64,000 nucleotides of DNA from Albidovulum sediminis (GTDB lineage Bacteria; Pseudomonadota; Alphaproteobacteria; Rhodobacterales; Rhodobacteraceae): contig NZ_JAOCQF010000001.1 of the NCBI RefSeq assembly GCF_025380365.1, positions 2,034,245 through 2,098,244 of the forward strand. The letters are read 5' to 3'. The notes below the pieces were generated by a model. It had not been told where the DNA came from, made no database searches, and worked only from the letters and a program-made list of their open reading frames with translations. Shown here piece after piece: positions 1 to 64,000 of this stretch (positions are counted from its first letter, which is position 1; each line of letters opens with the position of its first letter). Both the position numbers and the translations under genes were made by a program.

Positions 1-740
1 AAGGTCATGGCCTGCGCGCGCGCCAGCAGGTCGAGGGCCGCGACCGGATCGGCGACGGTGAAGAAGGCTGTGCCCACACCGGCCGGGCGGGGAAACAGCT
101 TGAGCGCGGCAGCGGTGATGATGGCCAGTGTGCCTTCCGATCCGATCAGAAGATTGCGGAGGTCATAGCCGGTGTTGTCCTTCCTGAGCCGGGTCAGGCC
201 GCGCAGGACCGACCCGTCGGGCAGCACCGCCTCGACCCCCAGGCAGAGGTCGCGCGCGTTGCCGTAGCGCAGCACGTTGACGCCGCCCGCGTTGGTCGCA
301 AGGTTGCCGCCGATCCGCGCGCTGCCTTCGGATGCCAGCGACAGCGGGAAGAGCCGCCCCGCGGCCATCGCCGCCGCCTGCACCTCGGCAAGCGTCGCGC
401 CCGCCTCGGCGACGATCACGTTTTCCTCCGCGTGGACGGCGCGGATCTGCCCCATGCGCTCCAGCGACAGGATCAGGGGCGCCGGGCCTTCGGGCATGAC
501 CTGGCCAAGGACAAGGCCGGTGCCGCCGCCCCAGGGTACGATCCCCACGCGCGCGGCGGCGCAGGCGCGGACGATTGCCGCGACATCGTCCACGGTGCGC
601 GGGCGGGCGAGCGTGGCGGCCGGCGTCGCGCCCCTGCGGCGCGGTTCTTCCAGATACGCCGGACCGGCGGGGCTGATCGTGCCCTCCGGCAGGGCGGCGG
701 CCAGCGTCCGGGCAAAGGTTTCGTCGGCAGGGTTCAGCAT
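1..740 (-). CDS. FAD-binding oxidoreductase (GlcD/D-2-hydroxyacid dehydrogenase type), 3' end off the left edge
   Basis: About 246 codons of the N-terminal half are visible. The ATG at 738-740 gives MLNPADETFARTL. Residues about 40-220 form a PCMH-type FAD-binding domain: PWGGGTGLV around residue 69 and LLIGSEGTLAI around residue 197, the layout of glycolate oxidase GlcD, D-lactate dehydrogenase and D-2-hydroxyglutarate dehydrogenase. Such enzymes oxidise a 2-hydroxy acid to the 2-oxo acid and pass electrons through FAD. The C-terminal substrate domain lies outside the window, so the substrate cannot be assigned. It is the last visible gene of the minus-strand run, 39 bp after the preceding stop codon. 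Confidence 0.85.
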   Translation of the reverse strand, partial: MLNPADETFARTLAAALPEGTISPAGPAYLEEPRRRGATPAATLARPRTVDDVAAIVRACAAARVGIVPWGGGTGLVLGQVMPEGPAPLILSLERMGQIRAVHAEENVIVAEAGATLAEVQAAAMAAGRLFPLSLASEGSARIGGNLATNAGGVNVLRYGNARDLCLGVEAVLPDGSVLRGLTRLRKDNTGYDLRNLLIGSEGTLAIITAAALKLFPRPAGVGTAFFTVADPVAALDLLARAQAMT

Positions 741-779
741 GATCCCGGATGAAGCACGGCCCGTCACGCGCGACAAGCC

Positions 780-1601
780 CTATTGCAAGGGGCGCGGGGG
801 CAGGACGATAACCGTGGGCCGCGCCGGAAGCGCCGCAAGCGACAGTTCCACGAACGGCTGATCCCGCCGCTCGATCGCAAAGTCGCCCTCCATGCCGGCG
901 AGAAAGGCGCCAAGCGTGCCGTCCCCGAACCAGTGCATCGGTAGCACCACGGAGGCGCGCAGGCGCTTCATCACGCCGATCATCGTCGGCAGGTCCAGCG
1001 TCATGCCGCCATCGACCGGCACCATCACCACGTCAAGCCGGCCAAGCGCCGCGTACTGTTCCGGCGTGGGTTCGTGGTGCAGGTGGCCGAGGTGGCCGAT
1101 GCACAGGCCCGCCACCTCGAACACGAAGATGGAGTTGCCGTCAGGGATCACGCCTTCGACGCCGCCCCGGATGTCCGTCGGCACATTGCGCACCAGCATC
1201 TCGCCCAGGTCGAGGTGATGGTCCGCGGGCTCTCCGCTCCAGTCCCAGCCGGGCAGGACATGGGGGATGCGCGGATCGGGCTCCGCCGTCCAGTGCGAGG
1301 AATGGGCGCGGTTCATCGTCACCACATCGGGCACCACGTCCGCCGTGCCGAGGATGCCGGTAAAGTCGGTGGCGACCGACAGCCCGCTCGGCGTTTCGAG
1401 GAAATAGGTCGAATGCCCGACATAGCTGAGGCGGACGGTGTCGGCAGCCAGCGGATCGCCCCAGCCCGCGCGCCAGATCGTTTCCGGGCCCTCAGGCAAG
1501 GCGTCGGCAATGGCGATGCAGTGGCTGGGGGTGCGGGTCTGGCCGGACGCCGGGGCGGCCAGGAGCAGGGCGAACAGCGTCAGAATGCTAATGGCAGGCA
1601 T
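780..1601 (-). CDS. Exported metallo-beta-lactamase-fold protein with altered metal motif
   Basis: 273 aa. Residues 1-20 form a Sec signal peptide (hydrophobic core, Ala-Ser-Gly cleavage region), so the protein should be periplasmic. The body resembles the UlaG-like branch of the MBL fold: SYVGHSTYFLE near residue 59 and a late LPMHWFGDG. Where that family has its THxHxDH zinc motif this protein reads NRAHSSHW, so the first His and the Asp are absent. It may be a hydrolase with a reduced metal site or may not be catalytic. It lies between a GNAT acetyltransferase and an FAD oxidase on the same strand. Substrate unknown. Confidence 0.7.
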   Translation of the reverse strand: MPAISILTLFALLLAAPASGQTRTPSHCIAIADALPEGPETIWRAGWGDPLAADTVRLSYVGHSTYFLETPSGLSVATDFTGILGTADVVPDVVTMNRAHSSHWTAEPDPRIPHVLPGWDWSGEPADHHLDLGEMLVRNVPTDIRGGVEGVIPDGNSIFVFEVAGLCIGHLGHLHHEPTPEQYAALGRLDVVMVPVDGGMTLDLPTMIGVMKRLRASVVLPMHWFGDGTLGAFLAGMEGDFAIERRDQPFVELSLAALPARPTVIVLPPRPLQ

Positions 1602-1667
1602 GGCGGCACCTCTACCCCCAGTCTAGCGCGGCTGGCGTGATTTCCGAACCGGAAACCGGGCCCGCGA

Positions 1668-2252
1668 TCAACCCGCGTCGGTGCGGCCGCGCCGGTCGGT
1701 CCGCAGGTTGGCGTAAAGGACATGGTTGCGCCAGCGCCCGTTGATCTGGAGATAGCTTTGCGCCACGCCTTCGTACTTGAATCCGGATTTTTCAAGCACC
1801 CCGCGCGATGCCGCATTCTCGGGCAGGCAGGCGGCCTCGATCCGGCTCAGGTCCAGTTCGGTGAAGGCGTAGTGGACAACGGCGCGGATCGCCTCGCGCA
1901 TGTAGCCCTGGCGGGCAAAGCGGGCGCCGACCCAATAGCCCATCGTCCCCGCCTGTGCGGGGCCACGCCGGATGTTGTCAAGCGTCAGCGCCCCCAGAAG
2001 CGCCTGATCGTCGCGCCGGATCAGGAAGACCGGAAGCGCAGTGCCCCCGCCCGCGGCGCGCGCGGCCCAGTAGACCCGGTTGGTGAAGGCCCGCCGCGTC
2101 AGGTGGTCCGAGGCCCAGGTCGGTTCCCAGGGGATCAGGAAATCGCGGCTTTCGTCCCTGAGCGAGGACCAGGCCCGATAGTCGGAGTGGGCGGGCAGGC
2201 GAAGCGTCATCCGCTCCGTCTCGATCCGCACCTTCCGACGGCGTATCAGCAT
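1668..2252 (-). CDS. GNAT family N-acetyltransferase (RimJ/RimL type)
   Basis: 194 aa. The acetyl-CoA binding core is seen as GYWVGARFARQGYMREA around residues 105-120, followed by the family's typical AFTELDLSRIEAACLPEN and NAASRGVLEKSGF. It groups with RimJ/RimL-like enzymes that acetylate protein N-termini or small amines. The start codon overlaps the stop of the upstream M16 peptidase gene (TGATG), so the two are translationally coupled. The acceptor substrate cannot be read from the sequence. Confidence 0.85.
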   Translation of the reverse strand: MLIRRRKVRIETERMTLRLPAHSDYRAWSSLRDESRDFLIPWEPTWASDHLTRRAFTNRVYWAARAAGGGTALPVFLIRRDDQALLGALTLDNIRRGPAQAGTMGYWVGARFARQGYMREAIRAVVHYAFTELDLSRIEAACLPENAASRGVLEKSGFKYEGVAQSYLQINGRWRNHVLYANLRTDRRGRTDAG

Positions 2253-3511
2253 CAGGCGGCAAGCCTTGCGCGCAGCGCGTCCAGCCCTGGCGCGTCGCCG
2301 ATGGGCCCGTAAAGCGCCAGCGCCGCCGCGCCCTCGGTCATGCGCCCGGCGAAGTCGCGCACGGCCTGCGTCGTCACCGCGTCGATCTTGCCCACCGCCT
2401 CGGACAAGGGCGGCACGCGGCCCCAGATCGACATGTAGCGCGCCAGCCGCTCGGCCCGCGATGTCGGGCTTTCCAGCCCCATGACCATGCCGGCCCTGAG
2501 CTGGGCGCGCGCGCGGGCGACTTCGGCCTCGGTCATGTCGTCGGCCGCTCGCTTCAGCTCGTCCATGGTCAGCCGGCCAAGCTCTCCGATTTCCTCGGCC
2601 GAGGTGCCGGCATAGAGCGTGATCATGCCGGTTTCGTCATAGCTGCCGGCCTGCGCGTAGATGGAATAGCACAGGCCGCGTTCTTCCCGAATCTTCTGGA
2701 ACAGGCGCGAGGACATGCCGCCGCCCATGGCGGTCGCATAGACCTGCGCGGTGTAGAGGTCGGGGTGGCGGTAGCCCGGGCCTGCGAAACCCATGGCGAA
2801 ATGGACCTGCTCCAGGTCCTTTTCCTCGCGCCGCTCGGCCCCTTGCCAGCGGGCCGGCTCCGGGGTCCGGTCGCCCACCGCCTTGAGATGGCCGAAGGTT
2901 GCCTCGGCCGCCCGCACGATCTGATCGTGATCGACCGCGCCGGCAGCGGCCAGGATCATCTGGTCGGGGCCGTAGTGGTCGGACACGAAGCGGCGCAGCT
3001 CCTTCCGCCCGAAGGACGACACCCGCTCGGCCGGCCCTAGGATCGTGCGCCCAAGCGCCTGGTCGGGGAACGCGGCCTCTTGCAGCCAGTCGAAGATGAT
3101 GTCGTCCGGCGTGTCGAGCGCCTGGCCGATTTCCTGAAGGATCACGTGGCGCTCGACCTCGATCTCCTTCTCCTCGAACAGCGGGTTGAGGACGATGTCG
3201 GAGATCACGTCAAGCGCCAGCGGCACGTCCGCTTCCAGCACACGCGCGTAATAGGCCGTCATCTCGCGCGAGGTGTAGGCGTTGATGTAACCGCCCACAT
3301 CCTCGATCTCTTCAGCGATCTGGAGCGCGGTGCGTCGCTTCGTTCCCTTGAACGCCATGTGTTCAAGGAAATGCGCGATGCCGTTCTGGTCTTCGTGCTC
3401 GTGCCGGCCGCCCGCATTGACCCAGAGCCCGACCGCGGCGGAGCCGAGCGCGGGCATCCGTTCCGTCACGATCCGGAGGCCGTTCGGCAGTGTGGTCAGG
3501 TGTGTCTTCAC
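2252..3511 (-). CDS. M16 family zinc metallopeptidase (mitochondrial processing peptidase-like)
   Basis: 419 aa. The inverted zinc motif HFLEH is at residues 47-51 and the third ligand is Glu127 in VILQEIG, the spacing expected for an active M16 beta-type subunit. The second half is the usual inactive clam-shell repeat, with the glycine-rich GGGMSSRLFQKIREERGL segment around residue 265. This single-gene alphaproteobacterial form is the relative of mitochondrial MPP-beta. No signal peptide is visible, so it is probably cytoplasmic. The start is GTG, overlapping the thrC stop as GTGA. Confidence 0.92.
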   Translation of the reverse strand: MKTHLTTLPNGLRIVTERMPALGSAAVGLWVNAGGRHEHEDQNGIAHFLEHMAFKGTKRRTALQIAEEIEDVGGYINAYTSREMTAYYARVLEADVPLALDVISDIVLNPLFEEKEIEVERHVILQEIGQALDTPDDIIFDWLQEAAFPDQALGRTILGPAERVSSFGRKELRRFVSDHYGPDQMILAAAGAVDHDQIVRAAEATFGHLKAVGDRTPEPARWQGAERREEKDLEQVHFAMGFAGPGYRHPDLYTAQVYATAMGGGMSSRLFQKIREERGLCYSIYAQAGSYDETGMITLYAGTSAEEIGELGRLTMDELKRAADDMTEAEVARARAQLRAGMVMGLESPTSRAERLARYMSIWGRVPPLSEAVGKIDAVTTQAVRDFAGRMTEGAAALALYGPIGDAPGLDALRARLAA

Positions 3512-4896
3512 CGGGCGCGCCTTTCGTGGACGATGGCTTCCAGGGCAGCAAGGTCGTTCGGGACGCGGGTCACCCGCTCGGGCCGCTCGAAAAGGCCGGC
3601 CATGCGCGGCGGCAGGGCGGGCCGGATACCTGTTGCGGCCTCGACCGCGTCGGGGAACTTGGCCGGGTGGGCGGTGGCGAGCGTGATCATCGGCACGGTG
3701 CCAAGATGATCCTTCGCGACCTTAACGCCCACAGCGGAATGCGGGCACAGAAGCTCCCCCGATGCCGCACGCTCGTCCGCGATGGAGGCGCGGGTCTCGT
3801 CCTCCGACACGCGGCCCGAGGCGAAGGTGTCGCGCAGCCAGCCAAGCGCGCCCTGGCTGACGGCGAAGCCGCCCCGCGCCTTCATCTCGTCCATCAACTG
3901 CGCGACCGCCCCGCCGTCGCGCCCGTAGGCGTCAAACAGCGCGCGTTCGAAGTTCGACGAGATCTCGATGTCCATCGACGGCGAGATCGAGGGCTTCACC
4001 CCGCCCATCTCGTAGCGCCCGCCGGTCAGGCAGCGGTGCAGGATGTCGTTCTGGTTGGTGGCGATCACCAGGCGTTCGATCGGCAGGCCCATGCGCTTGG
4101 CGATGTAGCCCGCGAAGATGTCGCCGAAGTTGCCGGTGGGCACGGTGAAGCTGACCTTCCGGTGCGGCGCGCCGAGCGACACGGCAGAGGTGAAGTAGTA
4201 GACGACCTGCGCCAGCACCCGCGCCCAGTTGATTGAGTTCACGCCGGCAAGCCCCACCGCGTCGCGGAACTCGAAATGGTTGAACATGTCCTTCAGTCGC
4301 GACTGGCAATCGTCGAACGTCCCGTCAAGGGCCAGCGCATGGACATTGGCCTCGGTGGGCGTCGTCATCTGGCGGCGCTGCACCTCGCTCACCCGGCCGT
4401 GCGGGAAGAGGATGAACACGTCCACGTTGGAAAGGCCGCGGAACGCCTCGATCGCGGCCGACCCGGTATCGCCCGAAGTCGCGCCGACGATCGTCACGCG
4501 CCGCCCGTCACGCTGGAGCGCGATCTGGAACAGCTGGCCGATCAGCTGCATGGCGAAGTCCTTGAACGCCAGCGTCGGCCCGTGGAACAGCTCCAGCAGG
4601 AAGTGGTTGGGCGCCAGCTGGACCAGCGGCGCGCGGGCGGCATGTCCGAAGCCCGCATAGGCCCTGGCGATGGCGGCCCGGAAGTCTTCGTCGCTGAAGG
4701 CACCTCCGACGAAGGGGCGCATGATGCGGAAGGCGGCATCCTCGTAGGACAGCCCGGCGAGTGCGACAATCTCCTCCTTGCCGAGCGCGGGGACGGTCTC
4801 GGGGACATAAAGCCCGCCGTCGCGGGCAAGACCCGTCAGCATCGCCTCGCCGAAGCTCAGAACCGGGGCCTGGCCCCTTGTGGAAACATAGCGCAT
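3508..4896 (-). CDS. thrC: Threonine synthase
   Basis: 462 aa, the length of the bacterial/fungal long threonine synthase class. It converts O-phospho-L-homoserine to L-threonine with PLP. The PLP lysine is Lys112 in GPTLAFKDFA, and the cofactor phosphate loop GATSGDTGSAAIEA follows around residue 140. An N-terminal motif, RYVSTRG, is also typical. The gene sits 10 bp downstream of SURF1 and overlaps the M16 peptidase by four bases, so amino-acid synthesis is embedded in the oxidase run. I see no leader or attenuator just upstream. Confidence 0.97.
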   Translation of the reverse strand: MRYVSTRGQAPVLSFGEAMLTGLARDGGLYVPETVPALGKEEIVALAGLSYEDAAFRIMRPFVGGAFSDEDFRAAIARAYAGFGHAARAPLVQLAPNHFLLELFHGPTLAFKDFAMQLIGQLFQIALQRDGRRVTIVGATSGDTGSAAIEAFRGLSNVDVFILFPHGRVSEVQRRQMTTPTEANVHALALDGTFDDCQSRLKDMFNHFEFRDAVGLAGVNSINWARVLAQVVYYFTSAVSLGAPHRKVSFTVPTGNFGDIFAGYIAKRMGLPIERLVIATNQNDILHRCLTGGRYEMGGVKPSISPSMDIEISSNFERALFDAYGRDGGAVAQLMDEMKARGGFAVSQGALGWLRDTFASGRVSEDETRASIADERAASGELLCPHSAVGVKVAKDHLGTVPMITLATAHPAKFPDAVEAATGIRPALPPRMAGLFERPERVTRVPNDLAALEAIVHERRAR

Positions 4897-4906
4897 TCGT
4901 CCGTCC

Positions 4907-5590
4907 TCAGATCGTTCTCCGCCTGATACGCCAGAGCAGGTAGAGTGTCATCCCCGCCCAGACGCCCGCCAGCGAAAACCAGGTGATCGCATACTCCAGG
5001 TGGTCGTTTACGATGCCCGACGTATCGACCGGCCGGGGCACGATACCCTGCGCATCCCCCTCTGCCTTCCGGATCACGACCATCAGCGGGTCGGTTTTCA
5101 GGCTTTCAGCCATTGCGGCGACGTCGCGGGCAAACCACAGGCCCGTCGTGGTATCGGGCGGCGGGGTGTAGGCGTCGGCCTCCTGCGGCCAGTGCAGGTT
5201 GCCGGTGATGGAAAGCGCGACCGGCGGGCGCGGGGCGTCCCGCGCCTCCTCACCGATGAAGCCCCGGTCGATCAGCATGCGCCGGCCTGCGTCCGTTTCG
5301 AAGGCGGCAATCACTTCGTACCCCGCGCCAACGCCCTTCTGCCCGGACAGGACCAGCAGTTCCTCGCCCGTGGTGGCGCCGGAGACGGTCACCGGAAGAT
5401 AGAGTTGCGTCTTAGGCTCGGGGTCGGTGACCGTTGCGAGAGCGACGGGCGCGGCCTCGATGCGCGCAGAGATTTCCGCGATGACAGCCTCCTTCCACTC
5501 CAGCCGGCGCAATTGCCAGAAGCCGAGCGACAGCAGGATGGCGAGGCCACCAAGGCCGAGGATCAGGGGAAATGCGATGCCGCGCATCAT
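4907..5590 (-). CDS. SURF1 family cytochrome oxidase assembly factor
   Basis: 227 aa. Two membrane segments bracket a periplasmic loop, at residues about 8-24 and about 205-222, the SURF1 topology. Recognisable features are GFWQLRRLEWKEAVI near residue 24 and the C-terminal NDHLEYAITWFSLAGVW. SURF1 proteins assist haem a insertion into subunit I of aa3 oxidases. Its place after ctaE matches that role. A hairpin in the 62-bp gap after ctaE may lower its expression relative to the structural subunits. Confidence 0.93.
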   Translation of the reverse strand: MMRGIAFPLILGLGGLAILLSLGFWQLRRLEWKEAVIAEISARIEAAPVALATVTDPEPKTQLYLPVTVSGATTGEELLVLSGQKGVGAGYEVIAAFETDAGRRMLIDRGFIGEEARDAPRPPVALSITGNLHWPQEADAYTPPPDTTTGLWFARDVAAMAESLKTDPLMVVIRKAEGDAQGIVPRPVDTSGIVNDHLEYAITWFSLAGVWAGMTLYLLWRIRRRTI

Positions 5591-5603
5591 GACCTCAAAG
5601 CGA

Positions 5604-5627
5604 AAGCGCGGGGTCTCCCCCGCGCTT
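5604..5627 (-). terminator. Hairpin between ctaE and surf1
   Basis: A 10-bp perfect inverted repeat (AAGCGCGGGG / CCCCGCGCTT, loop of four) lies just after ctaE in its reading direction and is followed by TCGCTTT. The T-run is weak, so this may be a partial terminator or an mRNA-stabilising 3' stem rather than a full stop. Confidence 0.6.
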
Positions 5628-5652
5628 GTTGGTTCGGTTGCGGGTGCAGCCG

Positions 5653-6453
5653 TTACTGACCCCAGACATAGACCGCGGCGAACAGGAACAGCCAGACCAC
5701 GTCGACGAAGTGCCAGTACCAGGCCGCCGCCTCGAAGCCGACGTGCTGTTCCGGGGTGAAATGCCCCTTCATCGCACGGATCATGCAGACGAGCAGGAAG
5801 ATCGTGCCGATGATCACATGGGCGCCGTGGAAGCCCGTCGCCATGAAGAACGAGGCGCCGTAGATGTTGCCGGCGAAGCCGAAGGCGGCGTGGCTGTATT
5901 CGTAGGCCTGAAGCCCGGTGAAGCAGACGCCGAGGAACACCGCCAGAGCAAGGCCGTTGATCATGTCCTTGCGGTTGTTTTCATGCGCGATCGCATGGTG
6001 TGCCCAGGTCGCGGCGGCACCGGAGCACAGAAGGATCAGCGTGTTGATCAGCGGCAGGTGCCAGGGGTCGAAGGTCTCGATCCCCGCCGGCGGCCAGACC
6101 CCGTCGATGGCCGGGCTTTGCGGCCCCATCGGGTAGAGCGCGTGCTTGAAGAAGGTCCAGAACCAGGCCGAGAAGAACATCACCTCGGACATGATGAACA
6201 GGATGAAACCGTAGCGCAGGCCGATCCGCACGACCGGCGTGTGGTCCCCCGTCTCTGCCTCGTGAACGACGTCCGCCCACCAGGCATACATGACGTAGGC
6301 GACAAGGGCGAAGCCGATCAGGAAGACGAAGGGCGTGACGGCATGCATCCACAGGACGGCGCCGAAAAGCATGATGAAGCCACCCACGGCGCCAAGGAAC
6401 GGCAGGAGCGAGGGCTTCAGGATGTGGTAGTCGTGGTTCTTCGCGTGCGCCAT
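5653..6453 (-). CDS. ctaE: Cytochrome c oxidase subunit III
   Basis: 266 aa with seven membrane segments, the full length of the aa3 oxidase subunit III. Typical stretches are [15 protein letters not shown] at the N-terminus, [14 protein letters not shown] around residue 95, and the C-terminal [14 protein letters not shown]. Subunit III stabilises the catalytic core and its proton uptake. It follows ctaG by 21 bp in the oxidase operon. Subunit I (ctaD) is not in this window. Confidence 0.97.
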
Positions 6454-6474
6454 GTCGGTTTCCCTGATTTGGCC

Positions 6475-7053
6475 TCAGTTATAGTCGGGCCCTTCGGCCG
6501 GCGGAAGGGCCGCCTGCGTCTGGGGCAGTTCGGTTTCGTAGAAGGTGTAGGACAGGGTGATGTCGCGGATGTGCCCCGCATCGCGGTCCGAGACGATTTC
6601 CGGATCGACGTAGAAGATCACCGGCATCTCGACCCGCTCGCCGGGTTGCAGCACCTGTTCGGTAAAGCAGAAGCACTGGATCTTGGTGAAGTAGTACCCT
6701 GCCAGATCCGGCGCGACGTTGTAGCTGGCCGTCCCGGCGACCGGCTTGTCGGTTGGGTTGTAGGCCTCATAGAAGGCCATGCCGGTTTCGCCGATCTTCA
6801 GCGTCACCTCGTTCTGCATCGGGCGGAACTGCCAGGGCATGTCGGGCGCGGTGTTCGCGTCGAAGCGGATGGTGACGGTTTCCTCGAGGATCTCGGACGA
6901 TTCCGAGGAGGCGGTGTTGGTGGTGCCGCCGTAGCCGGTCACGCGGCAGAACCAGTCGTAGAAGGGCACTGCCGCCCAGGCGAGCGCGCCCATCGTCACG
7001 ACCACGCCCACCAGCAGCACGGCGACCCGGTTGTTGCCCTGTCCCCGGTTCAT
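6475..7053 (-). CDS. ctaG: Cytochrome c oxidase assembly protein CtaG (Cox11 family)
   Basis: 192 aa. One N-terminal membrane anchor (residues about 10-28, ending [15 protein letters not shown]) is followed by a periplasmic Ig-like domain. The copper-binding [15 protein letters not shown] motif (Cys-Phe-Cys) is near residue 130. Cox11 delivers copper to the CuB site of subunit I. It overlaps the preceding small gene as ATGA and precedes ctaE, the conserved alphaproteobacterial order. Confidence 0.97.
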
Positions 7054-7217
7054 CGGCTCGCCTCCGTCCCCGGCGGGTTGCCGTGTTCGTCCTGGCGCGA
7101 GACCTTCACGATGGTCAGGCCGAAGACGAGCACCACGAACGCGGCCAGAACCAGCCCGAGGCCGAGGTTGCGGCTCCAGCGCCGCCGATGCAGTTCGTGT
7201 TCGGGACTGATCGCCAT
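7050..7217 (-). CDS. Small single-span membrane protein between ctaB and ctaG (CoxF-like)
   Basis: 55 aa. Start ATG 7215-7217 overlaps the ctaB stop (TGATG) and its own stop overlaps ctaG (ATGA), so it is translated as part of the operon. Residues about 18-38 form one hydrophobic helix ([20 protein letters not shown]), preceded by a basic HRRRWSR patch that places the N-terminus in the cytoplasm. A small ORF occupies the same slot in Paracoccus and Rhodobacter oxidase clusters. A role in oxidase assembly is inferred from position only. Confidence 0.85.
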
Positions 7218-8149
7218 CACCACCCCCCCAGTCCGAAGGGCCTGAGGCTGGCCTCGACCAGAAGCGCGCCGAAGTGCAGGAACAGATAGGCGAGCGACAG
7301 CTTGAAGAAGGCGCGTTCGGCCTTGTAGCGGTCGGCCTCCGCCCGATCCTCGTCCCGGCGCAGGATGAGGTAGGCGCCCCGGATGAAAAGCGCGTTCAGC
7401 ACCAGCGCCGCCGCCAGCGTCACCGGCCCGCCGATCGGGGACAGCGCCAGCGCCAGCGCGCAGGGCGCGAGAAGGAGCGTGTAGACGAAGATGTGGCGCC
7501 GCGTCACCCGGCGACCGTGGGTCACCGTCAGCATGGGCACGCCCGCGTTCGAATAGTCGTCCTTCATGAACAGCGCGAGCGCCCAGAAATGCGGCGGCGT
7601 CCACATGAACACGAGCAGGAACATCAGAACGGATTCGACCGAAACGCCGCCCGTGGCGACCGCCCAGCCGATCATCGGCGGGAACGCCCCGGCCGCGCCG
7701 CCGATGACGATGTTCTGCGGCGTCGAGCGCTTCAGCCACATCGTGTAGACGACGGCGTAGAAGAAGATGGTGAAGGCGAGAAACAGCGCCGCGAACCAGT
7801 TCGCCGCAAGGCCCAGCATCACGACCGAGATCGCCGACAGGGCAAGCCCGAAGCCCAGAGCCTCGCCCTCGCTCACGCGGCCGGCGGGGATCGGGCGCCC
7901 GCGTGTGCGGCGCATCACACGGTCGATGTCGGCGTCATACCACATGTTGAGCGCGCCGGACGCGCCGCCGCCCAGCGCGATGAACAGGATCGCTGTGAAG
8001 GCGACGAAGGGATGAACGGAGACCGGCGCGACGATCAGCCCGACCATGGCCGTGAACACCACGAGCGACATGACGCGCGGCTTGAGGAGTTGGACGTAAT
8101 CGCCAAACCCCCCGTCCTGCGTCTGTTCATAGGCGCTCAGATCGCTCAT
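7217..8149 (-). CDS. ctaB: Protohaem IX farnesyltransferase (haem O synthase)
   Basis: 310 aa UbiA-family prenyltransferase with about nine membrane segments. The Mg-prenyl-diphosphate motif [19 protein letters not shown] is near residue 68 and the conserved [20 protein letters not shown] near residue 142. It adds a farnesyl group to haem B to give haem O, the precursor of haem A. It lies 51 bp after ctaC. The same coordinates carry a long antisense ORF that is a composition shadow. Confidence 0.97.
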
Positions 8150-8200
8150 CGCTTCCCTCCGGGGCCGGGCGCGCGCGGGCGCGCACCCACCCGCAAGCCC

Positions 8201-9064
8201 TTACTCGGTCGACGCCACCTGGATCGGCGCCGTGGTGCCGAGCGCGGCGGTCTTGGTGCGCGCAAGCCAGTCCGCATAGGCCGCTTCGCTGACGACCTTG
8301 ACCGTGATCGGCATGTAGGCGTGATCCTTGCCGCAGAGTTCGGAGCACTGGCCGAAGAACACGCCTTCCTTCTCTGCGGTGAACCACAGCTGCGCGATAC
8401 GGCCGGGCACGCCGTCCTGTTTCACTGCGAAGGCCGGGATCGTCCAGGCATGGATCACGTCTGCGGCGGTCACGTTGACGACGACGGTCTTGCCCACGGG
8501 CACGACAACGGCGTTGTCGGTCGCGAGAAGATATTCGTCCTCGGCATAGCCGTATTCGGCCAGCGCCTCCCTGCCGAGCATGAAGCTGTCGAAGGCGATC
8601 CCCTCGTCGGGGTATTCGTAGGACCAGAACCACTGGTTGCCGGTCGCCTTGATCACCACGTCCCCGTGCGGGATCTGCTGCTGCTTGAAGAGCACCGGCA
8701 GCGAGTTTGCGCCGAGAACGACCAGGATCAGTACCGGGATCAGCGTCCAGGTGATTTCCAGCGGGGTGTTGTGGGTGAAACGCGCCGGCTTGGGGTTCAC
8801 CCGGCTGTTGAAGCGCAGGATCACCGTCAGCAGCAGGATCATCACCAGCGCCGACACGGCGATGCACAGGTACAGCAGGATCTGGTCAAGCCACTGCTGG
8901 TCAACCGCGAGACTGGTCGCGGCGGGCTGGAACCCCGTGCCCTTCGCCAGCGGCTTGCCGATGGTTTCAAGGCCGGTGATGCCGTCCTGGGCAAGAGCCG
9001 CCCCGGAAGCGAGGGTTGCGGAAATGACGGCCCCGAGGCCGGAAAGCTTGGTCGCAAAGCGCAT
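8201..9064 (-). CDS. ctaC: Cytochrome c oxidase subunit II
   Basis: 287 aa. There is a cleavable signal peptide (ALAQ, near residue 26), two membrane helices (about 60-85 and 103-123) and a CuA cupredoxin domain. CuA ligands are in place: His205, Cys240, Glu242, Cys244, His248 and Met251 within [16 protein letters not shown]. The aromatic electron-entry patch [11 protein letters not shown] is at residues 142-151. It receives electrons from cytochrome c. It is the first gene of the minus-strand operon and faces tldD across a 175-bp control region. Confidence 0.98.
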
Positions 9065-9145
9065 GTCGTTTTCCCGTTCCTTCCGCGGCTTGTCATGCCG
9101 CCTCCCGGCCCGCCCTTTCCCTGACCTGGCCGGTTGTATACGCGA

Positions 9146-9166
9146 CCTCTAAAATCATATTAGAGG
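9146..9166. promoter_or_regulatory. Perfect 7-bp inverted repeat in the ctaC/tldD divergent region
   Basis: CCTCTAA and TTAGAGG flank a 7-nt spacer. On the minus strand a -10-like TATGAT (9159 to 9154) lies in the spacer, so the repeat would cover a ctaC promoter if that hexamer is used. The matching -35 is weak. It could be an operator; no regulator can be named from it. Confidence 0.4.
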
Positions 9167-9205
9167 CAAGGCGACAAGCGAAACCAACGCGGCACGGCGT
9201 CGCTT

Positions 9206-9219
9206 TTGATCGATATCAA
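9206..9219. promoter_or_regulatory. FNR/FnrL-type binding box (TTGAT-N4-ATCAA)
   Basis: TTGATCGATATCAA is an exact match to the FNR-family consensus and fully palindromic. It ends 20 bp before the tldD start and lies about 140 bp upstream of ctaC. In Rhodobacterales FnrL controls oxidases and microaerobic genes, so oxygen control of the ctaC operon is the natural reading. Which of the two genes is the target, and in which direction, is inference. Confidence 0.7.
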
Positions 9220-9239
9220 GGACAGGAAAGCGACCTTAC

Positions 9240-10661
9240 ATGGATGATGCCCGATTTTCCCCGTTCGAAACCCATCTGGATGCGGACAGGGCGCTCTCGA
9301 TTCTGCGCGAGACGGTGGCCGGGGCCGAGGACGGCGAGATATTCCTTGAACGTCGCCGGTCCGAAGCGCTCGTCTTCGATGACGGCAGGCTCAGAAACGC
9401 AAGCTACGACGCCTCCGAAGGGTTCGGGCTGAGGGCGGTCAACGGCGATGTCGCGGGCTATGCCCATTCCACCGAAATCTCCGAAAGCGCGCTGCGCCGG
9501 GCGTCCGAGACGGCACGGCTGGCGGTCGGCGCGGGCGGCGGCACGCTGGCCGCCCCGCCGCAGGGCACCAACCGCAGGCTTTACACCGAGGCCGACCCGA
9601 TGGCGGACGCAGCCTTCGGCATCAAGGTGGAAACGCTGCGGGAAATAGACGCCTTCGCCCGCGCGCTCGATCCCCGCGTGGTTCAGGTCTCGGCCACCAT
9701 CGCCGCGTCGCTGCAGGAGGTCTTCATCCTGCGCCCCGAAGGCGGTCTCGTCTCTGACATCCGGCCGATGAGCCGGCTCAACGTTTCGGTCATCGTGGAG
9801 GAGAACGGGCGGCGCGAAAGCGGCGGGCATGGCGGCGGCGGCAGGTCCGGCCTCGCCGCGCTGATGGTGCCCGACCACTGGCAATCGGTCGCGCGCGAGG
9901 CGCTCAGGATCGCGCTCGTCAACCTGCGCGCGGTTGCGGCACCCGCTGGCGTCATGGACGTGGCCCTGGGCGCAGGCTGGCCCGGCGTGCTGCTGCACGA
10001 GGCGGTGGGCCACGGGCTTGAGGGCGATTTCAACCGCAAGGGCACCTCGGCCTTCGCGGGGCTGATGGGACAAAGGGTCGCAGCCCCCGGCGTGACGGTG
10101 CTGGACGACGGCACCATCCCCGACCGGCGCGGGTCGATCACGATCGACGACGAGGGGACGCCGTCGGGCCGGAACGTCCTGATAGAGGACGGGATCCTTG
10201 TCGGCTTCATGCAGGACCGGCAGAACGCCCGCCTGATGGGCGTTACCCCCACCGGCAACGGGCGGCGCGAGAGCCATGCCCACATCCCGATGCCGCGGAT
10301 GACCAACACCTACATGCTGGGCGGCGGCGCCGAACCGGGCGCCATCGTCGCCGACCTTCGCGACGGGATCTACGCCGTGGGCTTCGGCGGCGGGCAGGTC
10401 GACATCACCAACGGCAAGTTCGTCTTTTCCTGCACCGAGGCCTACCGGGTCAGGAACGGCGTGATCGGCGATCCGGTCAAGGGGGCGACGCTGATCGGCG
10501 ACGGGGCGACCGCGCTGAAGAACATCCGCGCGATCGGCAACGACATGGCGCTCGACCCCGGCATCGGCAACTGCGGCAAGGCCGGGCAATGGGTGCCGGT
10601 CGGGGTGGGCCAGCCGACGCTCCTCATCAGCGGGCTGACGGTCGGAGGTTCGGCCGCCTGA
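9240..10661 (+). CDS. tldD: Metalloprotease TldD
   Basis: 473 aa, the normal TldD length. The zinc motif HEAVGHGLEGD is at residues 253-258 and onward, and the C-terminal core has GGGQVDITNGKFVFS and the terminal LISGLTVGG. TldD works with TldE/PmbA on unfolded or modified peptides such as microcin precursors and CcdA. No tldE partner is in the window. The ATG at 9240 is preceded by AGGAAAG. It is transcribed away from ctaC, with an FNR-type box just upstream. Confidence 0.97.
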   Translation: MDDARFSPFETHLDADRALSILRETVAGAEDGEIFLERRRSEALVFDDGRLRNASYDASEGFGLRAVNGDVAGYAHSTEISESALRRASETARLAVGAGGGTLAAPPQGTNRRLYTEADPMADAAFGIKVETLREIDAFARALDPRVVQVSATIAASLQEVFILRPEGGLVSDIRPMSRLNVSVIVEENGRRESGGHGGGGRSGLAALMVPDHWQSVAREALRIALVNLRAVAAPAGVMDVALGAGWPGVLLHEAVGHGLEGDFNRKGTSAFAGLMGQRVAAPGVTVLDDGTIPDRRGSITIDDEGTPSGRNVLIEDGILVGFMQDRQNARLMGVTPTGNGRRESHAHIPMPRMTNTYMLGGGAEPGAIVADLRDGIYAVGFGGGQVDITNGKFVFSCTEAYRVRNGVIGDPVKGATLIGDGATALKNIRAIGNDMALDPGIGNCGKAGQWVPVGVGQPTLLISGLTVGGSAA

Positions 10662-10927
10662 GGGTATGGTTTTCCTCCATTGCGGCGTGGTTGACGTTGG
10701 GTTCTACCTTGGGTTGGCGCGCGGCTGCGTCGCCGGAGGAAGGTTATTGGGTGAACGGGTCCTGGTGCCTCCGGCCAGCCGGGGCGAAACGGGCCTTCCC
10801 CCTCAGTCAAACCCCCGATCCGAATATTTCGACTTTCGCGCGATCCGGCGGCGAATCGTAACCATTGGTTAACCTTGCCCGGTCATGTTCAGCCTTGCGA
10901 ATGAGGCGAAGGCGCGAGGGAAAAGGT
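10662..10927 (+). other. Intergenic region with possible RNA structure, no convincing gene
   Basis: About 266 bp separate tldD from the preferred dprA start. Short frames of 68 and 90 codons cross it but show no family features or good ribosome sites. GCCGGAGG (10732-10739) pairs exactly with CCTCCGGC (10768-10775), enclosing a G-rich 28-nt loop, with further G/C-rich repeats after it. A TTGACG-like hexamer is at 10691. I do not recognise a known riboswitch or small RNA. Confidence 0.35.
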
Positions 10928-12082
10928 TTGTTTTCTTACCCCACCCCCTTCACCCCACCCACCACGGAAGATGACAGACTGTCGTGGCTCCGTCTCATTC
11001 GCTCCCACCGCGTCGGCGTGGTGACCTTCAATCGGCTCCTGGCGGAACACGGATCGGCGCGGGCCGCGCTCGATGCGCTGCCCGATGTGGCACGATCGGC
11101 CGGGGTCGCGACCTATCAACCCTGCTCCGAGGCGTCGGCGTTGAAGGAACTGCGCGCGGGCCAATCGGCCGGCGCACGTCTTCTCTGCCGGGGTGAGCCT
11201 GCCTATCCCGCCGCTCTGGCCGAGATCGCCGACGCCCCGCCGGTGATCTGGGTCCTGGGCGATCCGGCCTTGACCTTCCGCCCCATGGTGGCGCTCGTGG
11301 GGGCACGCGGGGCCTCCTCTCTGGGCACGCGGATGGCGCGTCGCCTGGCCGAGGGGCTGGGCGGCGAGGGCTTCGTCATCGTCTCCGGCCTGGCCCGCGG
11401 GATCGACGCGGCGGCCCATGCCGCCTCGCTTGCCACCGGCACCGTCGCCGTGATGGCCGGCGGCGTCGATCACGTTTATCCGCCCGAGAATGCCGCCCTT
11501 GCCGCCGAAATCTCCGCGCGCGGCCTGCGCGTCTCGGAACAGCCGCCCGGGCTGGAACCGATGGCCCGGCACTTTCCGCTGCGCAACCGCATCATCTCCG
11601 GGCTGGCCCGCGCCGTCATCGTGGTCGAGGCGGCGGCGCAGTCCGGCAGCCTGATCACCGCGCGGCTTGCCCTCGACCAGGGGCGCGAGGTGCTCGCGGT
11701 GCCGGGCCACCCCTTCGACGGGCGCGCCTCGGGCTGCAACATGCTGATCCGCGACGGCGCGACGCTGGTGCGGGGGCCGGAGGACGTGATCGCCGCCATC
11801 GGAAAGCCCGAAGGCCTTTCCGCCCCCGCCCATGGCGTCGCCTCCACAAGCCCCGGAGCGGCGACGGTTGCGGCAAACCCGGCGGCCGGGTCGCGCAGCT
11901 GGCGCGATCAAAGTGCGCTCCACCGTCGCATCCTCGACCGGCTGGGGCCAAGCCCGGTGGCCGAGGACCAATTGATCCGCGACCTCGCCATGCCCGCGTC
12001 GCAGATTGCGCCGGAACTCGTCATGCTGGAGATGGACGGACAGATCCAGCGTGCGCCGGGCGGGCTCCTGTCCCGGGTATGA
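10928..12082 (+). CDS. dprA: DNA-processing protein DprA (Smf)
   Basis: 384 aa from the TTG at 10928, which follows GAGGG and GG; an in-frame ATG at 10865 would add 21 non-conserved, Arg-rich residues. An N-terminal SAM-like segment (RLSWLRLIRSHRVG) is followed by the Rossmann-like DprA core with VALVGARGASSLG, SGLARGIDAAAH and QSGSLITARLALDQGREVLAVPGHP. The C-terminal winged helix comes after residue about 325. DprA loads RecA on incoming single strands in transformation and also exists in non-competent species. Confidence 0.93.
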   Translation: MFSYPTPFTPPTTEDDRLSWLRLIRSHRVGVVTFNRLLAEHGSARAALDALPDVARSAGVATYQPCSEASALKELRAGQSAGARLLCRGEPAYPAALAEIADAPPVIWVLGDPALTFRPMVALVGARGASSLGTRMARRLAEGLGGEGFVIVSGLARGIDAAAHAASLATGTVAVMAGGVDHVYPPENAALAAEISARGLRVSEQPPGLEPMARHFPLRNRIISGLARAVIVVEAAAQSGSLITARLALDQGREVLAVPGHPFDGRASGCNMLIRDGATLVRGPEDVIAAIGKPEGLSAPAHGVASTSPGAATVAANPAAGSRSWRDQSALHRRILDRLGPSPVAEDQLIRDLAMPASQIAPELVMLEMDGQIQRAPGGLLSRV

Positions 12083-12215
12083 CGGCAGGCATCCGCCGGG
12101 GACGTGACGGCCGGGCTTGGCAGATGACGCTACGTCATGCATCATCACGCTGAAGGGGTCCGTGCCGCGCGGGACGCCGGACCGCATGGGCCGATCTTCC
12201 CGTCGGGGGAACCTC

Positions 12216-12671
12216 ATGGGCACCCAGAACATCGCATCGCTCAAGCTGTCATCGAAGGCGCGCAAGGCGGCGGAAGCGCTGCTCGAAAAGCACCCGGAAG
12301 TGGAATTCACCAGCGGCCTGCGCGACCTCAAGGGACAAGCGGACGCGATGGCAAGCAACGTGGTGAAGAACCGCAACTGGATCAAGCAGACCTACGCCAC
12401 AAGCCGCGCGTCCAAGGCCTGCCAGAAGTGGGTCGACGACAATCCGGACGCGACGACCCGGAAGGACATTGCCGAGGGCCTGCACGAAACGCTCAAGGCA
12501 CTGGGCAAGGCGGCCGGGGGCATTTCGTCGCACCTGACCGGGAATGCGTTCGACGTGCAACCTGTCAGCAAGAACGCCGCCGAGATCAAGAAGACGATCC
12601 GGGGGCTGCCCGGATTGCGGAAATTCCTTGAAAAGGAAGGCGGGCTGATCCGATGGCACGCGGAATTCTGA
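12216..12671 (+). CDS. M15-type (D-Ala-D-Ala carboxypeptidase/endolysin fold) peptidase domain protein
   Basis: 151 aa from ATG 12216, preceded by GGGGAA; in-frame starts upstream (12117, 12186) add a sequence with no domain. The motif SSHLTGNAFDV at residues 104-114 matches SxHxxGxAxD of the Hedgehog/DD-peptidase fold (zinc ligands His106 and Asp113), and the closing WHAEF supplies the third ligand, His148. Proteins of this form cut peptidoglycan cross-peptides. No signal peptide is visible, so export is unexplained. Its last 19 bases overlap the next gene. Confidence 0.72.
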   Translation: MGTQNIASLKLSSKARKAAEALLEKHPEVEFTSGLRDLKGQADAMASNVVKNRNWIKQTYATSRASKACQKWVDDNPDATTRKDIAEGLHETLKALGKAAGGISSHLTGNAFDVQPVSKNAAEIKKTIRGLPGLRKFLEKEGGLIRWHAEF

Positions 12672-13192
12672 TCGCCGCGCCCCGCAGGGCGGCATGGTCC
12701 GTATTGGCTTTCCTCGCGGCCTGGCCTGCCTTCGCCGAACCGGATCGCATCCGGTGCCGGGGCGGCGGGGCCGAGGGCCTGGACCTCGTGCGGGTGGCGG
12801 TCGCCTCGCCCTTCTATCGCTGGCTGGCGGCCCGGCACGGCACCGCCGAAACCTGCCGGATCAGGCGCTCCGACGGCCGTTATGACGCCGTTCTGGGCTT
12901 TGCCGACACGGCGGCAATGACGATCGTCGCGACACCGGAGATCGGCGCGGCCTCCTACGAGGCGTCGGCGACCACGCCCCCGACGGCGGCGGAGGCAGCG
13001 GCACTTCTCGCGGCGATGGATCACTGGGTTGCCGGTCCGGGCGGTTGTGGCCTGAGCCCCGCGCACCTGCGTGCCGCGGCCCGCTCGACCGCCCCCGAAA
13101 CCGTGGTCGAGGGGCACGTCTGCAACTGCCGCGCAACCGTCCGGCGCGGTGCGGCGGGCATCGCCGCGCTCTCCTTCGGCTCCGCCTGCTGA
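12653..13192 (+). CDS. Secreted hypothetical protein with six cysteines
   Basis: 179 aa, family not recognised. Residues 1-28 are a Sec signal peptide with a likely AFA/E cleavage. The mature part has six Cys (in IRCRG, ETCRI, GGCGL, VCNC and the terminal SAC), suggesting disulphides in the periplasm. It overlaps the M15 peptidase gene by 19 bp in another frame, so the two are probably translated together. A role linked to cell-wall cleavage is inference from position. Confidence 0.65.
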   Translation: MARGILIAAPRRAAWSVLAFLAAWPAFAEPDRIRCRGGGAEGLDLVRVAVASPFYRWLAARHGTAETCRIRRSDGRYDAVLGFADTAAMTIVATPEIGAASYEASATTPPTAAEAAALLAAMDHWVAGPGGCGLSPAHLRAAARSTAPETVVEGHVCNCRATVRRGAAGIAALSFGSAC

Positions 13193-13279
13193 GGCGCCGC
13201 TGCCGCGGTCATTGACAATCCCCGCCGCTGCCCCCCATGTTCCCCGGCCAAGTCGAAGAAGAATGAACGTGAGGCAGTC

Positions 13280-15859
13280 ATGGCCGTCGTGGTCGTCGAA
13301 TCTCCAGCCAAGGCCAAGACAATCAACAAGTATCTGGGTTCGGACTACACTGTCCTTGCCTCCTATGGCCATGTTCGCGACCTGCCTGCCAAGGACGGCT
13401 CGGTGGAGCCCGACGCCGGATTCGAGATGAAGTGGGAAGTGGCGCCCGACAGCCGCAAGCATGTCCGCGCCATCGCCGAGGCGCTGAAGTCCGACGATAC
13501 GCTCATCCTGGCCACCGACCCCGACCGCGAGGGCGAGGCGATTTCCTGGCACCTGAAGGAGGCGCTGGCATCGAGCCTGAAGAAGGGCAAGACGGTGCGC
13601 CGGGTGACCTTCAACGCGATCACCAAGACCGCCGTGACCGAAGCCATGGCCCATCCGCGCGAGGTGGACATGGAACTGGTGCAGGCCTACCTGGCCCGCC
13701 GCGCGCTGGACTATCTGGTGGGATTCAACCTGTCGCCGGTCCTCTGGCGCAAACTGCCGGGCGCCAGGTCCGCGGGCCGGGTGCAATCGGTCTGCCTGCG
13801 GCTCATCGTCGAGCGGGAGCTTGAGATCGAGGCCTTCCGGGCGCGCGAATACTGGACCGTCACCGCCACGCTGGCCACCCCGCGCGGGCAGGAATACGAG
13901 GCGCGGCTGACCGTGCTGGGCGGGAAAAAGCTCGACCGATACGACCTTGCCAACGAAACCGCGGCCGAACTGGCGGTGCAGGCGGTCCGGTCCCGTGACC
14001 TGACGGTCAAGTCGGTCGAGGCCAAGCCCGCCTCGCGCAACCCCTACCCGCCCTTCATGACCTCCACCCTCCAGCAGGAGGCGTCGCGCAAGCTCGGCAT
14101 GGGGGCCAAGGCCTGCATGTCGGCGGCGCAAAGGCTCTACGAAGCCGGGCACATCACCTACATGCGCACCGACGGCATCGACATGGCGCCCGAGGCGGTG
14201 ATGGCCGCGCGCGACGCGATCCGCGCGCGCTTCGGGGCCGAATATGTCCCCGACAGCCCGCGGATGTACAAGAACAAGGCCAAGAACGCGCAGGAAGCGC
14301 ATGAATGCATCCGCCCGACCGACATGATGCTGTCGCCCGACAAGCTGAAGGCCGAGGGCGAGCAGAGGGCGCTTTACGAGCTGATCTGGAAGCGGACGCT
14401 CGCCAGCCAGATGGCGGCCGCGCGGCTGGAACGGACGACGGTGGATATCGGCAGCGCGGACGGAGAGGTGGAGTTGCGCGCCACCGGGCAGGTCGTCCTG
14501 TTCGACGGCTTCCTCAAGGTCTACGACGAGGGCCGCGACGACGACGGCGAGGAGAACGGCGCGCGCCTGCCGCAGATCATGCGCGGCGAGGCGGCCGAGA
14601 AGCGCGCGATCGCGCCCGAACAGCACTTCACCCAGCCGCCGCCCCGCTACACCGAGGCGACGCTGGTCAAGCGGATGGAAGAACTCGGGATCGGCCGGCC
14701 CTCCACCTATGCCTCGATCGTGACCACGATCCAGGACCGCGACTATGTGCGCAAGGACAAGGGCCGGCTCATCCCCGAGGACAAGGGGCGGCTTGTCACC
14801 GCGTTCCTCACGAATTTCTTCCGCCGCTACGTCGAATACGACTTCACCGCCGACCTCGAGAACGAGCTGGACGAGATTTCGGCGGGCGACCGCGACTACA
14901 AGGAGGTGCTGGCCCGCTTCTGGCGCGATTTCACCGCCGCCATTGCGGAGACATCCGACCTCAGGATCGGCGAGGTGCTTGAGAAGATCGACGATTTTCT
15001 CGCCCCGCACCTTTACCCGCCGCGCGCCGACGGATCTGATCCGCGGGTCTGCCCGACCTGCGGCGAGGGGCGGCTGAACCTCAAGACCGCGCGCTCGGGC
15101 GGGGCCTTCATCGGTTGCTCGAACTATCCGGCCTGCCGCTACACCCGGCCGATTTCCGGACCCGGCGGCGAGGACGGCGCAAGCCCGGACGGCCGGTCGC
15201 TGGGCGAGGACCCGGCAGGCAACCCGATCACGCTCCGCGCGGGGCGCTTCGGCCCCTATGTCCAGCGCGGCGAGGCGACGGAGGAGAACCCCAAGCCCGA
15301 CCGGGCAAGCCTGCCCAAGGGCTGGTCGGCCGACGGCCTGACGATTGAGCGCGCACTGATGCTTCTGGACCTGCCGCGGACGATCGGCCCCCACCCCGAG
15401 GATGGCGCGACGGTGGAGGCCGGGATCGGCCGCTACGGGCCTTACGTCAAGCACAACGCGACCTACGCCAACCTGCCCGAGGTCGAGGAGGTCTTCACCA
15501 TCGGCATGAACCGCGCGATGGAGGTGCTGGCGCAGAAGGCCGCCCGCGGCGGGCGCGCGGCGGGCGCGGCGATCGCGCCCCTGCGGGAACTTGGCGCGCA
15601 TCCCGATGGTGGCCCGGTGCAGGTGATGGCAGGCCGCTACGGGCCCTACATCAAGTGGGAAAAGGTGAACGCGACCCTGCCCAAGGAGCTGACCCCCGAG
15701 GCGGTCACGATGGAAGAGGCGCTCGCGCTGATCGCGGAAAAGGCGTCCAAGGGCGGCAAGGGCAAGGCGCGGCCGAAGAAGGCCGCCTCAGGCTCAGCCG
15801 CAAAACCCGCGGCGAAACCCGCGCGGGCAGCAAAGGCCCGGAAGGTCAAGGGCGCGTGA
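13280..15859 (+). CDS. topA: DNA topoisomerase I
   Basis: 859 aa type IA enzyme. The Toprim domain opens with [18 protein letters not shown] and has the [12 protein letters not shown] metal motif. The nicking tyrosine is about residue 294 in ITYMRTDG. The C-terminal part has one four-Cys zinc ribbon (CPTC ... CSNYPAC, residues about 593-617) and three GR(F/Y)GPYV-type repeats, ending in a Lys/Ala-rich tail typical of alphaproteobacteria. It relaxes negative supercoils. The start ATG 13280 is supported by a GAGGCAG upstream. The 1069-codon antisense frame is a shadow of this gene. Confidence 0.98.
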
Positions 15860-15938
15860 TCGTCCTGCTGCGCCGCAGCGATTGACAGGGCCGCAACGCC
15901 GCGCCACTAATCGGCGTGGAATTTTCTGGGAGAGATCC

Positions 15939-16643
15939 ATGAACAAGGTGTACGGCTCGGCGAAGGAGGCGCTCGACGGGCTCCTCTTCGACGGCATGCT
16001 GATTGCAGCGGGGGGCTTCGGCCTGTGCGGCATTCCGGAGCTTCTGATTGCCGCGATCCGCGAGGCGGGCACGAAGAACCTGACGGTGGCGTCGAACAAC
16101 GCGGGCGTCGACGGCTTTGGCCTTGGCGTTCTGCTGGAAACGCGCCAGGTGAAGAAGATGATCTCCTCCTACGTCGGCGAGAACGCGGAATTCATGCGCC
16201 AGTACCTCTCGGGCGAGCTGGAGCTGGAGTTCAACCCGCAAGGCACGCTGGCCGAGCGGATGCGGGCGGGCGGCGCGGGGATCCCGGGCTTCTATACCGC
16301 GACCGGCGTCGGCACGGTGATCGCCGAGGGCAAGGAACACCACGACTTCGACGGCAAGACCTACATCCTCGAACGCGGGATCGTCGCGGACCTCGCCATC
16401 GTGAAGGCGTGGAAGGCCGACCCGTCGGGCAACCTCGTCTTCCGCAAGACGGCGCGCAACTTCAACGTGCCCGCCGCGACCTGCGGGCGCGCCTGCGTGG
16501 TCGAGGTCGAGGAGATCGTTCCGCTCGGCAGCCTCGACCCCGACACGATCCACCTGCCGGGGATCTACGTCCACCGGATCGTCAAGGGCCCGCACGAGAA
16601 GCGGATCGAACAGCGCACGGTGCGCAAGCGGGAGGCGGTGTGA
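15939..16643 (+). CDS. scoA: 3-oxoacid (succinyl-CoA:acetoacetate) CoA-transferase subunit A
   Basis: 234 aa. [16 protein letters not shown] at ATG 15939 follows GGGAGAG; the longer in-frame start at 15882 is not supported. Glycine-rich CoA-binding stretches [13 protein letters not shown] (from about residue 21) and ATGVGT are typical of the alpha subunit. With ScoB it moves CoA from succinyl-CoA to acetoacetate or other 3-oxo acids for ketone-body or PHB-derived carbon use. Its stop overlaps the scoB start (TGATG). Confidence 0.96.
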
Positions 16644-17284
16644 TGAGCGAGGCAAAGGGCTGGGACCGCAACGGAATCGCCGCGCGCGCGGCTCAGGAAC
16701 TGCGCGACGGGACCTATGTGAACCTGGGCATCGGCATCCCGACGCTGGTCGCCAACTACATCCCCGAAGGCGTCCATGTGACGCTGCAATCGGAAAACGG
16801 GATGCTCGGCATGGGCCCCTTCCCCTATGAGGGCGAGGAGGATCCAGACCTCATCAATGCCGGCAAGCAGACGATCACAGAACTGCCGCAGACCGCCTAT
16901 TTCGACAGCGCGACCAGCTTTGCGATGATCCGCGGCGGCAAGATCGCGATGGCGATCCTTGGCGCGATGGAAGTGGCCGAGAACGGCGATCTGGCGAACT
17001 GGATGATCCCCGGAAAGCTCGTCAAGGGCATGGGCGGCGCGATGGACCTGGTGGCGGGCGTCGGCCGTGTCGTCGTGGTCATGGATCACACGTCGAAGCA
17101 TGGCGAATCCAAGGTGCTGCGGGAATGCACGCTGCCCTTGACCGGCAAGGGCGTGGTCGACCGGATCATCACCAACCTCGGCGTCCTCGACGTGGGCCAC
17201 AAGGGCCTGCACATCGTCGAACTTGCGCCCGGCGTGACCGAGGCGGAACTGCGCGCCGCGACCGAGGCGACCATCGTCGGCTGA
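16643..17284 (+). CDS. scoB: 3-oxoacid CoA-transferase subunit B
   Basis: 213 aa. The catalytic glutamate that forms the enzyme-CoA thioester is in [12 protein letters not shown] near residue 52, and [13 protein letters not shown] marks the N-terminal CoA-transferase fold. It pairs with ScoA as a heterotetramer. The two-gene unit is closed by an intrinsic terminator 9 bp after the stop codon, so it forms its own transcription unit. Confidence 0.96.
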
Positions 17285-17292
17285 TCGGACAA

Positions 17293-17324
17293 GGGCCGCG
17301 CGATCGGGCGCGGCCCTTCGTTTT
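17293..17324 (+). terminator. Intrinsic terminator after scoB
   Basis: GGGCCGCGC and GCGCGGCCC form a 9-bp perfect stem around a 6-nt loop, followed by TTCGTTTT. The stem, spacing and T-rich tail fit a Rho-independent terminator. Confidence 0.88.
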
Positions 17325-17386
17325 ACTGTGACGATTTTCGAAACAACTCCACAATCCCGCCCCATTCCGTTGCTAGACCGGCGGCA

Positions 17387-18400
17387 ATGATGACCACGAA
17401 CCCGCCCCTGTCGAAGCTATCCGTGTCGCCCAACCGGCGCCGGCGATCCGATTTCGTGATCGTCAGCGCATTGCTGCTGCTGTTCCTGGCGGGCCTCGTG
17501 GGGCTCGCCGCCGCAACCGGCTGGGAGGAGACGGCAGCGCAGGTCGCGCGGCTCTCGATGGTGCAGATCGCGGTTCTGCTTGGCCTGTCGATGGCGAACT
17601 ACCTGCTGCGAACCCTTCGCTGGCACGTCTTTGCCCGGCGGCTCGGCCTGCCGGTTTCGCCCGCCCAGTCGCTTCGCCATTACCTGGGCGGGTTCGCGAT
17701 GAGCGTGACGCCCGGTCGCGTGGGGGAACTGGTCCGGATGCGCTGGCTGGCGCGCGAGACCGGGTGGAGCGTGGAGCGCACCGCGCCGCTTGCCCTTGTC
17801 GACCGCGCGGCGGACCTTGCGGTGATGGCGCTGATCCTGGCGCTGGCGGTGTCGCTGGCAACCGGCGGCATGGGCGGCGGGCTTGCGGTGGCTGCGCTTG
17901 CGCTGCTCGTCGCCTTTGCCGCCACCCGGCCCCGGCTGGTGGCGGCCCTGGTCACGGCGGGCTATCGCCTGACCGGGCGCCTGCCGCGCCTGTTCGCGCG
18001 CGCCCGAATCGCCGCCCGCTCGCTGCATCGCTTCGGCCATCCGCCCGCGCTTGCGGCGGCACTCGCGCTCGGCTTTGCGGGATGGTTCGCGGAAGGCTAC
18101 GCCTTTCATCTTCTCCTTGGCTGGATGGGCAGCGACATCGGCCTGTGGAAGGCCGTGGGCATCTTCGTCTTCGCCACGCTCGCGGGCGGGCTGACCGGCA
18201 CGCCGGGCGGGGTCGGCGGCGCCGAGGCGGCGATGATCGCGCTCCTCGCGCTTGAGGGCGTGCCGATGGAGGTTTCGGTGCCGGCAACGGCGGTGATCCG
18301 GGTGACGACGCTCTGGTTCGCGCTCGCGCTCGGGATCGCCGCCTTCCCGCTGGCTGAACGGTGTTCGACAAGGGGGCGCGATGCGCTGGAAGACCGCTGA
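17387..18400 (+). CDS. Lysylphosphatidylglycerol synthase-TM/UPF0104 family membrane protein (possible lipid-sugar flippase)
   Basis: 337 aa, about seven to eight membrane segments. Family marks are NYLLRTLRWHVFARRLG near residue 65, FAMSVTPGRVGELVRMRWL near residue 105 and GLTGTPGGVGGAEAAMIALL near residue 267. It lacks the catalytic acyl/aminoacyl-transferase domain of MprF, so only the flippase-like part is present. The gene overlaps the DprE1-like gene by 20 bp. A role in moving a polyprenyl-linked sugar across the membrane fits the neighbours but is inference. Start may be 17387 or 17390. Confidence 0.82.
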   Translation: MMTTNPPLSKLSVSPNRRRRSDFVIVSALLLLFLAGLVGLAAATGWEETAAQVARLSMVQIAVLLGLSMANYLLRTLRWHVFARRLGLPVSPAQSLRHYLGGFAMSVTPGRVGELVRMRWLARETGWSVERTAPLALVDRAADLAVMALILALAVSLATGGMGGGLAVAALALLVAFAATRPRLVAALVTAGYRLTGRLPRLFARARIAARSLHRFGHPPALAAALALGFAGWFAEGYAFHLLLGWMGSDIGLWKAVGIFVFATLAGGLTGTPGGVGGAEAAMIALLALEGVPMEVSVPATAVIRVTTLWFALALGIAAFPLAERCSTRGRDALEDR

Positions 18401-19694
18401 ATTTGCCGGCTGGGGCCGTGCACTGAGCGCGCGGAGCGACGTCGCACGCCCCGAGCGGCGCCGCACGCTGGATGAGATTCTGGCCGATGGCCTCGTTCCC
18501 GCGATGGGGATGCGGCGCAGCTATGGCGACGCGGCACTCAATGCGGGCGGCCGCGCCGTCGACATGACCCGGCTCGACCGGCTGATCGCCTTCGATCCCG
18601 CGACCGGGGAGCTAGAGGCGGAGGCCGGGGTGCAGGTCGGCCAGCTGGCCGCAATCTTCGCGCCGCGCGGCTGGCTGCCGCCGGTCATGCCCGGCACCGG
18701 CTTCGCGACGCTGGGCGGCTGCATCGCGCAGGACGTCCACGGCAAGAACCACCACCACGCCGGCAGTTTCTGCCAGCACGTCACCGCGATCCGGCTCCGC
18801 ACCGCCGCGGGAGTGGTCGAGGTGACGCCCGAGGGCACGCCGGACCTGTTCCGCGCGACCGCCGGCGGGCTTGGCCAGACCGGCGTGATCCTGTCGGCGA
18901 CGCTGCGGCTGATGCCGGCCAAGGGCGACGTGATGATCGTCACCGAACGGCGGATCGACGACTGGGACGAGCACATCGCCATGCTCGACGCCTCGCGCGC
19001 GACCTACACAGTGGGCTGGATCGACGCGACGGCGACCGGCGCGGCGCTGGGCCGCGGGATACTCGAGGAAGGGGAGACCGGATCGGGTCTTGTGCCAAAG
19101 CGCGCAAACTCCCGCAAAGTGCCCTTCGATGCGCCGCGCTTCGCGCTTTCGGCGCCGGTGGTGCGGGCCTTCAACCAGCTTTACTGGCGCCGCGTGCCGG
19201 AATCCGGGCGCACCGTCGTCAAGCCCATCGGCGATTTCTTCTTTCCGCTCGACAAGATCCACGACTGGAACCGGCTTTACGGCAAGGCCGGCTTCCACCA
19301 GTTCCAGTGCGTCGTACCGCTTGCCGCGGCCGCGGACCTGCGCGCGATGCTGGAGGCGATCGCGGGCTCGGGCCTCGCCTCGCCGCTTGCCGTGCTCAAG
19401 CGCATGGGGCCGGGCCGGGCGGGATACCTGTCGTTCCCGATGGAGGGCTACACGCTGGCCGTCGACTTCCCCAACCGGGCCGGCGCGCGCGAACTGATCG
19501 CGCGCCTGATCGAGCGGACACGAGGCGCAGGCGGGCGGGTCTATTTCGCCAAGGACAGCCTGGCGCGGGCCGCGGACGTTCCGGCGATGTATCCCGAGCT
19601 TGACGCCTGGCAGGCCGTCGCCGCCAAGGCGGATCCGGATCGCGCGCTGTGCACCGACATCGTCCGGCGGCTGAAACTCAGGGGGGCGGCATGA
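18381..19694 (+). CDS. DprE1-like FAD-dependent polyprenylphosphoryl-ribose 2'-oxidase
   Basis: 437 aa vanillyl-alcohol-oxidase-fold flavoprotein. The FAD domain holds MRRSYGDAALN, then PGTGFATLGGCIAQDVHGKNH, closely resembling the HGKNH segment of mycobacterial DprE1. The C-terminal half has the substrate-domain signature SGLASPLAVLKRMGPG and YTLAVDFPN. DprE1 oxidises the 2'-OH of decaprenylphosphoryl ribose; DprE2 then reduces the ketone to arabinose. A DprE2-like gene overlaps its stop (ATGA). Sugar lactone oxidase is the alternative, but the neighbours favour DprE1. Confidence 0.82.
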   Translation: MRWKTAEFAGWGRALSARSDVARPERRRTLDEILADGLVPAMGMRRSYGDAALNAGGRAVDMTRLDRLIAFDPATGELEAEAGVQVGQLAAIFAPRGWLPPVMPGTGFATLGGCIAQDVHGKNHHHAGSFCQHVTAIRLRTAAGVVEVTPEGTPDLFRATAGGLGQTGVILSATLRLMPAKGDVMIVTERRIDDWDEHIAMLDASRATYTVGWIDATATGAALGRGILEEGETGSGLVPKRANSRKVPFDAPRFALSAPVVRAFNQLYWRRVPESGRTVVKPIGDFFFPLDKIHDWNRLYGKAGFHQFQCVVPLAAAADLRAMLEAIAGSGLASPLAVLKRMGPGRAGYLSFPMEGYTLAVDFPNRAGARELIARLIERTRGAGGRVYFAKDSLARAADVPAMYPELDAWQAVAAKADPDRALCTDIVRRLKLRGAA

Positions 19695-20428
19695 ACCGGA
19701 CCTGGATCGTTCTTGGCGCCACCTCGGCGATGGCGTGCGCCTTCGCGCGGCAAGTCGCCTCCGATGGCGCGGCGGTGCTGCTCGCCGGGCGCGACGGCGA
19801 GGACCTGGCGGCCCTGGCGGCCGACTGCGCCCTGCGCGGCGCGCGGCTGGCGGAACCCGTCGCCTTCGACGCGCGCGATCCCGCGGGCTTCGCGGCCCTC
19901 ATCGAGCGCGCGCGGGCCGAGGACGGGGAGATCAACGCCGCCGTCTTCGTCGGATCGATGCCCGCGCAGGGCGCCATCGACGCCGACCCCGCGCTGATCG
20001 ACGGCACGGTGACCGACAGTTTCACCGGCCCCGCGCGGTTCCTGCACCTTCTCGCCCCGGTGATCGAGGAGCGCGGCATGGGCACCGTCGTCGGTGTCGG
20101 ATCGGTCGCGGGCGACCGCGGACGGCTCGGCAACTATGTCTATGGCGCGGCGAAGGCGGGGTTCCACACCTATCTGTCGGGCCTCAGGAACCGGCTGACG
20201 CGCGCGGGCGGGCATGTGGTGACGGTCAAGCCCGGCTTCGTCGATACCGCAATGACCTGGGGCCTGCCCGGCATGTTCCTTGTCGCCTCGCCGGAAAAGG
20301 TGGCCGCCGACATCCTGAAGGCCGTGCGCCGTCGGCGCAACGTGATCTACACGCCCGCCTTCTGGGCGCTGATCATGCTGATCATCCGCCACATTCCCGA
20401 GCCCATCTTCAAGAAGATGAAGATCTGA
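19691..20428 (+). CDS. DprE2-like short-chain dehydrogenase
   Basis: 245 aa SDR. The N-terminal LGATSAMACAFARQVASDG is a TGxxxGxG variant, and the catalytic YVYGAAKAG (Tyr and Lys) follows GVGSVAGDRG near residue 145. Unusually for a cytosolic SDR, it ends in a hydrophobic ALIMLIIRHIPEPIFKKMK tail, as DprE2 proteins do, suggesting membrane attachment. It should reduce the 2'-keto intermediate made by the preceding oxidase. It overlaps that gene by four bases and converges on the UbiA gene 3 bp away. Confidence 0.83.
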   Translation: MNRTWIVLGATSAMACAFARQVASDGAAVLLAGRDGEDLAALAADCALRGARLAEPVAFDARDPAGFAALIERARAEDGEINAAVFVGSMPAQGAIDADPALIDGTVTDSFTGPARFLHLLAPVIEERGMGTVVGVGSVAGDRGRLGNYVYGAAKAGFHTYLSGLRNRLTRAGGHVVTVKPGFVDTAMTWGLPGMFLVASPEKVAADILKAVRRRRNVIYTPAFWALIMLIIRHIPEPIFKKMKI

Positions 20429-20431
20429 GGC

Positions 20432-21862
20432 TTAACCGAACCACTGTTGCCACAGGCCGGCCGCCCAGAACATCAGGCTGAGGATCAGCATCAGCAGACC
20501 CAGCCCCACCGGATCGCGCAGGGCAAAGACGATGGGGTCGTAGTCCTGGCGCCCGTGCCAGGCCAGGTTGACCATCCGGACCATCCAGATCGCCATCGGC
20601 ACCATGGCCGCCCACAGAAGCCATGTGGTGGGATAGAGCGTGGTCCCCTGATCGGACACCGAGTAGAGCAGGAAGATGACAAGCGCGCCAACGACACCGA
20701 TGCCCGCGACGTTGCGCAGGTCGGCCAGGTCAGCGCGGCCGTATCCCCGCCCGGGCAGGGTCTCGTTACCGGTCGCCCGGGACAGTTCGGTGATCCGCTT
20801 CACGCAGCCGAGCGTGAAGAAGATCGGGAAAACGAAGATCAGCATGTAGATGGAGACCTCCACCGCCGCGGCGGAGGCGCCCGCCACGACGCGGATCGTA
20901 TACAGCGCTGCCAGCATGGTGACATCGACCCATCGCGTCCGCTTCAGCCTGAGCGAATAAGCCAGCGACAGCGCCATGTAGAGCAGCGTCACCAGAAGGA
21001 ACCCGGGCGAGAGGAGAACCGCGATCAGCAGGGCCGCGGCGCCAAGCCCGACCATCGCCGCCATGCCCACGCCGATCGGCACCGCGCCCGAGGCGAAGGC
21101 CCGGCGGCACTTCGTCGGATGCAGGCGGTCGGCCTCCAGGTCCAGAAGATCGTTGGCGATATAGATGGTCGATGCCGCCAGCGAAAACGCGGCCATCCCC
21201 CAGAGGATGGGAACAAGCGTGTCCAGCCCGAAGCGGTGCGAGGCCAGCATGGGCAGCAGCAGAAGGACGTTCTTCACCCACTGATGCGGCCGCATCGCAC
21301 GCAGGAGCGCGCGGAAGGTCCAGCCGCCCGGAAGTTCGACGACGTTGTGCCCGTTGGCCGCCAACGCGCGGGCCGAGGGGACGTGGCCCACGACAAGCGC
21401 GTTTTCGGCCTTTTCCCAGACCGGAATATCCACCGCACCGTTTCCGGCATAGTCGAAGCCGCCTTCGCCGTAGGCATCGACCAGCGCCTTCGCCTTCGCG
21501 GGGCCCTTGAGGTTGGTCACGCCATCCGATGCGAAGACCCGCTCCGAAAAGCCGTAGTCCGCGGCCAGCCGGGCGACCAGACTGCGGTCGCCGGCCGAGG
21601 CCAGAACGACCTCGCGCCCGGCAAGGCGGCTTTGCAGCGCCAACTCGGCCACCTCGGCGTTCACCGGCAGCAGGTCGGTGCGCAAGGGCGCGATCTGCAC
21701 CAGCTCGGCCTTGAGTGCGGCCGGATCGCGCAGATGGCGCAGGGTCGCCAGCAACGTGCGCAGCGGCGCGGTGCCCATGCCCGCCCAGAAATTCTCATGC
21801 AGCATGTCGGTGCGCAGGAACGTGCCATCCACGTCCAGAACCAGCGGCTTTTCGATGGTCAT
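20432..21862 (-). CDS. HAD phosphatase-UbiA fusion, polyprenyl-phosphate phosphoribosyltransferase-like
   Basis: 476 aa from ATG 21862 (MTIEKPLVLDVDGTF); the longer start adds an unconserved tail. Residues 1-175 are a HAD domain with nucleophile motif DVDGT at 10-14. Residues about 190-476 are a UbiA domain with about nine helices, MRPHQWVKN at 190-198 and NDLLDLEADRLHPTK at 237-251, which closely matches the NDxxDxxxDxxHPTK motif of mycobacterial Rv3806c, the PRPP-using 5-phosphoribosyltransferase. The HAD part could remove the 5-phosphate afterwards. It converges on the DprE2-like gene and is not in its operon. Confidence 0.82.
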   Translation of the reverse strand: MTIEKPLVLDVDGTFLRTDMLHENFWAGMGTAPLRTLLATLRHLRDPAALKAELVQIAPLRTDLLPVNAEVAELALQSRLAGREVVLASAGDRSLVARLAADYGFSERVFASDGVTNLKGPAKAKALVDAYGEGGFDYAGNGAVDIPVWEKAENALVVGHVPSARALAANGHNVVELPGGWTFRALLRAMRPHQWVKNVLLLLPMLASHRFGLDTLVPILWGMAAFSLAASTIYIANDLLDLEADRLHPTKCRRAFASGAVPIGVGMAAMVGLGAAALLIAVLLSPGFLLVTLLYMALSLAYSLRLKRTRWVDVTMLAALYTIRVVAGASAAAVEVSIYMLIFVFPIFFTLGCVKRITELSRATGNETLPGRGYGRADLADLRNVAGIGVVGALVIFLLYSVSDQGTTLYPTTWLLWAAMVPMAIWMVRMVNLAWHGRQDYDPIVFALRDPVGLGLLMLILSLMFWAAGLWQQWFG

Positions 21863-21869
21863 TCCGTCC

Positions 21870-22736
21870 TCATCCGTTCGCGGCGAACACGCAGCCGTCG
21901 GAGACCAGCTCCGGCGGTGTGACGCAAAGACCGCGCGCCACCATCCAGGCGGCAAGGACCTTGGGCACGTAGTTGCGCGTCTCGGCGTAGGGCGGCACGC
22001 CGCCCGCGCCCTTCACCGCGTTCTCACCCGCGTTGTATGCGGCCAGCACCATCAGGGGATCGCCCCCGAACTCTCCCATCAGCCAGTCGAGATAGGCCAC
22101 GCCGCCGCGGATGTTGTCGGACGGGTCCATCCTGTCGACAACACCGAACCGCTCGGCCGTCGCAGGGATCAGCTGCATCAGCCCCGCCGCCCCCGCGTGC
22201 GAGACGGCATCGGTGCGGCCTGCGCTTTCGACCGAGATGACAGCAAGGGCCAGCGCCGGCGACACCTGCGTGCCGATGGTTGCGCGCATGATCTCGCGCC
22301 CGTGCAGAAGCGCGATGTCCTGGAGCGATTGCAGCCGCGGCGCACCCACCTGCGCGCCGTCCGGCCCCTGCGTCAACGCCAGCAGCGCCTGCGAAAAACG
22401 ACCGGGGGAATCGGCGATCGCGGGGGAAACCAGTGTCCAGTACCACCCATAGTCGCCGCCGCCACCGCCGGAGGGAGGCACCGGCAGCAGGCCGGGAGCG
22501 GCCGCACCGCGGGGAATCGGGTTTTCAGGCGGGGGCAGAACGCCGGCCAGACGGCGGGATTGTTCGGCCGGATCGATCTGCACGGTGATTCTCTTCCGGG
22601 TTGAGGTTCCCGGCGCGCCGATTCGCTTGAAGGTGAACTGTTCGTAGCCGGAGGGCACGCCTTGCGCCGCATCCTGTGCCGCAGCGCCAGCGCATGACAG
22701 CACAACTGCAAGTCCCGAAAGGACAATCCGCTTCAT
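21870..22736 (-). CDS. Lytic transglycosylase (SLT domain), exported
   Basis: 288 aa from ATG 22736 (MKRIVLSGLAVVLSCAG), which gives a clean signal peptide; the 22 residues upstream look untranslated. A Pro/Gly-rich linker spans residues about 65-95. The SLT domain has catalytic Glu170 in ISVESAGRTDAVSHAGAAGLMQLI-type context and the AYNAGENAV motif near residue 240. It cleaves peptidoglycan glycan strands to 1,6-anhydro ends. It ends 8 bp before the UbiA start on the same strand, so the two may be co-transcribed. Confidence 0.9.
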   Translation of the reverse strand: MKRIVLSGLAVVLSCAGAAAQDAAQGVPSGYEQFTFKRIGAPGTSTRKRITVQIDPAEQSRRLAGVLPPPENPIPRGAAAPGLLPVPPSGGGGGDYGWYWTLVSPAIADSPGRFSQALLALTQGPDGAQVGAPRLQSLQDIALLHGREIMRATIGTQVSPALALAVISVESAGRTDAVSHAGAAGLMQLIPATAERFGVVDRMDPSDNIRGGVAYLDWLMGEFGGDPLMVLAAYNAGENAVKGAGGVPPYAETRNYVPKVLAAWMVARGLCVTPPELVSDGCVFAANG

Positions 22737-23076
22737 CTGACCCGATCCGCCCGCTTGGCTTTTTCGGTGAATGTCCCAGAATCCGGCTGATTTTGCCAGC
22801 ATTGAGATGCCGCAGCCCCGCAGATGCCCGTGCCGGCAAGCCTTTCGGCAACAGAACTCGTGTCAGTTTGCGGAAGGAATCGCGACAAACCGGATGACGA
22901 AAGTCGGATTACCACACGAATTCCCCTCAATGAGCGTGAAAATGTACCGGACGGAACAAACTCTTGCCACGGTTTGGGGGCGAAATGCACTTACACCGCA
23001 GGCGATCGGGCTTCAGGCAAAGCCACCCCGTGAGAACGCAGCGGATGGTCAAGAGAGCGAAACCTGGAGAAGTGAC
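22737..23076. other. 340-bp intergenic region between transglycosylase and pilin genes
   Basis: It separates divergent genes and so should hold promoters for both. I see no coding region with family features, and no clear sigma-70 or sigma-54 pair. A good ribosome site (GGAGAAG, 23066-23072) precedes the pilin ATG. An upstream in-frame extension of the pilin (from 22771) has no pilin character and is not translated in my view. Confidence 0.5.
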
Positions 23077-23262
23077 ATGAAGCTGTTCAAACTCGCGAAG
23101 AAATTCTGGCAGTCCGAAGATGGTGCCGTGACGGTTGACTGGGTCGTTCTGACCGCCGCCGTCGTGATCCTCGGCATCCTCGCCCTCAACTTCGTCCGTT
23201 CGGGCGTCGGCGCGGCGTCGCAGGAAATCGACACCTACCTGTCGGCGATCACGATCCAGTAA
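23077..23262 (+). CDS. Flp-type pilin 1 (class III prepilin, short form)
   Basis: 61 aa. A basic leader (KLFKLAKKFWQSEDG) ends in Gly16, the prepilin-peptidase site, followed by AVTVDWVVLTAAVVILG, one hydrophobic helix, and a short C-terminus ending YLSAITIQ. This is the architecture of Flp/Fap pilins of Tad systems, but the usual Glu5-Tyr6 pair of the mature pilin is Asp5-Trp6 here. It has its own terminator and a paralogue 260 bp downstream. It is the probable major subunit of the Tad locus 1 fibre. Confidence 0.85.
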   Translation: MKLFKLAKKFWQSEDGAVTVDWVVLTAAVVILGILALNFVRSGVGAASQEIDTYLSAITIQ

Positions 23263-23289
23263 CCCGGATCGTCGCAAGACGGATTTTGG

Positions 23290-23322
23290 AACCGCGCCCG
23301 AAAAGGCGCGGTTTCTTCTTTG
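23290..23322 (+). terminator. Intrinsic terminator after pilin 1
   Basis: AACCGCGCC and GGCGCGGTT form a 9-bp stem with a CGAAAA loop, followed by TCTTCTTTG. It would make pilin 1 a monocistronic, separately regulated transcript. Confidence 0.88.
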
Positions 23323-23524
23323 CCGCGATACTGATTTTCTAGCTGCATTCCGGACGGCCTGGCCTGCGCAATCATATGGCGAATTTTGGCAGAATTTTCA
23401 CGCAAGGGTCGCAGTTCTTCCAAAGACCCGCCTCAGAATTGCCATCCTTGTAAAGGCTAATCGGGAAAGCTGCGCTGGCGCGGTATGATCGGCCGGTACT
23501 TTTAGGTGCGTGGGAGTCATAGGG

Positions 23525-23710
23525 ATGATGATGCTCAAGAAGTTCAGGAAGTTCGCGGCAGCCGACGCTGGCGCGGTGACGGTTGACTGGGTCGTGCTGA
23601 CCGCGCTGGTCGTGGTGCTGGGCATATGGGCGCTCTCGCTCTATACGCGCGGCACATTGAAGGCGGCGGACGAGGTCGATCTCTACCTTTCGGCCATCAC
23701 CATCCAGTAA
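23525..23710 (+). CDS. Flp-type pilin 2
   Basis: 61 aa from ATG 23525, chosen because GGGAG (23512-23516) sits 8 nt upstream and because the length then equals pilin 1; the ATG at 23510 adds five residues. The leader ends AAADAG, cleavage is before AVTVDWVVLTALVVVLG, and the C-terminus YLSAITIQ is identical to pilin 1. The Asp5-Trp6 pair is again present. Leaders and middle parts differ from pilin 1, so this is not a recent duplication. It may be a second or alternative pilus subunit. Confidence 0.83.
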   Translation: MMMLKKFRKFAAADAGAVTVDWVVLTALVVVLGIWALSLYTRGTLKAADEVDLYLSAITIQ

Positions 23711-23728
23711 TCGTGCCCCTCGCAACGC

Positions 23729-23765
23729 AGGCCCGGACGGAACCGACCCGTCCGGGCCTTGCCAT
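23729..23765 (+). terminator. Terminator-like hairpin after pilin 2
   Basis: AGGCCCGGACGG and CCGTCCGGGCCT form a 12-bp perfect stem around a 7-nt loop, followed by TGCCATTT. The T-run is short but the stem is strong. It separates the pilin from cpaB. Confidence 0.75.
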
Positions 23766-23922
23766 TTAAGGCGTCCCGGCGTTTCCAAACTGGAAAAATT
23801 CCACGGCTCCGACAGCGCCGCACCACGATTTTGCCCGAATTCCTTTCAATATTCCCCCGGAAGCTGCCGACGGCGTCCGGCCCCGGATCTGCGGCGCAGC
23901 ACATACGAGGAAAGGAATAGTC

Positions 23923-24801
23923 ATGCGGTTGGTATTCGGCCTGGTTTTGATCGTCGGGCTCGGCCTGGCGGGGTTCGCCGTCTACATGGCGCAGGGTCTG
24001 ATCGAGAAGAACCAGCGCGAAAGGGATCTGCTTCTGGCTGCGCAGGCCAAGGCGACGAAGCTTGTGGACGTCGTCGTTGTGACGCGCAACCTGGCCTATG
24101 GCGAGCGCTTCACATCCGCCGATCTGGGCACCGTCAAATGGGAAGAGGGCAAGGTACCCGCGGGCGCCTTCTCCGTCATCACCGCGCCGGTTGCCGAGGT
24201 CGCCGAGAAGAAGCCGGTCTTCGCCGACAACGAAACCCGTCCGCGCGCCGTGCTGCGCAGCTATGAACCCTTCGAGCCGCTGCTGGCCTCGAAGATCACC
24301 GAGCCGGGCATCGACGCGGGCATCATGTCCAGCCTGACGGCGGGGATGAGCGCCTTTTCGATCAACGTCGATGTCTCGACCGCCGTCGCGGGCTTCCTGC
24401 GCCCGGGCAACGTCGTGGACATCTACTGGACCGGCCGCGTGGGCGACAGCGAGACGACCAAGCTGATCGACAGCGGGGTGCGGCTGATCGCGATCAACCA
24501 GAGCTCCGACGCCGACCGCACCGAGGAAACGATCATCGCCCGCACGGTGACGATCGAGGGCAGCCGCCAGCGCGTCGCCTCGCTCGCCCTGGCCCAGCAG
24601 ACGGGCAAGCTTTCGCTGTCGCTCGTCGGCGGGGACGGCACGGCAGCCGCGGTCGCCGAGGCGCCGGTCGAGATCAACCGCGATACGCTCCTCGGGATCG
24701 AGAGACAGGAAGTGGTGCAGGTCGAGGAAGAGAAAGTCTGCAAGATCCGCACCAACAAGGGCGGCGAGATCGTCGAGACGGTCATCCCCTGCACCAATTG
24801 A
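23923..24801 (+). CDS. cpaB: Flp pilus assembly protein CpaB
   Basis: 292 aa. An N-terminal membrane anchor or signal (LVFGLVLIVGLGLAGFAVYM) is followed by an SAF domain (VDVVVVTRNLAYGERFTSADLG, about residues 47-68) and an RcpC/CpaB domain with AFSINVDVSTAVAGFLRPGN near residue 145. CpaB supports the outer-membrane secretin of Tad systems in the periplasm. A two-Cys C-terminus (EKVCKIRTNKG and VIPCTN) may form a disulphide. ATG follows AGGAAAGG. It is 212 bp after pilin 2 and 209 bp before cpaC. Confidence 0.93.
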   Translation: MRLVFGLVLIVGLGLAGFAVYMAQGLIEKNQRERDLLLAAQAKATKLVDVVVVTRNLAYGERFTSADLGTVKWEEGKVPAGAFSVITAPVAEVAEKKPVFADNETRPRAVLRSYEPFEPLLASKITEPGIDAGIMSSLTAGMSAFSINVDVSTAVAGFLRPGNVVDIYWTGRVGDSETTKLIDSGVRLIAINQSSDADRTEETIIARTVTIEGSRQRVASLALAQQTGKLSLSLVGGDGTAAAVAEAPVEINRDTLLGIERQEVVQVEEEKVCKIRTNKGGEIVETVIPCTN

Positions 24802-24818
24802 CGACGGCAGGGGGCGCC

Positions 24819-24854
24819 GGACCGTTGGCCACAAGATCGGGTGGCCAACGGTCC
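24819..24854 (+). repeat. 14-bp perfect inverted repeat between cpaB and cpaC
   Basis: GGACCGTTGGCCAC and GTGGCCAACGGTCC flank an 8-nt loop, 18 bp after the cpaB stop. No T-run follows, so it is not a classical terminator. It could be a 3' stabiliser, a processing site or a Rho-linked stop between cpaB and the 156 bp leader of cpaC. Confidence 0.6.
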
Positions 24855-25010
24855 GCAAAGCGCTAGGGTTATAGCACTGTTGCGGTATCCCCACATAAGG
24901 AAAGCAACCCAAATCTTTGATTATTGCAAAAAATTGAGACTTCCCGCATTGTTGCGGCAATGGGCAGAAGACCCGAACCAATATGGACGCCAAAAAAGAG
25001 GCACGAGAAC

Positions 25011-26411
25011 ATGAGCGTCAAGACAGTGATCCACGCGGGGGTGGTGGGCTTCGCGCTCGCCGTGACGGTTTCCCCTGCAGCCTATTCGGAAACCCTGAAG
25101 GTTCTGGAAGGTTCCACCGCAGCTCCCCTGACGGTCCCGATGAACCGGGCCGTCGTCGTCGAGGCTGACCAGCCCTTTGCCGAGCTTTCCATCGCAAACC
25201 CCGGAATCGCCGACATCTCGACGCTTTCGGACCGCACGATCTACGTTCTCGGCAAGGCGCCGGGGCGCACGACGATGACGCTTCTGGGGCCCGAGGGGCA
25301 ACTGATCGCCAACGTCGACGTGCAGGTCTCGCTCGACGTGGCAGAGTTCAAGGAACGCCTTCAGCAGATCCTTCCGGGCGAAAAGATCGAGGTGCGCACC
25401 GCGAACGACGGCATCGTCCTGTCGGGCGTCGTGTCGTCGATCGCAAGGCTTGACCGCGCCCTTGACCTGGCCGACCGCTACGCGCCGGGCCGGGTGTCGA
25501 ACCTGATGAGCGTGGGCGGAACCCAGCAGGTCATGCTGCACGTCCGCTTCGCCGAAATGCAGCGGTCGGTCTCCAAGAGCCTGAACGGGTCGTTCGGCTT
25601 CATCGGGACCGATGTGCTCGGTGGCGCCGGCAACCTCGACTCGATCAACAGCGTGATCGGCGGAGGCGCCCCGATTACCGACCAGTTCGGCACCGTCGGC
25701 GTGCGCTTCTCGGCCGGCAGCGTCGAGATGGCGGCAACGCTCGAGGCGCTTGAGGGCAAGGGCCTGATCCGCACGCTCGCCGAACCGAACCTGACCGCCC
25801 TGTCTGGGCAAGAGGCGAAGTTCCTTGCCGGCGGCGAATACCCGATCCCGATCCGCGAGGGCGACGGCCAGGACAGCAGCGTCACCGTCGAATTCAAGCC
25901 CTTCGGCATCGAACTGGCGTTCACCCCGCGCGTGGTCGACGGCGACGTGATCAACCTGGCGCTCAACACCGCGGTTTCGGGCCTCGACTCCGACGTCAGC
26001 GTCACCGCCGGCGGCATCAGCGTGAACGCCTTCCGCCGCCGTGAGGCGGAAACCACCGTCGAGATGCATGACGGCGACAGCTTCGCGATCGCCGGCCTCC
26101 TGCAGGACGACTTCCGCGACAGCAACAACCAGGTGCCGTGGCTGGGCGACATTCCGATCCTTGGCGCGCTCTTCCGCAGCGCCGAATACCAGCGCAACCA
26201 GACCGAGCTTGTGGTGATCGTCACTGCCCACCTCGTGTCGCCGATCCGGGGCGAAGCCCTGGCGCTTCCCACCGACCGCGTGAAACCGCCTTCAGAAGCG
26301 CAGTTGTTCCTGCTGGGGCAAACTGCCGCGAACGGATCGTCCGCGACCGGTGGTGCGGCCGAGGTCGCGCGCCAGGACTTTTCCGGCGCCTACGGCTATG
26401 TGATGGAGTAA
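25011..26411 (+). CDS. cpaC: Tad secretin CpaC/RcpA
   Basis: 466 aa from ATG 25011, where a signal peptide begins (MSVKTVIHAGVVGFALAV, cleavage near AYSE); the start at 24924 adds a non-signal stretch. An N-terminal pilus-type N0 domain (APLTVPMNRAVVVEA), a BON-like region and the secretin domain are visible, with VPWLGDIPILGALFRS near residue 375 as the secretin signature. It forms the outer-membrane pore for the Flp fibre. The C-terminal 50 residues are not conserved and are Ala-rich. OmpA-type lipoprotein gene follows after 4 bp. Confidence 0.94.
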   Translation: MSVKTVIHAGVVGFALAVTVSPAAYSETLKVLEGSTAAPLTVPMNRAVVVEADQPFAELSIANPGIADISTLSDRTIYVLGKAPGRTTMTLLGPEGQLIANVDVQVSLDVAEFKERLQQILPGEKIEVRTANDGIVLSGVVSSIARLDRALDLADRYAPGRVSNLMSVGGTQQVMLHVRFAEMQRSVSKSLNGSFGFIGTDVLGGAGNLDSINSVIGGGAPITDQFGTVGVRFSAGSVEMAATLEALEGKGLIRTLAEPNLTALSGQEAKFLAGGEYPIPIREGDGQDSSVTVEFKPFGIELAFTPRVVDGDVINLALNTAVSGLDSDVSVTAGGISVNAFRRREAETTVEMHDGDSFAIAGLLQDDFRDSNNQVPWLGDIPILGALFRSAEYQRNQTELVVIVTAHLVSPIRGEALALPTDRVKPPSEAQLFLLGQTAANGSSATGGAAEVARQDFSGAYGYVME

Positions 26412-26415
26412 GACG

Positions 26416-27096
26416 ATGCGCAGCCATGTGAAACTCTTGCTTCTCTCCGCCGGCATCCTCGCCCTTGGCGCCTGTTCGAAGGAAACCAACGCGATGCGCG
26501 CCTTCTACGGAGAGGCGGGCAGCGAGGTCGAGACCAGCGATTTCGGCAATGCGACGCGGAACAACACCGCGCTGCAGACCGGCTCGATCAACCAGCTGGT
26601 GAACATGACGCGCAAGTTCGCGGCCGATGTTCCGAACACGGTGAACTTCGCCTTCGACAGCGCGGTTCTGGACGAGGGCGCCCGCGCGGCACTTGTCCAG
26701 CAGGCCAACTGGATCAAGCAGTTCCCCGAAATCCGCTTCCGTGTCTACGGTCACACCGACCTTGTCGGATCGGACGCCTACAACAAGTCGCTGGGCTTGC
26801 GTCGTGCGCAGGCGGCGGTCAACTTCCTGATCGGCCAGGGCATTTCCCGCTCGCGGCTCGAGGCGGTGGCATCCTTCGGCGAGACACAGCCACTGGTCTT
26901 CGTGCAGACCGAGGAACGCCGCAACCGCCGCACCGTGACCGAGGTTTCGGGCTTTGTCGCGACCAACCCGCTGCTTCTGAACGGCAAGTATGCCCAGGTC
27001 ATCTTCCGCGAATACGTGGAAAGCGCGACCCCTCCGCATGCACAGGCCGATGCCGCACCCGGTGCGGGCGGCGACGGCGGCGGCAGCGGCGGCTGA
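26416..27096 (+). CDS. OmpA-family lipoprotein of the Tad locus (CpaD-position protein)
   Basis: 226 aa. Lipobox LGAC at Cys20 gives an outer-membrane lipoprotein. Residues about 70-190 are an OmpA_C domain: NFAFDSAVLDEGARAAL, VYGHTDLVGSDAYNKSLGLRRAQAAVNFL and a final RRNRRTV, which bind peptidoglycan. It occupies the place where other Tad loci have cpaD/tadG-like wall-contact proteins, so it may anchor the secretin to the wall. The C-terminus is Gly-rich. A strong terminator closes this cpaC-ompA unit. Confidence 0.88.
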   Translation: MRSHVKLLLLSAGILALGACSKETNAMRAFYGEAGSEVETSDFGNATRNNTALQTGSINQLVNMTRKFAADVPNTVNFAFDSAVLDEGARAALVQQANWIKQFPEIRFRVYGHTDLVGSDAYNKSLGLRRAQAAVNFLIGQGISRSRLEAVASFGETQPLVFVQTEERRNRRTVTEVSGFVATNPLLLNGKYAQVIFREYVESATPPHAQADAAPGAGGDGGGSGG

Positions 27097-27120
27097 ACGA
27101 GTCAAATCCTCTCAATCGAG

Positions 27121-27158
27121 CTGGCGGTCTTTGGCAACAAAGGCCGCCAGTTTTTTTT
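27121..27158 (+). terminator. Strong intrinsic terminator after the OmpA-type gene
   Basis: CTGGCGGTCTTTG pairs with CAAAGGCCGCCAG (one G-T wobble) around GCAA and is followed by eight T. It divides Tad locus 1 into an outer-membrane unit (cpaB-ompA) and a motor unit starting with cpaE. Confidence 0.95.
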
Positions 27159-27343
27159 ATCGTCTCCAAACACCCCATTAATTCGACATTTCGGCCCCAT
27201 TCTTGCCAACATTCTCAACGATTTTCGGAACTCGGGAACACGCGCGAGGAGTCGCGCCGGGCTGGTCACCAGACCTGAGATTGAAACGAAACAGTTTCGG
27301 ACGGGTCCGTTCGGGCTCTCCGGGTAAAGAGGAATGTAGGACC

Positions 27344-28588
27344 ATGAGAAGTGCCGCGGCTGTGCAGTCGGAACCTGCGCCGATCATCGCCTGCACGGTG
27401 TCGCGCGATGTGAGCGATTTCGATCTGCTGATCGAGGACATGGAAGCCGAACTTGGCGAAAGCTGGGGCGACCTGACATTCGAGGATGCGCAGGTCTTTC
27501 TCGGCCAGCCGGAAGCGGACGCGCTGCAGTTCATCGCCATCGCCGTGGACGGCCAGGACGATGAAAGCATGTCCCGGATCGCCGGCATCATCGCGGCGGC
27601 GAAGGCCAAGCATCTCAAGGTCATCCTGATCGCCGAAGACGTTAGCCCGATGGCGCTGCACCAGCTGCTGAAGCTCGGCGCCGACGATTTCGTGCCCTAT
27701 CCGCTGCCCGAAAACGCGCTGCACGAGGCGATCGACCGCATTCGCCGCACCCCGGTCGCCACCGAGCTTCAGGAATACACCCCCGCGGCCCGTTCGAAAG
27801 GGGACCGCGACGGCATGATCCTTCCGGTTCATGGGCTGGCCGGCGGCACGGGGTCGACGACCTTTGCCGTCAACCTTGCCTGGGAACTCGCGATCTCGAA
27901 CAAGAAGAACCCGCCGAAGGTCTGCCTGATCGACCTCGACTTCCAGTACGGCTCGGTCTCGACCTATCTCGACCTGCCCCGCCGCGAAGCCGTGTACGAG
28001 ATGCTGTCGGAGACCTCGAAGCTCGACCGCGACACCTTCATGCAAAGCACGCTGACCTTCAACGACCGCATGCATGTCCTGACCGCGCCGGCCGACATGC
28101 TGCCGCTCGACATCGTGCAGTCCGAGGACATCAACCGCATCCTGGACCTCGCGCGGTCGCACTTCGACTTCGTCGTTGTCGACATGCCGAAGACCGTGGT
28201 TCAGTGGACCGAGGCGGTGCTGCACAAGGCGAAGGTCTATTTCGGCATCATCGAGCTTGACATGCGCTCTGCGCAGAACACGCTGCGCGTCATCCGCGCG
28301 CTCAAGGCCGAGGATCTGCCGTTCGAGAAGCTGCGCTACGTCCTGAACCGCGCGCCAAGCTTTACCGACCTGACCGGCAAGGGCCGCGTAAAGCGGCTGG
28401 CCGAAAGCCTCGACATCTCGATCGAGATCCAGTTGCCGGACGGCGGAAAACCGGTCACGCAATCCAACGACCATGGCCTTCCGCTGGCCGAGACCGCGAG
28501 CAAGAACCCGCTTCGCAAGGAGATCGGGAAGCTTGCCACCTCACTTGTCCAACTGCAGCAGCAGAAAGCCGAAGCGGCCGCTTCCTGA
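27344..28588 (+). CDS. cpaE: CpaE/TadZ, MinD/ParA-like pilus localisation ATPase
   Basis: 414 aa from ATG 27344; the longer frame from 27203 crosses the promoter region. Residues about 1-135 are a degenerate receiver-like domain (VILIAEDVSPMALHQLLKLGADDFV). Residues 158-400 are a deviant-Walker ParA/MinD domain with GLAGGTGSTTFAVNLA at 164-179, where both signature lysines are replaced, and DLDFQYGS and FVVVDMPKT. It places the Tad machine at a cell pole. It begins the motor operon, 247 bp after the preceding stop, with a CGAAAC-A-GTTTCG palindrome at 27287-27299 upstream. Confidence 0.93.
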   Translation: MRSAAAVQSEPAPIIACTVSRDVSDFDLLIEDMEAELGESWGDLTFEDAQVFLGQPEADALQFIAIAVDGQDDESMSRIAGIIAAAKAKHLKVILIAEDVSPMALHQLLKLGADDFVPYPLPENALHEAIDRIRRTPVATELQEYTPAARSKGDRDGMILPVHGLAGGTGSTTFAVNLAWELAISNKKNPPKVCLIDLDFQYGSVSTYLDLPRREAVYEMLSETSKLDRDTFMQSTLTFNDRMHVLTAPADMLPLDIVQSEDINRILDLARSHFDFVVVDMPKTVVQWTEAVLHKAKVYFGIIELDMRSAQNTLRVIRALKAEDLPFEKLRYVLNRAPSFTDLTGKGRVKRLAESLDISIEIQLPDGGKPVTQSNDHGLPLAETASKNPLRKEIGKLATSLVQLQQQKAEAAAS

Positions 28589-28603
28589 ACCCCGGGGGTT
28601 TGA

Positions 28604-30052
28604 ATGTTCTCTCGATACAAGAAATCCGCACCCGCTGCCAAACCCCAGCAGGAGGCGCCGAAGGCCGCGCCGGACAAGTCCGCGCAGACCGCCGGATCGG
28701 GCATGCAGAGCGTCCGCCGCCAGACCGGCAACCACCTGGTTCCGGCGCATCCCGGCGTGTCCGACAAGGACCGCAAGCGCAAGGAACGGATGCAGGAGCT
28801 GAAGGTCGAACTGCACAAGCGGCTGCTGGACAACCTGAACCTGTCGGCGCTGGAACATGCCAGCGAAAGCGACCTGAAGCAGGAAATCGCCTCAATCTCT
28901 GCCGAAGCACTGGAAGAGCTGAGCGTCGTGCTGAACAAGGACGAGCGCGCGGCGCTGCACCAGGAGCTTTACGACGAGGTGATGGGCCTCGGCCCGCTGG
29001 AGCCGCTCCTCAAGGACGATGGCGTCAACGACATCCTCGTGAACGGCCCGCAGCAGATCTTCATCGAACGCGCGGGCAAGCTCGAACTGACCGACATCAC
29101 CTTCAAGGACGAACGCCACCTGCTGCGCATCATCGACAAGATCGTGTCGGCGGTCGGCCGGCGGGTCGATGAATCGAACCCCTATTGCGACGCCCGCCTT
29201 GCCGACGGGTCGCGCTTCAACTGCATGGTGCCGCCGATCGCGGTCGACGGCTCGCTTGTCTCGATCCGGAAATTCAAGAAGGACAAGCTCGGCATCGACG
29301 ACCTTGTCCGCTTCGGCGCCTTCACCGAGGAGATGGCCGCCTACCTGCAGGCCGCTGTCGCCACCCGCCTGAACGTGATCGTCTCGGGCGGTACGGGTTC
29401 GGGCAAGACGACGACGCTCAACGCGCTGTCGTCCTTCATCGACAACTCCGAACGCATCCTGACGATCGAGGATACGGCGGAACTCCAGCTTCAGCAGACC
29501 CATGTCGGCCGGATGGAAAGCCGCCCGCCGAACGTGGAAGGCAAGGGCGCGGTCACCCAGCGCGACTGTCTCAGGAACGCGCTCCGGATGCGCCCCGACC
29601 GCATCATCGTCGGCGAAACCCGCGGCGAGGAAGTGATCGACATGCTTCAGGCCATGAACACCGGCCACGACGGGTCGATGACGACGATCCACGCCAACTC
29701 CGCCCGAGACAGCATCTCGCGTCTGGAAAACATGGTGGCGATGGCCGGGATCGAGATGCCGATCAAGGCGATCCGCAGCCAGATCGCCAGCGCCGTCAAC
29801 CTGATCGTGCAGGCGAGCCGCCTTCAGGACGGCTCGCGCCGGATGACCTCGATCACCGAGATCACCGGGATGGAAGGCGATGTCATCTCGATGCAGGAGA
29901 TCTTCCGCTACGAACGGCTCGGCCTGACCCCCGAGGGCAAGATCATCGGCCGCTTCACGGCAACAGGCGTGCGGTCGCACTTCTCCGACCGGTTCCGCCA
30001 GTGGGGCTATGATCTTCCCGCCTCCATCTACGATCCCATCGCGGCGGAGTAA
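28604..30052 (+). CDS. cpaF: CpaF/TadA secretion ATPase
   Basis: 482 aa hexameric secretion ATPase. The N-terminal region is charged and Pro/Gln-rich; the PAS-like domain spans about 130-250 ([17 protein letters not shown]). Walker A is [14 protein letters not shown] (about 259-272), the Asp box [12 protein letters not shown], Walker [18 protein letters not shown], and the His box [17 protein letters not shown]. It powers both fibre extension and retraction in Tad systems. It lies 15 bp after cpaE. Confidence 0.97.
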
Positions 30053-30057
30053 CGACC

Positions 30058-31026
30058 ATGATCCTCAGCCCGACGCCGATCATCTATGCCCTGATCTTCA
30101 TTGCCGTCCTGCTGCTGGTCGAGGGGATCTATCTTCTCTTCTTCGGCAAGTCGATTTCGCAGAACAACAAGGTGAACCGCCGGCTTGCGCTTCTGGAAAA
30201 GGGCGGGCAGCGCGAGCAGGTCCTGGAACAGCTTCGCAAGGAAGCCAGCCAGCACCTGAAATCGAAGGGCATCCCGCTTTATTCGATCCTCGCCTCGAAG
30301 GCCCAGAAGGCCAACATCGCCTTTTCGCCGAAGGCGCTGGTGCTGGTCATGGTCCTGCTGTCGGCCGTCGCCTTCCTGGGGCTCAAGATCGGCACGCAGG
30401 CCGCGACCCCGGTACAGATCGTGCTCGGCATCGCGATGGGCGTGGGCGCGGTCTACATCTGGGTGAACGGCAAGGCCAAGAAACGGCTGTCGATGATCGA
30501 GGAGCAACTGCCCGAGGCCATCGAACTGATGGTCCGGAGCCTGCGCGTCGGTCACCCGTTCTCCTCCGCGATCCAGATCGTGGCGAAAGAGGTGGCGGAC
30601 CCGCTGGGAAGCGAATTCGGCATGATCGCCGACGAAAGCGCCTATGGGCGCGAAGTTTCCGAGTCGCTCAAGGACCTGGCAGAGCGGATGGACATGCAGG
30701 ACCTGCGCTTCCTTGCCGTGGCAGTGACGATCCAGCAGCAGTCGGGCGGCAACCTTGCCGAAATTCTCGACGGTCTGGCCAAGGTGGTTCGCGCGCGCTT
30801 CCGGCTGTTCCGCAGGGTCAAGGCGATCACGGCCGAAGCCAAATGGTCGGGCAACTTCCTGTCGGCCTTCCCGCTGGTCGCGCTGGTCGCGATCCAGGTG
30901 GTCAAGCCGGACTATTTCGACAAGGTCAAGGAAAGCCCGTACTTCATCTACGCCGCCATCGGCGTGGCCATCATGCTGGCGCTGAACCTCGTGTTCATGC
31001 GCATCATGACGAACATCAAGGTCTGA
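30058..31026 (+). CDS. tadB: Inner-membrane platform protein TadB
   Basis: 322 aa T2SS-F domain protein. Two N-terminal helices (about 4-24 and 95-137) and two C-terminal helices (about 268-320) bracket the cytoplasmic domain with LPEAIELMVRSLRVGHPF and DMQDLRFLAVAVTIQQQSGGNLAEIL. It forms a heteromeric platform with TadC that CpaF turns. It starts 5 bp after the cpaF stop. Confidence 0.95.
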   Translation: MILSPTPIIYALIFIAVLLLVEGIYLLFFGKSISQNNKVNRRLALLEKGGQREQVLEQLRKEASQHLKSKGIPLYSILASKAQKANIAFSPKALVLVMVLLSAVAFLGLKIGTQAATPVQIVLGIAMGVGAVYIWVNGKAKKRLSMIEEQLPEAIELMVRSLRVGHPFSSAIQIVAKEVADPLGSEFGMIADESAYGREVSESLKDLAERMDMQDLRFLAVAVTIQQQSGGNLAEILDGLAKVVRARFRLFRRVKAITAEAKWSGNFLSAFPLVALVAIQVVKPDYFDKVKESPYFIYAAIGVAIMLALNLVFMRIMTNIKV

Positions 31027-31035
31027 GGCCCCGAC

Positions 31036-32022
31036 ATGGAACTGATCGACACGCTCAACGCGCTTCTGACCGAGAAACTCGGTCCCCTCGGCCCCCTGAT
31101 CGCGGTCGGGTTCCTGGGCTTCCTGATGATCCTCGTCACCCTGCCGACCTTCATCCGCCGGCGCATCGACCCGCTGAGCAAGCTGCGCGATGCGCGGCGC
31201 GCCGCGGGGGGTGATCTTGCCAAGTCGCAGGCGAAACTGCGCACGAGCGGACGCGGCGAAAAGCTGGACAAATTCGCGGCCTTCCTCGAACCGAAGACCG
31301 AAGAGGAAATGACCTCGGCCCGGCTGAAGCTGATGCGGGCGGGCTACCGCGGCAAGCATGCCGTGCGATCGTTCCACGCCATCCAGTTCGTCCTGGGCGT
31401 GTCGTTCCTGCTGATCGGCGCGGGTTATGTGCTATACAAGTCCACGACCGGAGAGATCGGCAGCACCGAACTGGCGCTGTTCGGCGTCGGCCCGGGTATC
31501 GCGGGCTACTTCCTGCCGCGCTACTGGGTGGAGCGGCGCGTGCAGATGCGCCAGCAGGAGATCCAGAACGGCTTTCCCGATGCGCTCGACATGCTTCTGG
31601 TCTGCGTCGAGGCCGGCCAGTCGCTTGACCAGGGGATCGTGCGCGTCTCGCGCGAGATCGCGGTGGGCTACCCTGCCCTGTCGGAGGAACTGACCACGGT
31701 TTCCGCCGAGGTGAAGGCCGGCAAGGAAAAGACCTCCGTGCTGCGCGCCTTCGCCGAACGTGCCGGGGTGGCGGACGTGTCGTCCTTCGTCACCGTGATG
31801 ATCCAGTCGCAGACCTTCGGCACCTCGATCGCCGAGGCGCTGCGCGTCTACGCCTCCGAGATGCGGGACAAGCGCGTCATGCGGGCGGAAGAAGCCGCGA
31901 ACAAGCTGCCGACCAAGATCACGCTCGGAACCATGATGTTTACGGTGCCGCCCCTGCTGATCGTCATTGTCGGCCCGTCGGTCTACGCTATGGTGGAGAC
32001 GTTCGCGAACTTCAAAGTGTAG
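31036..32022 (+). CDS. tadC: Inner-membrane platform protein TadC
   Basis: 328 aa T2SS-F domain protein. The conserved segment FPDALDMLLVCVEAGQSLDQG around residue 180 and SFVTVMIQSQTFGTSIAEAL around residue 255 are those of TadC rather than TadB. Membrane helices are near residues 20-38, 115-160 and 295-325. It is 9 bp after tadB and is followed 4 bp later by the first TPR lipoprotein gene. Confidence 0.95.
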   Translation: MELIDTLNALLTEKLGPLGPLIAVGFLGFLMILVTLPTFIRRRIDPLSKLRDARRAAGGDLAKSQAKLRTSGRGEKLDKFAAFLEPKTEEEMTSARLKLMRAGYRGKHAVRSFHAIQFVLGVSFLLIGAGYVLYKSTTGEIGSTELALFGVGPGIAGYFLPRYWVERRVQMRQQEIQNGFPDALDMLLVCVEAGQSLDQGIVRVSREIAVGYPALSEELTTVSAEVKAGKEKTSVLRAFAERAGVADVSSFVTVMIQSQTFGTSIAEALRVYASEMRDKRVMRAEEAANKLPTKITLGTMMFTVPPLLIVIVGPSVYAMVETFANFKV

Positions 32023-32026
32023 GTTC

Positions 32027-32596
32027 ATGCTGCGTCAGATACCGGCCCTTGCCGCCGTGCTGCTTGCTCTGGCCGCCTGTCAATCGACGGGCGGCCTTTT
32101 CGGCACGCCGGATTCCCCCTTCGCCCCGGACATCGACACGTCATCGGACGACGCCGTGGATGGCCTGATCGTGGGTCACCGGCTGATGGCGGCGGGGGAG
32201 TACGAGCTGGCGCTCAAGGCCTATCATCGCGCCGCCTCGCAACAGGGCGCGACGGTCGACGTCTATTCTGCCATCGGTTCGGCCAACCTGCAGCTCGGCC
32301 GCCTTGGTCAGGCAGAGACCAACCTGCGCGACGCGATCGAGATCGACGAAACTTTCGTGCCCGCCTGGAACAACCTCGGCGTCGTGCTGATGGAGAAGGG
32401 CGAGGTCGCCGAGGCGAGCCAGGTGTTCCAGACGGCATTCGCGCTGGACAGTGGCCGAACGGACTCCATCCGCGAAAATCTGCGCCGCGCCCTCGCCATG
32501 CGCGATGATCCAGACTATGGTATCACCCACCAAGAAGAACAATTCTCACTCGTGCGGCGCGGTGGCGGTGTCTACCTTCTGCTCACGGTGAAATGA
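32027..32596 (+). CDS. tadD: TPR lipoprotein TadD (first copy)
   Basis: 189 aa from ATG 32027; the longer frame from 31967 overlaps tadC. Lipobox LAAC at about residue 18 gives a lipoprotein. Tetratricopeptide repeats span about residues 50-155, with AGEYELALKAYHRAAS and VPAWNNLGVVLMEKGEVAEA. TadD is the pilotin-like partner that helps CpaC reach or assemble in the outer membrane. Its stop overlaps the next frame (ATGA). Confidence 0.9.
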   Translation: MLRQIPALAAVLLALAACQSTGGLFGTPDSPFAPDIDTSSDDAVDGLIVGHRLMAAGEYELALKAYHRAASQQGATVDVYSAIGSANLQLGRLGQAETNLRDAIEIDETFVPAWNNLGVVLMEKGEVAEASQVFQTAFALDSGRTDSIRENLRRALAMRDDPDYGITHQEEQFSLVRRGGGVYLLLTVK

Positions 32597-32622
32597 GGCC
32601 TGAGCAGCAAGGGACGCAGAAA

Positions 32623-33474
32623 ATGCGCCACACCGTCGGAGTCACCGTTCTCGTTGCCGTTTCTCTTACCCTTTCGGCCTGTTCAAAGCCCGAGGACGAG
32701 AATGTCGAGGACGCGCTGGCCAGCATCAACGTGATCGACGAGAGCAACCTGAACGAGGTCATGCTGACTTCGGCCGACCCGGAGGAGGCGGTGGCCTACT
32801 TCCGGCGCGCGGTGGGCGAGAAGCCGGGCCGCGTCGATCTGCAGCGGGGGCTGGCGAAGTCGCTGATCCGCGCGAAGAAGCCGGTCGAGGCGGCGCAGGT
32901 GCTGACCGGGATCACCCAGGGCCCCGGCGGCACCAGCGAGGATCGCGTGCTTCTGGCCGATGCGCTGATCCGCTCGAACGAATGGAAGCGGGCCGAAGCG
33001 GAGCTTTCCGCCGTGCCGCCCACCTACGAGACCTTCGACCGCTACCGGCTCGAGGCGATGATCGCCGATGCCAACAAGCGCTGGGACAAGGCCGACAGCT
33101 TCTATGACACCGCCGCGGGCATGACGACACGGCCGGCCGGTGTCCTCAACAACTGGGGATATTCGAAGCTGACCCGCGGCGACTTCCCCGGCGCCGAAAA
33201 GCTCTTCAACCAAGCGCTGACCTACGACCGCAACATGTTCGCGGCCAAGAACAACCTTGTCCTGTCGCGCGCGGCGCAGCGCAAGTACGACCTGCCCATC
33301 GTGCCGATGACGCAGGTCGAACGGGCGCAGCTGCTCTACACGATTGCGCTGTCCGCGATCAAGCAGGGCGACGTCATCATCGGCCGCGGCCTGCTCGAGG
33401 ATGCGATCGAAACCCATCCGCAGCATTTCGAGGAAGCCGTTCGCGCGCTCGAAGCGCTGAGCAAGCAGCAGTAG
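32623..33474 (+). CDS. TPR lipoprotein (second TadD-like copy)
   Basis: 283 aa from ATG 32623, chosen because MRHTVGVTVLVAVSLTLSAC is a clean lipoprotein signal and AAGGGA is upstream; an ATG at 32593 overlaps the previous stop. Lipobox LSAC, Cys20. At least four TPR-like helix pairs follow (VAYFRRAVGEKPGRVDLQRG, VLNNWGYSKLTRGDFPGAEK). It is longer than the first copy and has little similarity outside the repeats. It likely acts at the outer membrane with the secretin. Confidence 0.88.
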   Translation: MRHTVGVTVLVAVSLTLSACSKPEDENVEDALASINVIDESNLNEVMLTSADPEEAVAYFRRAVGEKPGRVDLQRGLAKSLIRAKKPVEAAQVLTGITQGPGGTSEDRVLLADALIRSNEWKRAEAELSAVPPTYETFDRYRLEAMIADANKRWDKADSFYDTAAGMTTRPAGVLNNWGYSKLTRGDFPGAEKLFNQALTYDRNMFAAKNNLVLSRAAQRKYDLPIVPMTQVERAQLLYTIALSAIKQGDVIIGRGLLEDAIETHPQHFEEAVRALEALSKQQ

Positions 33475-33497
33475 CACTCAAGGGGAGATACCGGCAG

Positions 33498-34025
33498 ATG
33501 TTGGATCTGAGCGCGGATCAGGTGCACCTGGTCTTCTTCCTGGCGATGCTGCCCATCGCGCTCTGGGTCATGCTGTCGGACCTGCGGTCGATGCGCATTC
33601 CCAACCGCGCGGTGGCGGCCACCGTCCTTGTCTTCGCCGTCGCGGGCTTTGTCGTGCTTCCCGCCGAGGTGTGGCTCTGGCGCTGGGTCAACCTGATCGT
33701 CGTGCTTGCCGTAGGGATCGTGCTGAACATCGTCGCCCGCGTGGGCGAGGGCGATGTGAAGTTCGCGGCCGCCGCGGCCCCCTTCTTCGCGCAGGGCCAT
33801 GCCTCGGTCGTGATGTTCCTCTTGACCGCCTGCCTTCTGGGCGCCTTCGTCGCGCACCGCGTGCTGCGCCGGATCGCCGCGGTGCGGGCCCTGGCGCCCG
33901 ACTGGGCATCCTGGAGCCGCAAGGAATTTCCGATGGGCGTCGCGCTGGCGGCGACGCTCATGGCCTACCTCGCGTCCCTCGCCTTTCCGTCGCTGACGCT
34001 CGCGCTGATCTCCATGAGCAAGTAG
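33498..34025 (+). CDS. cpaA: Prepilin peptidase CpaA/TadV of locus 1
   Basis: 175 aa, short type IV prepilin peptidase without the methyltransferase domain. The two catalytic aspartates are Asp24 in MLSDLRSMRIPN and the one in GEGDVKFAAAA near residue 84. About five membrane helices. It cleaves the Flp leaders and TadE/F. The last 61 bp overlap the 3' end of a convergent membrane-protein gene. Confidence 0.92.
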   Translation: MLDLSADQVHLVFFLAMLPIALWVMLSDLRSMRIPNRAVAATVLVFAVAGFVVLPAEVWLWRWVNLIVVLAVGIVLNIVARVGEGDVKFAAAAAPFFAQGHASVVMFLLTACLLGAFVAHRVLRRIAAVRALAPDWASWSRKEFPMGVALAATLMAYLASLAFPSLTLALISMSK

Positions 34026-35701
34026 AGCGGGGTGCGGCGCACCTCGGTCAGCGCCCAGTCCGACTTGGCGATCTCCTGCAGGAACACCCGCCGGGCCCTG
34101 TCCGAAACCGGGCAGGTGGGGATCAGCACATAGTCCGCATCGGCGATGCCGGGCAGCTTGCCATAGTACCAGGGCGCGCCGCGGTGGACCGGGCGCAGGT
34201 CGCCGAACAGCCAGAAGGCGCCGAAGATGTCGGCCGATATGACGGCCTTGCCGGCGTAGCCGTTTTCCTCAAGGTCGCGGGCGGCCGACATCAGCCAGGC
34301 CGATATGCCACGGTTAAGCTCACAATAGGGCAGCGCCTCGCCGTTGACGGTCGCCAGCGTGCCGGACTCGTTTTCCTTGTCCTCTGGGCCCGCGCTATCC
34401 TGGGCCGGGCCTACGCTTTCCTCCGCCGGAAGACGCCAGCCGGGTCCGTCGAGATTGGTGACAGCGCGCGCGCGGAACATCCGCGTCTCGCTGGCCAAGA
34501 AGTCGGTGTGGGGGCTGCGGTCCCCGAGGACCGGGACCTTTGACGCGTTGGCCTTGCCGAACTGGTAGAGCGGGCTGGCCAGCATATTGTGCATTGACCC
34601 GTATCCGGCCCCGGCCAGGATGCCGACCAGCAGGATCGCAAGATGCGGCGGCCTCAGCCCGAAGATCCGTTCGTCGGCGACCGCGGGCCAGAGCGCGAAA
34701 AGCGTGACCGCAACCAGCACGACCCATTGTGGGTCGTTGCCGAAGTTCTGGTAGGTCACATAGGCGAAGGGGAAGTAGAGCAGCAGCAGAAGGATGCCCT
34801 CGGTCATCCGGCCGACATGACGCAATAGGACGATCGCGCCCAGAAGGGCAACGTTCACGGCCAGGAACGGCGGTCCGCTCAGGATCTCGGACAGCGCCGC
34901 CCCCGGCTGGTCGCGCACAGACGAGGCGGCGACGATCGCCAGATCGGACAGGTAGGCCAGCCAGAAGCCAACACCCGCAAGGGCCGTCAGGGCCGCCGCC
35001 ACCGCCAGACCGGAAACCACCGCGAAAGCCGCCGTCACCCACCAGCGCCGCATCACCAGCGCCACCAGAACCACCGGCGCGAAGGCGGCGAAATAGGTCA
35101 TCTTGATGAGCGCGAGCGCGGCACAACCCAGCCCGATCAGAACGCCGTCCAGCCGCGGCGTGTCGCGGCCCGCGGGTTTCACCAGGACGAGAAGAAGCAC
35201 GATGTAGCTGACCGCCCAGGCCCAGCGGTTGTAGTGCATGGACACCGCGACCGACGCGATTTCCTCGCCATGGACAAGCGCCAGGCAAAGCAGCAGCACA
35301 TAGCCCACGAACAGGAATCGCACCGGCCCGCCCAGCCGCGTGAGCGCGGCATGGATCGCCGCGGGCGCGAGGGTCGCCGCGACCAGGATCTGCGCCAGAA
35401 ACACGGCGTGACCGATCCCCCAGCCCTCTGCAACGAACAGCGCGATCGGCGCCCCCGACAGGACGCCAAGCGGCGACATGAAGTCGAGGTGCGGCCACTG
35501 TCCGTCCGCCATCCGCAGAACGATGTCGGCAAGGTGCACCGCGTCCCCTTCGTAGAGGCCGAGATACAGCCCCCCGCCCGCGAGCGCCGCCCCGCCGAGG
35601 GCCGCGATCGTGAAGACCGCGAACAGGATCAGCCATCCCGGCCGCGACCAATGCCTCAAATGCTCCGTATCCATGCCCTCGAAACCCGCATTGTTTTCCA
35701 T
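33965..35701 (-). CDS. Large polytopic membrane protein, family not recognised
   Basis: 578 aa. About ten hydrophobic segments lie in residues 18-365 (for example LILFAVFTIAALGGAALAGG), with a soluble C-terminal part of about 190 residues that contains GYAGKAVISADIFGAFWLFG and RGAPWYYGKLPGIADADYVL. The layout recalls GT-C type glycosyltransferases, whose first loops carry acidic residues (YEGDAVHLADIVLRMADG here), but I see no decisive motif. It is divergent from the AAA ATPase and runs into the prepilin peptidase 3' end. A surface-polysaccharide or pilin-modifying role is only a guess. Confidence 0.75.
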   Translation of the reverse strand: MENNAGFEGMDTEHLRHWSRPGWLILFAVFTIAALGGAALAGGGLYLGLYEGDAVHLADIVLRMADGQWPHLDFMSPLGVLSGAPIALFVAEGWGIGHAVFLAQILVAATLAPAAIHAALTRLGGPVRFLFVGYVLLLCLALVHGEEIASVAVSMHYNRWAWAVSYIVLLLVLVKPAGRDTPRLDGVLIGLGCAALALIKMTYFAAFAPVVLVALVMRRWWVTAAFAVVSGLAVAAALTALAGVGFWLAYLSDLAIVAASSVRDQPGAALSEILSGPPFLAVNVALLGAIVLLRHVGRMTEGILLLLLYFPFAYVTYQNFGNDPQWVVLVAVTLFALWPAVADERIFGLRPPHLAILLVGILAGAGYGSMHNMLASPLYQFGKANASKVPVLGDRSPHTDFLASETRMFRARAVTNLDGPGWRLPAEESVGPAQDSAGPEDKENESGTLATVNGEALPYCELNRGISAWLMSAARDLEENGYAGKAVISADIFGAFWLFGDLRPVHRGAPWYYGKLPGIADADYVLIPTCPVSDRARRVFLQEIAKSDWALTEVRRTPLYLLMEISASVSDGKARDAR

Positions 35702-35821
35702 TTTTTGGCCACATTACCTGCGCAGGATCACCATGGGAATCCTCTGCGGGATTCTGGCGTAAGAACCGGGCAGCAAAACGGACAAATCCGAACCGATTGC
35801 GGGCATGAGGGGGTCAGGTCG

Positions 35822-37132
35822 ATGAACATGCAGATTTCCAACGTGATAGCGCCGGTGCCGCCGCGCTCGTTGGCCGACGTCGGAATCAACGCGGTGATGA
35901 TGCGCGACATCTTCCTCAAGACGATGTTCCGGATGAACGTCGACCGCGCGACGGAGATTTCACGCGCCCTCTGCCTGCCCGTGCCGATCGTGCAGGAGCT
36001 GATCGACCTTGCCCGGTCCCAGCGCCTGCTTGAGGCGACGGGCACGCTGCATGCGAACTCCGGCAATGAGATGGGGTTCCAGCTGACCGACGCGGGCAAG
36101 GCCCGTGCACTCGATGCGCTGGCGCAGTCGGAATACTACGGCGCCATGCCCGTTCCGCTCGAAAGCTACCGCGAACAGGTCAAGAAGCAGTCGATCCGCA
36201 ACATCCAGATGACCCGCAGCCAGCTGACCGGCGCCATGGGCCACCTGATCCTTCCCGATGCGCTTCTCGACCATCTCGGTCCCGCTGTCAGCGCCGGCCG
36301 CTCAATCTTGATGTATGGCCCGCCGGGCAACGGCAAATCCTCGATCGCGAACGGCATCCGCGATGCGCTCGGCGACAAGATCTACGTGCCGCGCGCGATC
36401 GAATACGCGGGTCAGGTCATCACCGTCTACGACCCGATCGTCCATTCCGCCGCCGAGGACTCGCAGGAAGATGCGACCGCGCTCAGACGGTCGTCGAACC
36501 GTTTCGACAACCGCTATGTCCTGTGCGACCGCCCGACCGTGATCACCGGCGGCGAACTGGCGCTCGACATGCTCGACCTCACCTTCAACCCCACCGCGCG
36601 GACCTACACGGCCTCGCTGCAGATGAAGGCCACCGGCGGCGTCTTCATCATCGACGACCTCGGGCGCCAGCAGGAACCCCCGCAGAAGATCGTCAACCGC
36701 TGGATCGTGCCGCTCGAGGAACACCGCGACATCCTCGCCCTGCAATCGGGCGAAAAGTTCGAGGTCCCCTTCGACACGCTCGTCGTCTTCTCGACCAACT
36801 TCCACCCGAATGAGATTTTCGACAAGGCGGCGCTGCGCCGGATCTTCTTCAAGATCAAGATCGACGGGCCGGACCAGGAGATGTACCTCAAGATCTTCGC
36901 GATGGTGGCCAAGAAGAAGAAGGTGCCCCTCGACGAGGCATCGCTCGTCCACCTGCTCAAGGACAAGTATCCGACGATCGACAACATCTACGCCAACTAC
37001 CAGCCGGTGTTCCTGATCGACCAGATCATCGCCATCTGCAACTTCGAAGGCATCCCCTACCAGATGACCCCGGCGTTGATCGACCGCGCCTGGGCCAACA
37101 TGTTCGTTCGTGACGAAAGGATCGTGCATTGA
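35822..37132 (+). CDS. AAA ATPase with N-terminal winged-helix region, next to Tad locus
   Basis: 436 aa from ATG 35822 (MNMQISNVIAPVPP); upstream frame to 35234 is not coding. Residues about 20-100 look like a winged helix (VDRATEISRALCLPVPIVQEL, LTDAGKARALDAL). The AAA core has Walker A GPPGNGKSS at 166-174 and Walker B GGVFIIDDLGR near 280, with FSTNFHP and DKAALRRIFFKI as sensor-type motifs. Such ATPases recur near alphaproteobacterial tad genes but the role is not settled. It overlaps the next gene (TTGA). Confidence 0.85.
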   Translation: MNMQISNVIAPVPPRSLADVGINAVMMRDIFLKTMFRMNVDRATEISRALCLPVPIVQELIDLARSQRLLEATGTLHANSGNEMGFQLTDAGKARALDALAQSEYYGAMPVPLESYREQVKKQSIRNIQMTRSQLTGAMGHLILPDALLDHLGPAVSAGRSILMYGPPGNGKSSIANGIRDALGDKIYVPRAIEYAGQVITVYDPIVHSAAEDSQEDATALRRSSNRFDNRYVLCDRPTVITGGELALDMLDLTFNPTARTYTASLQMKATGGVFIIDDLGRQQEPPQKIVNRWIVPLEEHRDILALQSGEKFEVPFDTLVVFSTNFHPNEIFDKAALRRIFFKIKIDGPDQEMYLKIFAMVAKKKKVPLDEASLVHLLKDKYPTIDNIYANYQPVFLIDQIIAICNFEGIPYQMTPALIDRAWANMFVRDERIVH

Positions 37133-37938
37133 CCAGTATCGTGGGAATCGCGGGCACCAGCCGGCTTTCGGTGCCGGTGCTGCGCCGCCTTCGTGACACC
37201 GGCCACGACGCGCGGGGCTTCCTGCCGCGCGCTGCCACCAGCGAGGCGGAGAATGCGACCGGGGACGCCGACGATTTCACCTCCGGCCTGAAGACGCTCG
37301 TGGTGCTTGCCACCGACATCGCCGAGACCGAGGATCTGCTGTTCGAAACCCACGCGCTCGTGTCGCGCGCGGAAACCCTGGAACGCATCGTCATCTGCGG
37401 CACCCTCACCCCGCGCTATGTGCGCGCTCTCCGCCACCGCATCCCCGAGCGGATCGCGGTGATCGACGCGCCCGTCGCCGGCAGCCCGCGCCAGGCCGGC
37501 GAAGGGCGGCTGACCTTCCTTGTCGGCGGAACGGCGCAGGCCGTCGCGGGCGCCGAACCGATCCTATCGGCCCTGGCGCGCCGGGTCGAACGCATGGGCG
37601 CGCTTGGCGCGGGAACCTCCGCCAAGGTCCTGCGCGACTTCCTTTCGGCCTCCTCCGCAGCGATGACGCGCCTCGCGCTCGACTGGGCCGAGGCGCAGGG
37701 TCTCGACGAGCCGAAGCTCTTGACCATGCTCGAGGCGACGCCCGCGCGCAGCCTGATCTCGGCGGAATTCGACGGCGCCGAATATGCGCTCGACAACCCC
37801 GCCGCCGACGACACCGTGACAGCGCTTGTGCGCGACGTCGAAGGCGCGCTCGATTGCGCGCTTCAGGACGCGCACCTGACCCCGCCGGGCGCCCTGCGCG
37901 ACGCCTTCCGCAACCTGCGCGCCCGCGCCCTGCACTAG
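37129..37938 (+). CDS. NAD(P)-binding protein of the 3-hydroxyisobutyrate/6-phosphogluconate dehydrogenase type
   Basis: 269 aa. The start is probably TTG 37129, overlapping the ATPase stop. Residues about 1-150 are Rossmann-like but the usual GxGxxG reads VGIAGTSRLS; the substrate-binding segment DAPVAGSPRQAGEGRLTFLVGG (near residue 114) is well kept, while the catalytic Lys region (GAGTSAKVLRDFLSASSAA) keeps the lysine. The C-terminal helical domain is short. It could be a real dehydrogenase of unknown substrate or a non-catalytic partner of the ATPase it is coupled to. Confidence 0.78.
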   Translation: MTSIVGIAGTSRLSVPVLRRLRDTGHDARGFLPRAATSEAENATGDADDFTSGLKTLVVLATDIAETEDLLFETHALVSRAETLERIVICGTLTPRYVRALRHRIPERIAVIDAPVAGSPRQAGEGRLTFLVGGTAQAVAGAEPILSALARRVERMGALGAGTSAKVLRDFLSASSAAMTRLALDWAEAQGLDEPKLLTMLEATPARSLISAEFDGAEYALDNPAADDTVTALVRDVEGALDCALQDAHLTPPGALRDAFRNLRARALH

Positions 37939-38168
37939 CCCGCCGGGGCACCGGTACGCGGCTCGGCCCCGGTCTACCCTCTTCGCTATGCAGATGATCC
38001 GGGGGTGAATGACCCGGACCAATCCGGGTCAGAGGTGGCAGCGCCCCCTAACCCCGAGCAGCCACGCGACGGCGTGGCGGCGAGAGTAGAGGAACGGCCG
38101 CGGAACGGGGCCGCCGCCTGGCCGCCTTGTACCTTTCCCTCCGCGCACCGCGGCCCTAAAGTCGCGCC
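37939..38168 (+). other. Intergenic region with stable hairpins
   Basis: No coding region is supported in these 230 bp. TGACCCGGA and TCCGGGTCA (38010-38031) form a 9-bp perfect stem with a CCAA loop, and GCCACGC/GCGTGGC and GCGGCC-type stems follow. There is no T-run. It may hold a Rho-type stop for the upstream unit and the promoter of the helicase gene. Confidence 0.35.
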
Positions 38169-40571
38169 ATGCGCGCCCTGCCCGCCCCCTTTTCCGACTG
38201 GTTTTCCCGGCGCGGCTGGCAGGTCCATCCGCACCAGCAGGCCATGCTCGACCGGGCGCAGGCGCCTGCCCTCCTCCTCGTCGCGCCGACGGGTGGCGGC
38301 AAGACGCTCGCCGGGTTCCTGCCGACGCTGACGGAACTTGCCGACGGCTCCCACAAGGGGCTTCACACGCTTTACATCTCCCCCCTGAAGGCGCTCGCGG
38401 CCGACATCCGCCGCAACCTCTCCACCCCGGTTTGCGAGATGAAACTGCCGATCCGGATCGAGGACCGGACCGGAGATACCAGCCACGCACGGCGCCAGCG
38501 CCAGCGTGCCGACCCGCCGCACATCCTGCTGACTACGCCCGAAAGCCTGGCACTCCTGCTCAGCTACGAGGACGCGCCGCGCATCTTCGCCGGTCTCTCG
38601 CGCGTGATCGTGGACGAGATTCATGCGCTGGCGGAGTCGAAACGCGGCGACCAGCTCATGCTTTGCCTCGCGCGCCTCGCCCGCCTCGCGCCCGGCCTGC
38701 GCCGCGTCGGCCTCTCCGCCACTGTCGAGGATCCGGCGGCCATCGCCCGCTTCCTGGCGCGCAACCCCGAGCCTTGCGAAATCCTACACGCCGATCCCGG
38801 CCCCGATCCCGACATCGCCATGCTGACCACCGAGGAACCCCCGCCCTGGGCGGGCGGCGGCGGACGCTACGCCATTCCGGCGATCCTCGACGAGATCCGC
38901 CGCCATCGCACCACGCTCGTCTTCCACAACACCCGCGCCCAGGCGGAGATCTTCTTTCACCACCTCTGGCTTGCGAACGAGGACGCGCTGCCCATCGGCA
39001 TCCATCACGGATCGCTCTCGCGCGAGACGCGGGAACGGGTCGAGGCGGCGATGGCGCGGGGCGAGTTGCGCGCCATCGTCTGCACCGGATCGCTCGACCT
39101 CGGCATCGACTGGGGCGATGTCGATCTGGTGATCCAGGTCGGCGCGCCGAAGAACGTCAAGCGCCTGGTCCAGCGCATCGGCCGCGCCAACCACCGCTAC
39201 AACGCCCCCTCGAAGGCACTTCTCGTCCCCGCTAACCGCTTCGAGGTCATCGAATGCCAGGCCGCGCTCCAAGCCGTGCGCGAGCATGACCTCGACGGCG
39301 AGCCGCGCGGCCCAGGCCCGCTCGACGTCCTCTGCCAGCACATCCTGGTTGCCGCCTGCTCCGCCCCCTTCGACGCTGACGACCTGTTTGCCGAGGTGAC
39401 GACGGCGGGGCCCTACGCCGCCCTTGCGCGCGCGGATTTCGATGCCTGCCTCGACTTCTGCGCCACCGGCGGCTATGCGCTGCGCGCCTACGACCGCTGG
39501 CAGCGCCTGATGCAGCGCGACGGCCTCTGGTCGCTGCGCGACCCGCGCTCCGCGCGCGCGATCCGCATGAACATCGGCACCATCACCGACGCCGGCCTCC
39601 TCAAGGTGCGGCTCGCGAACCGCATGGGTGGCCAGCCGCTCGGCGAGGTCGAGGAAAGCTTCGCGGCCACGCTCACCCCCGGCGACACATTCCTGATCGG
39701 CGGCCAGGTCGTCCGCTACGAGGGGCTGCGCGAACTGACGGTGGAGGTCAGCCGCGCCGCGGGGCGCGAGCCGAAGGTCGCGGTCTTCTCCGGCACGAAG
39801 TTCTCGACCTCCACCCGGCTTACCGAACGCATCCTTGCGATCCTGCGCGAACCCTCCTGGCCGGATCTGCCCGACCATACCGCCGACTGGCTTGCGCTTC
39901 AGCGCAAGATGTCCCGCCTGCCGCGCCACGACCGTATTCTGGTCGAAAGCTTCCCAGCGGAAGGGCGCGAACACCTTTGCGTCTACGGCTTCGCCGGGCG
40001 CAACGCCCAGCAGACGCTCGGCCTGCTCCTCACCCAGAGAATGGAGGCGACGGGCCTTCACCCGCTGGGCTTCGTTGCGACCGACTATGCCACGCTGATC
40101 TGGGGCCTCAATCCCGTTACCGACCCCGCAGCCCTTTTCGACCGCACTGCCCTGTCGCAGGGGATTGAGACCTGGCTTCAGGGCAACGCGGTGATGAAGC
40201 GCACCTTCCGCGGCGTCGCCCTGATCGCCGGGCTGATCGAACGCAACCACCCCGGCCAGCGCAAGTCCGGCCGCCAGGCCAGCTTTTCCAGCGACATCCT
40301 TTACGACACGCTGCGCCGCCACGACCCCGGCCACCTGATGCTCCGCGTCACCCGGCAGGAGGCGATGCGCGGCCTTGTCGACTTCGGCCGGATCGAGGCG
40401 ATGCTGGACCGGGCCGGGGGGCGCATCGACCACCTGCGCCTTGCGCGCGTCTCCCCCCTCGCCGCGCCGCTCCTGCTGGAACACGGGCGGATTCCGGTCG
40501 AGGGCGCGGGACGCGAGCGCCTGATCGCGGAAACCGCCGCCCGCCTGATGGCAGAGGCGGGTCTTGGCTGA
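38169..40571 (+). CDS. Ligase-associated (Lhr-like) DEXH-box DNA helicase
   Basis: 800 aa. Walker A is VAPTGGGKTLAGF (about residue 41), motif II VDEIHALAESKRG, motif III LSATV, and the second RecA domain has VFHNTRAQAEIFFHHLW and motif VI VQRIGRANHR. The C-terminal Lhr winged-helix and beta-barrel parts follow to residue 800. The family is found with PdeM, an exonuclease and an ATP-dependent ligase in a bacterial DNA-damage module. Only PdeM follows here. Confidence 0.95.
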   Translation: MRALPAPFSDWFSRRGWQVHPHQQAMLDRAQAPALLLVAPTGGGKTLAGFLPTLTELADGSHKGLHTLYISPLKALAADIRRNLSTPVCEMKLPIRIEDRTGDTSHARRQRQRADPPHILLTTPESLALLLSYEDAPRIFAGLSRVIVDEIHALAESKRGDQLMLCLARLARLAPGLRRVGLSATVEDPAAIARFLARNPEPCEILHADPGPDPDIAMLTTEEPPPWAGGGGRYAIPAILDEIRRHRTTLVFHNTRAQAEIFFHHLWLANEDALPIGIHHGSLSRETRERVEAAMARGELRAIVCTGSLDLGIDWGDVDLVIQVGAPKNVKRLVQRIGRANHRYNAPSKALLVPANRFEVIECQAALQAVREHDLDGEPRGPGPLDVLCQHILVAACSAPFDADDLFAEVTTAGPYAALARADFDACLDFCATGGYALRAYDRWQRLMQRDGLWSLRDPRSARAIRMNIGTITDAGLLKVRLANRMGGQPLGEVEESFAATLTPGDTFLIGGQVVRYEGLRELTVEVSRAAGREPKVAVFSGTKFSTSTRLTERILAILREPSWPDLPDHTADWLALQRKMSRLPRHDRILVESFPAEGREHLCVYGFAGRNAQQTLGLLLTQRMEATGLHPLGFVATDYATLIWGLNPVTDPAALFDRTALSQGIETWLQGNAVMKRTFRGVALIAGLIERNHPGQRKSGRQASFSSDILYDTLRRHDPGHLMLRVTRQEAMRGLVDFGRIEAMLDRAGGRIDHLRLARVSPLAAPLLLEHGRIPVEGAGRERLIAETAARLMAEAGLG

Positions 40572-40712
40572 TCCTCTCCCCGTCCCTGTCGTGGGAATCC
40601 TCTGGGGGATGCGCCCAGGCCGATGCGCGCAGGCGCTGAGGCGAAGGCAACGTCCTGGCCCCGGCGCGGGGCCGCACTTTTCCTTTTGCGCGCTCCCGCC
40701 TAGGATCGCGCC

Positions 40713-41363
40713 ATGACCGGCCACCGCTTTCTGCTTGCGGGCACGACGCTCGCCGCCATGCCCTCCGGCGCGCTATGGTGGGCGGATCACGCCCTTCTGG
40801 CCGTGTCCGACCTGCACCTCGGACGCTCGGACCGCATCGCGCGGCGGGGCGGCACGCTGCTTCCGCCCTACGAGGTGGCCGAAACCCTGACGCGGCTTGA
40901 TGCCGATATTTCCCGGACGTCGGCGCGCGTCGTACTTTGCCTTGGCGACAGTTTCGACGATCTCGCCGCGGCGGAACTTTCGGAGGACCACCGGCTCTGG
41001 CTCACCCGCCTGATGGCCGGGCGGCGCTGGATCTGGATCGAGGGCAACCACGACCCCGGGCCGGTCGACCTGCCGGGCGAACACCTCCGGGACCTGACGC
41101 TTGGCCCGCTCGTCTTCCGCCACGTCGCCGAACCTGCCGCCCGGGGCGAGATTTCCGGCCATTACCACCCCAAGGCGCGCATCGCCGGTGCTTTCCGTCC
41201 GGCCTTCCTGATCGACGCGGCGCGGGTGATCCTGCCGGCCTACGGCGCCTTCACCGGCGGGATGGAGGCAACACGCCCGCCGCTTTGCCACCTGATGATG
41301 CCCGGCGCCATTGCCTGGCTGACCGGCCCCACCCCCTGCGCCCTGCCCCTGAAAGGACGATGA
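40713..41363 (+). CDS. pdeM: Ligase-associated DNA damage response endonuclease PdeM
   Basis: 216 aa calcineurin-like metallophosphoesterase. All metal motifs are present: VSDLHLGRSDR (about residue 32), LCLGDSFDD, IEGNHDPG and ISGHYHPKAR. PdeM is the nuclease component of the Lhr-like helicase module. It lies 141 bp after the helicase and overlaps the thioesterase start. Confidence 0.93.
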   Translation: MTGHRFLLAGTTLAAMPSGALWWADHALLAVSDLHLGRSDRIARRGGTLLPPYEVAETLTRLDADISRTSARVVLCLGDSFDDLAAAELSEDHRLWLTRLMAGRRWIWIEGNHDPGPVDLPGEHLRDLTLGPLVFRHVAEPAARGEISGHYHPKARIAGAFRPAFLIDAARVILPAYGAFTGGMEATRPPLCHLMMPGAIAWLTGPTPCALPLKGR

Positions 41364-41803
41364 TGACGACCCTCTCCCCGGCGATCGACCGCAAGACCCG
41401 CGAAAGCTTCGCCCGGCAGGCGCTGATGACGACCTTCGGCGCGACGATCCTCGACCTTGCCCCGGGTGCCTGCACGCTGGCCGCGCCGATCCTGCCACTT
41501 GCGCGGCAGCAGCACGGCGTCGGGCACGCGGGTCTGACCTTCGCGCTTGGCGACACGGCGGCGGGCTATGCCGCGCTGACCCTGATGCCCGAGGAGGCGG
41601 AGGTGATGACGGTCGAGATGAAGATCAACCTGCTGGCCCCCGCCGCCGGCGACCGGCTGGTGGCCGCGGGCAGGGTGATCCGCGCCGGCCGCCGCATCAG
41701 CGCCGTCACCGCCGAGGTCTTCGCCGAAACCGGGGGCAGCCGCGACCTGATCGCGATCCTCCAGGGCACGATGGTGCCGGTCACGGCGCGCGCCCGAACA
41801 TAG
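41363..41803 (+). CDS. PaaI-type hotdog thioesterase
   Basis: 146 aa. ATG 41363 is preferred because AGGA is 5 nt upstream; ATG 41360 is also possible. The hotdog signature HAGLTFALGDTAAGYAALTLM near residue 53 and the strand VTVEMKINLLAPAAGDRLVAAGRVI are typical of PaaI/YbgC-like acyl-CoA thioesterases. It is coupled to pdeM by overlap but probably serves acyl-CoA turnover. Substrate unknown. Confidence 0.88.
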   Translation: MTTLSPAIDRKTRESFARQALMTTFGATILDLAPGACTLAAPILPLARQQHGVGHAGLTFALGDTAAGYAALTLMPEEAEVMTVEMKINLLAPAAGDRLVAAGRVIRAGRRISAVTAEVFAETGGSRDLIAILQGTMVPVTARART

Positions 41804-41806
41804 GAT

Positions 41807-41850
41807 TTGACAGGGTCGGGCCGCCGCCGCATTATTCGTATACAAACGAA
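41807..41850 (+). promoter_or_regulatory. Promoter with overlapping operator for the N-heterocycle operon
   Basis: TTGACA (41807-41812) and CATTAT (41830-41835) are 17 bp apart, a good sigma-70 promoter. The inverted repeat TTCGT-N6-ACGAA (41835-41850), with GTATAC at its left centre, begins inside the -10 and would cover the transcription start. A repressor bound here would block the promoter; the MarR protein encoded at the operon end is the first candidate. Confidence 0.62.
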
Positions 41851-41866
41851 AAACGGGAGGCTGCCG

Positions 41867-42715
41867 GTGACCCTTTCCCGGCCCGGAACGCTTGCGGACG
41901 CGCTTCGGCTTCTGGCCGAGCAGCCGTTGCCGGTGATCGCCGGCGGCACCGATTTCTACCCCGCGCGCCAGGGCCGCCCGCTGCCCGAGGCGGCACTTGA
42001 CCTGAGCGGCATCGAGGGGTTGCGCGGCATCGCCCGCGACGCGGCGGGCTGGCGTATCGGCGCCGCCACGACCTGGACCGAGATCGCAGAGGCCGACCTG
42101 CCACCGGCCTTCGACGCCCTGCGCGCCGCCGCGCGCGAGGTCGGATCGATCCAGATCCAGAACGCCGGAACAATCGCGGGGAACCTCTGCAACGCCTCGC
42201 CCGCGGCCGATGGCGTGCCGCCGCTTCTGACGCTCGACGCGGTCGTGGAATGCGCCTCGCTGGCGGGGGTGCGAAGGCTGGCGCTGTCCGATTTCCTGCT
42301 TGGCCCGCGCAAAACCGCACTTCTGCCCGGTGAACTTGTCAGCGCCATCCTCGTTCCCGACCTGCCCGCGGACGCGCGCGCGGCCTTTCGCAAGCTGGGC
42401 AGCCGGCGCTACCTTGTGATTTCCATCGCCATGGTGGCGGTCCTGATCGTGCCGGATGCGCGGGGCCGGGTCGCGGCGGCGCGTGTCGCGGTCGGGGCGA
42501 CGGCTCCGGTCGCGCGCCGCCTGCCCGCGGTCGAGGCGGCGCTGGTCGGGCGCCCCCTTGCCCCCGCGCTGGCCGCAACCCCCTTCGGGGATGCCGCCCT
42601 TGCCCCCCTCGCGCCCATCGACGATGTCCGCGCCTCTGCCGCCTATCGACAGGTGGCGGTCCTAGAACTGGTCCGCCGTGCGATCGCGGATCTTGCGGGA
42701 GCTTTCGATGGATAG
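41867..42715 (+). CDS. Molybdenum hydroxylase FAD-binding subunit (CoxM/XdhB/NdhF type)
   Basis: 282 aa from GTG 41867, which follows GGGAGG by six bases. The FAD-binding motif PVIAGGTDFYPARQG at about residue 26 and the second one QNAGTIAGNLCNASPAAD near residue 102 are those of medium subunits of the xanthine dehydrogenase family; the CO dehydrogenase flavoprotein C-terminal domain follows. It passes electrons from the 2Fe-2S centres of the next gene product to an acceptor. It overlaps that gene by 8 bp. It heads a seven-gene operon. Confidence 0.92.
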   Translation: MTLSRPGTLADALRLLAEQPLPVIAGGTDFYPARQGRPLPEAALDLSGIEGLRGIARDAAGWRIGAATTWTEIAEADLPPAFDALRAAAREVGSIQIQNAGTIAGNLCNASPAADGVPPLLTLDAVVECASLAGVRRLALSDFLLGPRKTALLPGELVSAILVPDLPADARAAFRKLGSRRYLVISIAMVAVLIVPDARGRVAAARVAVGATAPVARRLPAVEAALVGRPLAPALAATPFGDAALAPLAPIDDVRASAAYRQVAVLELVRRAIADLAGAFDG

Positions 42716-45437
42716 GCTGACCTTCACGCTCAACGGCAACCCGGTGGCTGTCAGCGCGCGGCCGGTCGAACGGCTGTCGCGCGTGCTGCGCGAAGACTGC
42801 GGCGCGCGGGACGTCAAGGTCGGCTGCGACGCCGGCGACTGCGGCGCCTGCACCGTGCTGGTGGACGGCGCACCGGCCTGCGCCTGCCTGACACCGGCCG
42901 GGCGCGTCGAGGGGCGTCGGGTGGAGACACAGGCGGGACTTGCGGCTTCCGATCCGGTGGCCCGCCGGCTGGCGGAGGCATTCCTCGCGCATGGGGCCGC
43001 GCAATGCGGCATCTGCACGCCGGGCATGATGGTGGCGGCGACCGCGCTTTTGCGCGCAATCCCTGCCCCGGACGAGGCGCAGGTGAGCGATGCGCTTGGC
43101 GGCGTGCTCTGCCGCTGCACCGGTTATCGCAAGATCATCGACGCCGTGGTGGCGGCGGGCGGCCCGGCCCGGCCCGCGCCCTTTGTCAGCGGCGCGGTAG
43201 GCACCCCCCTGCCACGGCTCGACGGCGCGGCAAAGGTCGAGGGGCGCGAGGCGTTCGGCGACGACGTCGCCCCCGCCGGAACGCTGGAACTGCGGGTCAT
43301 CCGGTCCCCCTTCGCGCGCGCCGGTTTCACCTTCGGGGATCTTGACGGCTTCGTGGCCGCGCATCCCGGCATCGTGGCGGTGCTGACCGCCCGCGACGTG
43401 CCCGGCAAGAACGCCTTCGGCGTCATCCCCGGCTTCGAGGACCAGCCCGTCTTTGCCGAGGCGGAGGCGCTTTTCCGCGGCGACGCGGTGGCCGCTGTGG
43501 TTGGCACGCCCGAGGCGATGGCGACGTTTCACCCCGAACGCTTTCCTGTCAGGTGGGAGGAGCGCGCCCCCGCCCTGACCCCCGGCGAGGCGAAGGCGGA
43601 AGGCTCCGCGCTCCTCCACACGAACCGGGCGGGCAATGTCATGACCGGCGGGCGCGTCTGCCGCGGCGATGCCGATGCCGCCCTGTCCCGCGCCGATGTC
43701 GTGGTCGAGGGCCGCTTCCGCTCCGGCTTTGTCGAGCATGCCTATATCGAGCCCGAGGCGGGCTATGCCGTCGCCCGCGACGGGCGGGTGGAGGTCCATG
43801 CCTGCACCCAGGCGCCGGTGATGGATCAGGAAGCGCTGGCGAAGATCCTCGGCCTGCCGATGGACCGGGTGAGGATCGTGCCGACGGCGGTGGGCGGCGG
43901 CTTCGGATCGAAGCTCGACCTGTCGATGCAGCCCTTCCTCGCCATTGCCGCGCTGAAGACCGGCCAGCCGGTCCGCATCACCTACAGCCGGGGCGAATCC
44001 ATGGCCTCGACCACCAAGCGGCACCCGTCCGATATTCGCCTGCGGATCGGCGCGTCGAAGGACGGGCGGATTTCGGGCTTCGACTTTTTCGGCACCTTCA
44101 ACACCGGCGCCTACGCGTCCTGGGGGCCGACGGTGGCGAACCGGGTGCCGGTCCACGCCTCCGGCCCCTATCGGGTCGCCGACTATCGCGCGATTTCCGA
44201 GGGGATCTATACCAACAACCCGCCCGCCGGCGCCTTCCGAGGCTTCGGCGTGCCGCAGTCGGCCATCGCACAAGAGGTCCTGTTCGACGAACTGGCCGAG
44301 AGGCTCGGCCTCGACCCGCTGGAGTTCCGGTTGCGGAACGTGCTGGAAAACGGAACCCCCACGGTCTGCGGCCAGGTGTTCGCGCAAGGGGTGGGGATCG
44401 GCGCCTGCCTGCGCGCGCTTCGTCCGGCCTGGGACCGCGAGCGGGCGGAGACCGCGCGCTTCAACGCCGCGAATGAGGTCTTGAAGCGCGGGGTAGGCCT
44501 TGCGGCGGGCTGGTATGGGTGCGGCAACACCTCGCTCCCGAACCCCTCCACCATCAAGGCGGGCATCCGCGCCGATGGGCGCATCCTGCTGCACCAGGGC
44601 GCGATGGACATCGGCCAGGGCGCCAACACCGTCATCGCCCAGATCTTCGCCGAGGCGCTGGGCGTGCCGGTCGGCGCGCTGCACCTTGTCGGCCCCGATA
44701 CCGACGTGACCCCCGACGCCGGCAAGACCTCTGCCTCGCGCCAGACCTTCGTTTCGGGCAATGCGGCGCGGCTGTCGGGCCTTGCCCTGCGCGCCGAGAT
44801 CCTGCGCCATGCCAACGCGGGCGAGGATGCGGAACTGACCTTCGGGCCGGGCGTGATCGAAGTGCGGGGCCCCGCTGGCACCCACCGGATCGACCTCGCC
44901 ACGCTGGCACCCGACGCCGAGGGCTACGTCCTGACGGCGCGCGAGACCTACGACCCGCCGACGAAGCCGCTGGACGCGAACGGCCAGGGCGAACCCTATG
45001 CCCAGTTCGGCTATGCCGCCCATCTTGTCGTGGTCGAGGTCGACACCGCGCTTGGCCTCGTCCGGCCGCTTGGCTTCACCGCCGCCCATGACGTCGGCCG
45101 CGCGATCAACCCGCTTCTGGTCGCGGGCCAGGTCGAGGGTGGCATCGCGCAGGGCCTCGGCATGGCGCTGATGGAGGAATACATCCCCGGCCGGACCGAG
45201 AACCTGCACGACTACCTGATCCCGACCATCGGCGACGTGCCGCCGGTCGAGACCATCATCGTCGAGGAGGCGGACGCGCACGGACCCTTCGGTGCCAAGG
45301 GGCTGGGCGAACATGTCCTGATCCCCACCGCGCCCGCGATCCTGAACGCCATCCGCCACGCGACCGGGGCGCGCATCCGGCAGGTGCCCGCCACGCCCGA
45401 CCGCGTCCTTGCCGCCATCAGGGAGGCCCGAGAATGA
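42708..45437 (+). CDS. Xanthine dehydrogenase-family hydroxylase, fused 2Fe-2S and molybdopterin subunit
   Basis: 909 aa. The small-subunit domain is fused at the N-terminus: plant-type 2Fe-2S ligands Cys40, 45, 48, 60 and second-cluster ligands Cys100, 103, 135, 137. The molybdopterin part has GGGFGSKLD near residue 399, GAFRGFGVPQ near 507, and the catalytic glutamate Glu868 in GAKGLGEH. Enzymes of this class hydroxylate N-heterocycles next to the ring nitrogen, as nicotinate dehydrogenase does at C6. The gene that follows encodes a 6-hydroxynicotinate reductase homologue, which favours that substrate class, although others remain possible. Confidence 0.9.
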   Translation: MDRLTFTLNGNPVAVSARPVERLSRVLREDCGARDVKVGCDAGDCGACTVLVDGAPACACLTPAGRVEGRRVETQAGLAASDPVARRLAEAFLAHGAAQCGICTPGMMVAATALLRAIPAPDEAQVSDALGGVLCRCTGYRKIIDAVVAAGGPARPAPFVSGAVGTPLPRLDGAAKVEGREAFGDDVAPAGTLELRVIRSPFARAGFTFGDLDGFVAAHPGIVAVLTARDVPGKNAFGVIPGFEDQPVFAEAEALFRGDAVAAVVGTPEAMATFHPERFPVRWEERAPALTPGEAKAEGSALLHTNRAGNVMTGGRVCRGDADAALSRADVVVEGRFRSGFVEHAYIEPEAGYAVARDGRVEVHACTQAPVMDQEALAKILGLPMDRVRIVPTAVGGGFGSKLDLSMQPFLAIAALKTGQPVRITYSRGESMASTTKRHPSDIRLRIGASKDGRISGFDFFGTFNTGAYASWGPTVANRVPVHASGPYRVADYRAISEGIYTNNPPAGAFRGFGVPQSAIAQEVLFDELAERLGLDPLEFRLRNVLENGTPTVCGQVFAQGVGIGACLRALRPAWDRERAETARFNAANEVLKRGVGLAAGWYGCGNTSLPNPSTIKAGIRADGRILLHQGAMDIGQGANTVIAQIFAEALGVPVGALHLVGPDTDVTPDAGKTSASRQTFVSGNAARLSGLALRAEILRHANAGEDAELTFGPGVIEVRGPAGTHRIDLATLAPDAEGYVLTARETYDPPTKPLDANGQGEPYAQFGYAAHLVVVEVDTALGLVRPLGFTAAHDVGRAINPLLVAGQVEGGIAQGLGMALMEEYIPGRTENLHDYLIPTIGDVPPVETIIVEEADAHGPFGAKGLGEHVLIPTAPAILNAIRHATGARIRQVPATPDRVLAAIREARE

Positions 45438-46906
45438 ACGAACGCGCCGAACGCATGGCGGACAAGATCCGCTGCGATGCCTGCCCGGTCCTGTGCTACA
45501 TCGCCGAGGGCCGTGCCGGGGCTTGCGACCGCTACGCCAACCACGGCGGCGAACTCGTCCGCCTCGACCCGCTCACCGTGATCGAGGCCGGGGCGGAAAC
45601 CGTGCCCTTCCTCGCCACCGAGGAGGAATGGGACGGCGACATCCTGCGCGCGAACCGCCCCTTCATCACCGCCGTCGGCGCCGGCACGACCTATCCCGAC
45701 TACAAGCCCGCCCCCTTCATCGTCAGCCAGGAGGTGGAGGGCGTGGACATGGTCACGGTCGTGACCGAAGGCATCTTCAGCTACTGCGGCGTCAAGGTGA
45801 AGATCGACACCGACCGCCATATCGGCGACGAACGCGCCGTGGTCCGCGCCGAGGGCGAGGCGATCGGCCATGTGATGACCTCCGAATACGGGTCCAAGAT
45901 GCTGTCGCTTGGCGGGGTCGAGCACCTGACCGGCGGCAGCAAGGCCGAAGGCCGCGTGACCTGCGACGCGCTCCTGCGGCTTTGCAACCGCGAGGCGGTG
46001 GAACTGACCGTGGACGGGGGCGCCACGGTGGTGGTGCAGGCGGGCCATGCGCCCGTCATCAACGGGGTGCAGGAAAAGCTGATGCGCGTGGGCTGCGGAT
46101 CGGCCGCCATCGGCATGTTCGCGACCCAGTGGGCCCCCCATGTCGATGAGGTGATCGTGGTCGACGACCACATCACCGGCGTCCTGTCCGAACACCAGGC
46201 GGGGCGGATGCTCGACATTCCGCCGACCGGCATTCGGGTGACCGGGCGCAAGTCCACCCCCGGCCGCTATTTCCAGGTCGCCCATCCCGGCACCGGTTGG
46301 GGCGGCACCGATGTGGAAGACCCGCTGACGATCCTGAAACCCGCCGATCCCAAGGTCGCCTGGCCGGGCCTGCGGCTTCTGATGGTCTCCACCACCGGGG
46401 AACAATGGGCCTACTACGTGCTCGACGACGCCCTCGTGCCGCGCCCGGCGGAGATCACCGCGCCGCTTCTGGCCTCGGTCCACCGGGTCGCGGAGAACTG
46501 CGAGCCCTCGGTCTGTTCAGTCCTGTTCATGGGCGGCGCGGGCGGCAGCCTGAGGGCGGGCGTGACCGAGAACCCGGTCAAACTGACCCGGTCGGTCAAG
46601 CAGGCGCTGACCCATGTCTCCTGCGGCGGGGCGGAGGCCTATGTCTGGCCCGGCGGCGGGATCACCGTCATGGCCGACGTGATGGACATGCCGACGAATT
46701 CCTTCGGCTATGTGCCCACGCCCGCCCTTGTCGCGCCGATCGAATTCACCATGCGCCGGTCCGACTACGCGGCCCTTGGCGGGCATGTGGACCGGATCGT
46801 GCCCGCGAAGGACGTGGTGAAGCCCGGCATCCGCAAGGTGGGCCCGGCACCCCGCCACCCCGACCCGAGGGACCGCAAGAACTTCGACTGGCCGAAGGGG
46901 GGATAG
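45434..46906 (+). CDS. hnr: 6-hydroxynicotinate reductase homologue
   Basis: 490 aa. The N-terminus has an Fe-S cysteine motif, Cys14, Cys17, Cys21 and Cys31 (CDACPVLCYIAEGRAGACD); further Cys follow in SYCGVKV and the CEPSVCSV segment. The E. barkeri enzyme reduces 6-hydroxynicotinate to 1,4,5,6-tetrahydro-6-oxonicotinate with reduced ferredoxin and is reported to hold Fe-S clusters and covalently bound flavin. I recognise the family from overall sequence and from the partner genes. ATGA overlap with the hydroxylase; UPF0280 gene follows after 2 bp. Confidence 0.82.
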   Translation: MNERAERMADKIRCDACPVLCYIAEGRAGACDRYANHGGELVRLDPLTVIEAGAETVPFLATEEEWDGDILRANRPFITAVGAGTTYPDYKPAPFIVSQEVEGVDMVTVVTEGIFSYCGVKVKIDTDRHIGDERAVVRAEGEAIGHVMTSEYGSKMLSLGGVEHLTGGSKAEGRVTCDALLRLCNREAVELTVDGGATVVVQAGHAPVINGVQEKLMRVGCGSAAIGMFATQWAPHVDEVIVVDDHITGVLSEHQAGRMLDIPPTGIRVTGRKSTPGRYFQVAHPGTGWGGTDVEDPLTILKPADPKVAWPGLRLLMVSTTGEQWAYYVLDDALVPRPAEITAPLLASVHRVAENCEPSVCSVLFMGGAGGSLRAGVTENPVKLTRSVKQALTHVSCGGAEAYVWPGGGITVMADVMDMPTNSFGYVPTPALVAPIEFTMRRSDYAALGGHVDRIVPAKDVVKPGIRKVGPAPRHPDPRDRKNFDWPKGG

Positions 46907-46908
46907 CG

Positions 46909-47754
46909 ATGCCTGCCACCGCCGCCCGCCTGCCCGGCGACCGCCTGCACCTTCAGCACGGGCCGATCGACCTTGTCATCGGCGCAGAGGGACCGGGGCG
47001 TGAGGCGGCCTTTGCCGCGGCCGCCCGGCGCTTTGCGCCCCTGCTGGACGAACTGGTGGGGGAACTGCCGCTTCTGCGCCGCCCGCTGGGCAGGCAGCGC
47101 CCCCTCGGGCCGGTTGCCCGGCGCATGGCACGCGCGGTCGAGCCGCATGGCCGGCGCCACTTCGTCACCCCGATGGCCGCCGTCGCGGGGGCGGTCGCGG
47201 ACGAGGTTCTTGCCGCCATGCTGGCCTCGGGCGGGCTTTCGCGCGCCTATGTGAACGACGGCGGCGACATCGCGATCTACCTTGCGCCGGACCAGACCTA
47301 CCGCGCCGGGATGGCGGGCCTTGACGCCTCGACACTCGGCCGGGTCGAGATCCGCGCCGGCGACGGCATCGGCGGGATCGCCACGTCGGGCCGCGGCGGG
47401 CGCAGCCTGTCGTTCGGCATCGCCGACAGCGTCACCGTGCTGGCCGCCACCGCGGCGGCGGCGGACGCGGCCGCGACCCTTGTCGCGAACGAGGTGGACC
47501 TGCCCGGCCACCCGGCGATAGCCCGCTGCCCGGCCTCGGACATCCAGGCCGACAGCGATCTGGGCGAGCGTCTCGTGACCCGCGCCGTCGGCGCGCTGAC
47601 GGCCGGGGAAACCGCTGCCGCGCTCGACCGGGGGCTGAAGGAGGCCCGTGCGATGCGAAGCCTTGGCCTAATAGCTGGGGCTGCGCTATTCCTGAACGGG
47701 TGCGCGCGCGTGCTCACCCCCCTGCCCATGACGGAGGCCCTTGCCCATGCCTGA
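46909..47754 (+). CDS. UPF0280 family protein (ApbE-like fold)
   Basis: 281 aa. Family marks are VTPMAAVAGAVADEVLAAM near residue 84, the AYVNDGGDIAIYL stretch near residue 112, and GIATSGRGGRSLSFGIADSV near residue 162, all resembling the core of ApbE flavin transferases. The terminal GLIAGAALFLNG is usual for the family. The cellular role of UPF0280 is not established. It sits directly after the flavin-dependent reductase gene, hence a possible part in flavin attachment. It overlaps the next gene by 8 bp. Confidence 0.82.
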   Translation: MPATAARLPGDRLHLQHGPIDLVIGAEGPGREAAFAAAARRFAPLLDELVGELPLLRRPLGRQRPLGPVARRMARAVEPHGRRHFVTPMAAVAGAVADEVLAAMLASGGLSRAYVNDGGDIAIYLAPDQTYRAGMAGLDASTLGRVEIRAGDGIGGIATSGRGGRSLSFGIADSVTVLAATAAAADAAATLVANEVDLPGHPAIARCPASDIQADSDLGERLVTRAVGALTAGETAAALDRGLKEARAMRSLGLIAGAALFLNGCARVLTPLPMTEALAHA

Positions 47755-48331
47755 ACCCGAACTGCGCAAGTTCCTGACCGTGGTCGAGGAGATCCACCAC
47801 GAAGGCGGCCCGCGCGCGGAAAAGCCCCTGCTGCGGGCGGCCGCCGTCGCCGTCATCCGCAATCCTTTCGCCGGCCGGTATGAGCCCGAGATCCAGGGTT
47901 TCATGGACGATCTGAAACCGCTCGGCCTGATGATGGCCCGGCGGCTGGTCGCAGCCCTCGGGGGCGATCCGTCGGTGGTCGAGGGCTACGGCAAGGGCGC
48001 CATCGTCGGCGCCGCCGGGGAACTGGAACACGGCGCGCTCTGGCATGCGCCGGGCGGCTATGCCATGCGCGAGGTACTGGGCGGGGCGAAGGCCATTGTG
48101 CCCTCGGCCAAGAAGGTGGGGGGCGTGGGCGCGCGCCTTGACGTGCCGGTGACCCACGTCAACGCAAGCTACGTCCGCAGCCACTTCGACTCGATGGAAG
48201 TGGGGCTGAACGACGCGCCGCGCGCCGACGAGATGCTGCTGGCGCTGGTCATGACCACGGGTCCGCGGATCCATTCCCGCGCCGGCGGGCTGGAAGCCGG
48301 GGACATCAAGGGGGAGGACGGGTTGAGATGA
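47747..48331 (+). CDS. DUF1185 ('amino acid synthesis') family protein, copy 1
   Basis: 194 aa from ATG 47747 (a TTG at 47741 adds two residues). Family blocks: VIRNPFAGRYEPEI near residue 42, GYGKGAIVGAAGELEHGALW, VPSAKKVGG, and YVRSHFDSMEVGLNDAPRADE near residue 145. DUF1185 structures are known to have a chorismate-mutase-like (Bacillus type) fold with no fixed function. It has a same-length paralogue immediately downstream. Placement in this operon suggests a step or assembly task in ring degradation. Confidence 0.88.
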   Translation: MPEPELRKFLTVVEEIHHEGGPRAEKPLLRAAAVAVIRNPFAGRYEPEIQGFMDDLKPLGLMMARRLVAALGGDPSVVEGYGKGAIVGAAGELEHGALWHAPGGYAMREVLGGAKAIVPSAKKVGGVGARLDVPVTHVNASYVRSHFDSMEVGLNDAPRADEMLLALVMTTGPRIHSRAGGLEAGDIKGEDGLR

Positions 48332-48912
48332 AGGCCGACATTCGCAAGCTGGCCGTCTGGGTCGAGGAAACCCACAAGGAAATGGGCCGGGATATCACGC
48401 CCGCGACCCGCAAGGCCGTGGCCGTCGCGGTCATCGCCAACCCCTTCGCCGGCCGCTATGTCGAGGATCTGACCGACCTGATGGACATAGGCGCGGAGCT
48501 TGGCGGGCTGCTGGGCGAACGCTGCGTCAAGGCGCTGGGGATCGAGCCGCGTCAGGCGGAAAGCTACGGCAAGGCGGCGATGGTGGGCGAGAACGGCGAG
48601 CTTGAGCACGCTGCCGCAATCCTGCACCCCAAGCTTGGCGCGCCCCTGCGCGCGGCGGTCGAGAAGGGCGCGGCCCTTGTGCCCTCATCGAAGAAGATGG
48701 GCGGCCCCGGACAGGACCTCGACGTGCCGCTGGGCCACAAGGACGCGGCCTATGTCCGGTCGCATTTCGACGGGGTCGAGGTGCGGATGAACGACGCCCC
48801 GCGCGCGAATGAGATCATGGTGGCCGTCGCGGTGACCGACAGCGGCCGGCCGCTGCCCCGTGTCGGCGGTTTGAAGGCGAGTGAGGCCGAGGGCAAGGAC
48901 GGTCTTCGGTGA
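48328..48912 (+). CDS. DUF1185 ('amino acid synthesis') family protein, copy 2
   Basis: 194 aa, same length as copy 1 and clearly paralogous: VIANPFAGRYVEDL, SYGKAAMVGENGELEHAAA, VPSSKKMGGPG and YVRSHFDGVEVRMNDAPRANE align block for block, but the flanking residues differ widely, so the duplication is old. The start overlaps copy 1 stop (ATGA) and its stop overlaps the MarR start (GTGA). Two coupled paralogues suggest a hetero-oligomer. Confidence 0.88.
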   Translation: MKADIRKLAVWVEETHKEMGRDITPATRKAVAVAVIANPFAGRYVEDLTDLMDIGAELGGLLGERCVKALGIEPRQAESYGKAAMVGENGELEHAAAILHPKLGAPLRAAVEKGAALVPSSKKMGGPGQDLDVPLGHKDAAYVRSHFDGVEVRMNDAPRANEIMVAVAVTDSGRPLPRVGGLKASEAEGKDGLR

Positions 48913-49334
48913 GGGGGGCCGAACGCCCCTACAGGCTTGACGACCAGGTGGGCTACATCCTGCGGCTGGCGAGCCAGCGGCATGCGACGCTGTTCCTGGC
49001 GCGACTGGGGTCCGACCTGACGCCCACGCAGTTCGCGGCGATGGTGCGGCTGGCGGAGATGGGACAGTGCTCGCAAAACGAGTTGGGGCGCCAGACGGCC
49101 ATGGATGTGGCCACCGTCAAGGGCGTGGTGGACAGGCTGCGCGCCAAGGGCCTGGTAACGCAGAACGCCGACCCCGGTGACAAGCGCCGGAGCCTTCTGT
49201 CGCTGTCGCAGAAGGGCAAGGCGATGATCGCGGACCTGCACGCGCGCGGCCACGCGGTGACCGCCGACACGCTGGAACCGCTTGACCCGGCCGAGCAGGA
49301 GACGCTGCTGGCGCTGCTGCGCAGGCTCGTCTGA
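48909..49334 (+). CDS. MarR family transcriptional regulator
   Basis: 141 aa from GTG 48909. The winged helix is at about residues 30-100: CSQNELGRQTAMDVATVKGVVDRLRAKGLV followed by the wing DPGDKRRSLLSLSQKG. MarR proteins bind aromatic or heterocyclic ligands and release DNA. As last gene of the operon it is a natural repressor of the promoter at 41807-41850, and possibly of the convergent enamidase gene. That target assignment is inference. Confidence 0.92.
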   Translation: MRGAERPYRLDDQVGYILRLASQRHATLFLARLGSDLTPTQFAAMVRLAEMGQCSQNELGRQTAMDVATVKGVVDRLRAKGLVTQNADPGDKRRSLLSLSQKGKAMIADLHARGHAVTADTLEPLDPAEQETLLALLRRLV

Positions 49335-49352
49335 GCGCCGGACTTTCGCCGC

Positions 49353-50531
49353 TCAGCCCTTCACGACTTCGGGGATCTTCCACGCGGGCGGGGTGTTGCG
49401 GCTGCGGTTCGACCGCACCTCTCCGTCGATGATGGTCATGCCGACACCGGGCAGGTTACCCAGTTGCACCGATTCCAGAATCGTCTTGCCGCCAGAATGC
49501 TGGGCCTGGTCCATCAGCACGAAGTCGGCGGCATAGCCGCGCTCGATCAGGCCCACGTCAAGCTCGCGCTGGCGCGCGGTGTTGCCGGTGGCAAAGCAGA
49601 ACGCCAGTTCCGCCGGAACGTTGCCCAGCGCGGACAGCATCGCAACCATGCGCAGGATGCCCAGGGGCTGCACCCCCGACCCCGCCGGCCCGTCGGTGCC
49701 CAGGATGATCTGGTCCATCTTGCCCAGTTCCCGCGCGGTGTTGAGGGTGAGGAGCGCGGCGCGTTCGTTGCCGTTGTGGACGATCTCCAGCCCCTTGAGG
49801 CAGTTTTCGCACAGGCACACGATCTGGTCGTCGGGCAGCGCGGAGTGGCCGCCGTTGATGTGGCCGACCACATCAGTGCCGGTTTCCAGCACCATGTCGG
49901 CGTCGATCAGCCCCGAGCCGGGGATCGAGGGGCCGCCGGTGTGGATCGTGGACTGGATGCCGTACTTGCGCGCCCAGTCGACCATCTGCCGTGCGGTCCT
50001 GCCGTCCTTGACCGAGCCGAGCCCGATCTCGCCCAGGAGCTTCACGCCGGCATCGGCCAGGTCCTTGAAGTCGTGCTCCTCCATCCCGTGCTCGATGACC
50101 GGCGCGCCGGCCAGGACCTTGACGCCCGAGGGGCGGAAATTCTCGTACCAGCGCTGCGACGCGATCGCCATGGCCTTCAGCCCGACGATATCCTTGGGCC
50201 GCCCGGGCATGTGCACCTCGCCGGCCGAGATCATCGTGGTGACACCGCCGTGCAGGGTGCTGTCGATCCAGTGCAATTGCTGCTGGCGGGGCGTATAGTC
50301 GCCGACCACCGGGTGCACGTGGCTGTCAATCAGGCCGGGGGCCAGCGTCGTGCCCTGCGCGTCGATCAGCGTCGTGGCGCCTTCGGTATCCAGATCCTTT
50401 TCGCGGCCCCAATCGGAAATACGGCCGTCGATGGCAACCAGGCAATCGGCATCGTAGATCGGCTGTTCGAGCTTGCCCGACAGCATCAGGCCGATGTTGC
50501 GGATGACGAGCTTTTTCGACGCATGCTCCAT
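49353..50531 (-). CDS. ena: Enamidase homologue (amidohydrolase family)
   Basis: 392 aa. N-terminal KLVIRNIGLMLSGKL, the metal motif LIDSHVHPVVGDYTPRQ near residue 68, GGVTTMISAGEVHMPGRPKD near residue 96, HTGGPSIPG and the closing SRNTPPA resemble E. barkeri enamidase closely. That Fe-Zn enzyme opens 1,4,5,6-tetrahydro-6-oxonicotinate to 2-formylglutarate and ammonia, the step after the reductase encoded on the other strand. It converges on the marR gene with an 18-bp gap. A palindrome sits 29 bp before its start. Other cyclic-amide hydrolase functions are possible. Confidence 0.85.
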   Translation of the reverse strand: MEHASKKLVIRNIGLMLSGKLEQPIYDADCLVAIDGRISDWGREKDLDTEGATTLIDAQGTTLAPGLIDSHVHPVVGDYTPRQQQLHWIDSTLHGGVTTMISAGEVHMPGRPKDIVGLKAMAIASQRWYENFRPSGVKVLAGAPVIEHGMEEHDFKDLADAGVKLLGEIGLGSVKDGRTARQMVDWARKYGIQSTIHTGGPSIPGSGLIDADMVLETGTDVVGHINGGHSALPDDQIVCLCENCLKGLEIVHNGNERAALLTLNTARELGKMDQIILGTDGPAGSGVQPLGILRMVAMLSALGNVPAELAFCFATGNTARQRELDVGLIERGYAADFVLMDQAQHSGGKTILESVQLGNLPGVGMTIIDGEVRSNRSRNTPPAWKIPEVVKG

Positions 50532-50559
50532 GATCGCCTCCCCTAGGCCGGTTGGATCA

Positions 50560-50571
50560 TTAGCACGCTAA
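50560..50571. promoter_or_regulatory. Palindrome TTAGC-AC-GCTAA upstream of the enamidase gene
   Basis: A 5-bp perfect inverted repeat with 2-nt centre lies 29 bp upstream of the ena start. It fits a winged-helix operator in size. I do not see the same sequence in front of the hydroxylase operon, so the regulator may differ or the site may be incidental. Confidence 0.4.
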
Positions 50572-50574
50572 CAC

Positions 50575-50603
50575 ATGCCGGCCCCCGATCAAGGGGCCGG
50601 CAT
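50575..50603 (-). terminator. Terminator-like hairpin after potC
   Basis: ATGCCGGCCCC and GGGGCCGGCAT form an 11-bp perfect stem with a 7-nt loop, 8 bp after the permease stop. No T-run follows in the potC direction. It likely separates the transporter operon from ena. Confidence 0.65.
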
Positions 50604-50610
50604 CGGTCGC

Positions 50611-51429
50611 CTACAGTTGCAGCGCCTTCTGTTCGTCCGCCCGCTGCCGCGCGATATTGCGCTTGGAGATCAGCGAGGCGGAGATCACGCCTACGGTGAC
50701 GATGGAAATGAGGATCGTGGACAGGGCGTTGATTTCCGGACTGACGCCCAGGCGCACGGCCGAGAAAATCTTCATCGGCAGCGTGGTGGAGGACGGCCCG
50801 GCGACGAACTGCGAGATCACGAGGTCGTCGAGCGACAGCGTGAAGGCCAGAAGCCAGCCCGAGACAACCGCCGGCGCGATGATCGGCAGCGTCACCGACT
50901 TGAACGCGTCGAAGGGCGTGCAGCCAAGGTCGAGTGCGGCCTCCTCCAGCGACTTGTCGAAGGTGACCAGGCGGGAGGAGACGACGACCGAGACGAAGCA
51001 CATCGTGAAGGTGATGTGCGCCAGGATGATCGTGGTCACCCCCCGGTCAAGCCCGAGCGAGATGAACAGAAGCAGCATGGCAAGGCCGGTGATCACCTCG
51101 GGCATGACGATGGGCGCGTAGATCATCCCCGAAAACAGCGTCCGGCCCGTGAAGCGGCCCGCGCGCACCAGCACGTAGGCGGCCATCGTCCCCAGCACCG
51201 TTGCCACGGTCGAGGAGATGACCGCGACCTTGAGCGTGACCCAGGCCGCGCTCAGGAACGCCTCGTTCGTCAAGAGTTCCCCGTACCACTTCGTCGAGAA
51301 CCCCGCCCAGACCGTGACCAGCTTCGAGGCGTTGAAGCTGTAGATCACGAGGATGAGCATCGGCAGGTAGAGGAACGCGAAGCCGAGCGTCAGCGAGGTC
51401 GCGTTGAACCAGGAGAAGCGGCGGTTCAT
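50611..51429 (-). CDS. potC: Polyamine ABC transporter permease (PotC/PotI type)
   Basis: 272 aa with six membrane helices. The EAA loop is EEAALDLGCTPFDAFKSVTLPIIAP near residue 165, followed by SLDDLVISQFVAGP, the segment typical of PotC/PotI. The start overlaps potB (ATGA). It forms the membrane channel with PotB for putrescine or spermidine. Confidence 0.94.
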   Translation of the reverse strand: MNRRFSWFNATSLTLGFAFLYLPMLILVIYSFNASKLVTVWAGFSTKWYGELLTNEAFLSAAWVTLKVAVISSTVATVLGTMAAYVLVRAGRFTGRTLFSGMIYAPIVMPEVITGLAMLLLFISLGLDRGVTTIILAHITFTMCFVSVVVSSRLVTFDKSLEEAALDLGCTPFDAFKSVTLPIIAPAVVSGWLLAFTLSLDDLVISQFVAGPSSTTLPMKIFSAVRLGVSPEINALSTILISIVTVGVISASLISKRNIARQRADEQKALQL

Positions 51430-52322
51430 TGGTTCGCCTCCCTCTGCTTCTGCTCGTTGCGCTGGAACAGCACGATGGGCACGATCAGGATCAGCAGCAG
51501 CACAACTGCCACCGCCGAGGCCACCGGCCAGTCGCGGTTGGAGAAGAACTCCTCATAAAGGACCTTGCCGATCATCAGCGTGTCGGACCCGCCCAGAAGC
51601 GAGGGGATGACGAATTCGCCGAGCGCCGGGATGAAGACCAGGAAGCAGCCGGCGATGACACCCGGAATGGACAGCGGGAAGGTCACCAGCCAGAACGCCG
51701 AAGCCTTGGAACAGCCGAGATCCTCTGCCGCCTCGATCAGCGACCCGTCCAGCTTTTCCAGCGCCGCGTAGATCGGCAGGATCATGAACGGCAGGTAGGA
51801 GTAGACGATCCCGACATAGACCGCGCGCTGCGTGTTCATGATCGCGAGGGGTTCGCTGATGATCCCCGTCCACATCAGGAACTGGTTCAGAAAGCCTTCG
51901 TTCGCGAGGATGCCGATCCAGGAATAGACGCGGATCAGGAACGAGGTCCAGAATGGCAGGATCACCAGCATCATCAGCGTCGGGCGCCACTCCTCCGGCG
52001 CCTGCGCCATGCCGTAGGCGATGGGATAGCCTACCAGCAGCGTCAACACCGTGGATATCAGCGCGATCTTCAGGCTTGAGAGATAGGCGGTGTAGTAAAG
52101 CGCGTCCGATGCAAGGAAACTGAAATTCTCGCCATCAAGCTCCGACAGGAAGGATTTCAGTCCCTCCCAGCCCGCCGACAGGTCGAGCGTCGGGGTATAG
52201 GGCGGGATCGAGATGGCGTAGTCGGACAGCGCGATCTTCAGCACGATCACGAAGGGGATCAGGAAGAACAGCAGCAGCCACGCGTAGGGCGTAAGGATGA
52301 GGAACAGGCGGCGCAGGTTCAT
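51426..52322 (-). CDS. potB: Polyamine ABC transporter permease (PotB/PotH type)
   Basis: 298 aa with six membrane helices. The EAA loop is IEAAEDLGCSKASAFWLVTFPLSIP near residue 203, then PALGEFVIPSLLGGSDTLMIG. YSYLPFMILPIYAALEKLD just before it is usual for PotB/PotH. The periplasmic first loop is longer than in PotC. It lies 10 bp after the ATPase gene. Confidence 0.94.
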   Translation of the reverse strand: MNLRRLFLILTPYAWLLLFFLIPFVIVLKIALSDYAISIPPYTPTLDLSAGWEGLKSFLSELDGENFSFLASDALYYTAYLSSLKIALISTVLTLLVGYPIAYGMAQAPEEWRPTLMMLVILPFWTSFLIRVYSWIGILANEGFLNQFLMWTGIISEPLAIMNTQRAVYVGIVYSYLPFMILPIYAALEKLDGSLIEAAEDLGCSKASAFWLVTFPLSIPGVIAGCFLVFIPALGEFVIPSLLGGSDTLMIGKVLYEEFFSNRDWPVASAVAVVLLLILIVPIVLFQRNEQKQREANQ

Positions 52323-52332
52323 GGCTGCCCCC

Positions 52333-53490
52333 TCAGTTCAGCAGGACGACGCCGGCGGTGTCCGTGAAGGACAGCCAGACCTTGTCGTCCCAGGTGATTT
52401 CGCGACGGGCGATGCGGCGGTCGTTGGCCACCTGCGCCTTCATCATGCGTCCACCCGCCAGTTCCACCTTGTAGGTCGAGATATTGCCGAGATAGGCGAT
52501 GTCGTGGACCGTCCCCTCGATCACGTTGGCGCGGTCGGTCGGGGGCTGGGTGGCGATGGCGATCTTCTCGGGCCGGATCGCGTAGTGAACGTGCGTGCCC
52601 TTGGCAAGACCGCCGGCGATGGTGCCATTGATCTTCGGCTGACCTTCGGCCCAGTCGATCCGGACCTTGTCATCGGTCACATCCGAGACGGTGCCCTCGA
52701 TGATGTTCACGTCCCCGATGAAGTCGGCGACGTAGACCGAACTTGGCGTCTCGTAGATGCGGTCGGGGGTGTCGACCTGGATCATCCGGCCGTGGTCCAT
52801 CACCGCCACGCGGGAGGCGACCGTCATCGCCTCTTCCTGGTCGTGGGTCACGATCACGAAGGTGGTGCCGGTCTTTTCCTGGATGTCCATCAGTTCGAAC
52901 TGCGTGTCCTGGCGCAGTTTCTTGTCAAGCGCGCCCAGGGGTTCGTCCAGAAGCAGGAGCTTCGGCGCCTTGGCCAGCGACCGCGCAAGCGCCACACGCT
53001 GACGCTGGCCGCCCGAAATCTGGTGCGGCTTGCGCTTGGCGAATTTCTCCAGCCGGGTCAGGCGCAGCATCTCCTCGACGCGGGTCGGGATCTGATCCTT
53101 CGGCATGTCGGACCGGCGCAGGCCGAAGGCGATGTTGTCCCAGACTGTCAGGTGCGGAAAGAGCGCGTAGGACTGGAACATCATGTTCACGGGTCGCTTG
53201 TTGGGCGGCACCGGCGCGATGTCCACTCCGTCGAGCATGATCGTGCCCGAGGTCGGCGTCTCGAACCCGGCCAGCATGCGCATCAGCGTGGTCTTGCCGC
53301 ATCCCGACGGCCCGAGCAGCGCGAAGAACTCCCGTCGGTAGATGTCGAGGGTGATGTCGTCGATGGCTACGAAGTCGCCGAATTTCTTGGTGACATTCTT
53401 GAACTGAATCAGGGGTTTCTGTTCGGGATCGTTCCAAGGCGCAAAAACGGGGCGCGTGCCGGGCTGGGCCATGATGTCATGTGTCCTCAT
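52333..53490 (-). CDS. potA: Polyamine ABC transporter ATP-binding protein (PotA/PotG type)
   Basis: 385 aa, or 379 if ATG 53472 is used. Walker A is LLGPSGCGKTTLMRML near residue 56, signature ISGGQRQRVALARSLAK, Walker B LLLLDEPLGALD, and a C-terminal TOBE domain (residues about 300-380). The N-terminal 25 residues before LIQFKNVTKKFG are an extension usual in proteobacterial PotG. It lies 55 bp after the binding-protein gene, with an attenuator-like hairpin between. Confidence 0.95.
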   Translation of the reverse strand: MRTHDIMAQPGTRPVFAPWNDPEQKPLIQFKNVTKKFGDFVAIDDITLDIYRREFFALLGPSGCGKTTLMRMLAGFETPTSGTIMLDGVDIAPVPPNKRPVNMMFQSYALFPHLTVWDNIAFGLRRSDMPKDQIPTRVEEMLRLTRLEKFAKRKPHQISGGQRQRVALARSLAKAPKLLLLDEPLGALDKKLRQDTQFELMDIQEKTGTTFVIVTHDQEEAMTVASRVAVMDHGRMIQVDTPDRIYETPSSVYVADFIGDVNIIEGTVSDVTDDKVRIDWAEGQPKINGTIAGGLAKGTHVHYAIRPEKIAIATQPPTDRANVIEGTVHDIAYLGNISTYKVELAGGRMMKAQVANDRRIARREITWDDKVWLSFTDTAGVVLLN

Positions 53491-53500
53491 TTACGAGAAA

Positions 53501-53525
53501 ACCCCGCGCCGGTCGGGCGCGGGGT
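53501..53525 (-). terminator. Attenuator-like terminator between potD and potA
   Basis: ACCCCGCGCC and GGCGCGGGGT pair around a 5-nt loop and are followed, in the potD direction, by TTTTCTCG. Partial termination here would make more binding protein than transporter. Confidence 0.75.
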
Positions 53526-53544
53526 GAGGGTTCGGACGAACGTG

Positions 53545-54630
53545 TCAAGTTCCGGACTTGATCTTGGTCCAGAGCCGGGTGACGCCCCGGTTCACCTTCG
53601 GGTCATAGGGCGTGGTGGTGTAGAGGTGCGCGGTCGTCTCCGCGTCGGGATAGATCGCGTTGTCGCCGATCACATCCTCGTTCAGGAACTCCTGCGACGC
53701 CTTGTTGCCGTTCGCATAGTAGACATAGTTCGACGCGGCCGCCGCGTTCTGCGCATCCATCATGAAGTTGATGAACTTGAGCGCGGCGGAGGGGTTCGGG
53801 GCATCGGCCGGGATCGCCAGCTGGTCGAACCACATCAGCGCACCTTCCTTCGGGATATGATATTCGATCTCGACCCCGTTGTTGGCCTCGGCCGCGCGGT
53901 CGCGCGCCTGAAGCACGTCGCCCGACCAGCCGAAGGCCACGCAGATGTCGCCGTTGGCCAGCGCATTGATGTATTCCGACGAATGGAACTTCTGCACATA
54001 GGGCGCGATGGCGGTCAGGACCGGCTCCACCTTCTCGATGGTCTCGAGGTCCTGCGCGTCGGGGTTCTCGCCCAGATAAGTCAGCGCTGCGGGGATGATC
54101 TCGGTCGGCGCGTCAAGCATGTGCACGCCGCAGGAGGCGAGCTTTTCCATGTTCGCAGGATCGAAGATTAGCGCCAGGGAGTTGACCGGCGCGTCCTCGC
54201 CCAGCACTTCCTTGACCTTGTTGATGTTCACGCCGATGCCGGTCGTGCCCCACATGTAGTTGACCGAGTATTCGTTGCCCGGGTCGTATTTCGACACGCG
54301 ATCGGAGATCACGTCCCACATGTTGCCCAGGTTCGAAAGCTGCGACTTGTCGAGCTTCTGGAACGCGCCCGCCTGGATCTGGCGTTGAAGGAAGCCGCCC
54401 GTGGGTACGACGACATCGTAGCCCGAACCGCCGGCGAGCATCTTGGTTTCGAGGATCTCGTTCGAGTCGAACACGTCATAGACGACGTCGATCCCGGTTT
54501 CGTCCTTGAACTTGGTCAGCAGTTCCTCGTCGATGTAGTCCGACCAGTTGTAGACGTGGACTTCCTCGGCATTTGCGGCGAACGCGCCGACCGCCACCAG
54601 CGCGGCGACGGATATCAGTGTTTTTTTCAT
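53545..54630 (-). CDS. potF: Periplasmic polyamine-binding protein (PotD/PotF type)
   Basis: 361 aa. Signal peptide residues 1-21 (MKKTLISVAALVAVGAFAANA). The mature protein begins EEVHVYNWSDYIDEELL, the classic PotF/PotD opening, and keeps YMWGTTGIGVNINKV and CVAFGWSGDVLQARDRA in the ligand cleft. Putrescine is the more likely ligand given the linked aminotransferase, but spermidine cannot be excluded. It is the first gene of the transporter operon and divergent from gntR. Confidence 0.94.
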   Translation of the reverse strand: MKKTLISVAALVAVGAFAANAEEVHVYNWSDYIDEELLTKFKDETGIDVVYDVFDSNEILETKMLAGGSGYDVVVPTGGFLQRQIQAGAFQKLDKSQLSNLGNMWDVISDRVSKYDPGNEYSVNYMWGTTGIGVNINKVKEVLGEDAPVNSLALIFDPANMEKLASCGVHMLDAPTEIIPAALTYLGENPDAQDLETIEKVEPVLTAIAPYVQKFHSSEYINALANGDICVAFGWSGDVLQARDRAAEANNGVEIEYHIPKEGALMWFDQLAIPADAPNPSAALKFINFMMDAQNAAAASNYVYYANGNKASQEFLNEDVIGDNAIYPDAETTAHLYTTTPYDPKVNRGVTRLWTKIKSGT

Positions 54631-54676
54631 GTCATTCTCCCTGAGTGATGTCGGCAGAGCATCACCACTGCCAACA

Positions 54677-54686
54677 TTTGATCAAA
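54677..54686. promoter_or_regulatory. GATC-centred palindrome, operator site 1 (TTTGATCAAA)
   Basis: A perfect 10-bp palindrome 46 bp upstream of the pot operon and 106 bp before the gntR start, in the shared divergent region. Its repetition twice more around gntR makes it the best candidate operator of the GntR protein. Confidence 0.6.
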
Positions 54687-54791
54687 ATGCCCGCCAAAAT
54701 ACAATATGGTAATTTTCGGGGGGAACGGATAGGCTGTTTCCCCGATCCACCACATGCCGGCGGGCGGATCCCTACGAGAGGCGACGGGTCA

Positions 54792-55451
54792 TTGAACGCG
54801 GAATTCCACAAACCCCCAACCCATGAGCTCGTCTATCGCAAGATTCGCGAGATGATCCTGTTCGGAGAACTTGCCCCGGGTCAAGCAGTTACGATTCAAG
54901 GGCTTGTTACGGACCTCGATGCGGGCATGACCCCCGTGCGCGAGGCCATCCGGAGGTTGACTGCGGAGGGCGCGCTGCAATTTCAGGGCAACCGGCGCGT
55001 CTCGGTCCCCGAACTGACGCTTGCGCAACTGGACGAACTGGCCTTCGCGCGTCAGGCGATCGAACCGCAGCTGGCCTATCTGGCGGCGCAGAAGATCACC
55101 CCCGCGATGATCGCGCGGCTTGAAGCGATCGATGATTCCCTCAACACGGCCGTCCGCCGCGGCGATGTGAAGGCGTATCTGGAGCACAACCACCGCTTTC
55201 ACACGACGCTTTACGAACAGGCAGGGGCGGTCATTCTTTTCGCGATTGCGCAGATGCTTCTTCTGCGCGGCGGGCCGTCGCTGCGGGTGGTCTGTGGCCG
55301 ACTCGGCACCTACGGCCTGCCGGACAAGCACCAGCAGGCGCTGGCGGCGCTGCGATCCGGTTCGCCAGAGGCGGTGGCCGATGCGATCCGGGACGACGTG
55401 AACCAGGGAATCGAGCAGATCCGCATGACGCTGTCGACGACCCAGGTTTGA
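54792..55451 (+). CDS. GntR family transcriptional regulator (FCD domain)
   Basis: 219 aa from TTG 54792, which follows GAGAGG; an ATG at 54645 would place 49 unrelated residues first. The winged helix is residues 9-75 (HELVYRKIREMILFGELAPGQAV, AGMTPVREAIRRLTAEGAL). The FCD ligand domain follows, with ARQAIEPQLAYLAA and NHRFHTTLYEQAG (His ligands) near residues 90-145. It probably senses a polyamine or its breakdown product and controls the transporter and aminotransferase on either side. Its stop codon lies inside operator site 2. Confidence 0.88.
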   Translation: MNAEFHKPPTHELVYRKIREMILFGELAPGQAVTIQGLVTDLDAGMTPVREAIRRLTAEGALQFQGNRRVSVPELTLAQLDELAFARQAIEPQLAYLAAQKITPAMIARLEAIDDSLNTAVRRGDVKAYLEHNHRFHTTLYEQAGAVILFAIAQMLLLRGGPSLRVVCGRLGTYGLPDKHQQALAALRSGSPEAVADAIRDDVNQGIEQIRMTLSTTQV

Positions 55452-55456
55452 TCAAA
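55447..55456. promoter_or_regulatory. GATC-centred palindrome, operator site 2 (TTTGATCAAA)
   Basis: Identical to site 1. It overlaps the gntR stop codon and lies 138 bp upstream of the aminotransferase start. Confidence 0.58.
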
Positions 55457-55475
55457 TCAGATTGACAGCGCAAAT

Positions 55476-55485
55476 TTTGATCATA
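55476..55485. promoter_or_regulatory. GATC-centred near-palindrome, operator site 3 (TTTGATCATA)
   Basis: One mismatch from sites 1 and 2. Its centre is 29 bp from that of site 2, close to three helical turns, so two dimers could sit on one face upstream of the aminotransferase gene. Confidence 0.5.
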
Positions 55486-55593
55486 TTCTGAGGAGCAATC
55501 GACCAGTCCTGCGAATCCGGGCGGGGTGCGGCAGTGCGGCGCACGCTCCCTTTCCCTTTCCAGGCCAGTCAGCCCCCCGGGAAGGAGACCGCG

Positions 55594-56994
55594 ATGACGA
55601 CGATCACCAATCACATGCCGACGAAGGAACTGCAGGCGCTGGACGCCGCGCACCACATGCACCCGTTCACCGAGGATGCGGCGCTGGCGAAGAAAGGCGC
55701 GCGGATCATCACGCGGGCCAAGGGCGTGTTCCTGACCGACAGCGAAGGCAACGAGATCCTGGACGGCATGGCCGGCCTCTGGTGCGTGAACGTCGGCTAT
55801 GGGCGCAAGGACCTGGCCGAGGTCGCCGCGCGGCAGATGGAGGAGCTGTGCTACTACAACACCTTCTTCCAGACCTCGCACGTTCCCGCCATCGCGCTCG
55901 CGGCGGAAATCGCGAAGCTCGCGCCCGGCGACCTGAACCATGTGTTCTACGCGGGCTCCGGCTCGGAAGCGAACGACACCAACATCCGCCTCGTGCGCCG
56001 CTACTGGGACGTGAAGGGGCAGCCGGACCGCAACATCATCATCAGCCGAAAGAACGCCTACCACGGCTCGACCATGGGCGGCGCCTCGTTGGGCGGGATG
56101 GGCGGGATGCACGCGCAGGGCGGCCTGCCGATCCCGAACATCGTCCACATCGGCCAGCCGAACTGGTACGCCGAGGGTGGCGACATGACGCCCGAGGATT
56201 TCGGCCTGATGCGCGCGCGTGAGCTTGAGGCGAAGATCGAGGAACTGGGTGCGGACCGCGTCGCCGCCTTCATCGGCGAGCCGATCCAGGGCGCGGGCGG
56301 CGTGATCGTCCCGCCGGCGACCTACTGGCCCGAAATCCAGCGCATCTGCGAAAAGTTCGGCATCCTTCTGATCGCGGACGAGGTCATCACCGGCTTCGGC
56401 CGCACCGGCAACTGGTTCGGCAGCCAGACCTTGGGCATCAAGCCCCACATCATGACCATCGCCAAGGGGCTGTCCTCGGGCTATGCGCCCATCGGCGGCT
56501 CGATCATCTGCGACGAGGTCTATGAGACGATCGCGCGGTCGGGCGACGACTTCAACCACGGCTATACCTACAGCGGCCACCCGGTTGCTGCCGCCGTGGC
56601 GCTCCGAAACCTCGAGATCCTGCAGGAGGAGAACGTCCTCGATCACGTCCGCAAGGTGGCCCATCCCTACCTGATGGAACGCTGGCAGGCCCTGACCGAC
56701 CACCCGATGGTGGGCGAGGCGAAGCTTGTGGGCCTGATGGGGTCGATCGCGCTGACCCCGAACAAGGAAACGCGGGCCAAGTTCGCCTCGGACGCCGGCA
56801 CCGTCGGCTACATCACCCGCGAACGCTGCTTCGCCAACAACCTTGTCATGCGCCATGTCGGCGACCGCATGATCATCTCGCCCCCGCTGGTGATCACCCC
56901 GGCCCAGATCGATACCCTGATCGCGCGCGCGACGAAATCGCTGGATGAGGCCTATGCGAAGGTCAAGGCCGAGGGTCTTCTGAAGGCCGCGTGA
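55594..56994 (+). CDS. spuC: Putrescine-pyruvate type aminotransferase (class III, SpuC-like)
   Basis: 466 aa from ATG 55594 with AAGGAG upstream; the longer frame adds 20 unconserved residues. Class III marks: YAGSGSEANDTNIRLVRRYW near residue 122, NAYHGSTMGGASLGG, IADEVITGFGRTGNWFG, and PLP Lys291 in IAKGLSSGYAPIGG. It resembles SpuC/omega-transaminases that move the amino group of putrescine or beta-alanine to pyruvate. Its link to a polyamine transporter and shared palindromes support putrescine. Confidence 0.92.
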   Translation: MTTITNHMPTKELQALDAAHHMHPFTEDAALAKKGARIITRAKGVFLTDSEGNEILDGMAGLWCVNVGYGRKDLAEVAARQMEELCYYNTFFQTSHVPAIALAAEIAKLAPGDLNHVFYAGSGSEANDTNIRLVRRYWDVKGQPDRNIIISRKNAYHGSTMGGASLGGMGGMHAQGGLPIPNIVHIGQPNWYAEGGDMTPEDFGLMRARELEAKIEELGADRVAAFIGEPIQGAGGVIVPPATYWPEIQRICEKFGILLIADEVITGFGRTGNWFGSQTLGIKPHIMTIAKGLSSGYAPIGGSIICDEVYETIARSGDDFNHGYTYSGHPVAAAVALRNLEILQEENVLDHVRKVAHPYLMERWQALTDHPMVGEAKLVGLMGSIALTPNKETRAKFASDAGTVGYITRERCFANNLVMRHVGDRMIISPPLVITPAQIDTLIARATKSLDEAYAKVKAEGLLKAA

Positions 56995-57000
56995 AAATAC

Positions 57001-57030
57001 GCAGGCCCGTCCCCCACCGGACGGGCCTGC
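57001..57030 (+). terminator. Terminator-like hairpin after spuC
   Basis: GCAGGCCCGTCC and GGACGGGCCTGC form a 12-bp perfect stem with a 6-nt loop, 6 bp after the stop. There is no T-run in either direction, but it sits between convergent genes and may serve both. Confidence 0.7.
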
Positions 57031-57054
57031 TGCCCCACCCTTGGGACGTGACCA

Positions 57055-57546
57055 TCAGCCCGAATGCAGGGCGATGACGGCGATTGGATGGACAAGGCCG
57101 GCAAGGCCGATCGACACCCCCATCGGGAAATGCCGTCCGGGCCGCATCGAGGCCCAGCCGGTGCGCGCGAAGATCGGTATGCGCTTCATCGTCAGAATGA
57201 CCGCGATCCCGGCGAGCATCGACAGGGAAAAGACGTTCGCGAACACACCCAGCGATCCGACCGGAACCAGAAGCATCAGGGCCGACAAGAGCTTGACGTC
57301 ACCGCCGCCGAAGGCGCGGAAGTGATAGGCCACCAGTCCGAGCGCGAAGACACCCCCGGCCACCGCCAGGCGCCAGAGAAGGTCTTCGGGCGGGAATGCC
57401 AGGCTGAAGACCACGAAGGCCGAGACGACGATCAGGCTCAGCACATTCGGGATGCGCAGGAAACGCAGGTCGAACCAGCCCGCGGCCAGCATCACCGGCG
57501 CCACCGCGACGAGCGGCACGTAGGGAAGGATCTCGGCCTGGGTCAT
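57055..57546 (-). CDS. cpaA: Prepilin peptidase CpaA/TadV of locus 2
   Basis: 163 aa. Catalytic aspartates are in GWFDLRFLRIPN (Asp26) and AFGGGDVKLLSAL (near residue 82). About five membrane helices and no methyltransferase domain. It differs clearly in sequence from the locus 1 peptidase (GEGDVK there, GGGDVK here). It is the last gene of the visible locus 2 and follows the LuxR gene by 3 bp. Confidence 0.92.
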   Translation of the reverse strand: MTQAEILPYVPLVAVAPVMLAAGWFDLRFLRIPNVLSLIVVSAFVVFSLAFPPEDLLWRLAVAGGVFALGLVAYHFRAFGGGDVKLLSALMLLVPVGSLGVFANVFSLSMLAGIAVILTMKRIPIFARTGWASMRPGRHFPMGVSIGLAGLVHPIAVIALHSG

Positions 57547-57549
57547 GGT

Positions 57550-58479
57550 TCACGCCCAGCGTTGAGCTGGTTCTTCGAAGCCCGCCGGCCGCTCCAAGAG
57601 CAGGAAGACGAGCTGGGCAAGACCGCGCGTGCCGGTCTTGGAATAGATGCTGCGCAGATGCGACCTGACGGTTGCTTCGGACAGGCCAAGCTCGGTCGAG
57701 ACGCCCTTGACCGACAGGCCGCGGCTCAGCAGCACCGACACCCGGAATTCCGCCCGGCTGAGGTCCGCGGGATTGCCGGCGCCAAGGATCGGGCCGCGTC
57801 CCGTCAAAGGCGCCCGGCCTTCGCTGCTTCGGGACCGCTCGGCCACCTTCGCGGTCACAAGACCAACCTTGCGACGCGCCCAGATGCGCGCAACCGAAGG
57901 CAGGATCACGTTGAGCATCGCCACCGTGGATTCGGGCAGCCGCTCCCGGAAATGAAGCTCGATATGGTCGTGGAACGACGGATCCGACGTCAGCGTCAGC
58001 ACCGCCATCTCGCGAAACCGGCGCGCAGACTGCCAGACGAGAAGACCCGCATCCGCGACGGTGTCGGATTCGTCGGCGTGCTGCGAGGCAAGCCAGACCG
58101 TCGCAGGCATCGCGCTTTCGAGGTAGGCGCCGAACAGGGCCGCGGCGAAGCTTCCGCGCAGCGGTCTGGAAACACCATCGCCCGCTTTCTCATCGTGCAG
58201 TGCCACGATCTGGGGAAAGGGCCGGCCCGGATGGGTCCGGACGATGGCGCCCGCCTCGGCCCCCATGCCACGGACGAGGCACGCGAACGCATCGTCCAGG
58301 GCGGCATTTCCGTGAAGCGCTTCGCTCCAGCCAGCGACCGATTCGATCAGACCCGCGGTATCCGCGAGGGTGAATACGGAAACGTCTGTTGCTTGAGCCT
58401 TCCTGAACACAACCAAGATACCCTCCAAGCCCCGAGGGGCAGCCACTTGAAAGGGCCTGCGTTGCACCCGCAGACTCAT
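57550..58479 (-). CDS. LuxR-type transcriptional regulator within Tad locus 2
   Basis: Up to 309 aa. The C-terminal LuxR helix-turn-helix is clear: LSRAEFRVSVLLSRGLSVKG and LSEATVRSHLRSIYSKTGTRG (residues about 230-290). The N-terminal 220 residues show no autoinducer or receiver motif I recognise. The start is uncertain: ATG 58479 has a poor ribosome site, whereas GGAGGG at 58426-58421 precedes TTG 58416 and GTG 58410, which would give 287 or 285 codons and delete the first 21-23 residues. It lies between tadC and cpaA and may control the locus. Confidence 0.85.
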   Translation of the reverse strand: MSLRVQRRPFQVAAPRGLEGILVVFRKAQATDVSVFTLADTAGLIESVAGWSEALHGNAALDDAFACLVRGMGAEAGAIVRTHPGRPFPQIVALHDEKAGDGVSRPLRGSFAAALFGAYLESAMPATVWLASQHADESDTVADAGLLVWQSARRFREMAVLTLTSDPSFHDHIELHFRERLPESTVAMLNVILPSVARIWARRKVGLVTAKVAERSRSSEGRAPLTGRGPILGAGNPADLSRAEFRVSVLLSRGLSVKGVSTELGLSEATVRSHLRSIYSKTGTRGLAQLVFLLLERPAGFEEPAQRWA

Positions 58480-58684
58480 CTCGTGACATCATCCACTACC
58501 CGATCAAAAGGTAGGACGCAGGCATGGGAGGGTCAATGTTCGGACACAATCGCCGGGGGAATGGCCCCCAAATACAACCCTGAGCAGAAATTTTGAAGCG
58601 TTTCCCGGACCAGTTTCGCCCCTTTCCGGAAATTGTTCGCAAGCATCGCTGCAAATCGCCGCTGTGACGGCCCGGCAGCCCGAC

Positions 58685-59692
58685 TCAGCCCGCGCCCGCC
58701 ACGTTGCGAAGGTAGCGGATGATGACCGGGCCAAGAACCAGCAGAACAAGCGCGGGCAGCATGAGCGATGCCAGGACCGCCGACATCTTGACCGGCAGCT
58801 TGTTGGCCTTTTCCTGCGCCCGCATCTCGCGCGTGTGGCGCATCTCGGCGGCGTAGGTGGTCAGCGCGTCGGATATGCTTGTGCCGAACTGGATGGACTG
58901 CATCACCACGCTGGCGAACGAAAAGACCTCCGGGACACCACTGCGATCTGCCAGGTCCATCAGCGCCCTGTCGCGTGTCCGCCCTGCCTGGATCTCGCGC
59001 TGGGTGATCAGGAACTCCTCCGCCAGGATCGGCGCCGTGGCCACGATCTCGTTGGCCACGCGCGTCATCGCCGCGTCGAAGCTCAACCCGCTTTCGACCG
59101 AAATCTGGATCAGGTCGAGCGCGTTGGGGAACGCCTCCTCGATCTGCCTGCGGCGCTTCTCGACCCGGCCCCGCAGCCAGTAGTTGGGTCCGTAGAAGCC
59201 ACTCCAGACCAGCGCCGCGATGCCTGCTGTGATCTTCGTCTGCGACAACTGGGAAAAGTTGTCGATCACCGCGTCGGGCATCGGCACCAGCAACGAGCGG
59301 GAATTGTAGATCATGAAGATGTAGAGCCCGGGCAGGAGTACACCCATCACGATCCGGAACAGGTAATAGTTGCGCAGCGCGTGCGGGCTGTTGAAGCCGG
59401 CCTGCGCCAGCTGCCGCTGCATCTGCGTGCGCTCCTTTTCATCGACCGGGACGATGGCGCGCATCAGCCCGGTCGGGTCGTTCTGGACGAACCGCAGGAT
59501 ATCGGCATCCCGGCGGCTGGCGCGTGCCTTGCCCCCGGCGCCGGCCATGCGGCGGGCGACCGGGTCTTTCTGTCCGACGCTGCCGAACAGGCCGTAGACG
59601 AACAGCATCACGCCAAGGCCAACCCCCAGCACCACCAGCGTCTGGAACAGCGCGGGGTCCTCCGCAAGCCGGGTCATGAATGCCTCGAACAT
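58685..59692 (-). CDS. tadC: Platform protein TadC of locus 2
   Basis: 335 aa from ATG 59692, with GGAGAG upstream; the TTG four codons earlier is weaker. T2SS-F domain with FPNALDLIQISVESGLSFDAAM near residue 190 and SFASVVMQSIQFGTSISDAL near residue 262. Helices near residues 20-40, 120-165 and 305-330. It is a diverged paralogue of the locus 1 TadC and forms its own pair with the locus 2 TadB. Confidence 0.94.
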   Translation of the reverse strand: MFEAFMTRLAEDPALFQTLVVLGVGLGVMLFVYGLFGSVGQKDPVARRMAGAGGKARASRRDADILRFVQNDPTGLMRAIVPVDEKERTQMQRQLAQAGFNSPHALRNYYLFRIVMGVLLPGLYIFMIYNSRSLLVPMPDAVIDNFSQLSQTKITAGIAALVWSGFYGPNYWLRGRVEKRRRQIEEAFPNALDLIQISVESGLSFDAAMTRVANEIVATAPILAEEFLITQREIQAGRTRDRALMDLADRSGVPEVFSFASVVMQSIQFGTSISDALTTYAAEMRHTREMRAQEKANKLPVKMSAVLASLMLPALVLLVLGPVIIRYLRNVAGAG

Positions 59693-59704
59693 CACACTCT
59701 CCAA

Positions 59705-60673
59705 TCAGATCCGGAAGTCGACCAGGCGCCTCAGGATGAGGTAGTTGGCCACCACGAGCGTCGCGATGGTGATCGCGAAGGGTTTGAACAGCGGGTCATC
59801 GGCGACCCCCATGTAGTAGTTCGGCGAAGTCAGCTGGGTCGAGATCAGGATGAAGACCGGAAGCGCCGAAAGAAAGATCGACGTCAGCCGCCCCTCGGCC
59901 GAGATCGCCTGGATGCGCCGCCGCATCGCCATGCGCGCCCGGATCACCGTCGAGAGCGTGCTGAGCACGCGCGCCAGGTCGCTGCCCGTTCCGTGCTGGA
60001 TGGCGATGCTGATTGCCAGGTAGCGAACGTCTTCCTGGTCGATCCGGTCGGCGAATTCGCCGAAGGCGTCGGGAAGGTCGTCGCCGTAGCTGACCTGGTC
60101 CAGAACGATGCCGAACTCGGTCGCGATCGGGTCGGACATCTCGTTGGCGACCGAGGCGATGGTGGTGTTGATCGGGTGACCGACCCTGAGGCCCCGCGCC
60201 ATGAGGTCGAGCGCATCCGGCAACTGCCGCACCATCGCGTCCATCCGCTTGTTCCTGAGGGTGCGGACGACGACCACCGGGGCGACGAAGCAGAACGCGA
60301 GCGCGAGCCCCGCCGCGGGCAATGCGCCGATGAAGGACGACGCGGCGACCGCAAGCACGATGGTCCCGGCAAGACACCCGGTCAGCACCACGGCCGGGTT
60401 GATCGTCAAGCCCGCCTGCCGGAGCGCGACCGGCAGGTCGCCGATGAAGGGTATCCGTGCCAGCGCCCAACGGTCGACCGAGGGCTTGAGAAGCCTCAGC
60501 ACATCCTCGGTCGTGGCGCCGGACGCGATCAGGCGCATCCGCCGGCTGCGGGCTGCCCCGGTCGTCTCTGACCGGGACAGAAGCTGGCGAATGCCCTCGT
60601 AGGCGATCAGCACGCCGACGAAGATGCCGACGTAGATCAGGGCCTCGATCTCGAAGCTGTCAAGTCCGGGCAT
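59705..60673 (-). CDS. tadB: Platform protein TadB of locus 2
   Basis: 322 aa from ATG 60673, which overlaps the cpaF end by 14 bp. LPDALDLMARGLRVGHPINT near residue 155 and DQEDVRYLAISIAIQHGTGSDLA near residue 210 are TadB-type. Helices near residues 10-28, 95-135 and 260-315. The next gene, tadC, begins 12 bp after its stop. Confidence 0.94.
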   Translation of the reverse strand: MPGLDSFEIEALIYVGIFVGVLIAYEGIRQLLSRSETTGAARSRRMRLIASGATTEDVLRLLKPSVDRWALARIPFIGDLPVALRQAGLTINPAVVLTGCLAGTIVLAVAASSFIGALPAAGLALAFCFVAPVVVVRTLRNKRMDAMVRQLPDALDLMARGLRVGHPINTTIASVANEMSDPIATEFGIVLDQVSYGDDLPDAFGEFADRIDQEDVRYLAISIAIQHGTGSDLARVLSTLSTVIRARMAMRRRIQAISAEGRLTSIFLSALPVFILISTQLTSPNYYMGVADDPLFKPFAITIATLVVANYLILRRLVDFRI

Positions 60674-62063
60674 CCTGCACCCCTTCCCGCCGGAACAGGT
60701 CCTGGCGCAGGTCCACGCCCGCCTGCTGCAGGAGGTCGGAGCAACGCGGGCGAATGCCGGTCGCAACGAAATCCCCCAGAATGTCGCCGTTTTCCGACTT
60801 GCCCGACCGCTTGAAGACGAAGATGTCCTGCATGGTGATGGTCGGGCCTTCCATGCCGGTGATCTCGCTCACGCTCACCACCCGGCGCTTGCCGTCGCTC
60901 ATCCGGCTGAGCTGCACGACCATGTGCAGGCCCGACGCGATCTGCGCGCGGATGGCCGACAGCGGGAAGTCGATGCCGATCATCGTCACCATCTGCTCGA
61001 TCCGGCCCAGCGCGTCGCGGGCGGAGTTCGCGTGCACGGTGGTCATCGACCCGTCGTGCCCGGTGTTCATCGCCTGAAGCATGTCGAAGGTTTCCGCGCC
61101 CCGCACCTCGCCCACGATGATGCGGTCGGGTCGCATCCGGAGCGCGTTGCGCACGAGATCGCGCTGGGTCACGGCGCCGGTGCCGCCCGGCGTCGGCGGC
61201 CGGGTTTCCAGCCGGACGACATGTTCCTGCTGAAGCTGAAGTTCCGCGGCATCCTCGATCGTCACCACCCGCTCGCTGTGGCCGATGTAGGACGACATGG
61301 CGTTGAGCATCGTCGTCTTGCCGGACCCGGTGCCGCCCGAGATCAGAACGTTGAGCCGCGCCTCGACAAGCCCCTTCAACAGCGCCGCCGCCGGCGCGGT
61401 CACGGACCCGATGTCGATCATCCGCTGCATCGTCAGGGGATGGCGGGAAAACTTGCGGATCGACAGCGCTGGCCCGTCGATGGCACAGGGCCGGATGATC
61501 GCGTTCACGCGGCTACCATCCTCAAGGCGCGCGTCCACCCAGGGCTGGCTTTCGTCGACCCGGCGACCGATGCGCGACACGATCTTGTCGATGATGCGCA
61601 GCAGGTGGCGTTCGTCGCGGAACCGGACCTTGGTGCGTTCCAGCTTGCCGAAGCGTTCGACATAGACGCTGCGGTGGGAGTTCACGAGGATGTCGTTGAT
61701 CGTCGGATCGGCAAGCAGCGGCTCAAGCGGGCCAAACCCCAGAACTTCGTCCAGAAGCTCGTCGATCAGCTGGTTGAACTCCTCCGACCGCATCGGGCGC
61801 TTCTGCGCCGACAGGACGTTCGACACCAGCGCCGCCACCTCGCGGCGCAGTTCCTCGGGCTGGACCTTGTCGATCACGGCCAGATTGAGCCGCTCCAGAA
61901 GCACCTCGTGCAGCTGACTCTTCAACTCCAGGCGTTCGATCAGCTCGTTGTCGGCTTCGGACGGTTGCCAGAGAGGGACGGTCGAATCCGCCGCCTTCGC
62001 GCCACCGATGTCGATGACATTGGCGGCCGGGGAAGCGTTGCTGCGGGTGAAACTCTTGAACAC
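60660..62063 (-). CDS. cpaF: CpaF/TadA secretion ATPase of locus 2
   Basis: 467 aa. Walker A is [14 protein letters not shown] near residue 240, Asp box [15 protein letters not shown], Walker [18 protein letters not shown] and His box [34 protein letters not shown] marks the N-terminal domain. The N-terminal 50 residues are unlike those of locus 1 CpaF, which suggests different docking partners. Confidence 0.96.
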
Positions 62064-62074
62064 GGTCGAACCTC

Positions 62075-63283
62075 CTATCTGGTCGCCCCGACCCGCGCGG
62101 TGGCGGGCAGGGCTTTTGTTATGGCTTTGGCAAGCTGGCCGATCGCCTTGGTCAGCGGGGAACGGGAAGCGACCGCGGTCAGGGGTTTGCCCTGGTCGAC
62201 AGCCGCACGGGCGGCCTTGTCGTCCTGCGGCAACCAGAACTCCAACTTGCTGTTGAGGGCGGTGGCGGCCTCCTTGTGCACGCTCGTGCGCATCAGGGGG
62301 CGGCTTTCCCGGTTCAGGACGACGGTCGTCTGAAGGCCGACGTTCACCGTCTTGAAGAAGTCCATCAGGCGCCGCGCATGGCGGACCGAGGGAACCGCAA
62401 GGTCGGTGACGATCAGAAGCTCGTCCGCCTGCTCGATCACCGGCTCGACCCAGCCGACCAGGGCGCGCGGCAGGTCCACCACCACATAGTCGTTGGTCTG
62501 CCGGAGCAGGTCGAGGATCGCCGCCACCTGTTCGGCGCGCAGGGCATCGACGGGGGCGAACTTGGACGGGGCCGGCAGCACCGAGAGGCCACCGGGGATC
62601 TTCGACATCGACTGCTCGAGGAAGCGCAGGTCGGGCACGTTTCCATCCTGCGCAAGCTTGAGCAGCGCATCCTGTTCGTCCAGGTCCAGCGCCGATCCGA
62701 TGGTGCCGAACTGCAGGTCGAAATCCACCAGCGCGACGCTGTGCTTGTCGGCGCGGTGCAGGAACCCACCCTTGCCCGTCAGCGCGTCGGCGAGATTCAG
62801 CGCCACTGTCGTCGAACCCGATCCCCCGCGCGCCTGCGCCATCGCGATCAGCCGGCCGAGACGGGCACCCCCGCCCCTCGCGGGCTCGGGTGTGGATCGC
62901 GCTTGCAGCCGCTCCAGCTGCTCGGACAGTTCCGCGCCGGTGATCGGATAGGGCAGAACCTCATCGACACCGGCGCGCGTCAGCTTGCGCGCTGCTGCCA
63001 GCGATATGTCGCTCGATGTCAGGGCAAGCAGAATCGTGCCCTCACGACGGTTGCGCGCCAGATCCTCGATCGCGCGCAGGTCTGCTTCGCTGCCGGGATC
63101 GGTATCGAAGATGATGAAGTCATGTTCCTGCGCGAACTTGACCGCCTGGCCGTTCAGCTGTGTCAGGGTGGAGGCCTTGGTGTCGACCTTGAGGCCGGGA
63201 TCGCCGCCCAGGGCCGCGCCGATCGCCTTGGAAACGGCGGCATCCGGCGTGATCACGAGGATGGACTTCACTTGGGCTTTCAT
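62075..63283 (-). CDS. cpaE: CpaE/TadZ ATPase of locus 2
   Basis: 402 aa. A receiver-like domain (residues about 1-125, SILVITPDAAVSKAIGAAL) is followed by a ParA/MinD domain with QARGGSGSTTVALNLAD near residue 152, DFDLQFGTIGSALDLDEQD and VVVDLPRALVGW. The signature P-loop lysine is Ser, as in locus 1 CpaE. It precedes cpaF by 11 bp. Confidence 0.93.
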   Translation of the reverse strand: MKAQVKSILVITPDAAVSKAIGAALGGDPGLKVDTKASTLTQLNGQAVKFAQEHDFIIFDTDPGSEADLRAIEDLARNRREGTILLALTSSDISLAAARKLTRAGVDEVLPYPITGAELSEQLERLQARSTPEPARGGGARLGRLIAMAQARGGSGSTTVALNLADALTGKGGFLHRADKHSVALVDFDLQFGTIGSALDLDEQDALLKLAQDGNVPDLRFLEQSMSKIPGGLSVLPAPSKFAPVDALRAEQVAAILDLLRQTNDYVVVDLPRALVGWVEPVIEQADELLIVTDLAVPSVRHARRLMDFFKTVNVGLQTTVVLNRESRPLMRTSVHKEAATALNSKLEFWLPQDDKAARAAVDQGKPLTAVASRSPLTKAIGQLAKAITKALPATARVGATR

Positions 63284-63323
63284 ATGCTTGCCTTTCTTTC
63301 CCGGCCGTTCGATGAGTCAGGGG

Positions 63324-64000
63324 TCATCCGTTCTCTCCCGGCGCCAGGTCTTCGGCGGGCAGCGAAACGCTGAGCGCAGGAAACTGGACGGATCGCGCGA
63401 AGGTCGAGGTGCCGCCCATCATCCGGACGAACCCCGCAATCGGCGTGACGAAGTTGAAGGTGAGGCCCTGCACCTGCGCCGTGACGATGGGAATGTACGG
63501 CCCGCCGAGGAAGCCCAGGCGAAGGTTGGTGCTGCCGAGTACGGCGCTGTCGGTATAGGTGATGCGCACGTTCGCGGCGGTGGCGTTCGCCGGCACGATA
63601 TCGTCGATGCGGCTCCAGATCTCGATCGCGGTCGCGTTGCCCGCGGCAATCCCCTGCGCGAGGGTGCAGCTTGCCTCCGCCACCGGCGCGCAGATGGTGC
63701 CGCCCGCGTTGCAGGCCGTGCCGAAGCGCGGCGGGATCGGGTCGCTGTTGGCGGGGTCGCGCCCCGTCGTGTTCGGAACCACGGGAACACCGGTGACGCC
63801 GGCGCAGGCGGGTGTGCGGACGATGGCGATGCGCGCCGCCTGCTGCATGGCCTTTTCCGCCGTTACGACATCGTAGCCCAGCCGGCCGAAGTCGATGATG
63901 CCCAGGAACACCAGCAGGAACAGCGGCACCACGACCGCCAGTTCGACCAGCGCCGCCCCGCGGTCGCCGCGGGCGATCCCGCGCAGGATATCGCGAACCC
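63324..64000 (-). CDS. TadE-like minor pilin of locus 2, 5' end off the right edge
   Basis: About 225 codons are visible. The frame is open past the GTG at 63932 to the window edge, and reads RGDRGAALVELAVVVPLFLL then GIIDFGR: a class III prepilin signal with cleavage after Gly and Glu at position +5, followed by the TadE hydrophobic helix. The mature domain is periplasmic, with paired Cys (TPACAG, TACNAGGTICAP, EASCTL). TadE-type pseudopilins help fibre assembly. The true start is probably outside the window. cpaE follows after about 40 bp. Confidence 0.9.
   Translation of the reverse strand, partial: VRDILRGIARGDRGAALVELAVVVPLFLLVFLGIIDFGRLGYDVVTAEKAMQQAARIAIVRTPACAGVTGVPVVPNTTGRDPANSDPIPPRFGTACNAGGTICAPVAEASCTLAQGIAAGNATAIEIWSRIDDIVPANATAANVRITYTDSAVLGSTNLRLGFLGGPYIPIVTAQVQGLTFNFVTPIAGFVRMMGGTSTFARSVQFPALSVSLPAEDLAPGENG

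Follow-up and report, generated by a model that had tools for sequence, protein, structure and literature searches.

The window analysed here, a 64-kb stretch of an Albidovulum sediminis contig, contains one tad/Flp pilus locus flanked by a putative pentose-donor cassette on one side and by the gene of a membrane protein, P0001, on the other. The cassette comprises a UPF0104/LPG_synthase_TM membrane protein (17387-18400, + strand; PF03706 150.3 bits, TIGR00374 81.5 bits), a DprE1-like FAD oxidase, putatively a polyprenyl-P-ribose 2'-oxidase (18381-19694, +), a DprE2-like SDR reductase (19691-20428, +) and, on the other strand, a fusion of a HAD phosphatase with a UbiA phosphoribosyltransferase of the PRP-PPPRS type (20432-21862, −). 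The end of each of the first two genes overlaps the start of the next, and the DprE2 start overlaps the DprE1 stop. All four genes had been recognized in an earlier sequence-only reading of this DNA and are confirmed here, together with the HGKNH motif of the oxidase and the NDLLDLEADRLHPTK motif of the UbiA protein. That reading overlooked the N-terminal HAD domain of the UbiA protein, and also P0001.

Beyond the cassette lie an SLT lytic transglycosylase (21870-22802, −; PF01464) and two Flp pilins, both candidate acceptors. The first pilin (23077-23262, +) is identified by its pilin motif and hydrophobic segment and, when read as a longer frame, has no Pfam match; the second is at 23510-23710 (+). 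The transglycosylase belongs to the tad neighbourhood and not to the cassette, because a homologue is found in six of seven tad pieces without the cassette. The tad locus itself (23923-34025, +) encodes, by Pfam matches, CpaB/RcpC (PF16976), the CpaC secretin (PF13629/PF00263), an OmpA-like protein (PF00691), CpaE (PF13614, the name being assigned by place), CpaF (PF00437), TadB (PF19360), TadC (PF00482), two TPR proteins (TPR models) and, as its last gene, the A24 prepilin peptidase (33498-34025, +; PF01478). The P0001 gene (33965-35701, −; 578 residues) stands tail-to-tail with the peptidase gene, 12 kb from the cassette; its predicted fold and its co-occurrence with the cassette make the protein a candidate pentofuranosyltransferase.

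The HAD-UbiA fusion reached the cut-off of the NCBIfam model PRK08238 (508.7 bits against 351, residues 4-468), scored 140 bits with the decaprenyl-phosphate phosphoribosyltransferase model PRK12324.1-4 (below its cut-off of 207) and gave only 16.8 bits with the 4-hydroxybenzoate octaprenyltransferase model. Its best PDB match is the Rv3806c structure 8j8j (E 6e-29), which together with 8j8k constitutes its sole strong matches. As in the PRP-PPPRS architecture, a HAD domain with a DxD motif (DVDGT; PF12710 21.3 bits, under the cut-off of 27) precedes the UbiA domain, and the latter has the N-D-x2-D-x3-D loop with R and E at +119 and +122. The steps from N237 to D238, D241, D245, R356 and E359 equal those from N247 to D248, D251, D255, R366 and E369, the residues named for Citrobacter youngae ORF15, a proven polyprenyl-phosphoribose synthase (PMC11127046). 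These six residues, as well as D10 and D12, are invariant in 41 aligned HAD-UbiA proteins (that of the window and those from 40 of the 42 loci supplied). On this homology the fusion is predicted to make polyprenyl-P-ribose from PRPP.

The DprE1-like protein scored 398.8 bits with the DprE1 model NF053785, short of the cut-off of 500, an equivalog threshold reached in none of 190 genomes of the class; the next models were FAD-linked oxidoreductase (61.2 bits) and sugar 1,4-lactone oxidase (51.8 bits). Mycobacterial DprE1 is its best PDB match (E 5e-82), and it retains the HGKNHH segment and the AKDS lysine of DprE1; H120, K122, N123 and K391 are invariant in 40 aligned proteins (the window and 39 of 40 loci supplied). 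The DprE2-like protein falls short of the cut-offs of both the DprE2 model (158.2 against 250 bits) and the SDR model PRK07102 (260.9 against 267), and its nearest solved relative is mycobacterial DprE2 (E 2e-24), the next match being 30 bits lower (4e-15). S138, Y151 and K155 are invariant in 39 aligned proteins (the window and 38 of 40 loci supplied). A lactone oxidase and a quinone-type UbiA enzyme, the placements that the sequence-only reading had said would undo its proposal, are rejected on the profile scores. Its lipid-linked pentose made from PRPP gains support from both the profiles and the PDB matches, which favour DprE1, DprE2 and Rv3806c. The donor chemistry is well supported by homology, and the lipid-linked sugar is most likely a pentose, D-arabinofuranose. 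The UPF0104 protein is a plausible candidate for its flippase; among 17 clusters retrieved from the other families of the class, four (L071, L072, L076, L079) have a homologue directly next to DprE1.

The sequence-only reading held that the window contains no arabinosyltransferase, a statement that the predicted structure and the distribution of P0001 do not support. P0001 has no Pfam match and no related sequence in the PDB. Its AlphaFold (AF2) model (pLDDT 90.3, pTM 0.92) had no Foldseek match at E ≤ 0.001, but GT-C enzymes fill the first seven PDB ranks (in order ALG3, ArnT, AftA, ArnT, AftB, OST and AftA), with probabilities of 0.87-1.00, weak E-values of 0.011-0.14 and query TM scores of 0.27-0.40; ranks 8-10 are talin entries with probabilities of 0.12-0.20. 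We conclude that P0001 has a predicted GT-C fold. Among 69 sequences E51 and D53 are nearly invariant and D73 is invariant, all three located after a predicted helix at 21-41; they are candidates for the acidic residue that GT-C enzymes have in their first periplasmic loop. The idea that a P0001 paralogue works with the second UbiA of two genomes (G001, G002) was rejected, since paralogue and UbiA copy are encoded at unrelated sites and this UbiA is accompanied by a ten-transmembrane-segment protein of its own.

The cassette and P0001 are distributed together. Among 198 genomes drawn from the family, 60 encode P0001: all 54 that have a close DprE1 and 6 of the 144 that do not, where 'close' was defined after viewing the table, at the gap between E 1e-139 and 1e-115. 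Three of those six carry a distant DprE1 type. In 61 relatives P0001 and DprE1 occur together in 25 and singly in two (G031, and G019, which has P0001 and no DprE1 match). A set of 22 P0001 genomes, hand-picked by us, contains DprE1 in 22 and HAD-UbiA in 21. TadB is present in 26 of 26 P0001 genomes among the relatives and in 21 of 22 in the chosen set, the exception resembling a tad deletion. Marivivens donghaensis retains P0001, DprE1 and UPF0104, while TadB and HAD-UbiA were not found in its genome. Further irregular cases are G017, with HAD-UbiA and tad and without DprE1 or P0001; G028 and G242, whose single HAD-UbiA match, at 38%, is located elsewhere; G247, with only a 44% DprE1; G229, where HAD-UbiA is split over two frames; and G230, with a stop within the match. 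Of the parts of a three-component pentofuranose system, the synthase side and the GT-C protein are co-inherited, and the flippase is a candidate by its protein family.

This distribution bears on two other explanations. P0001 could serve a different pathway as its GT-C enzyme, with the cassette relying on a transferase encoded elsewhere in the genome, and the six P0001 genomes without a close DprE1, the weak Foldseek E-values and the narrow search of the own genome (PF13231, PMT_2, was the sole other GT-C family sought there, and none was found) would fit such a case. We regard it as improbable in view of the joint presence of the parts, their shared absence from two distinct sites and the appearance of AftA and AftB among the fold neighbours, and P0001 is quite probably the transferase for the donor of the cassette. 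Equally improbable, in our estimate, is that the cassette stops at polyprenyl-P-ribose or yields a pentofuranose other than D-arabinofuranose. The scores of DprE1 and DprE2 under the curated cut-offs, the HAD-UbiA of G017 and the Ribf or Xylf of related systems leave room for this, but the best structural relatives of both enzymes are mycobacterial, and every close-DprE1 genome also has the GT-C protein. A pathway to D-arabinofuranose as predicted from the sequences is highly probable.

The position of the genes points to the pilus. Of 80 loci, 72 have P0001 next to the tad end that carries the A24 or TPR genes; of the other eight, two have a contig end just past P0001, and in six, Rhodobacter capsulatus included, it lies away from tad among other genes. 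Of 23 pieces retrieved from the family, 20 have HAD-UbiA next to the transglycosylase, 19 of them together with Flp, and the three remaining pieces have only a UbiA relative at 37-38%. P0001 is likewise missing from seven relatives whose tad locus has no cassette. In three loci (L228, L229, L230) CoA-transferase genes adjoin the transglycosylase and an AAA gene adjoins A24, leaving both border sites empty. In R. capsulatus (L234) all parts are found, at three places, with HAD-UbiA at the tad locus and DprE1 and P0001 elsewhere. In G024, 3 kb separate P0001 from TadB, though the Flp end is 1.6 Mb away. At fixed CpaF distance, the distance of P0001 tracks that of Flp with a partial r of 0.85, the highest of seven proteins, a correlation that is not specific to P0001 (CpaB 0.84, A24 0.74; p ≤ 0.006 for all seven). 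The location of the cassette and P0001 at two borders of the tad cluster leads us to suggest the pilus, or a product exported along with it, as the target of the sugar.

A Ser/Thr-rich Flp C-terminus was not upheld as an acceptor signature: a comparison of 40 P0001-positive genomes with 6 cassette-negative ones showed no difference in the Ser/Thr count of the last ten residues (p 0.30; 42 positive pieces were given, and L096 and L226 were dropped because they yielded no pilin). Endings of the kind SSQTINTTF or LSAITIQ are common among the pilins of P0001-positive genomes. Of two endings picked post hoc, one is present in 27 of 40 positive genomes and 1 of 6 negative ones, the other in 10 of 40 and 0 of 6; they are not evidence for the acceptor, and G017 and G031, kept apart from this comparison, also carry the first one. 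With donor and P0001 acting as described, the sugar could instead end up on a surface polysaccharide or on lipopolysaccharide, with the proximity to tad an inherited neighbourhood without function. The characterised C. youngae system works on O antigens (PMC11127046), and both the six loci with P0001 away from tad and the lack of a pilin signature agree with this explanation. We nevertheless consider it unlikely, as TadB accompanies P0001 so regularly, HAD-UbiA stays at tad in R. capsulatus and P0001 stays near TadB in G024.

In the pathway that we favour, the UbiA half would use PRPP to place 5-phosphoribose on a polyprenyl phosphate, presumably undecaprenyl phosphate, the HAD half would strip the 5-phosphate, and oxidation by DprE1 followed by reduction at C2 by DprE2 would give polyprenyl-P-D-arabinofuranose. 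The UPF0104 protein would then flip this lipid to the periplasmic side (of the enzymatic steps this one is the least certain), and P0001 would move the arabinofuranose onto a periplasmic acceptor of the Tad pilus system, most likely an Flp pilin or a minor pilin, by analogy with TfpW acting on a Pseudomonas type IV pilin. The chances that the acceptor is Tad-related seem to us evenly balanced, and we hold the whole sequence, from synthesis through flipping to use by P0001 on a Tad-associated acceptor, to be about as credible. A dedicated glycosylation of Tad (Flp) pili in Rhodobacteraceae, in which a new GT-C family would link D-arabinofuranose from the border cassette to Flp or minor pilins, is a tentative proposal that we place slightly below that. 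If it is correct, Tad pili, which serve in surface attachment, would bear a pentose. The analysis also makes the P0001 family, with its predicted GT-C fold, predicted donor, genetic partners and no Pfam match, a named candidate for the missing transferase. Literature titles and abstracts, a body in which subscription papers and preprints are little covered, yielded no report of arabinose or of a HAD-UbiA/DprE1/DprE2 cassette on Tad pili. The main text of a study of Rhodobacterales Tad genes (PMC8383342) does not mention prenyltransferase, glycosyl, flanking, transglycosylase, arabino or FAD.

Donor pathways of this kind are already known outside the actinobacteria. The sequence-only reading was right to place the genes there; their occurrence is not new, since D-Araf on Pseudomonas paraeruginosa pilin, the predicted noeC/noeH/noeO genes of Azorhizobium and O-antigen systems of proteobacteria have been published. 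The mycobacterial decaprenylphosphoryl-arabinose pathway (Rv3806c, Rv3807c, DprE1, DprE2, Emb/Aft) has homologous UbiA, DprE1 and DprE2 proteins and GT-C enzymes as users, but an unrelated phosphatase and a proposed SMR-type flippase (PMC11127046), and the transferases are alike at the fold level only. In the alphaproteobacterium Azorhizobium, the noeCHOP genes are predicted, from their similarity to mycobacterial genes, to supply a D-arabinose donor (PMC2443382), with the Nod factor as acceptor. The three-component pentofuranose systems of C. youngae O1/O2 consist of the ORF15 PRP-PPPRS, a MATE flippase and GT136 (PMC11127046). They share with the present locus the HAD-UbiA order and the spacing of the named residues, the route from PRPP to a lipid-linked ribose, a GT-C enzyme as last step and optional epimerases. 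They differ in having an ORF13-type epimerase (in O2) where DprE1/DprE2 stand here, MATE in place of UPF0104, and an O-antigen cluster instead of a tie to tad; the GT-C protein here, P0001, was compared by sequence with Pfam and the PDB and has a match in neither. A parallel to the proposed acceptor is the pilin D-Araf of Pseudomonas paraeruginosa PA7/Pa5196, attributed to PSPA7_6245-6251 and TfpW (PMC12369383, PMC11841053, PMC11127046). There the pilin is of type IVa, the phosphatase is separate and the transferase gene lies beside the pilin gene, whereas here the locus is Tad/Flp, the phosphatase is fused and the transferase is at the far end. Both have a PRPP-derived lipid-linked D-Araf and a GT-C enzyme, each of them predicted in our case, and D-Araf on the Pseudomonas type IV pili confers resistance to pilus-specific phages (PMC12369383).

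The four genes named in the sequence-only reading, which took them for a polyprenyl-phosphoryl-arabinose donor cassette, are all present at 17387-21862. Those for the UPF0104 membrane protein, the DprE1-like protein (18381-19694) and the DprE2-like protein lie on the plus strand with overlapping ends, and the UbiA gene (20432-21862, minus strand) faces them in the opposite orientation. The UbiA protein has more to it than had been described: it carries an additional N-terminal HAD phosphatase (about residues 8-147, with DVDGT), and residues 176-465 match a decaprenyl-phosphate phosphoribosyltransferase model. PRK08238, which covers both halves, scores 508.7 bits (cut-off 351), and the only strong PDB matches of the UbiA protein are the Rv3806c entries 8j8j and 8j8k. 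Across an alignment of 41 HAD-UbiA proteins, namely that of the window and those of 40 of the 42 loci supplied (the remaining loci, with coverage below 80%, were left out), residues D10, D12, N237, D238, D241, D245, R356 and E359 do not vary. The fusion was found in all 22 genus genomes examined, own genome counted. The DprE1-like protein reaches 398.8 bits to the DprE1 model, below the cut-off of 500, with the next best model at 61.2 and sugar 1,4-lactone oxidase at 51.8; in the PDB, nine DprE1 sequences ranked above the six others in the table. Its A360, an alanine in 40 of 40 aligned proteins, is at the position that we take to be the inhibitor-binding cysteine of mycobacterial DprE1. The DprE2-like protein has mycobacterial DprE2 as its best solved relative, with a model score of 158.2, below the cut-off of 250. 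The UPF0104 protein belongs to the LPG_synthase_TM family and may act as flippase of the lipid-linked pentose; glycolipid flipping by a UPF0104 protein has been predicted, though not proven, in P. aeruginosa (PMC12713373).

A tad/Flp pilus locus occupies about 23.1-34.0 kb. The cassette stops at its Flp end, separated from it by an SLT lytic transglycosylase gene. At the other border lies P0001 (33965-35701, minus strand, 578 aa), tail-to-tail with the A24 prepilin peptidase gene. P0001 had no Pfam match at E <= 1 and is predicted to adopt a GT-C fold. Its AlphaFold2 model (pLDDT 90.3, pTM 0.92; input with 68 homologues drawn from P0001 loci) matched ALG3, ArnT, AftA, ArnT, AftB, OST and AftA in the PDB at ranks 1-7, with probabilities of 0.87-1.00, weak E-values of 0.011-0.14 and query TM-scores of 0.27-0.40. 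Talin followed at ranks 8-10 (0.12-0.20), EmbA-EmbB at rank 11 (0.11) and DPY19 at rank 15 (0.47); none of the 186 matches had E <= 0.001. The family profile found no relative among PDB sequences; its two hits (E 0.16 and 2.3) are at chance level. Within the loop that follows the first long helix, D73 is invariant and E51 and D53 nearly so; the catalytic residue of GT-C enzymes is an acid in such a loop. The nearest named records, from Defluviimonas sp. WL0075 and WL0002, are 55% identical, and records of the own or very near genomes are possibly absent. One tad locus (L264) carries a tandem pair of homologues that share 35% and 38% identity with P0001. The divergent neighbour of P0001, within ORF 35234-37132 (plus strand), is ATPase-like and about 436 aa long, with an MNMQ start downstream of the ORF start.

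P0001 and the cassette occur together. Among 61 relatives, P0001 and DprE1 (E <= 1e-40) are each found in 26, and 25 genomes have the two together; the exceptions are G019, with P0001 only, and G031, with only a DprE1 of 43% identity. The 24 genomes of other families in this set all lack P0001. P0001 occurs in 60 of 198 family genomes (E <= 1e-10) and DprE1 in 74 of them (E <= 1e-40). Of these 74, 54 are close (E <= 1e-130, plus a G299 fragment truncated by the end of its contig), and the other 20 are distant, with 43-49% identity. The line was drawn after the table was seen, where E jumps from 3e-139 to 6e-115. Each of the 54 close-DprE1 genomes has P0001 (Fisher p 3e-42, uncorrected for kinship of the genomes); the P0001 genomes that lack close DprE1 are G250, G332, G342, G343, G400 and G422, of which G343 gives a weak match (2e-11). 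Since 17 of the 20 genomes with the distant type are without P0001, at least one further DprE1-type system probably exists in Rhodobacteraceae. From 80 P0001 loci we chose 22 genomes, taking every one of the 8 in which P0001 has no tad genes next to it and adding 14 more. These had a DprE1 match in 22 (a fragment in G226, 44% only in G247), HAD-UbiA in 21 (38% only in G242; split over two frames in G229, with a stop within the match in G230) and TadB in 21. Of 23 clusters from other families of the class, listed as loci with at least 158 bits, 17 were fetched; a UPF0104 homologue stands beside UbiA and DprE1 in 4 of the 17, and no P0001 relative was seen on these pieces. A second UbiA in G001 and G002, 40-42% identical to the UbiA half, adjoins a 633-aa protein with 10 TM segments, two small membrane proteins and, by its look, a candidate GT2; this is perhaps another pentose system.

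Position ties both parts to the pilus locus, and P0001 may place arabinofuranose on a Tad-associated acceptor, most likely Flp or a minor pilin. In 72 of 80 loci P0001 adjoins A24 and a TPR gene of tad; among the remaining 8, two stop within 160 bases past P0001, and at 6 the place is taken by other genes or holds no tad gene. The 23 HAD-UbiA pieces fetched from the family comprise 20 with at least 45% identity and 3 with a 37-38% relative, the latter bearing no tad gene. Among the 20, SLT is adjacent in all, Flp genes are present in 19 (L098, the one without, starts at the end of a contig), and 12 carry DprE1 on the same piece. In the relatives set each of the 26 genomes with P0001 also has TadB, and family-type TadB (54-79% identity) occurs without P0001 in eight (G017, G023, G025, G026, G027, G030, G031 and G035), seven of which, G017 excepted, bear tad without the cassette beside it. 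In three of these (L228-L230), CoA-transferase genes directly adjoin SLT and A24 directly adjoins the AAA gene, which leaves both sites empty; in the other four, both borders are less clearly shown. Parsimony on a concatenated CpaF-CpaE-CpaC tree (38 tips; rooted on G025 by choice, G017 scored positive) requires at least 4 state changes, with G027 and the G026/G023/G030 group separate, each among positives. P0001 diverges fastest, with a mean distance of 0.51 (0.16-0.44 in eight other proteins measured). With CpaF distance fixed, its distances correlate with those of Flp (partial r 0.85, 15 genomes), as do those of CpaB (0.84), A24 (0.74), HAD-UbiA (0.63), DprE1 (0.59, 9 genomes), SLT (0.58) and CpaC (0.53); the P0001 correlation fits glycosylation of the pilus and is no proof of it. 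The ATPase-like protein adjoins A24 in L228-L230, where P0001 is missing, and stands beside P0001 also away from tad (L166, L179, L181, L205). The window holds a second, divergent tad-like locus (57055-63998, minus strand; TadB at 59714-60640, about 33% identical, neighbours tad-like by look), and only the first is bordered by the cassette and P0001.

Several results count against a pilus acceptor. Ser/Thr counts at Flp C-termini did not differ (p 0.30), and R. capsulatus and R. viridis have the parts spread over three places, with HAD-UbiA alone at tad. Marivivens donghaensis has one open frame of 404 codons in which the front of dprE2 runs into the back of a tad TPR gene, a junction that we read as a deletion; TadB and HAD-UbiA were not found in this genome, and P0001, DprE1 and UPF0104 are still present. 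G017 has HAD-UbiA and tad, with no match to DprE1 or P0001, and the tad locus of G028 has DprE1 and P0001 without HAD-UbiA, a 38% HAD-UbiA being on another contig.

Kelly et al. 2024 (PMC11127046) showed that the UbiA half of C. youngae ORF15 converts PRPP to polyprenyl-P-ribose 5-phosphate and the HAD half takes off the phosphate; its named residues are spaced as in the HAD-UbiA of the window. A P. syringae synthase has its phosphatase domain at the C-terminus and is predicted to serve pilin Araf (PMC11127046). Because Kelly et al. also report DprE1/E2 homologues in candidate Araf systems, pentofuranose donor pathways with these enzymes are already known outside the actinobacteria. In Azorhizobium, a D-arabinose precursor might be the product of noeC, noeH and noeO (PMC2443382). 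The type IV pilin of P. paraeruginosa bears D-Araf oligomers; PSPA7_6245-6251 make them, TfpW attaches them, and they are reported to confer resistance to pilus-specific phages (PMC12369383, PMC11841053). Glycosylated Flp as such is no new idea either, since preliminary work cited in PMC12307814 had already implicated RcpC, the CpaB homologue, in glycosylation of Flp. The pairing of the cassette with an unnamed GT-C-fold family, one at each border of a tad locus, is undescribed in the literature searched; the donor cassette itself is of an already known kind.
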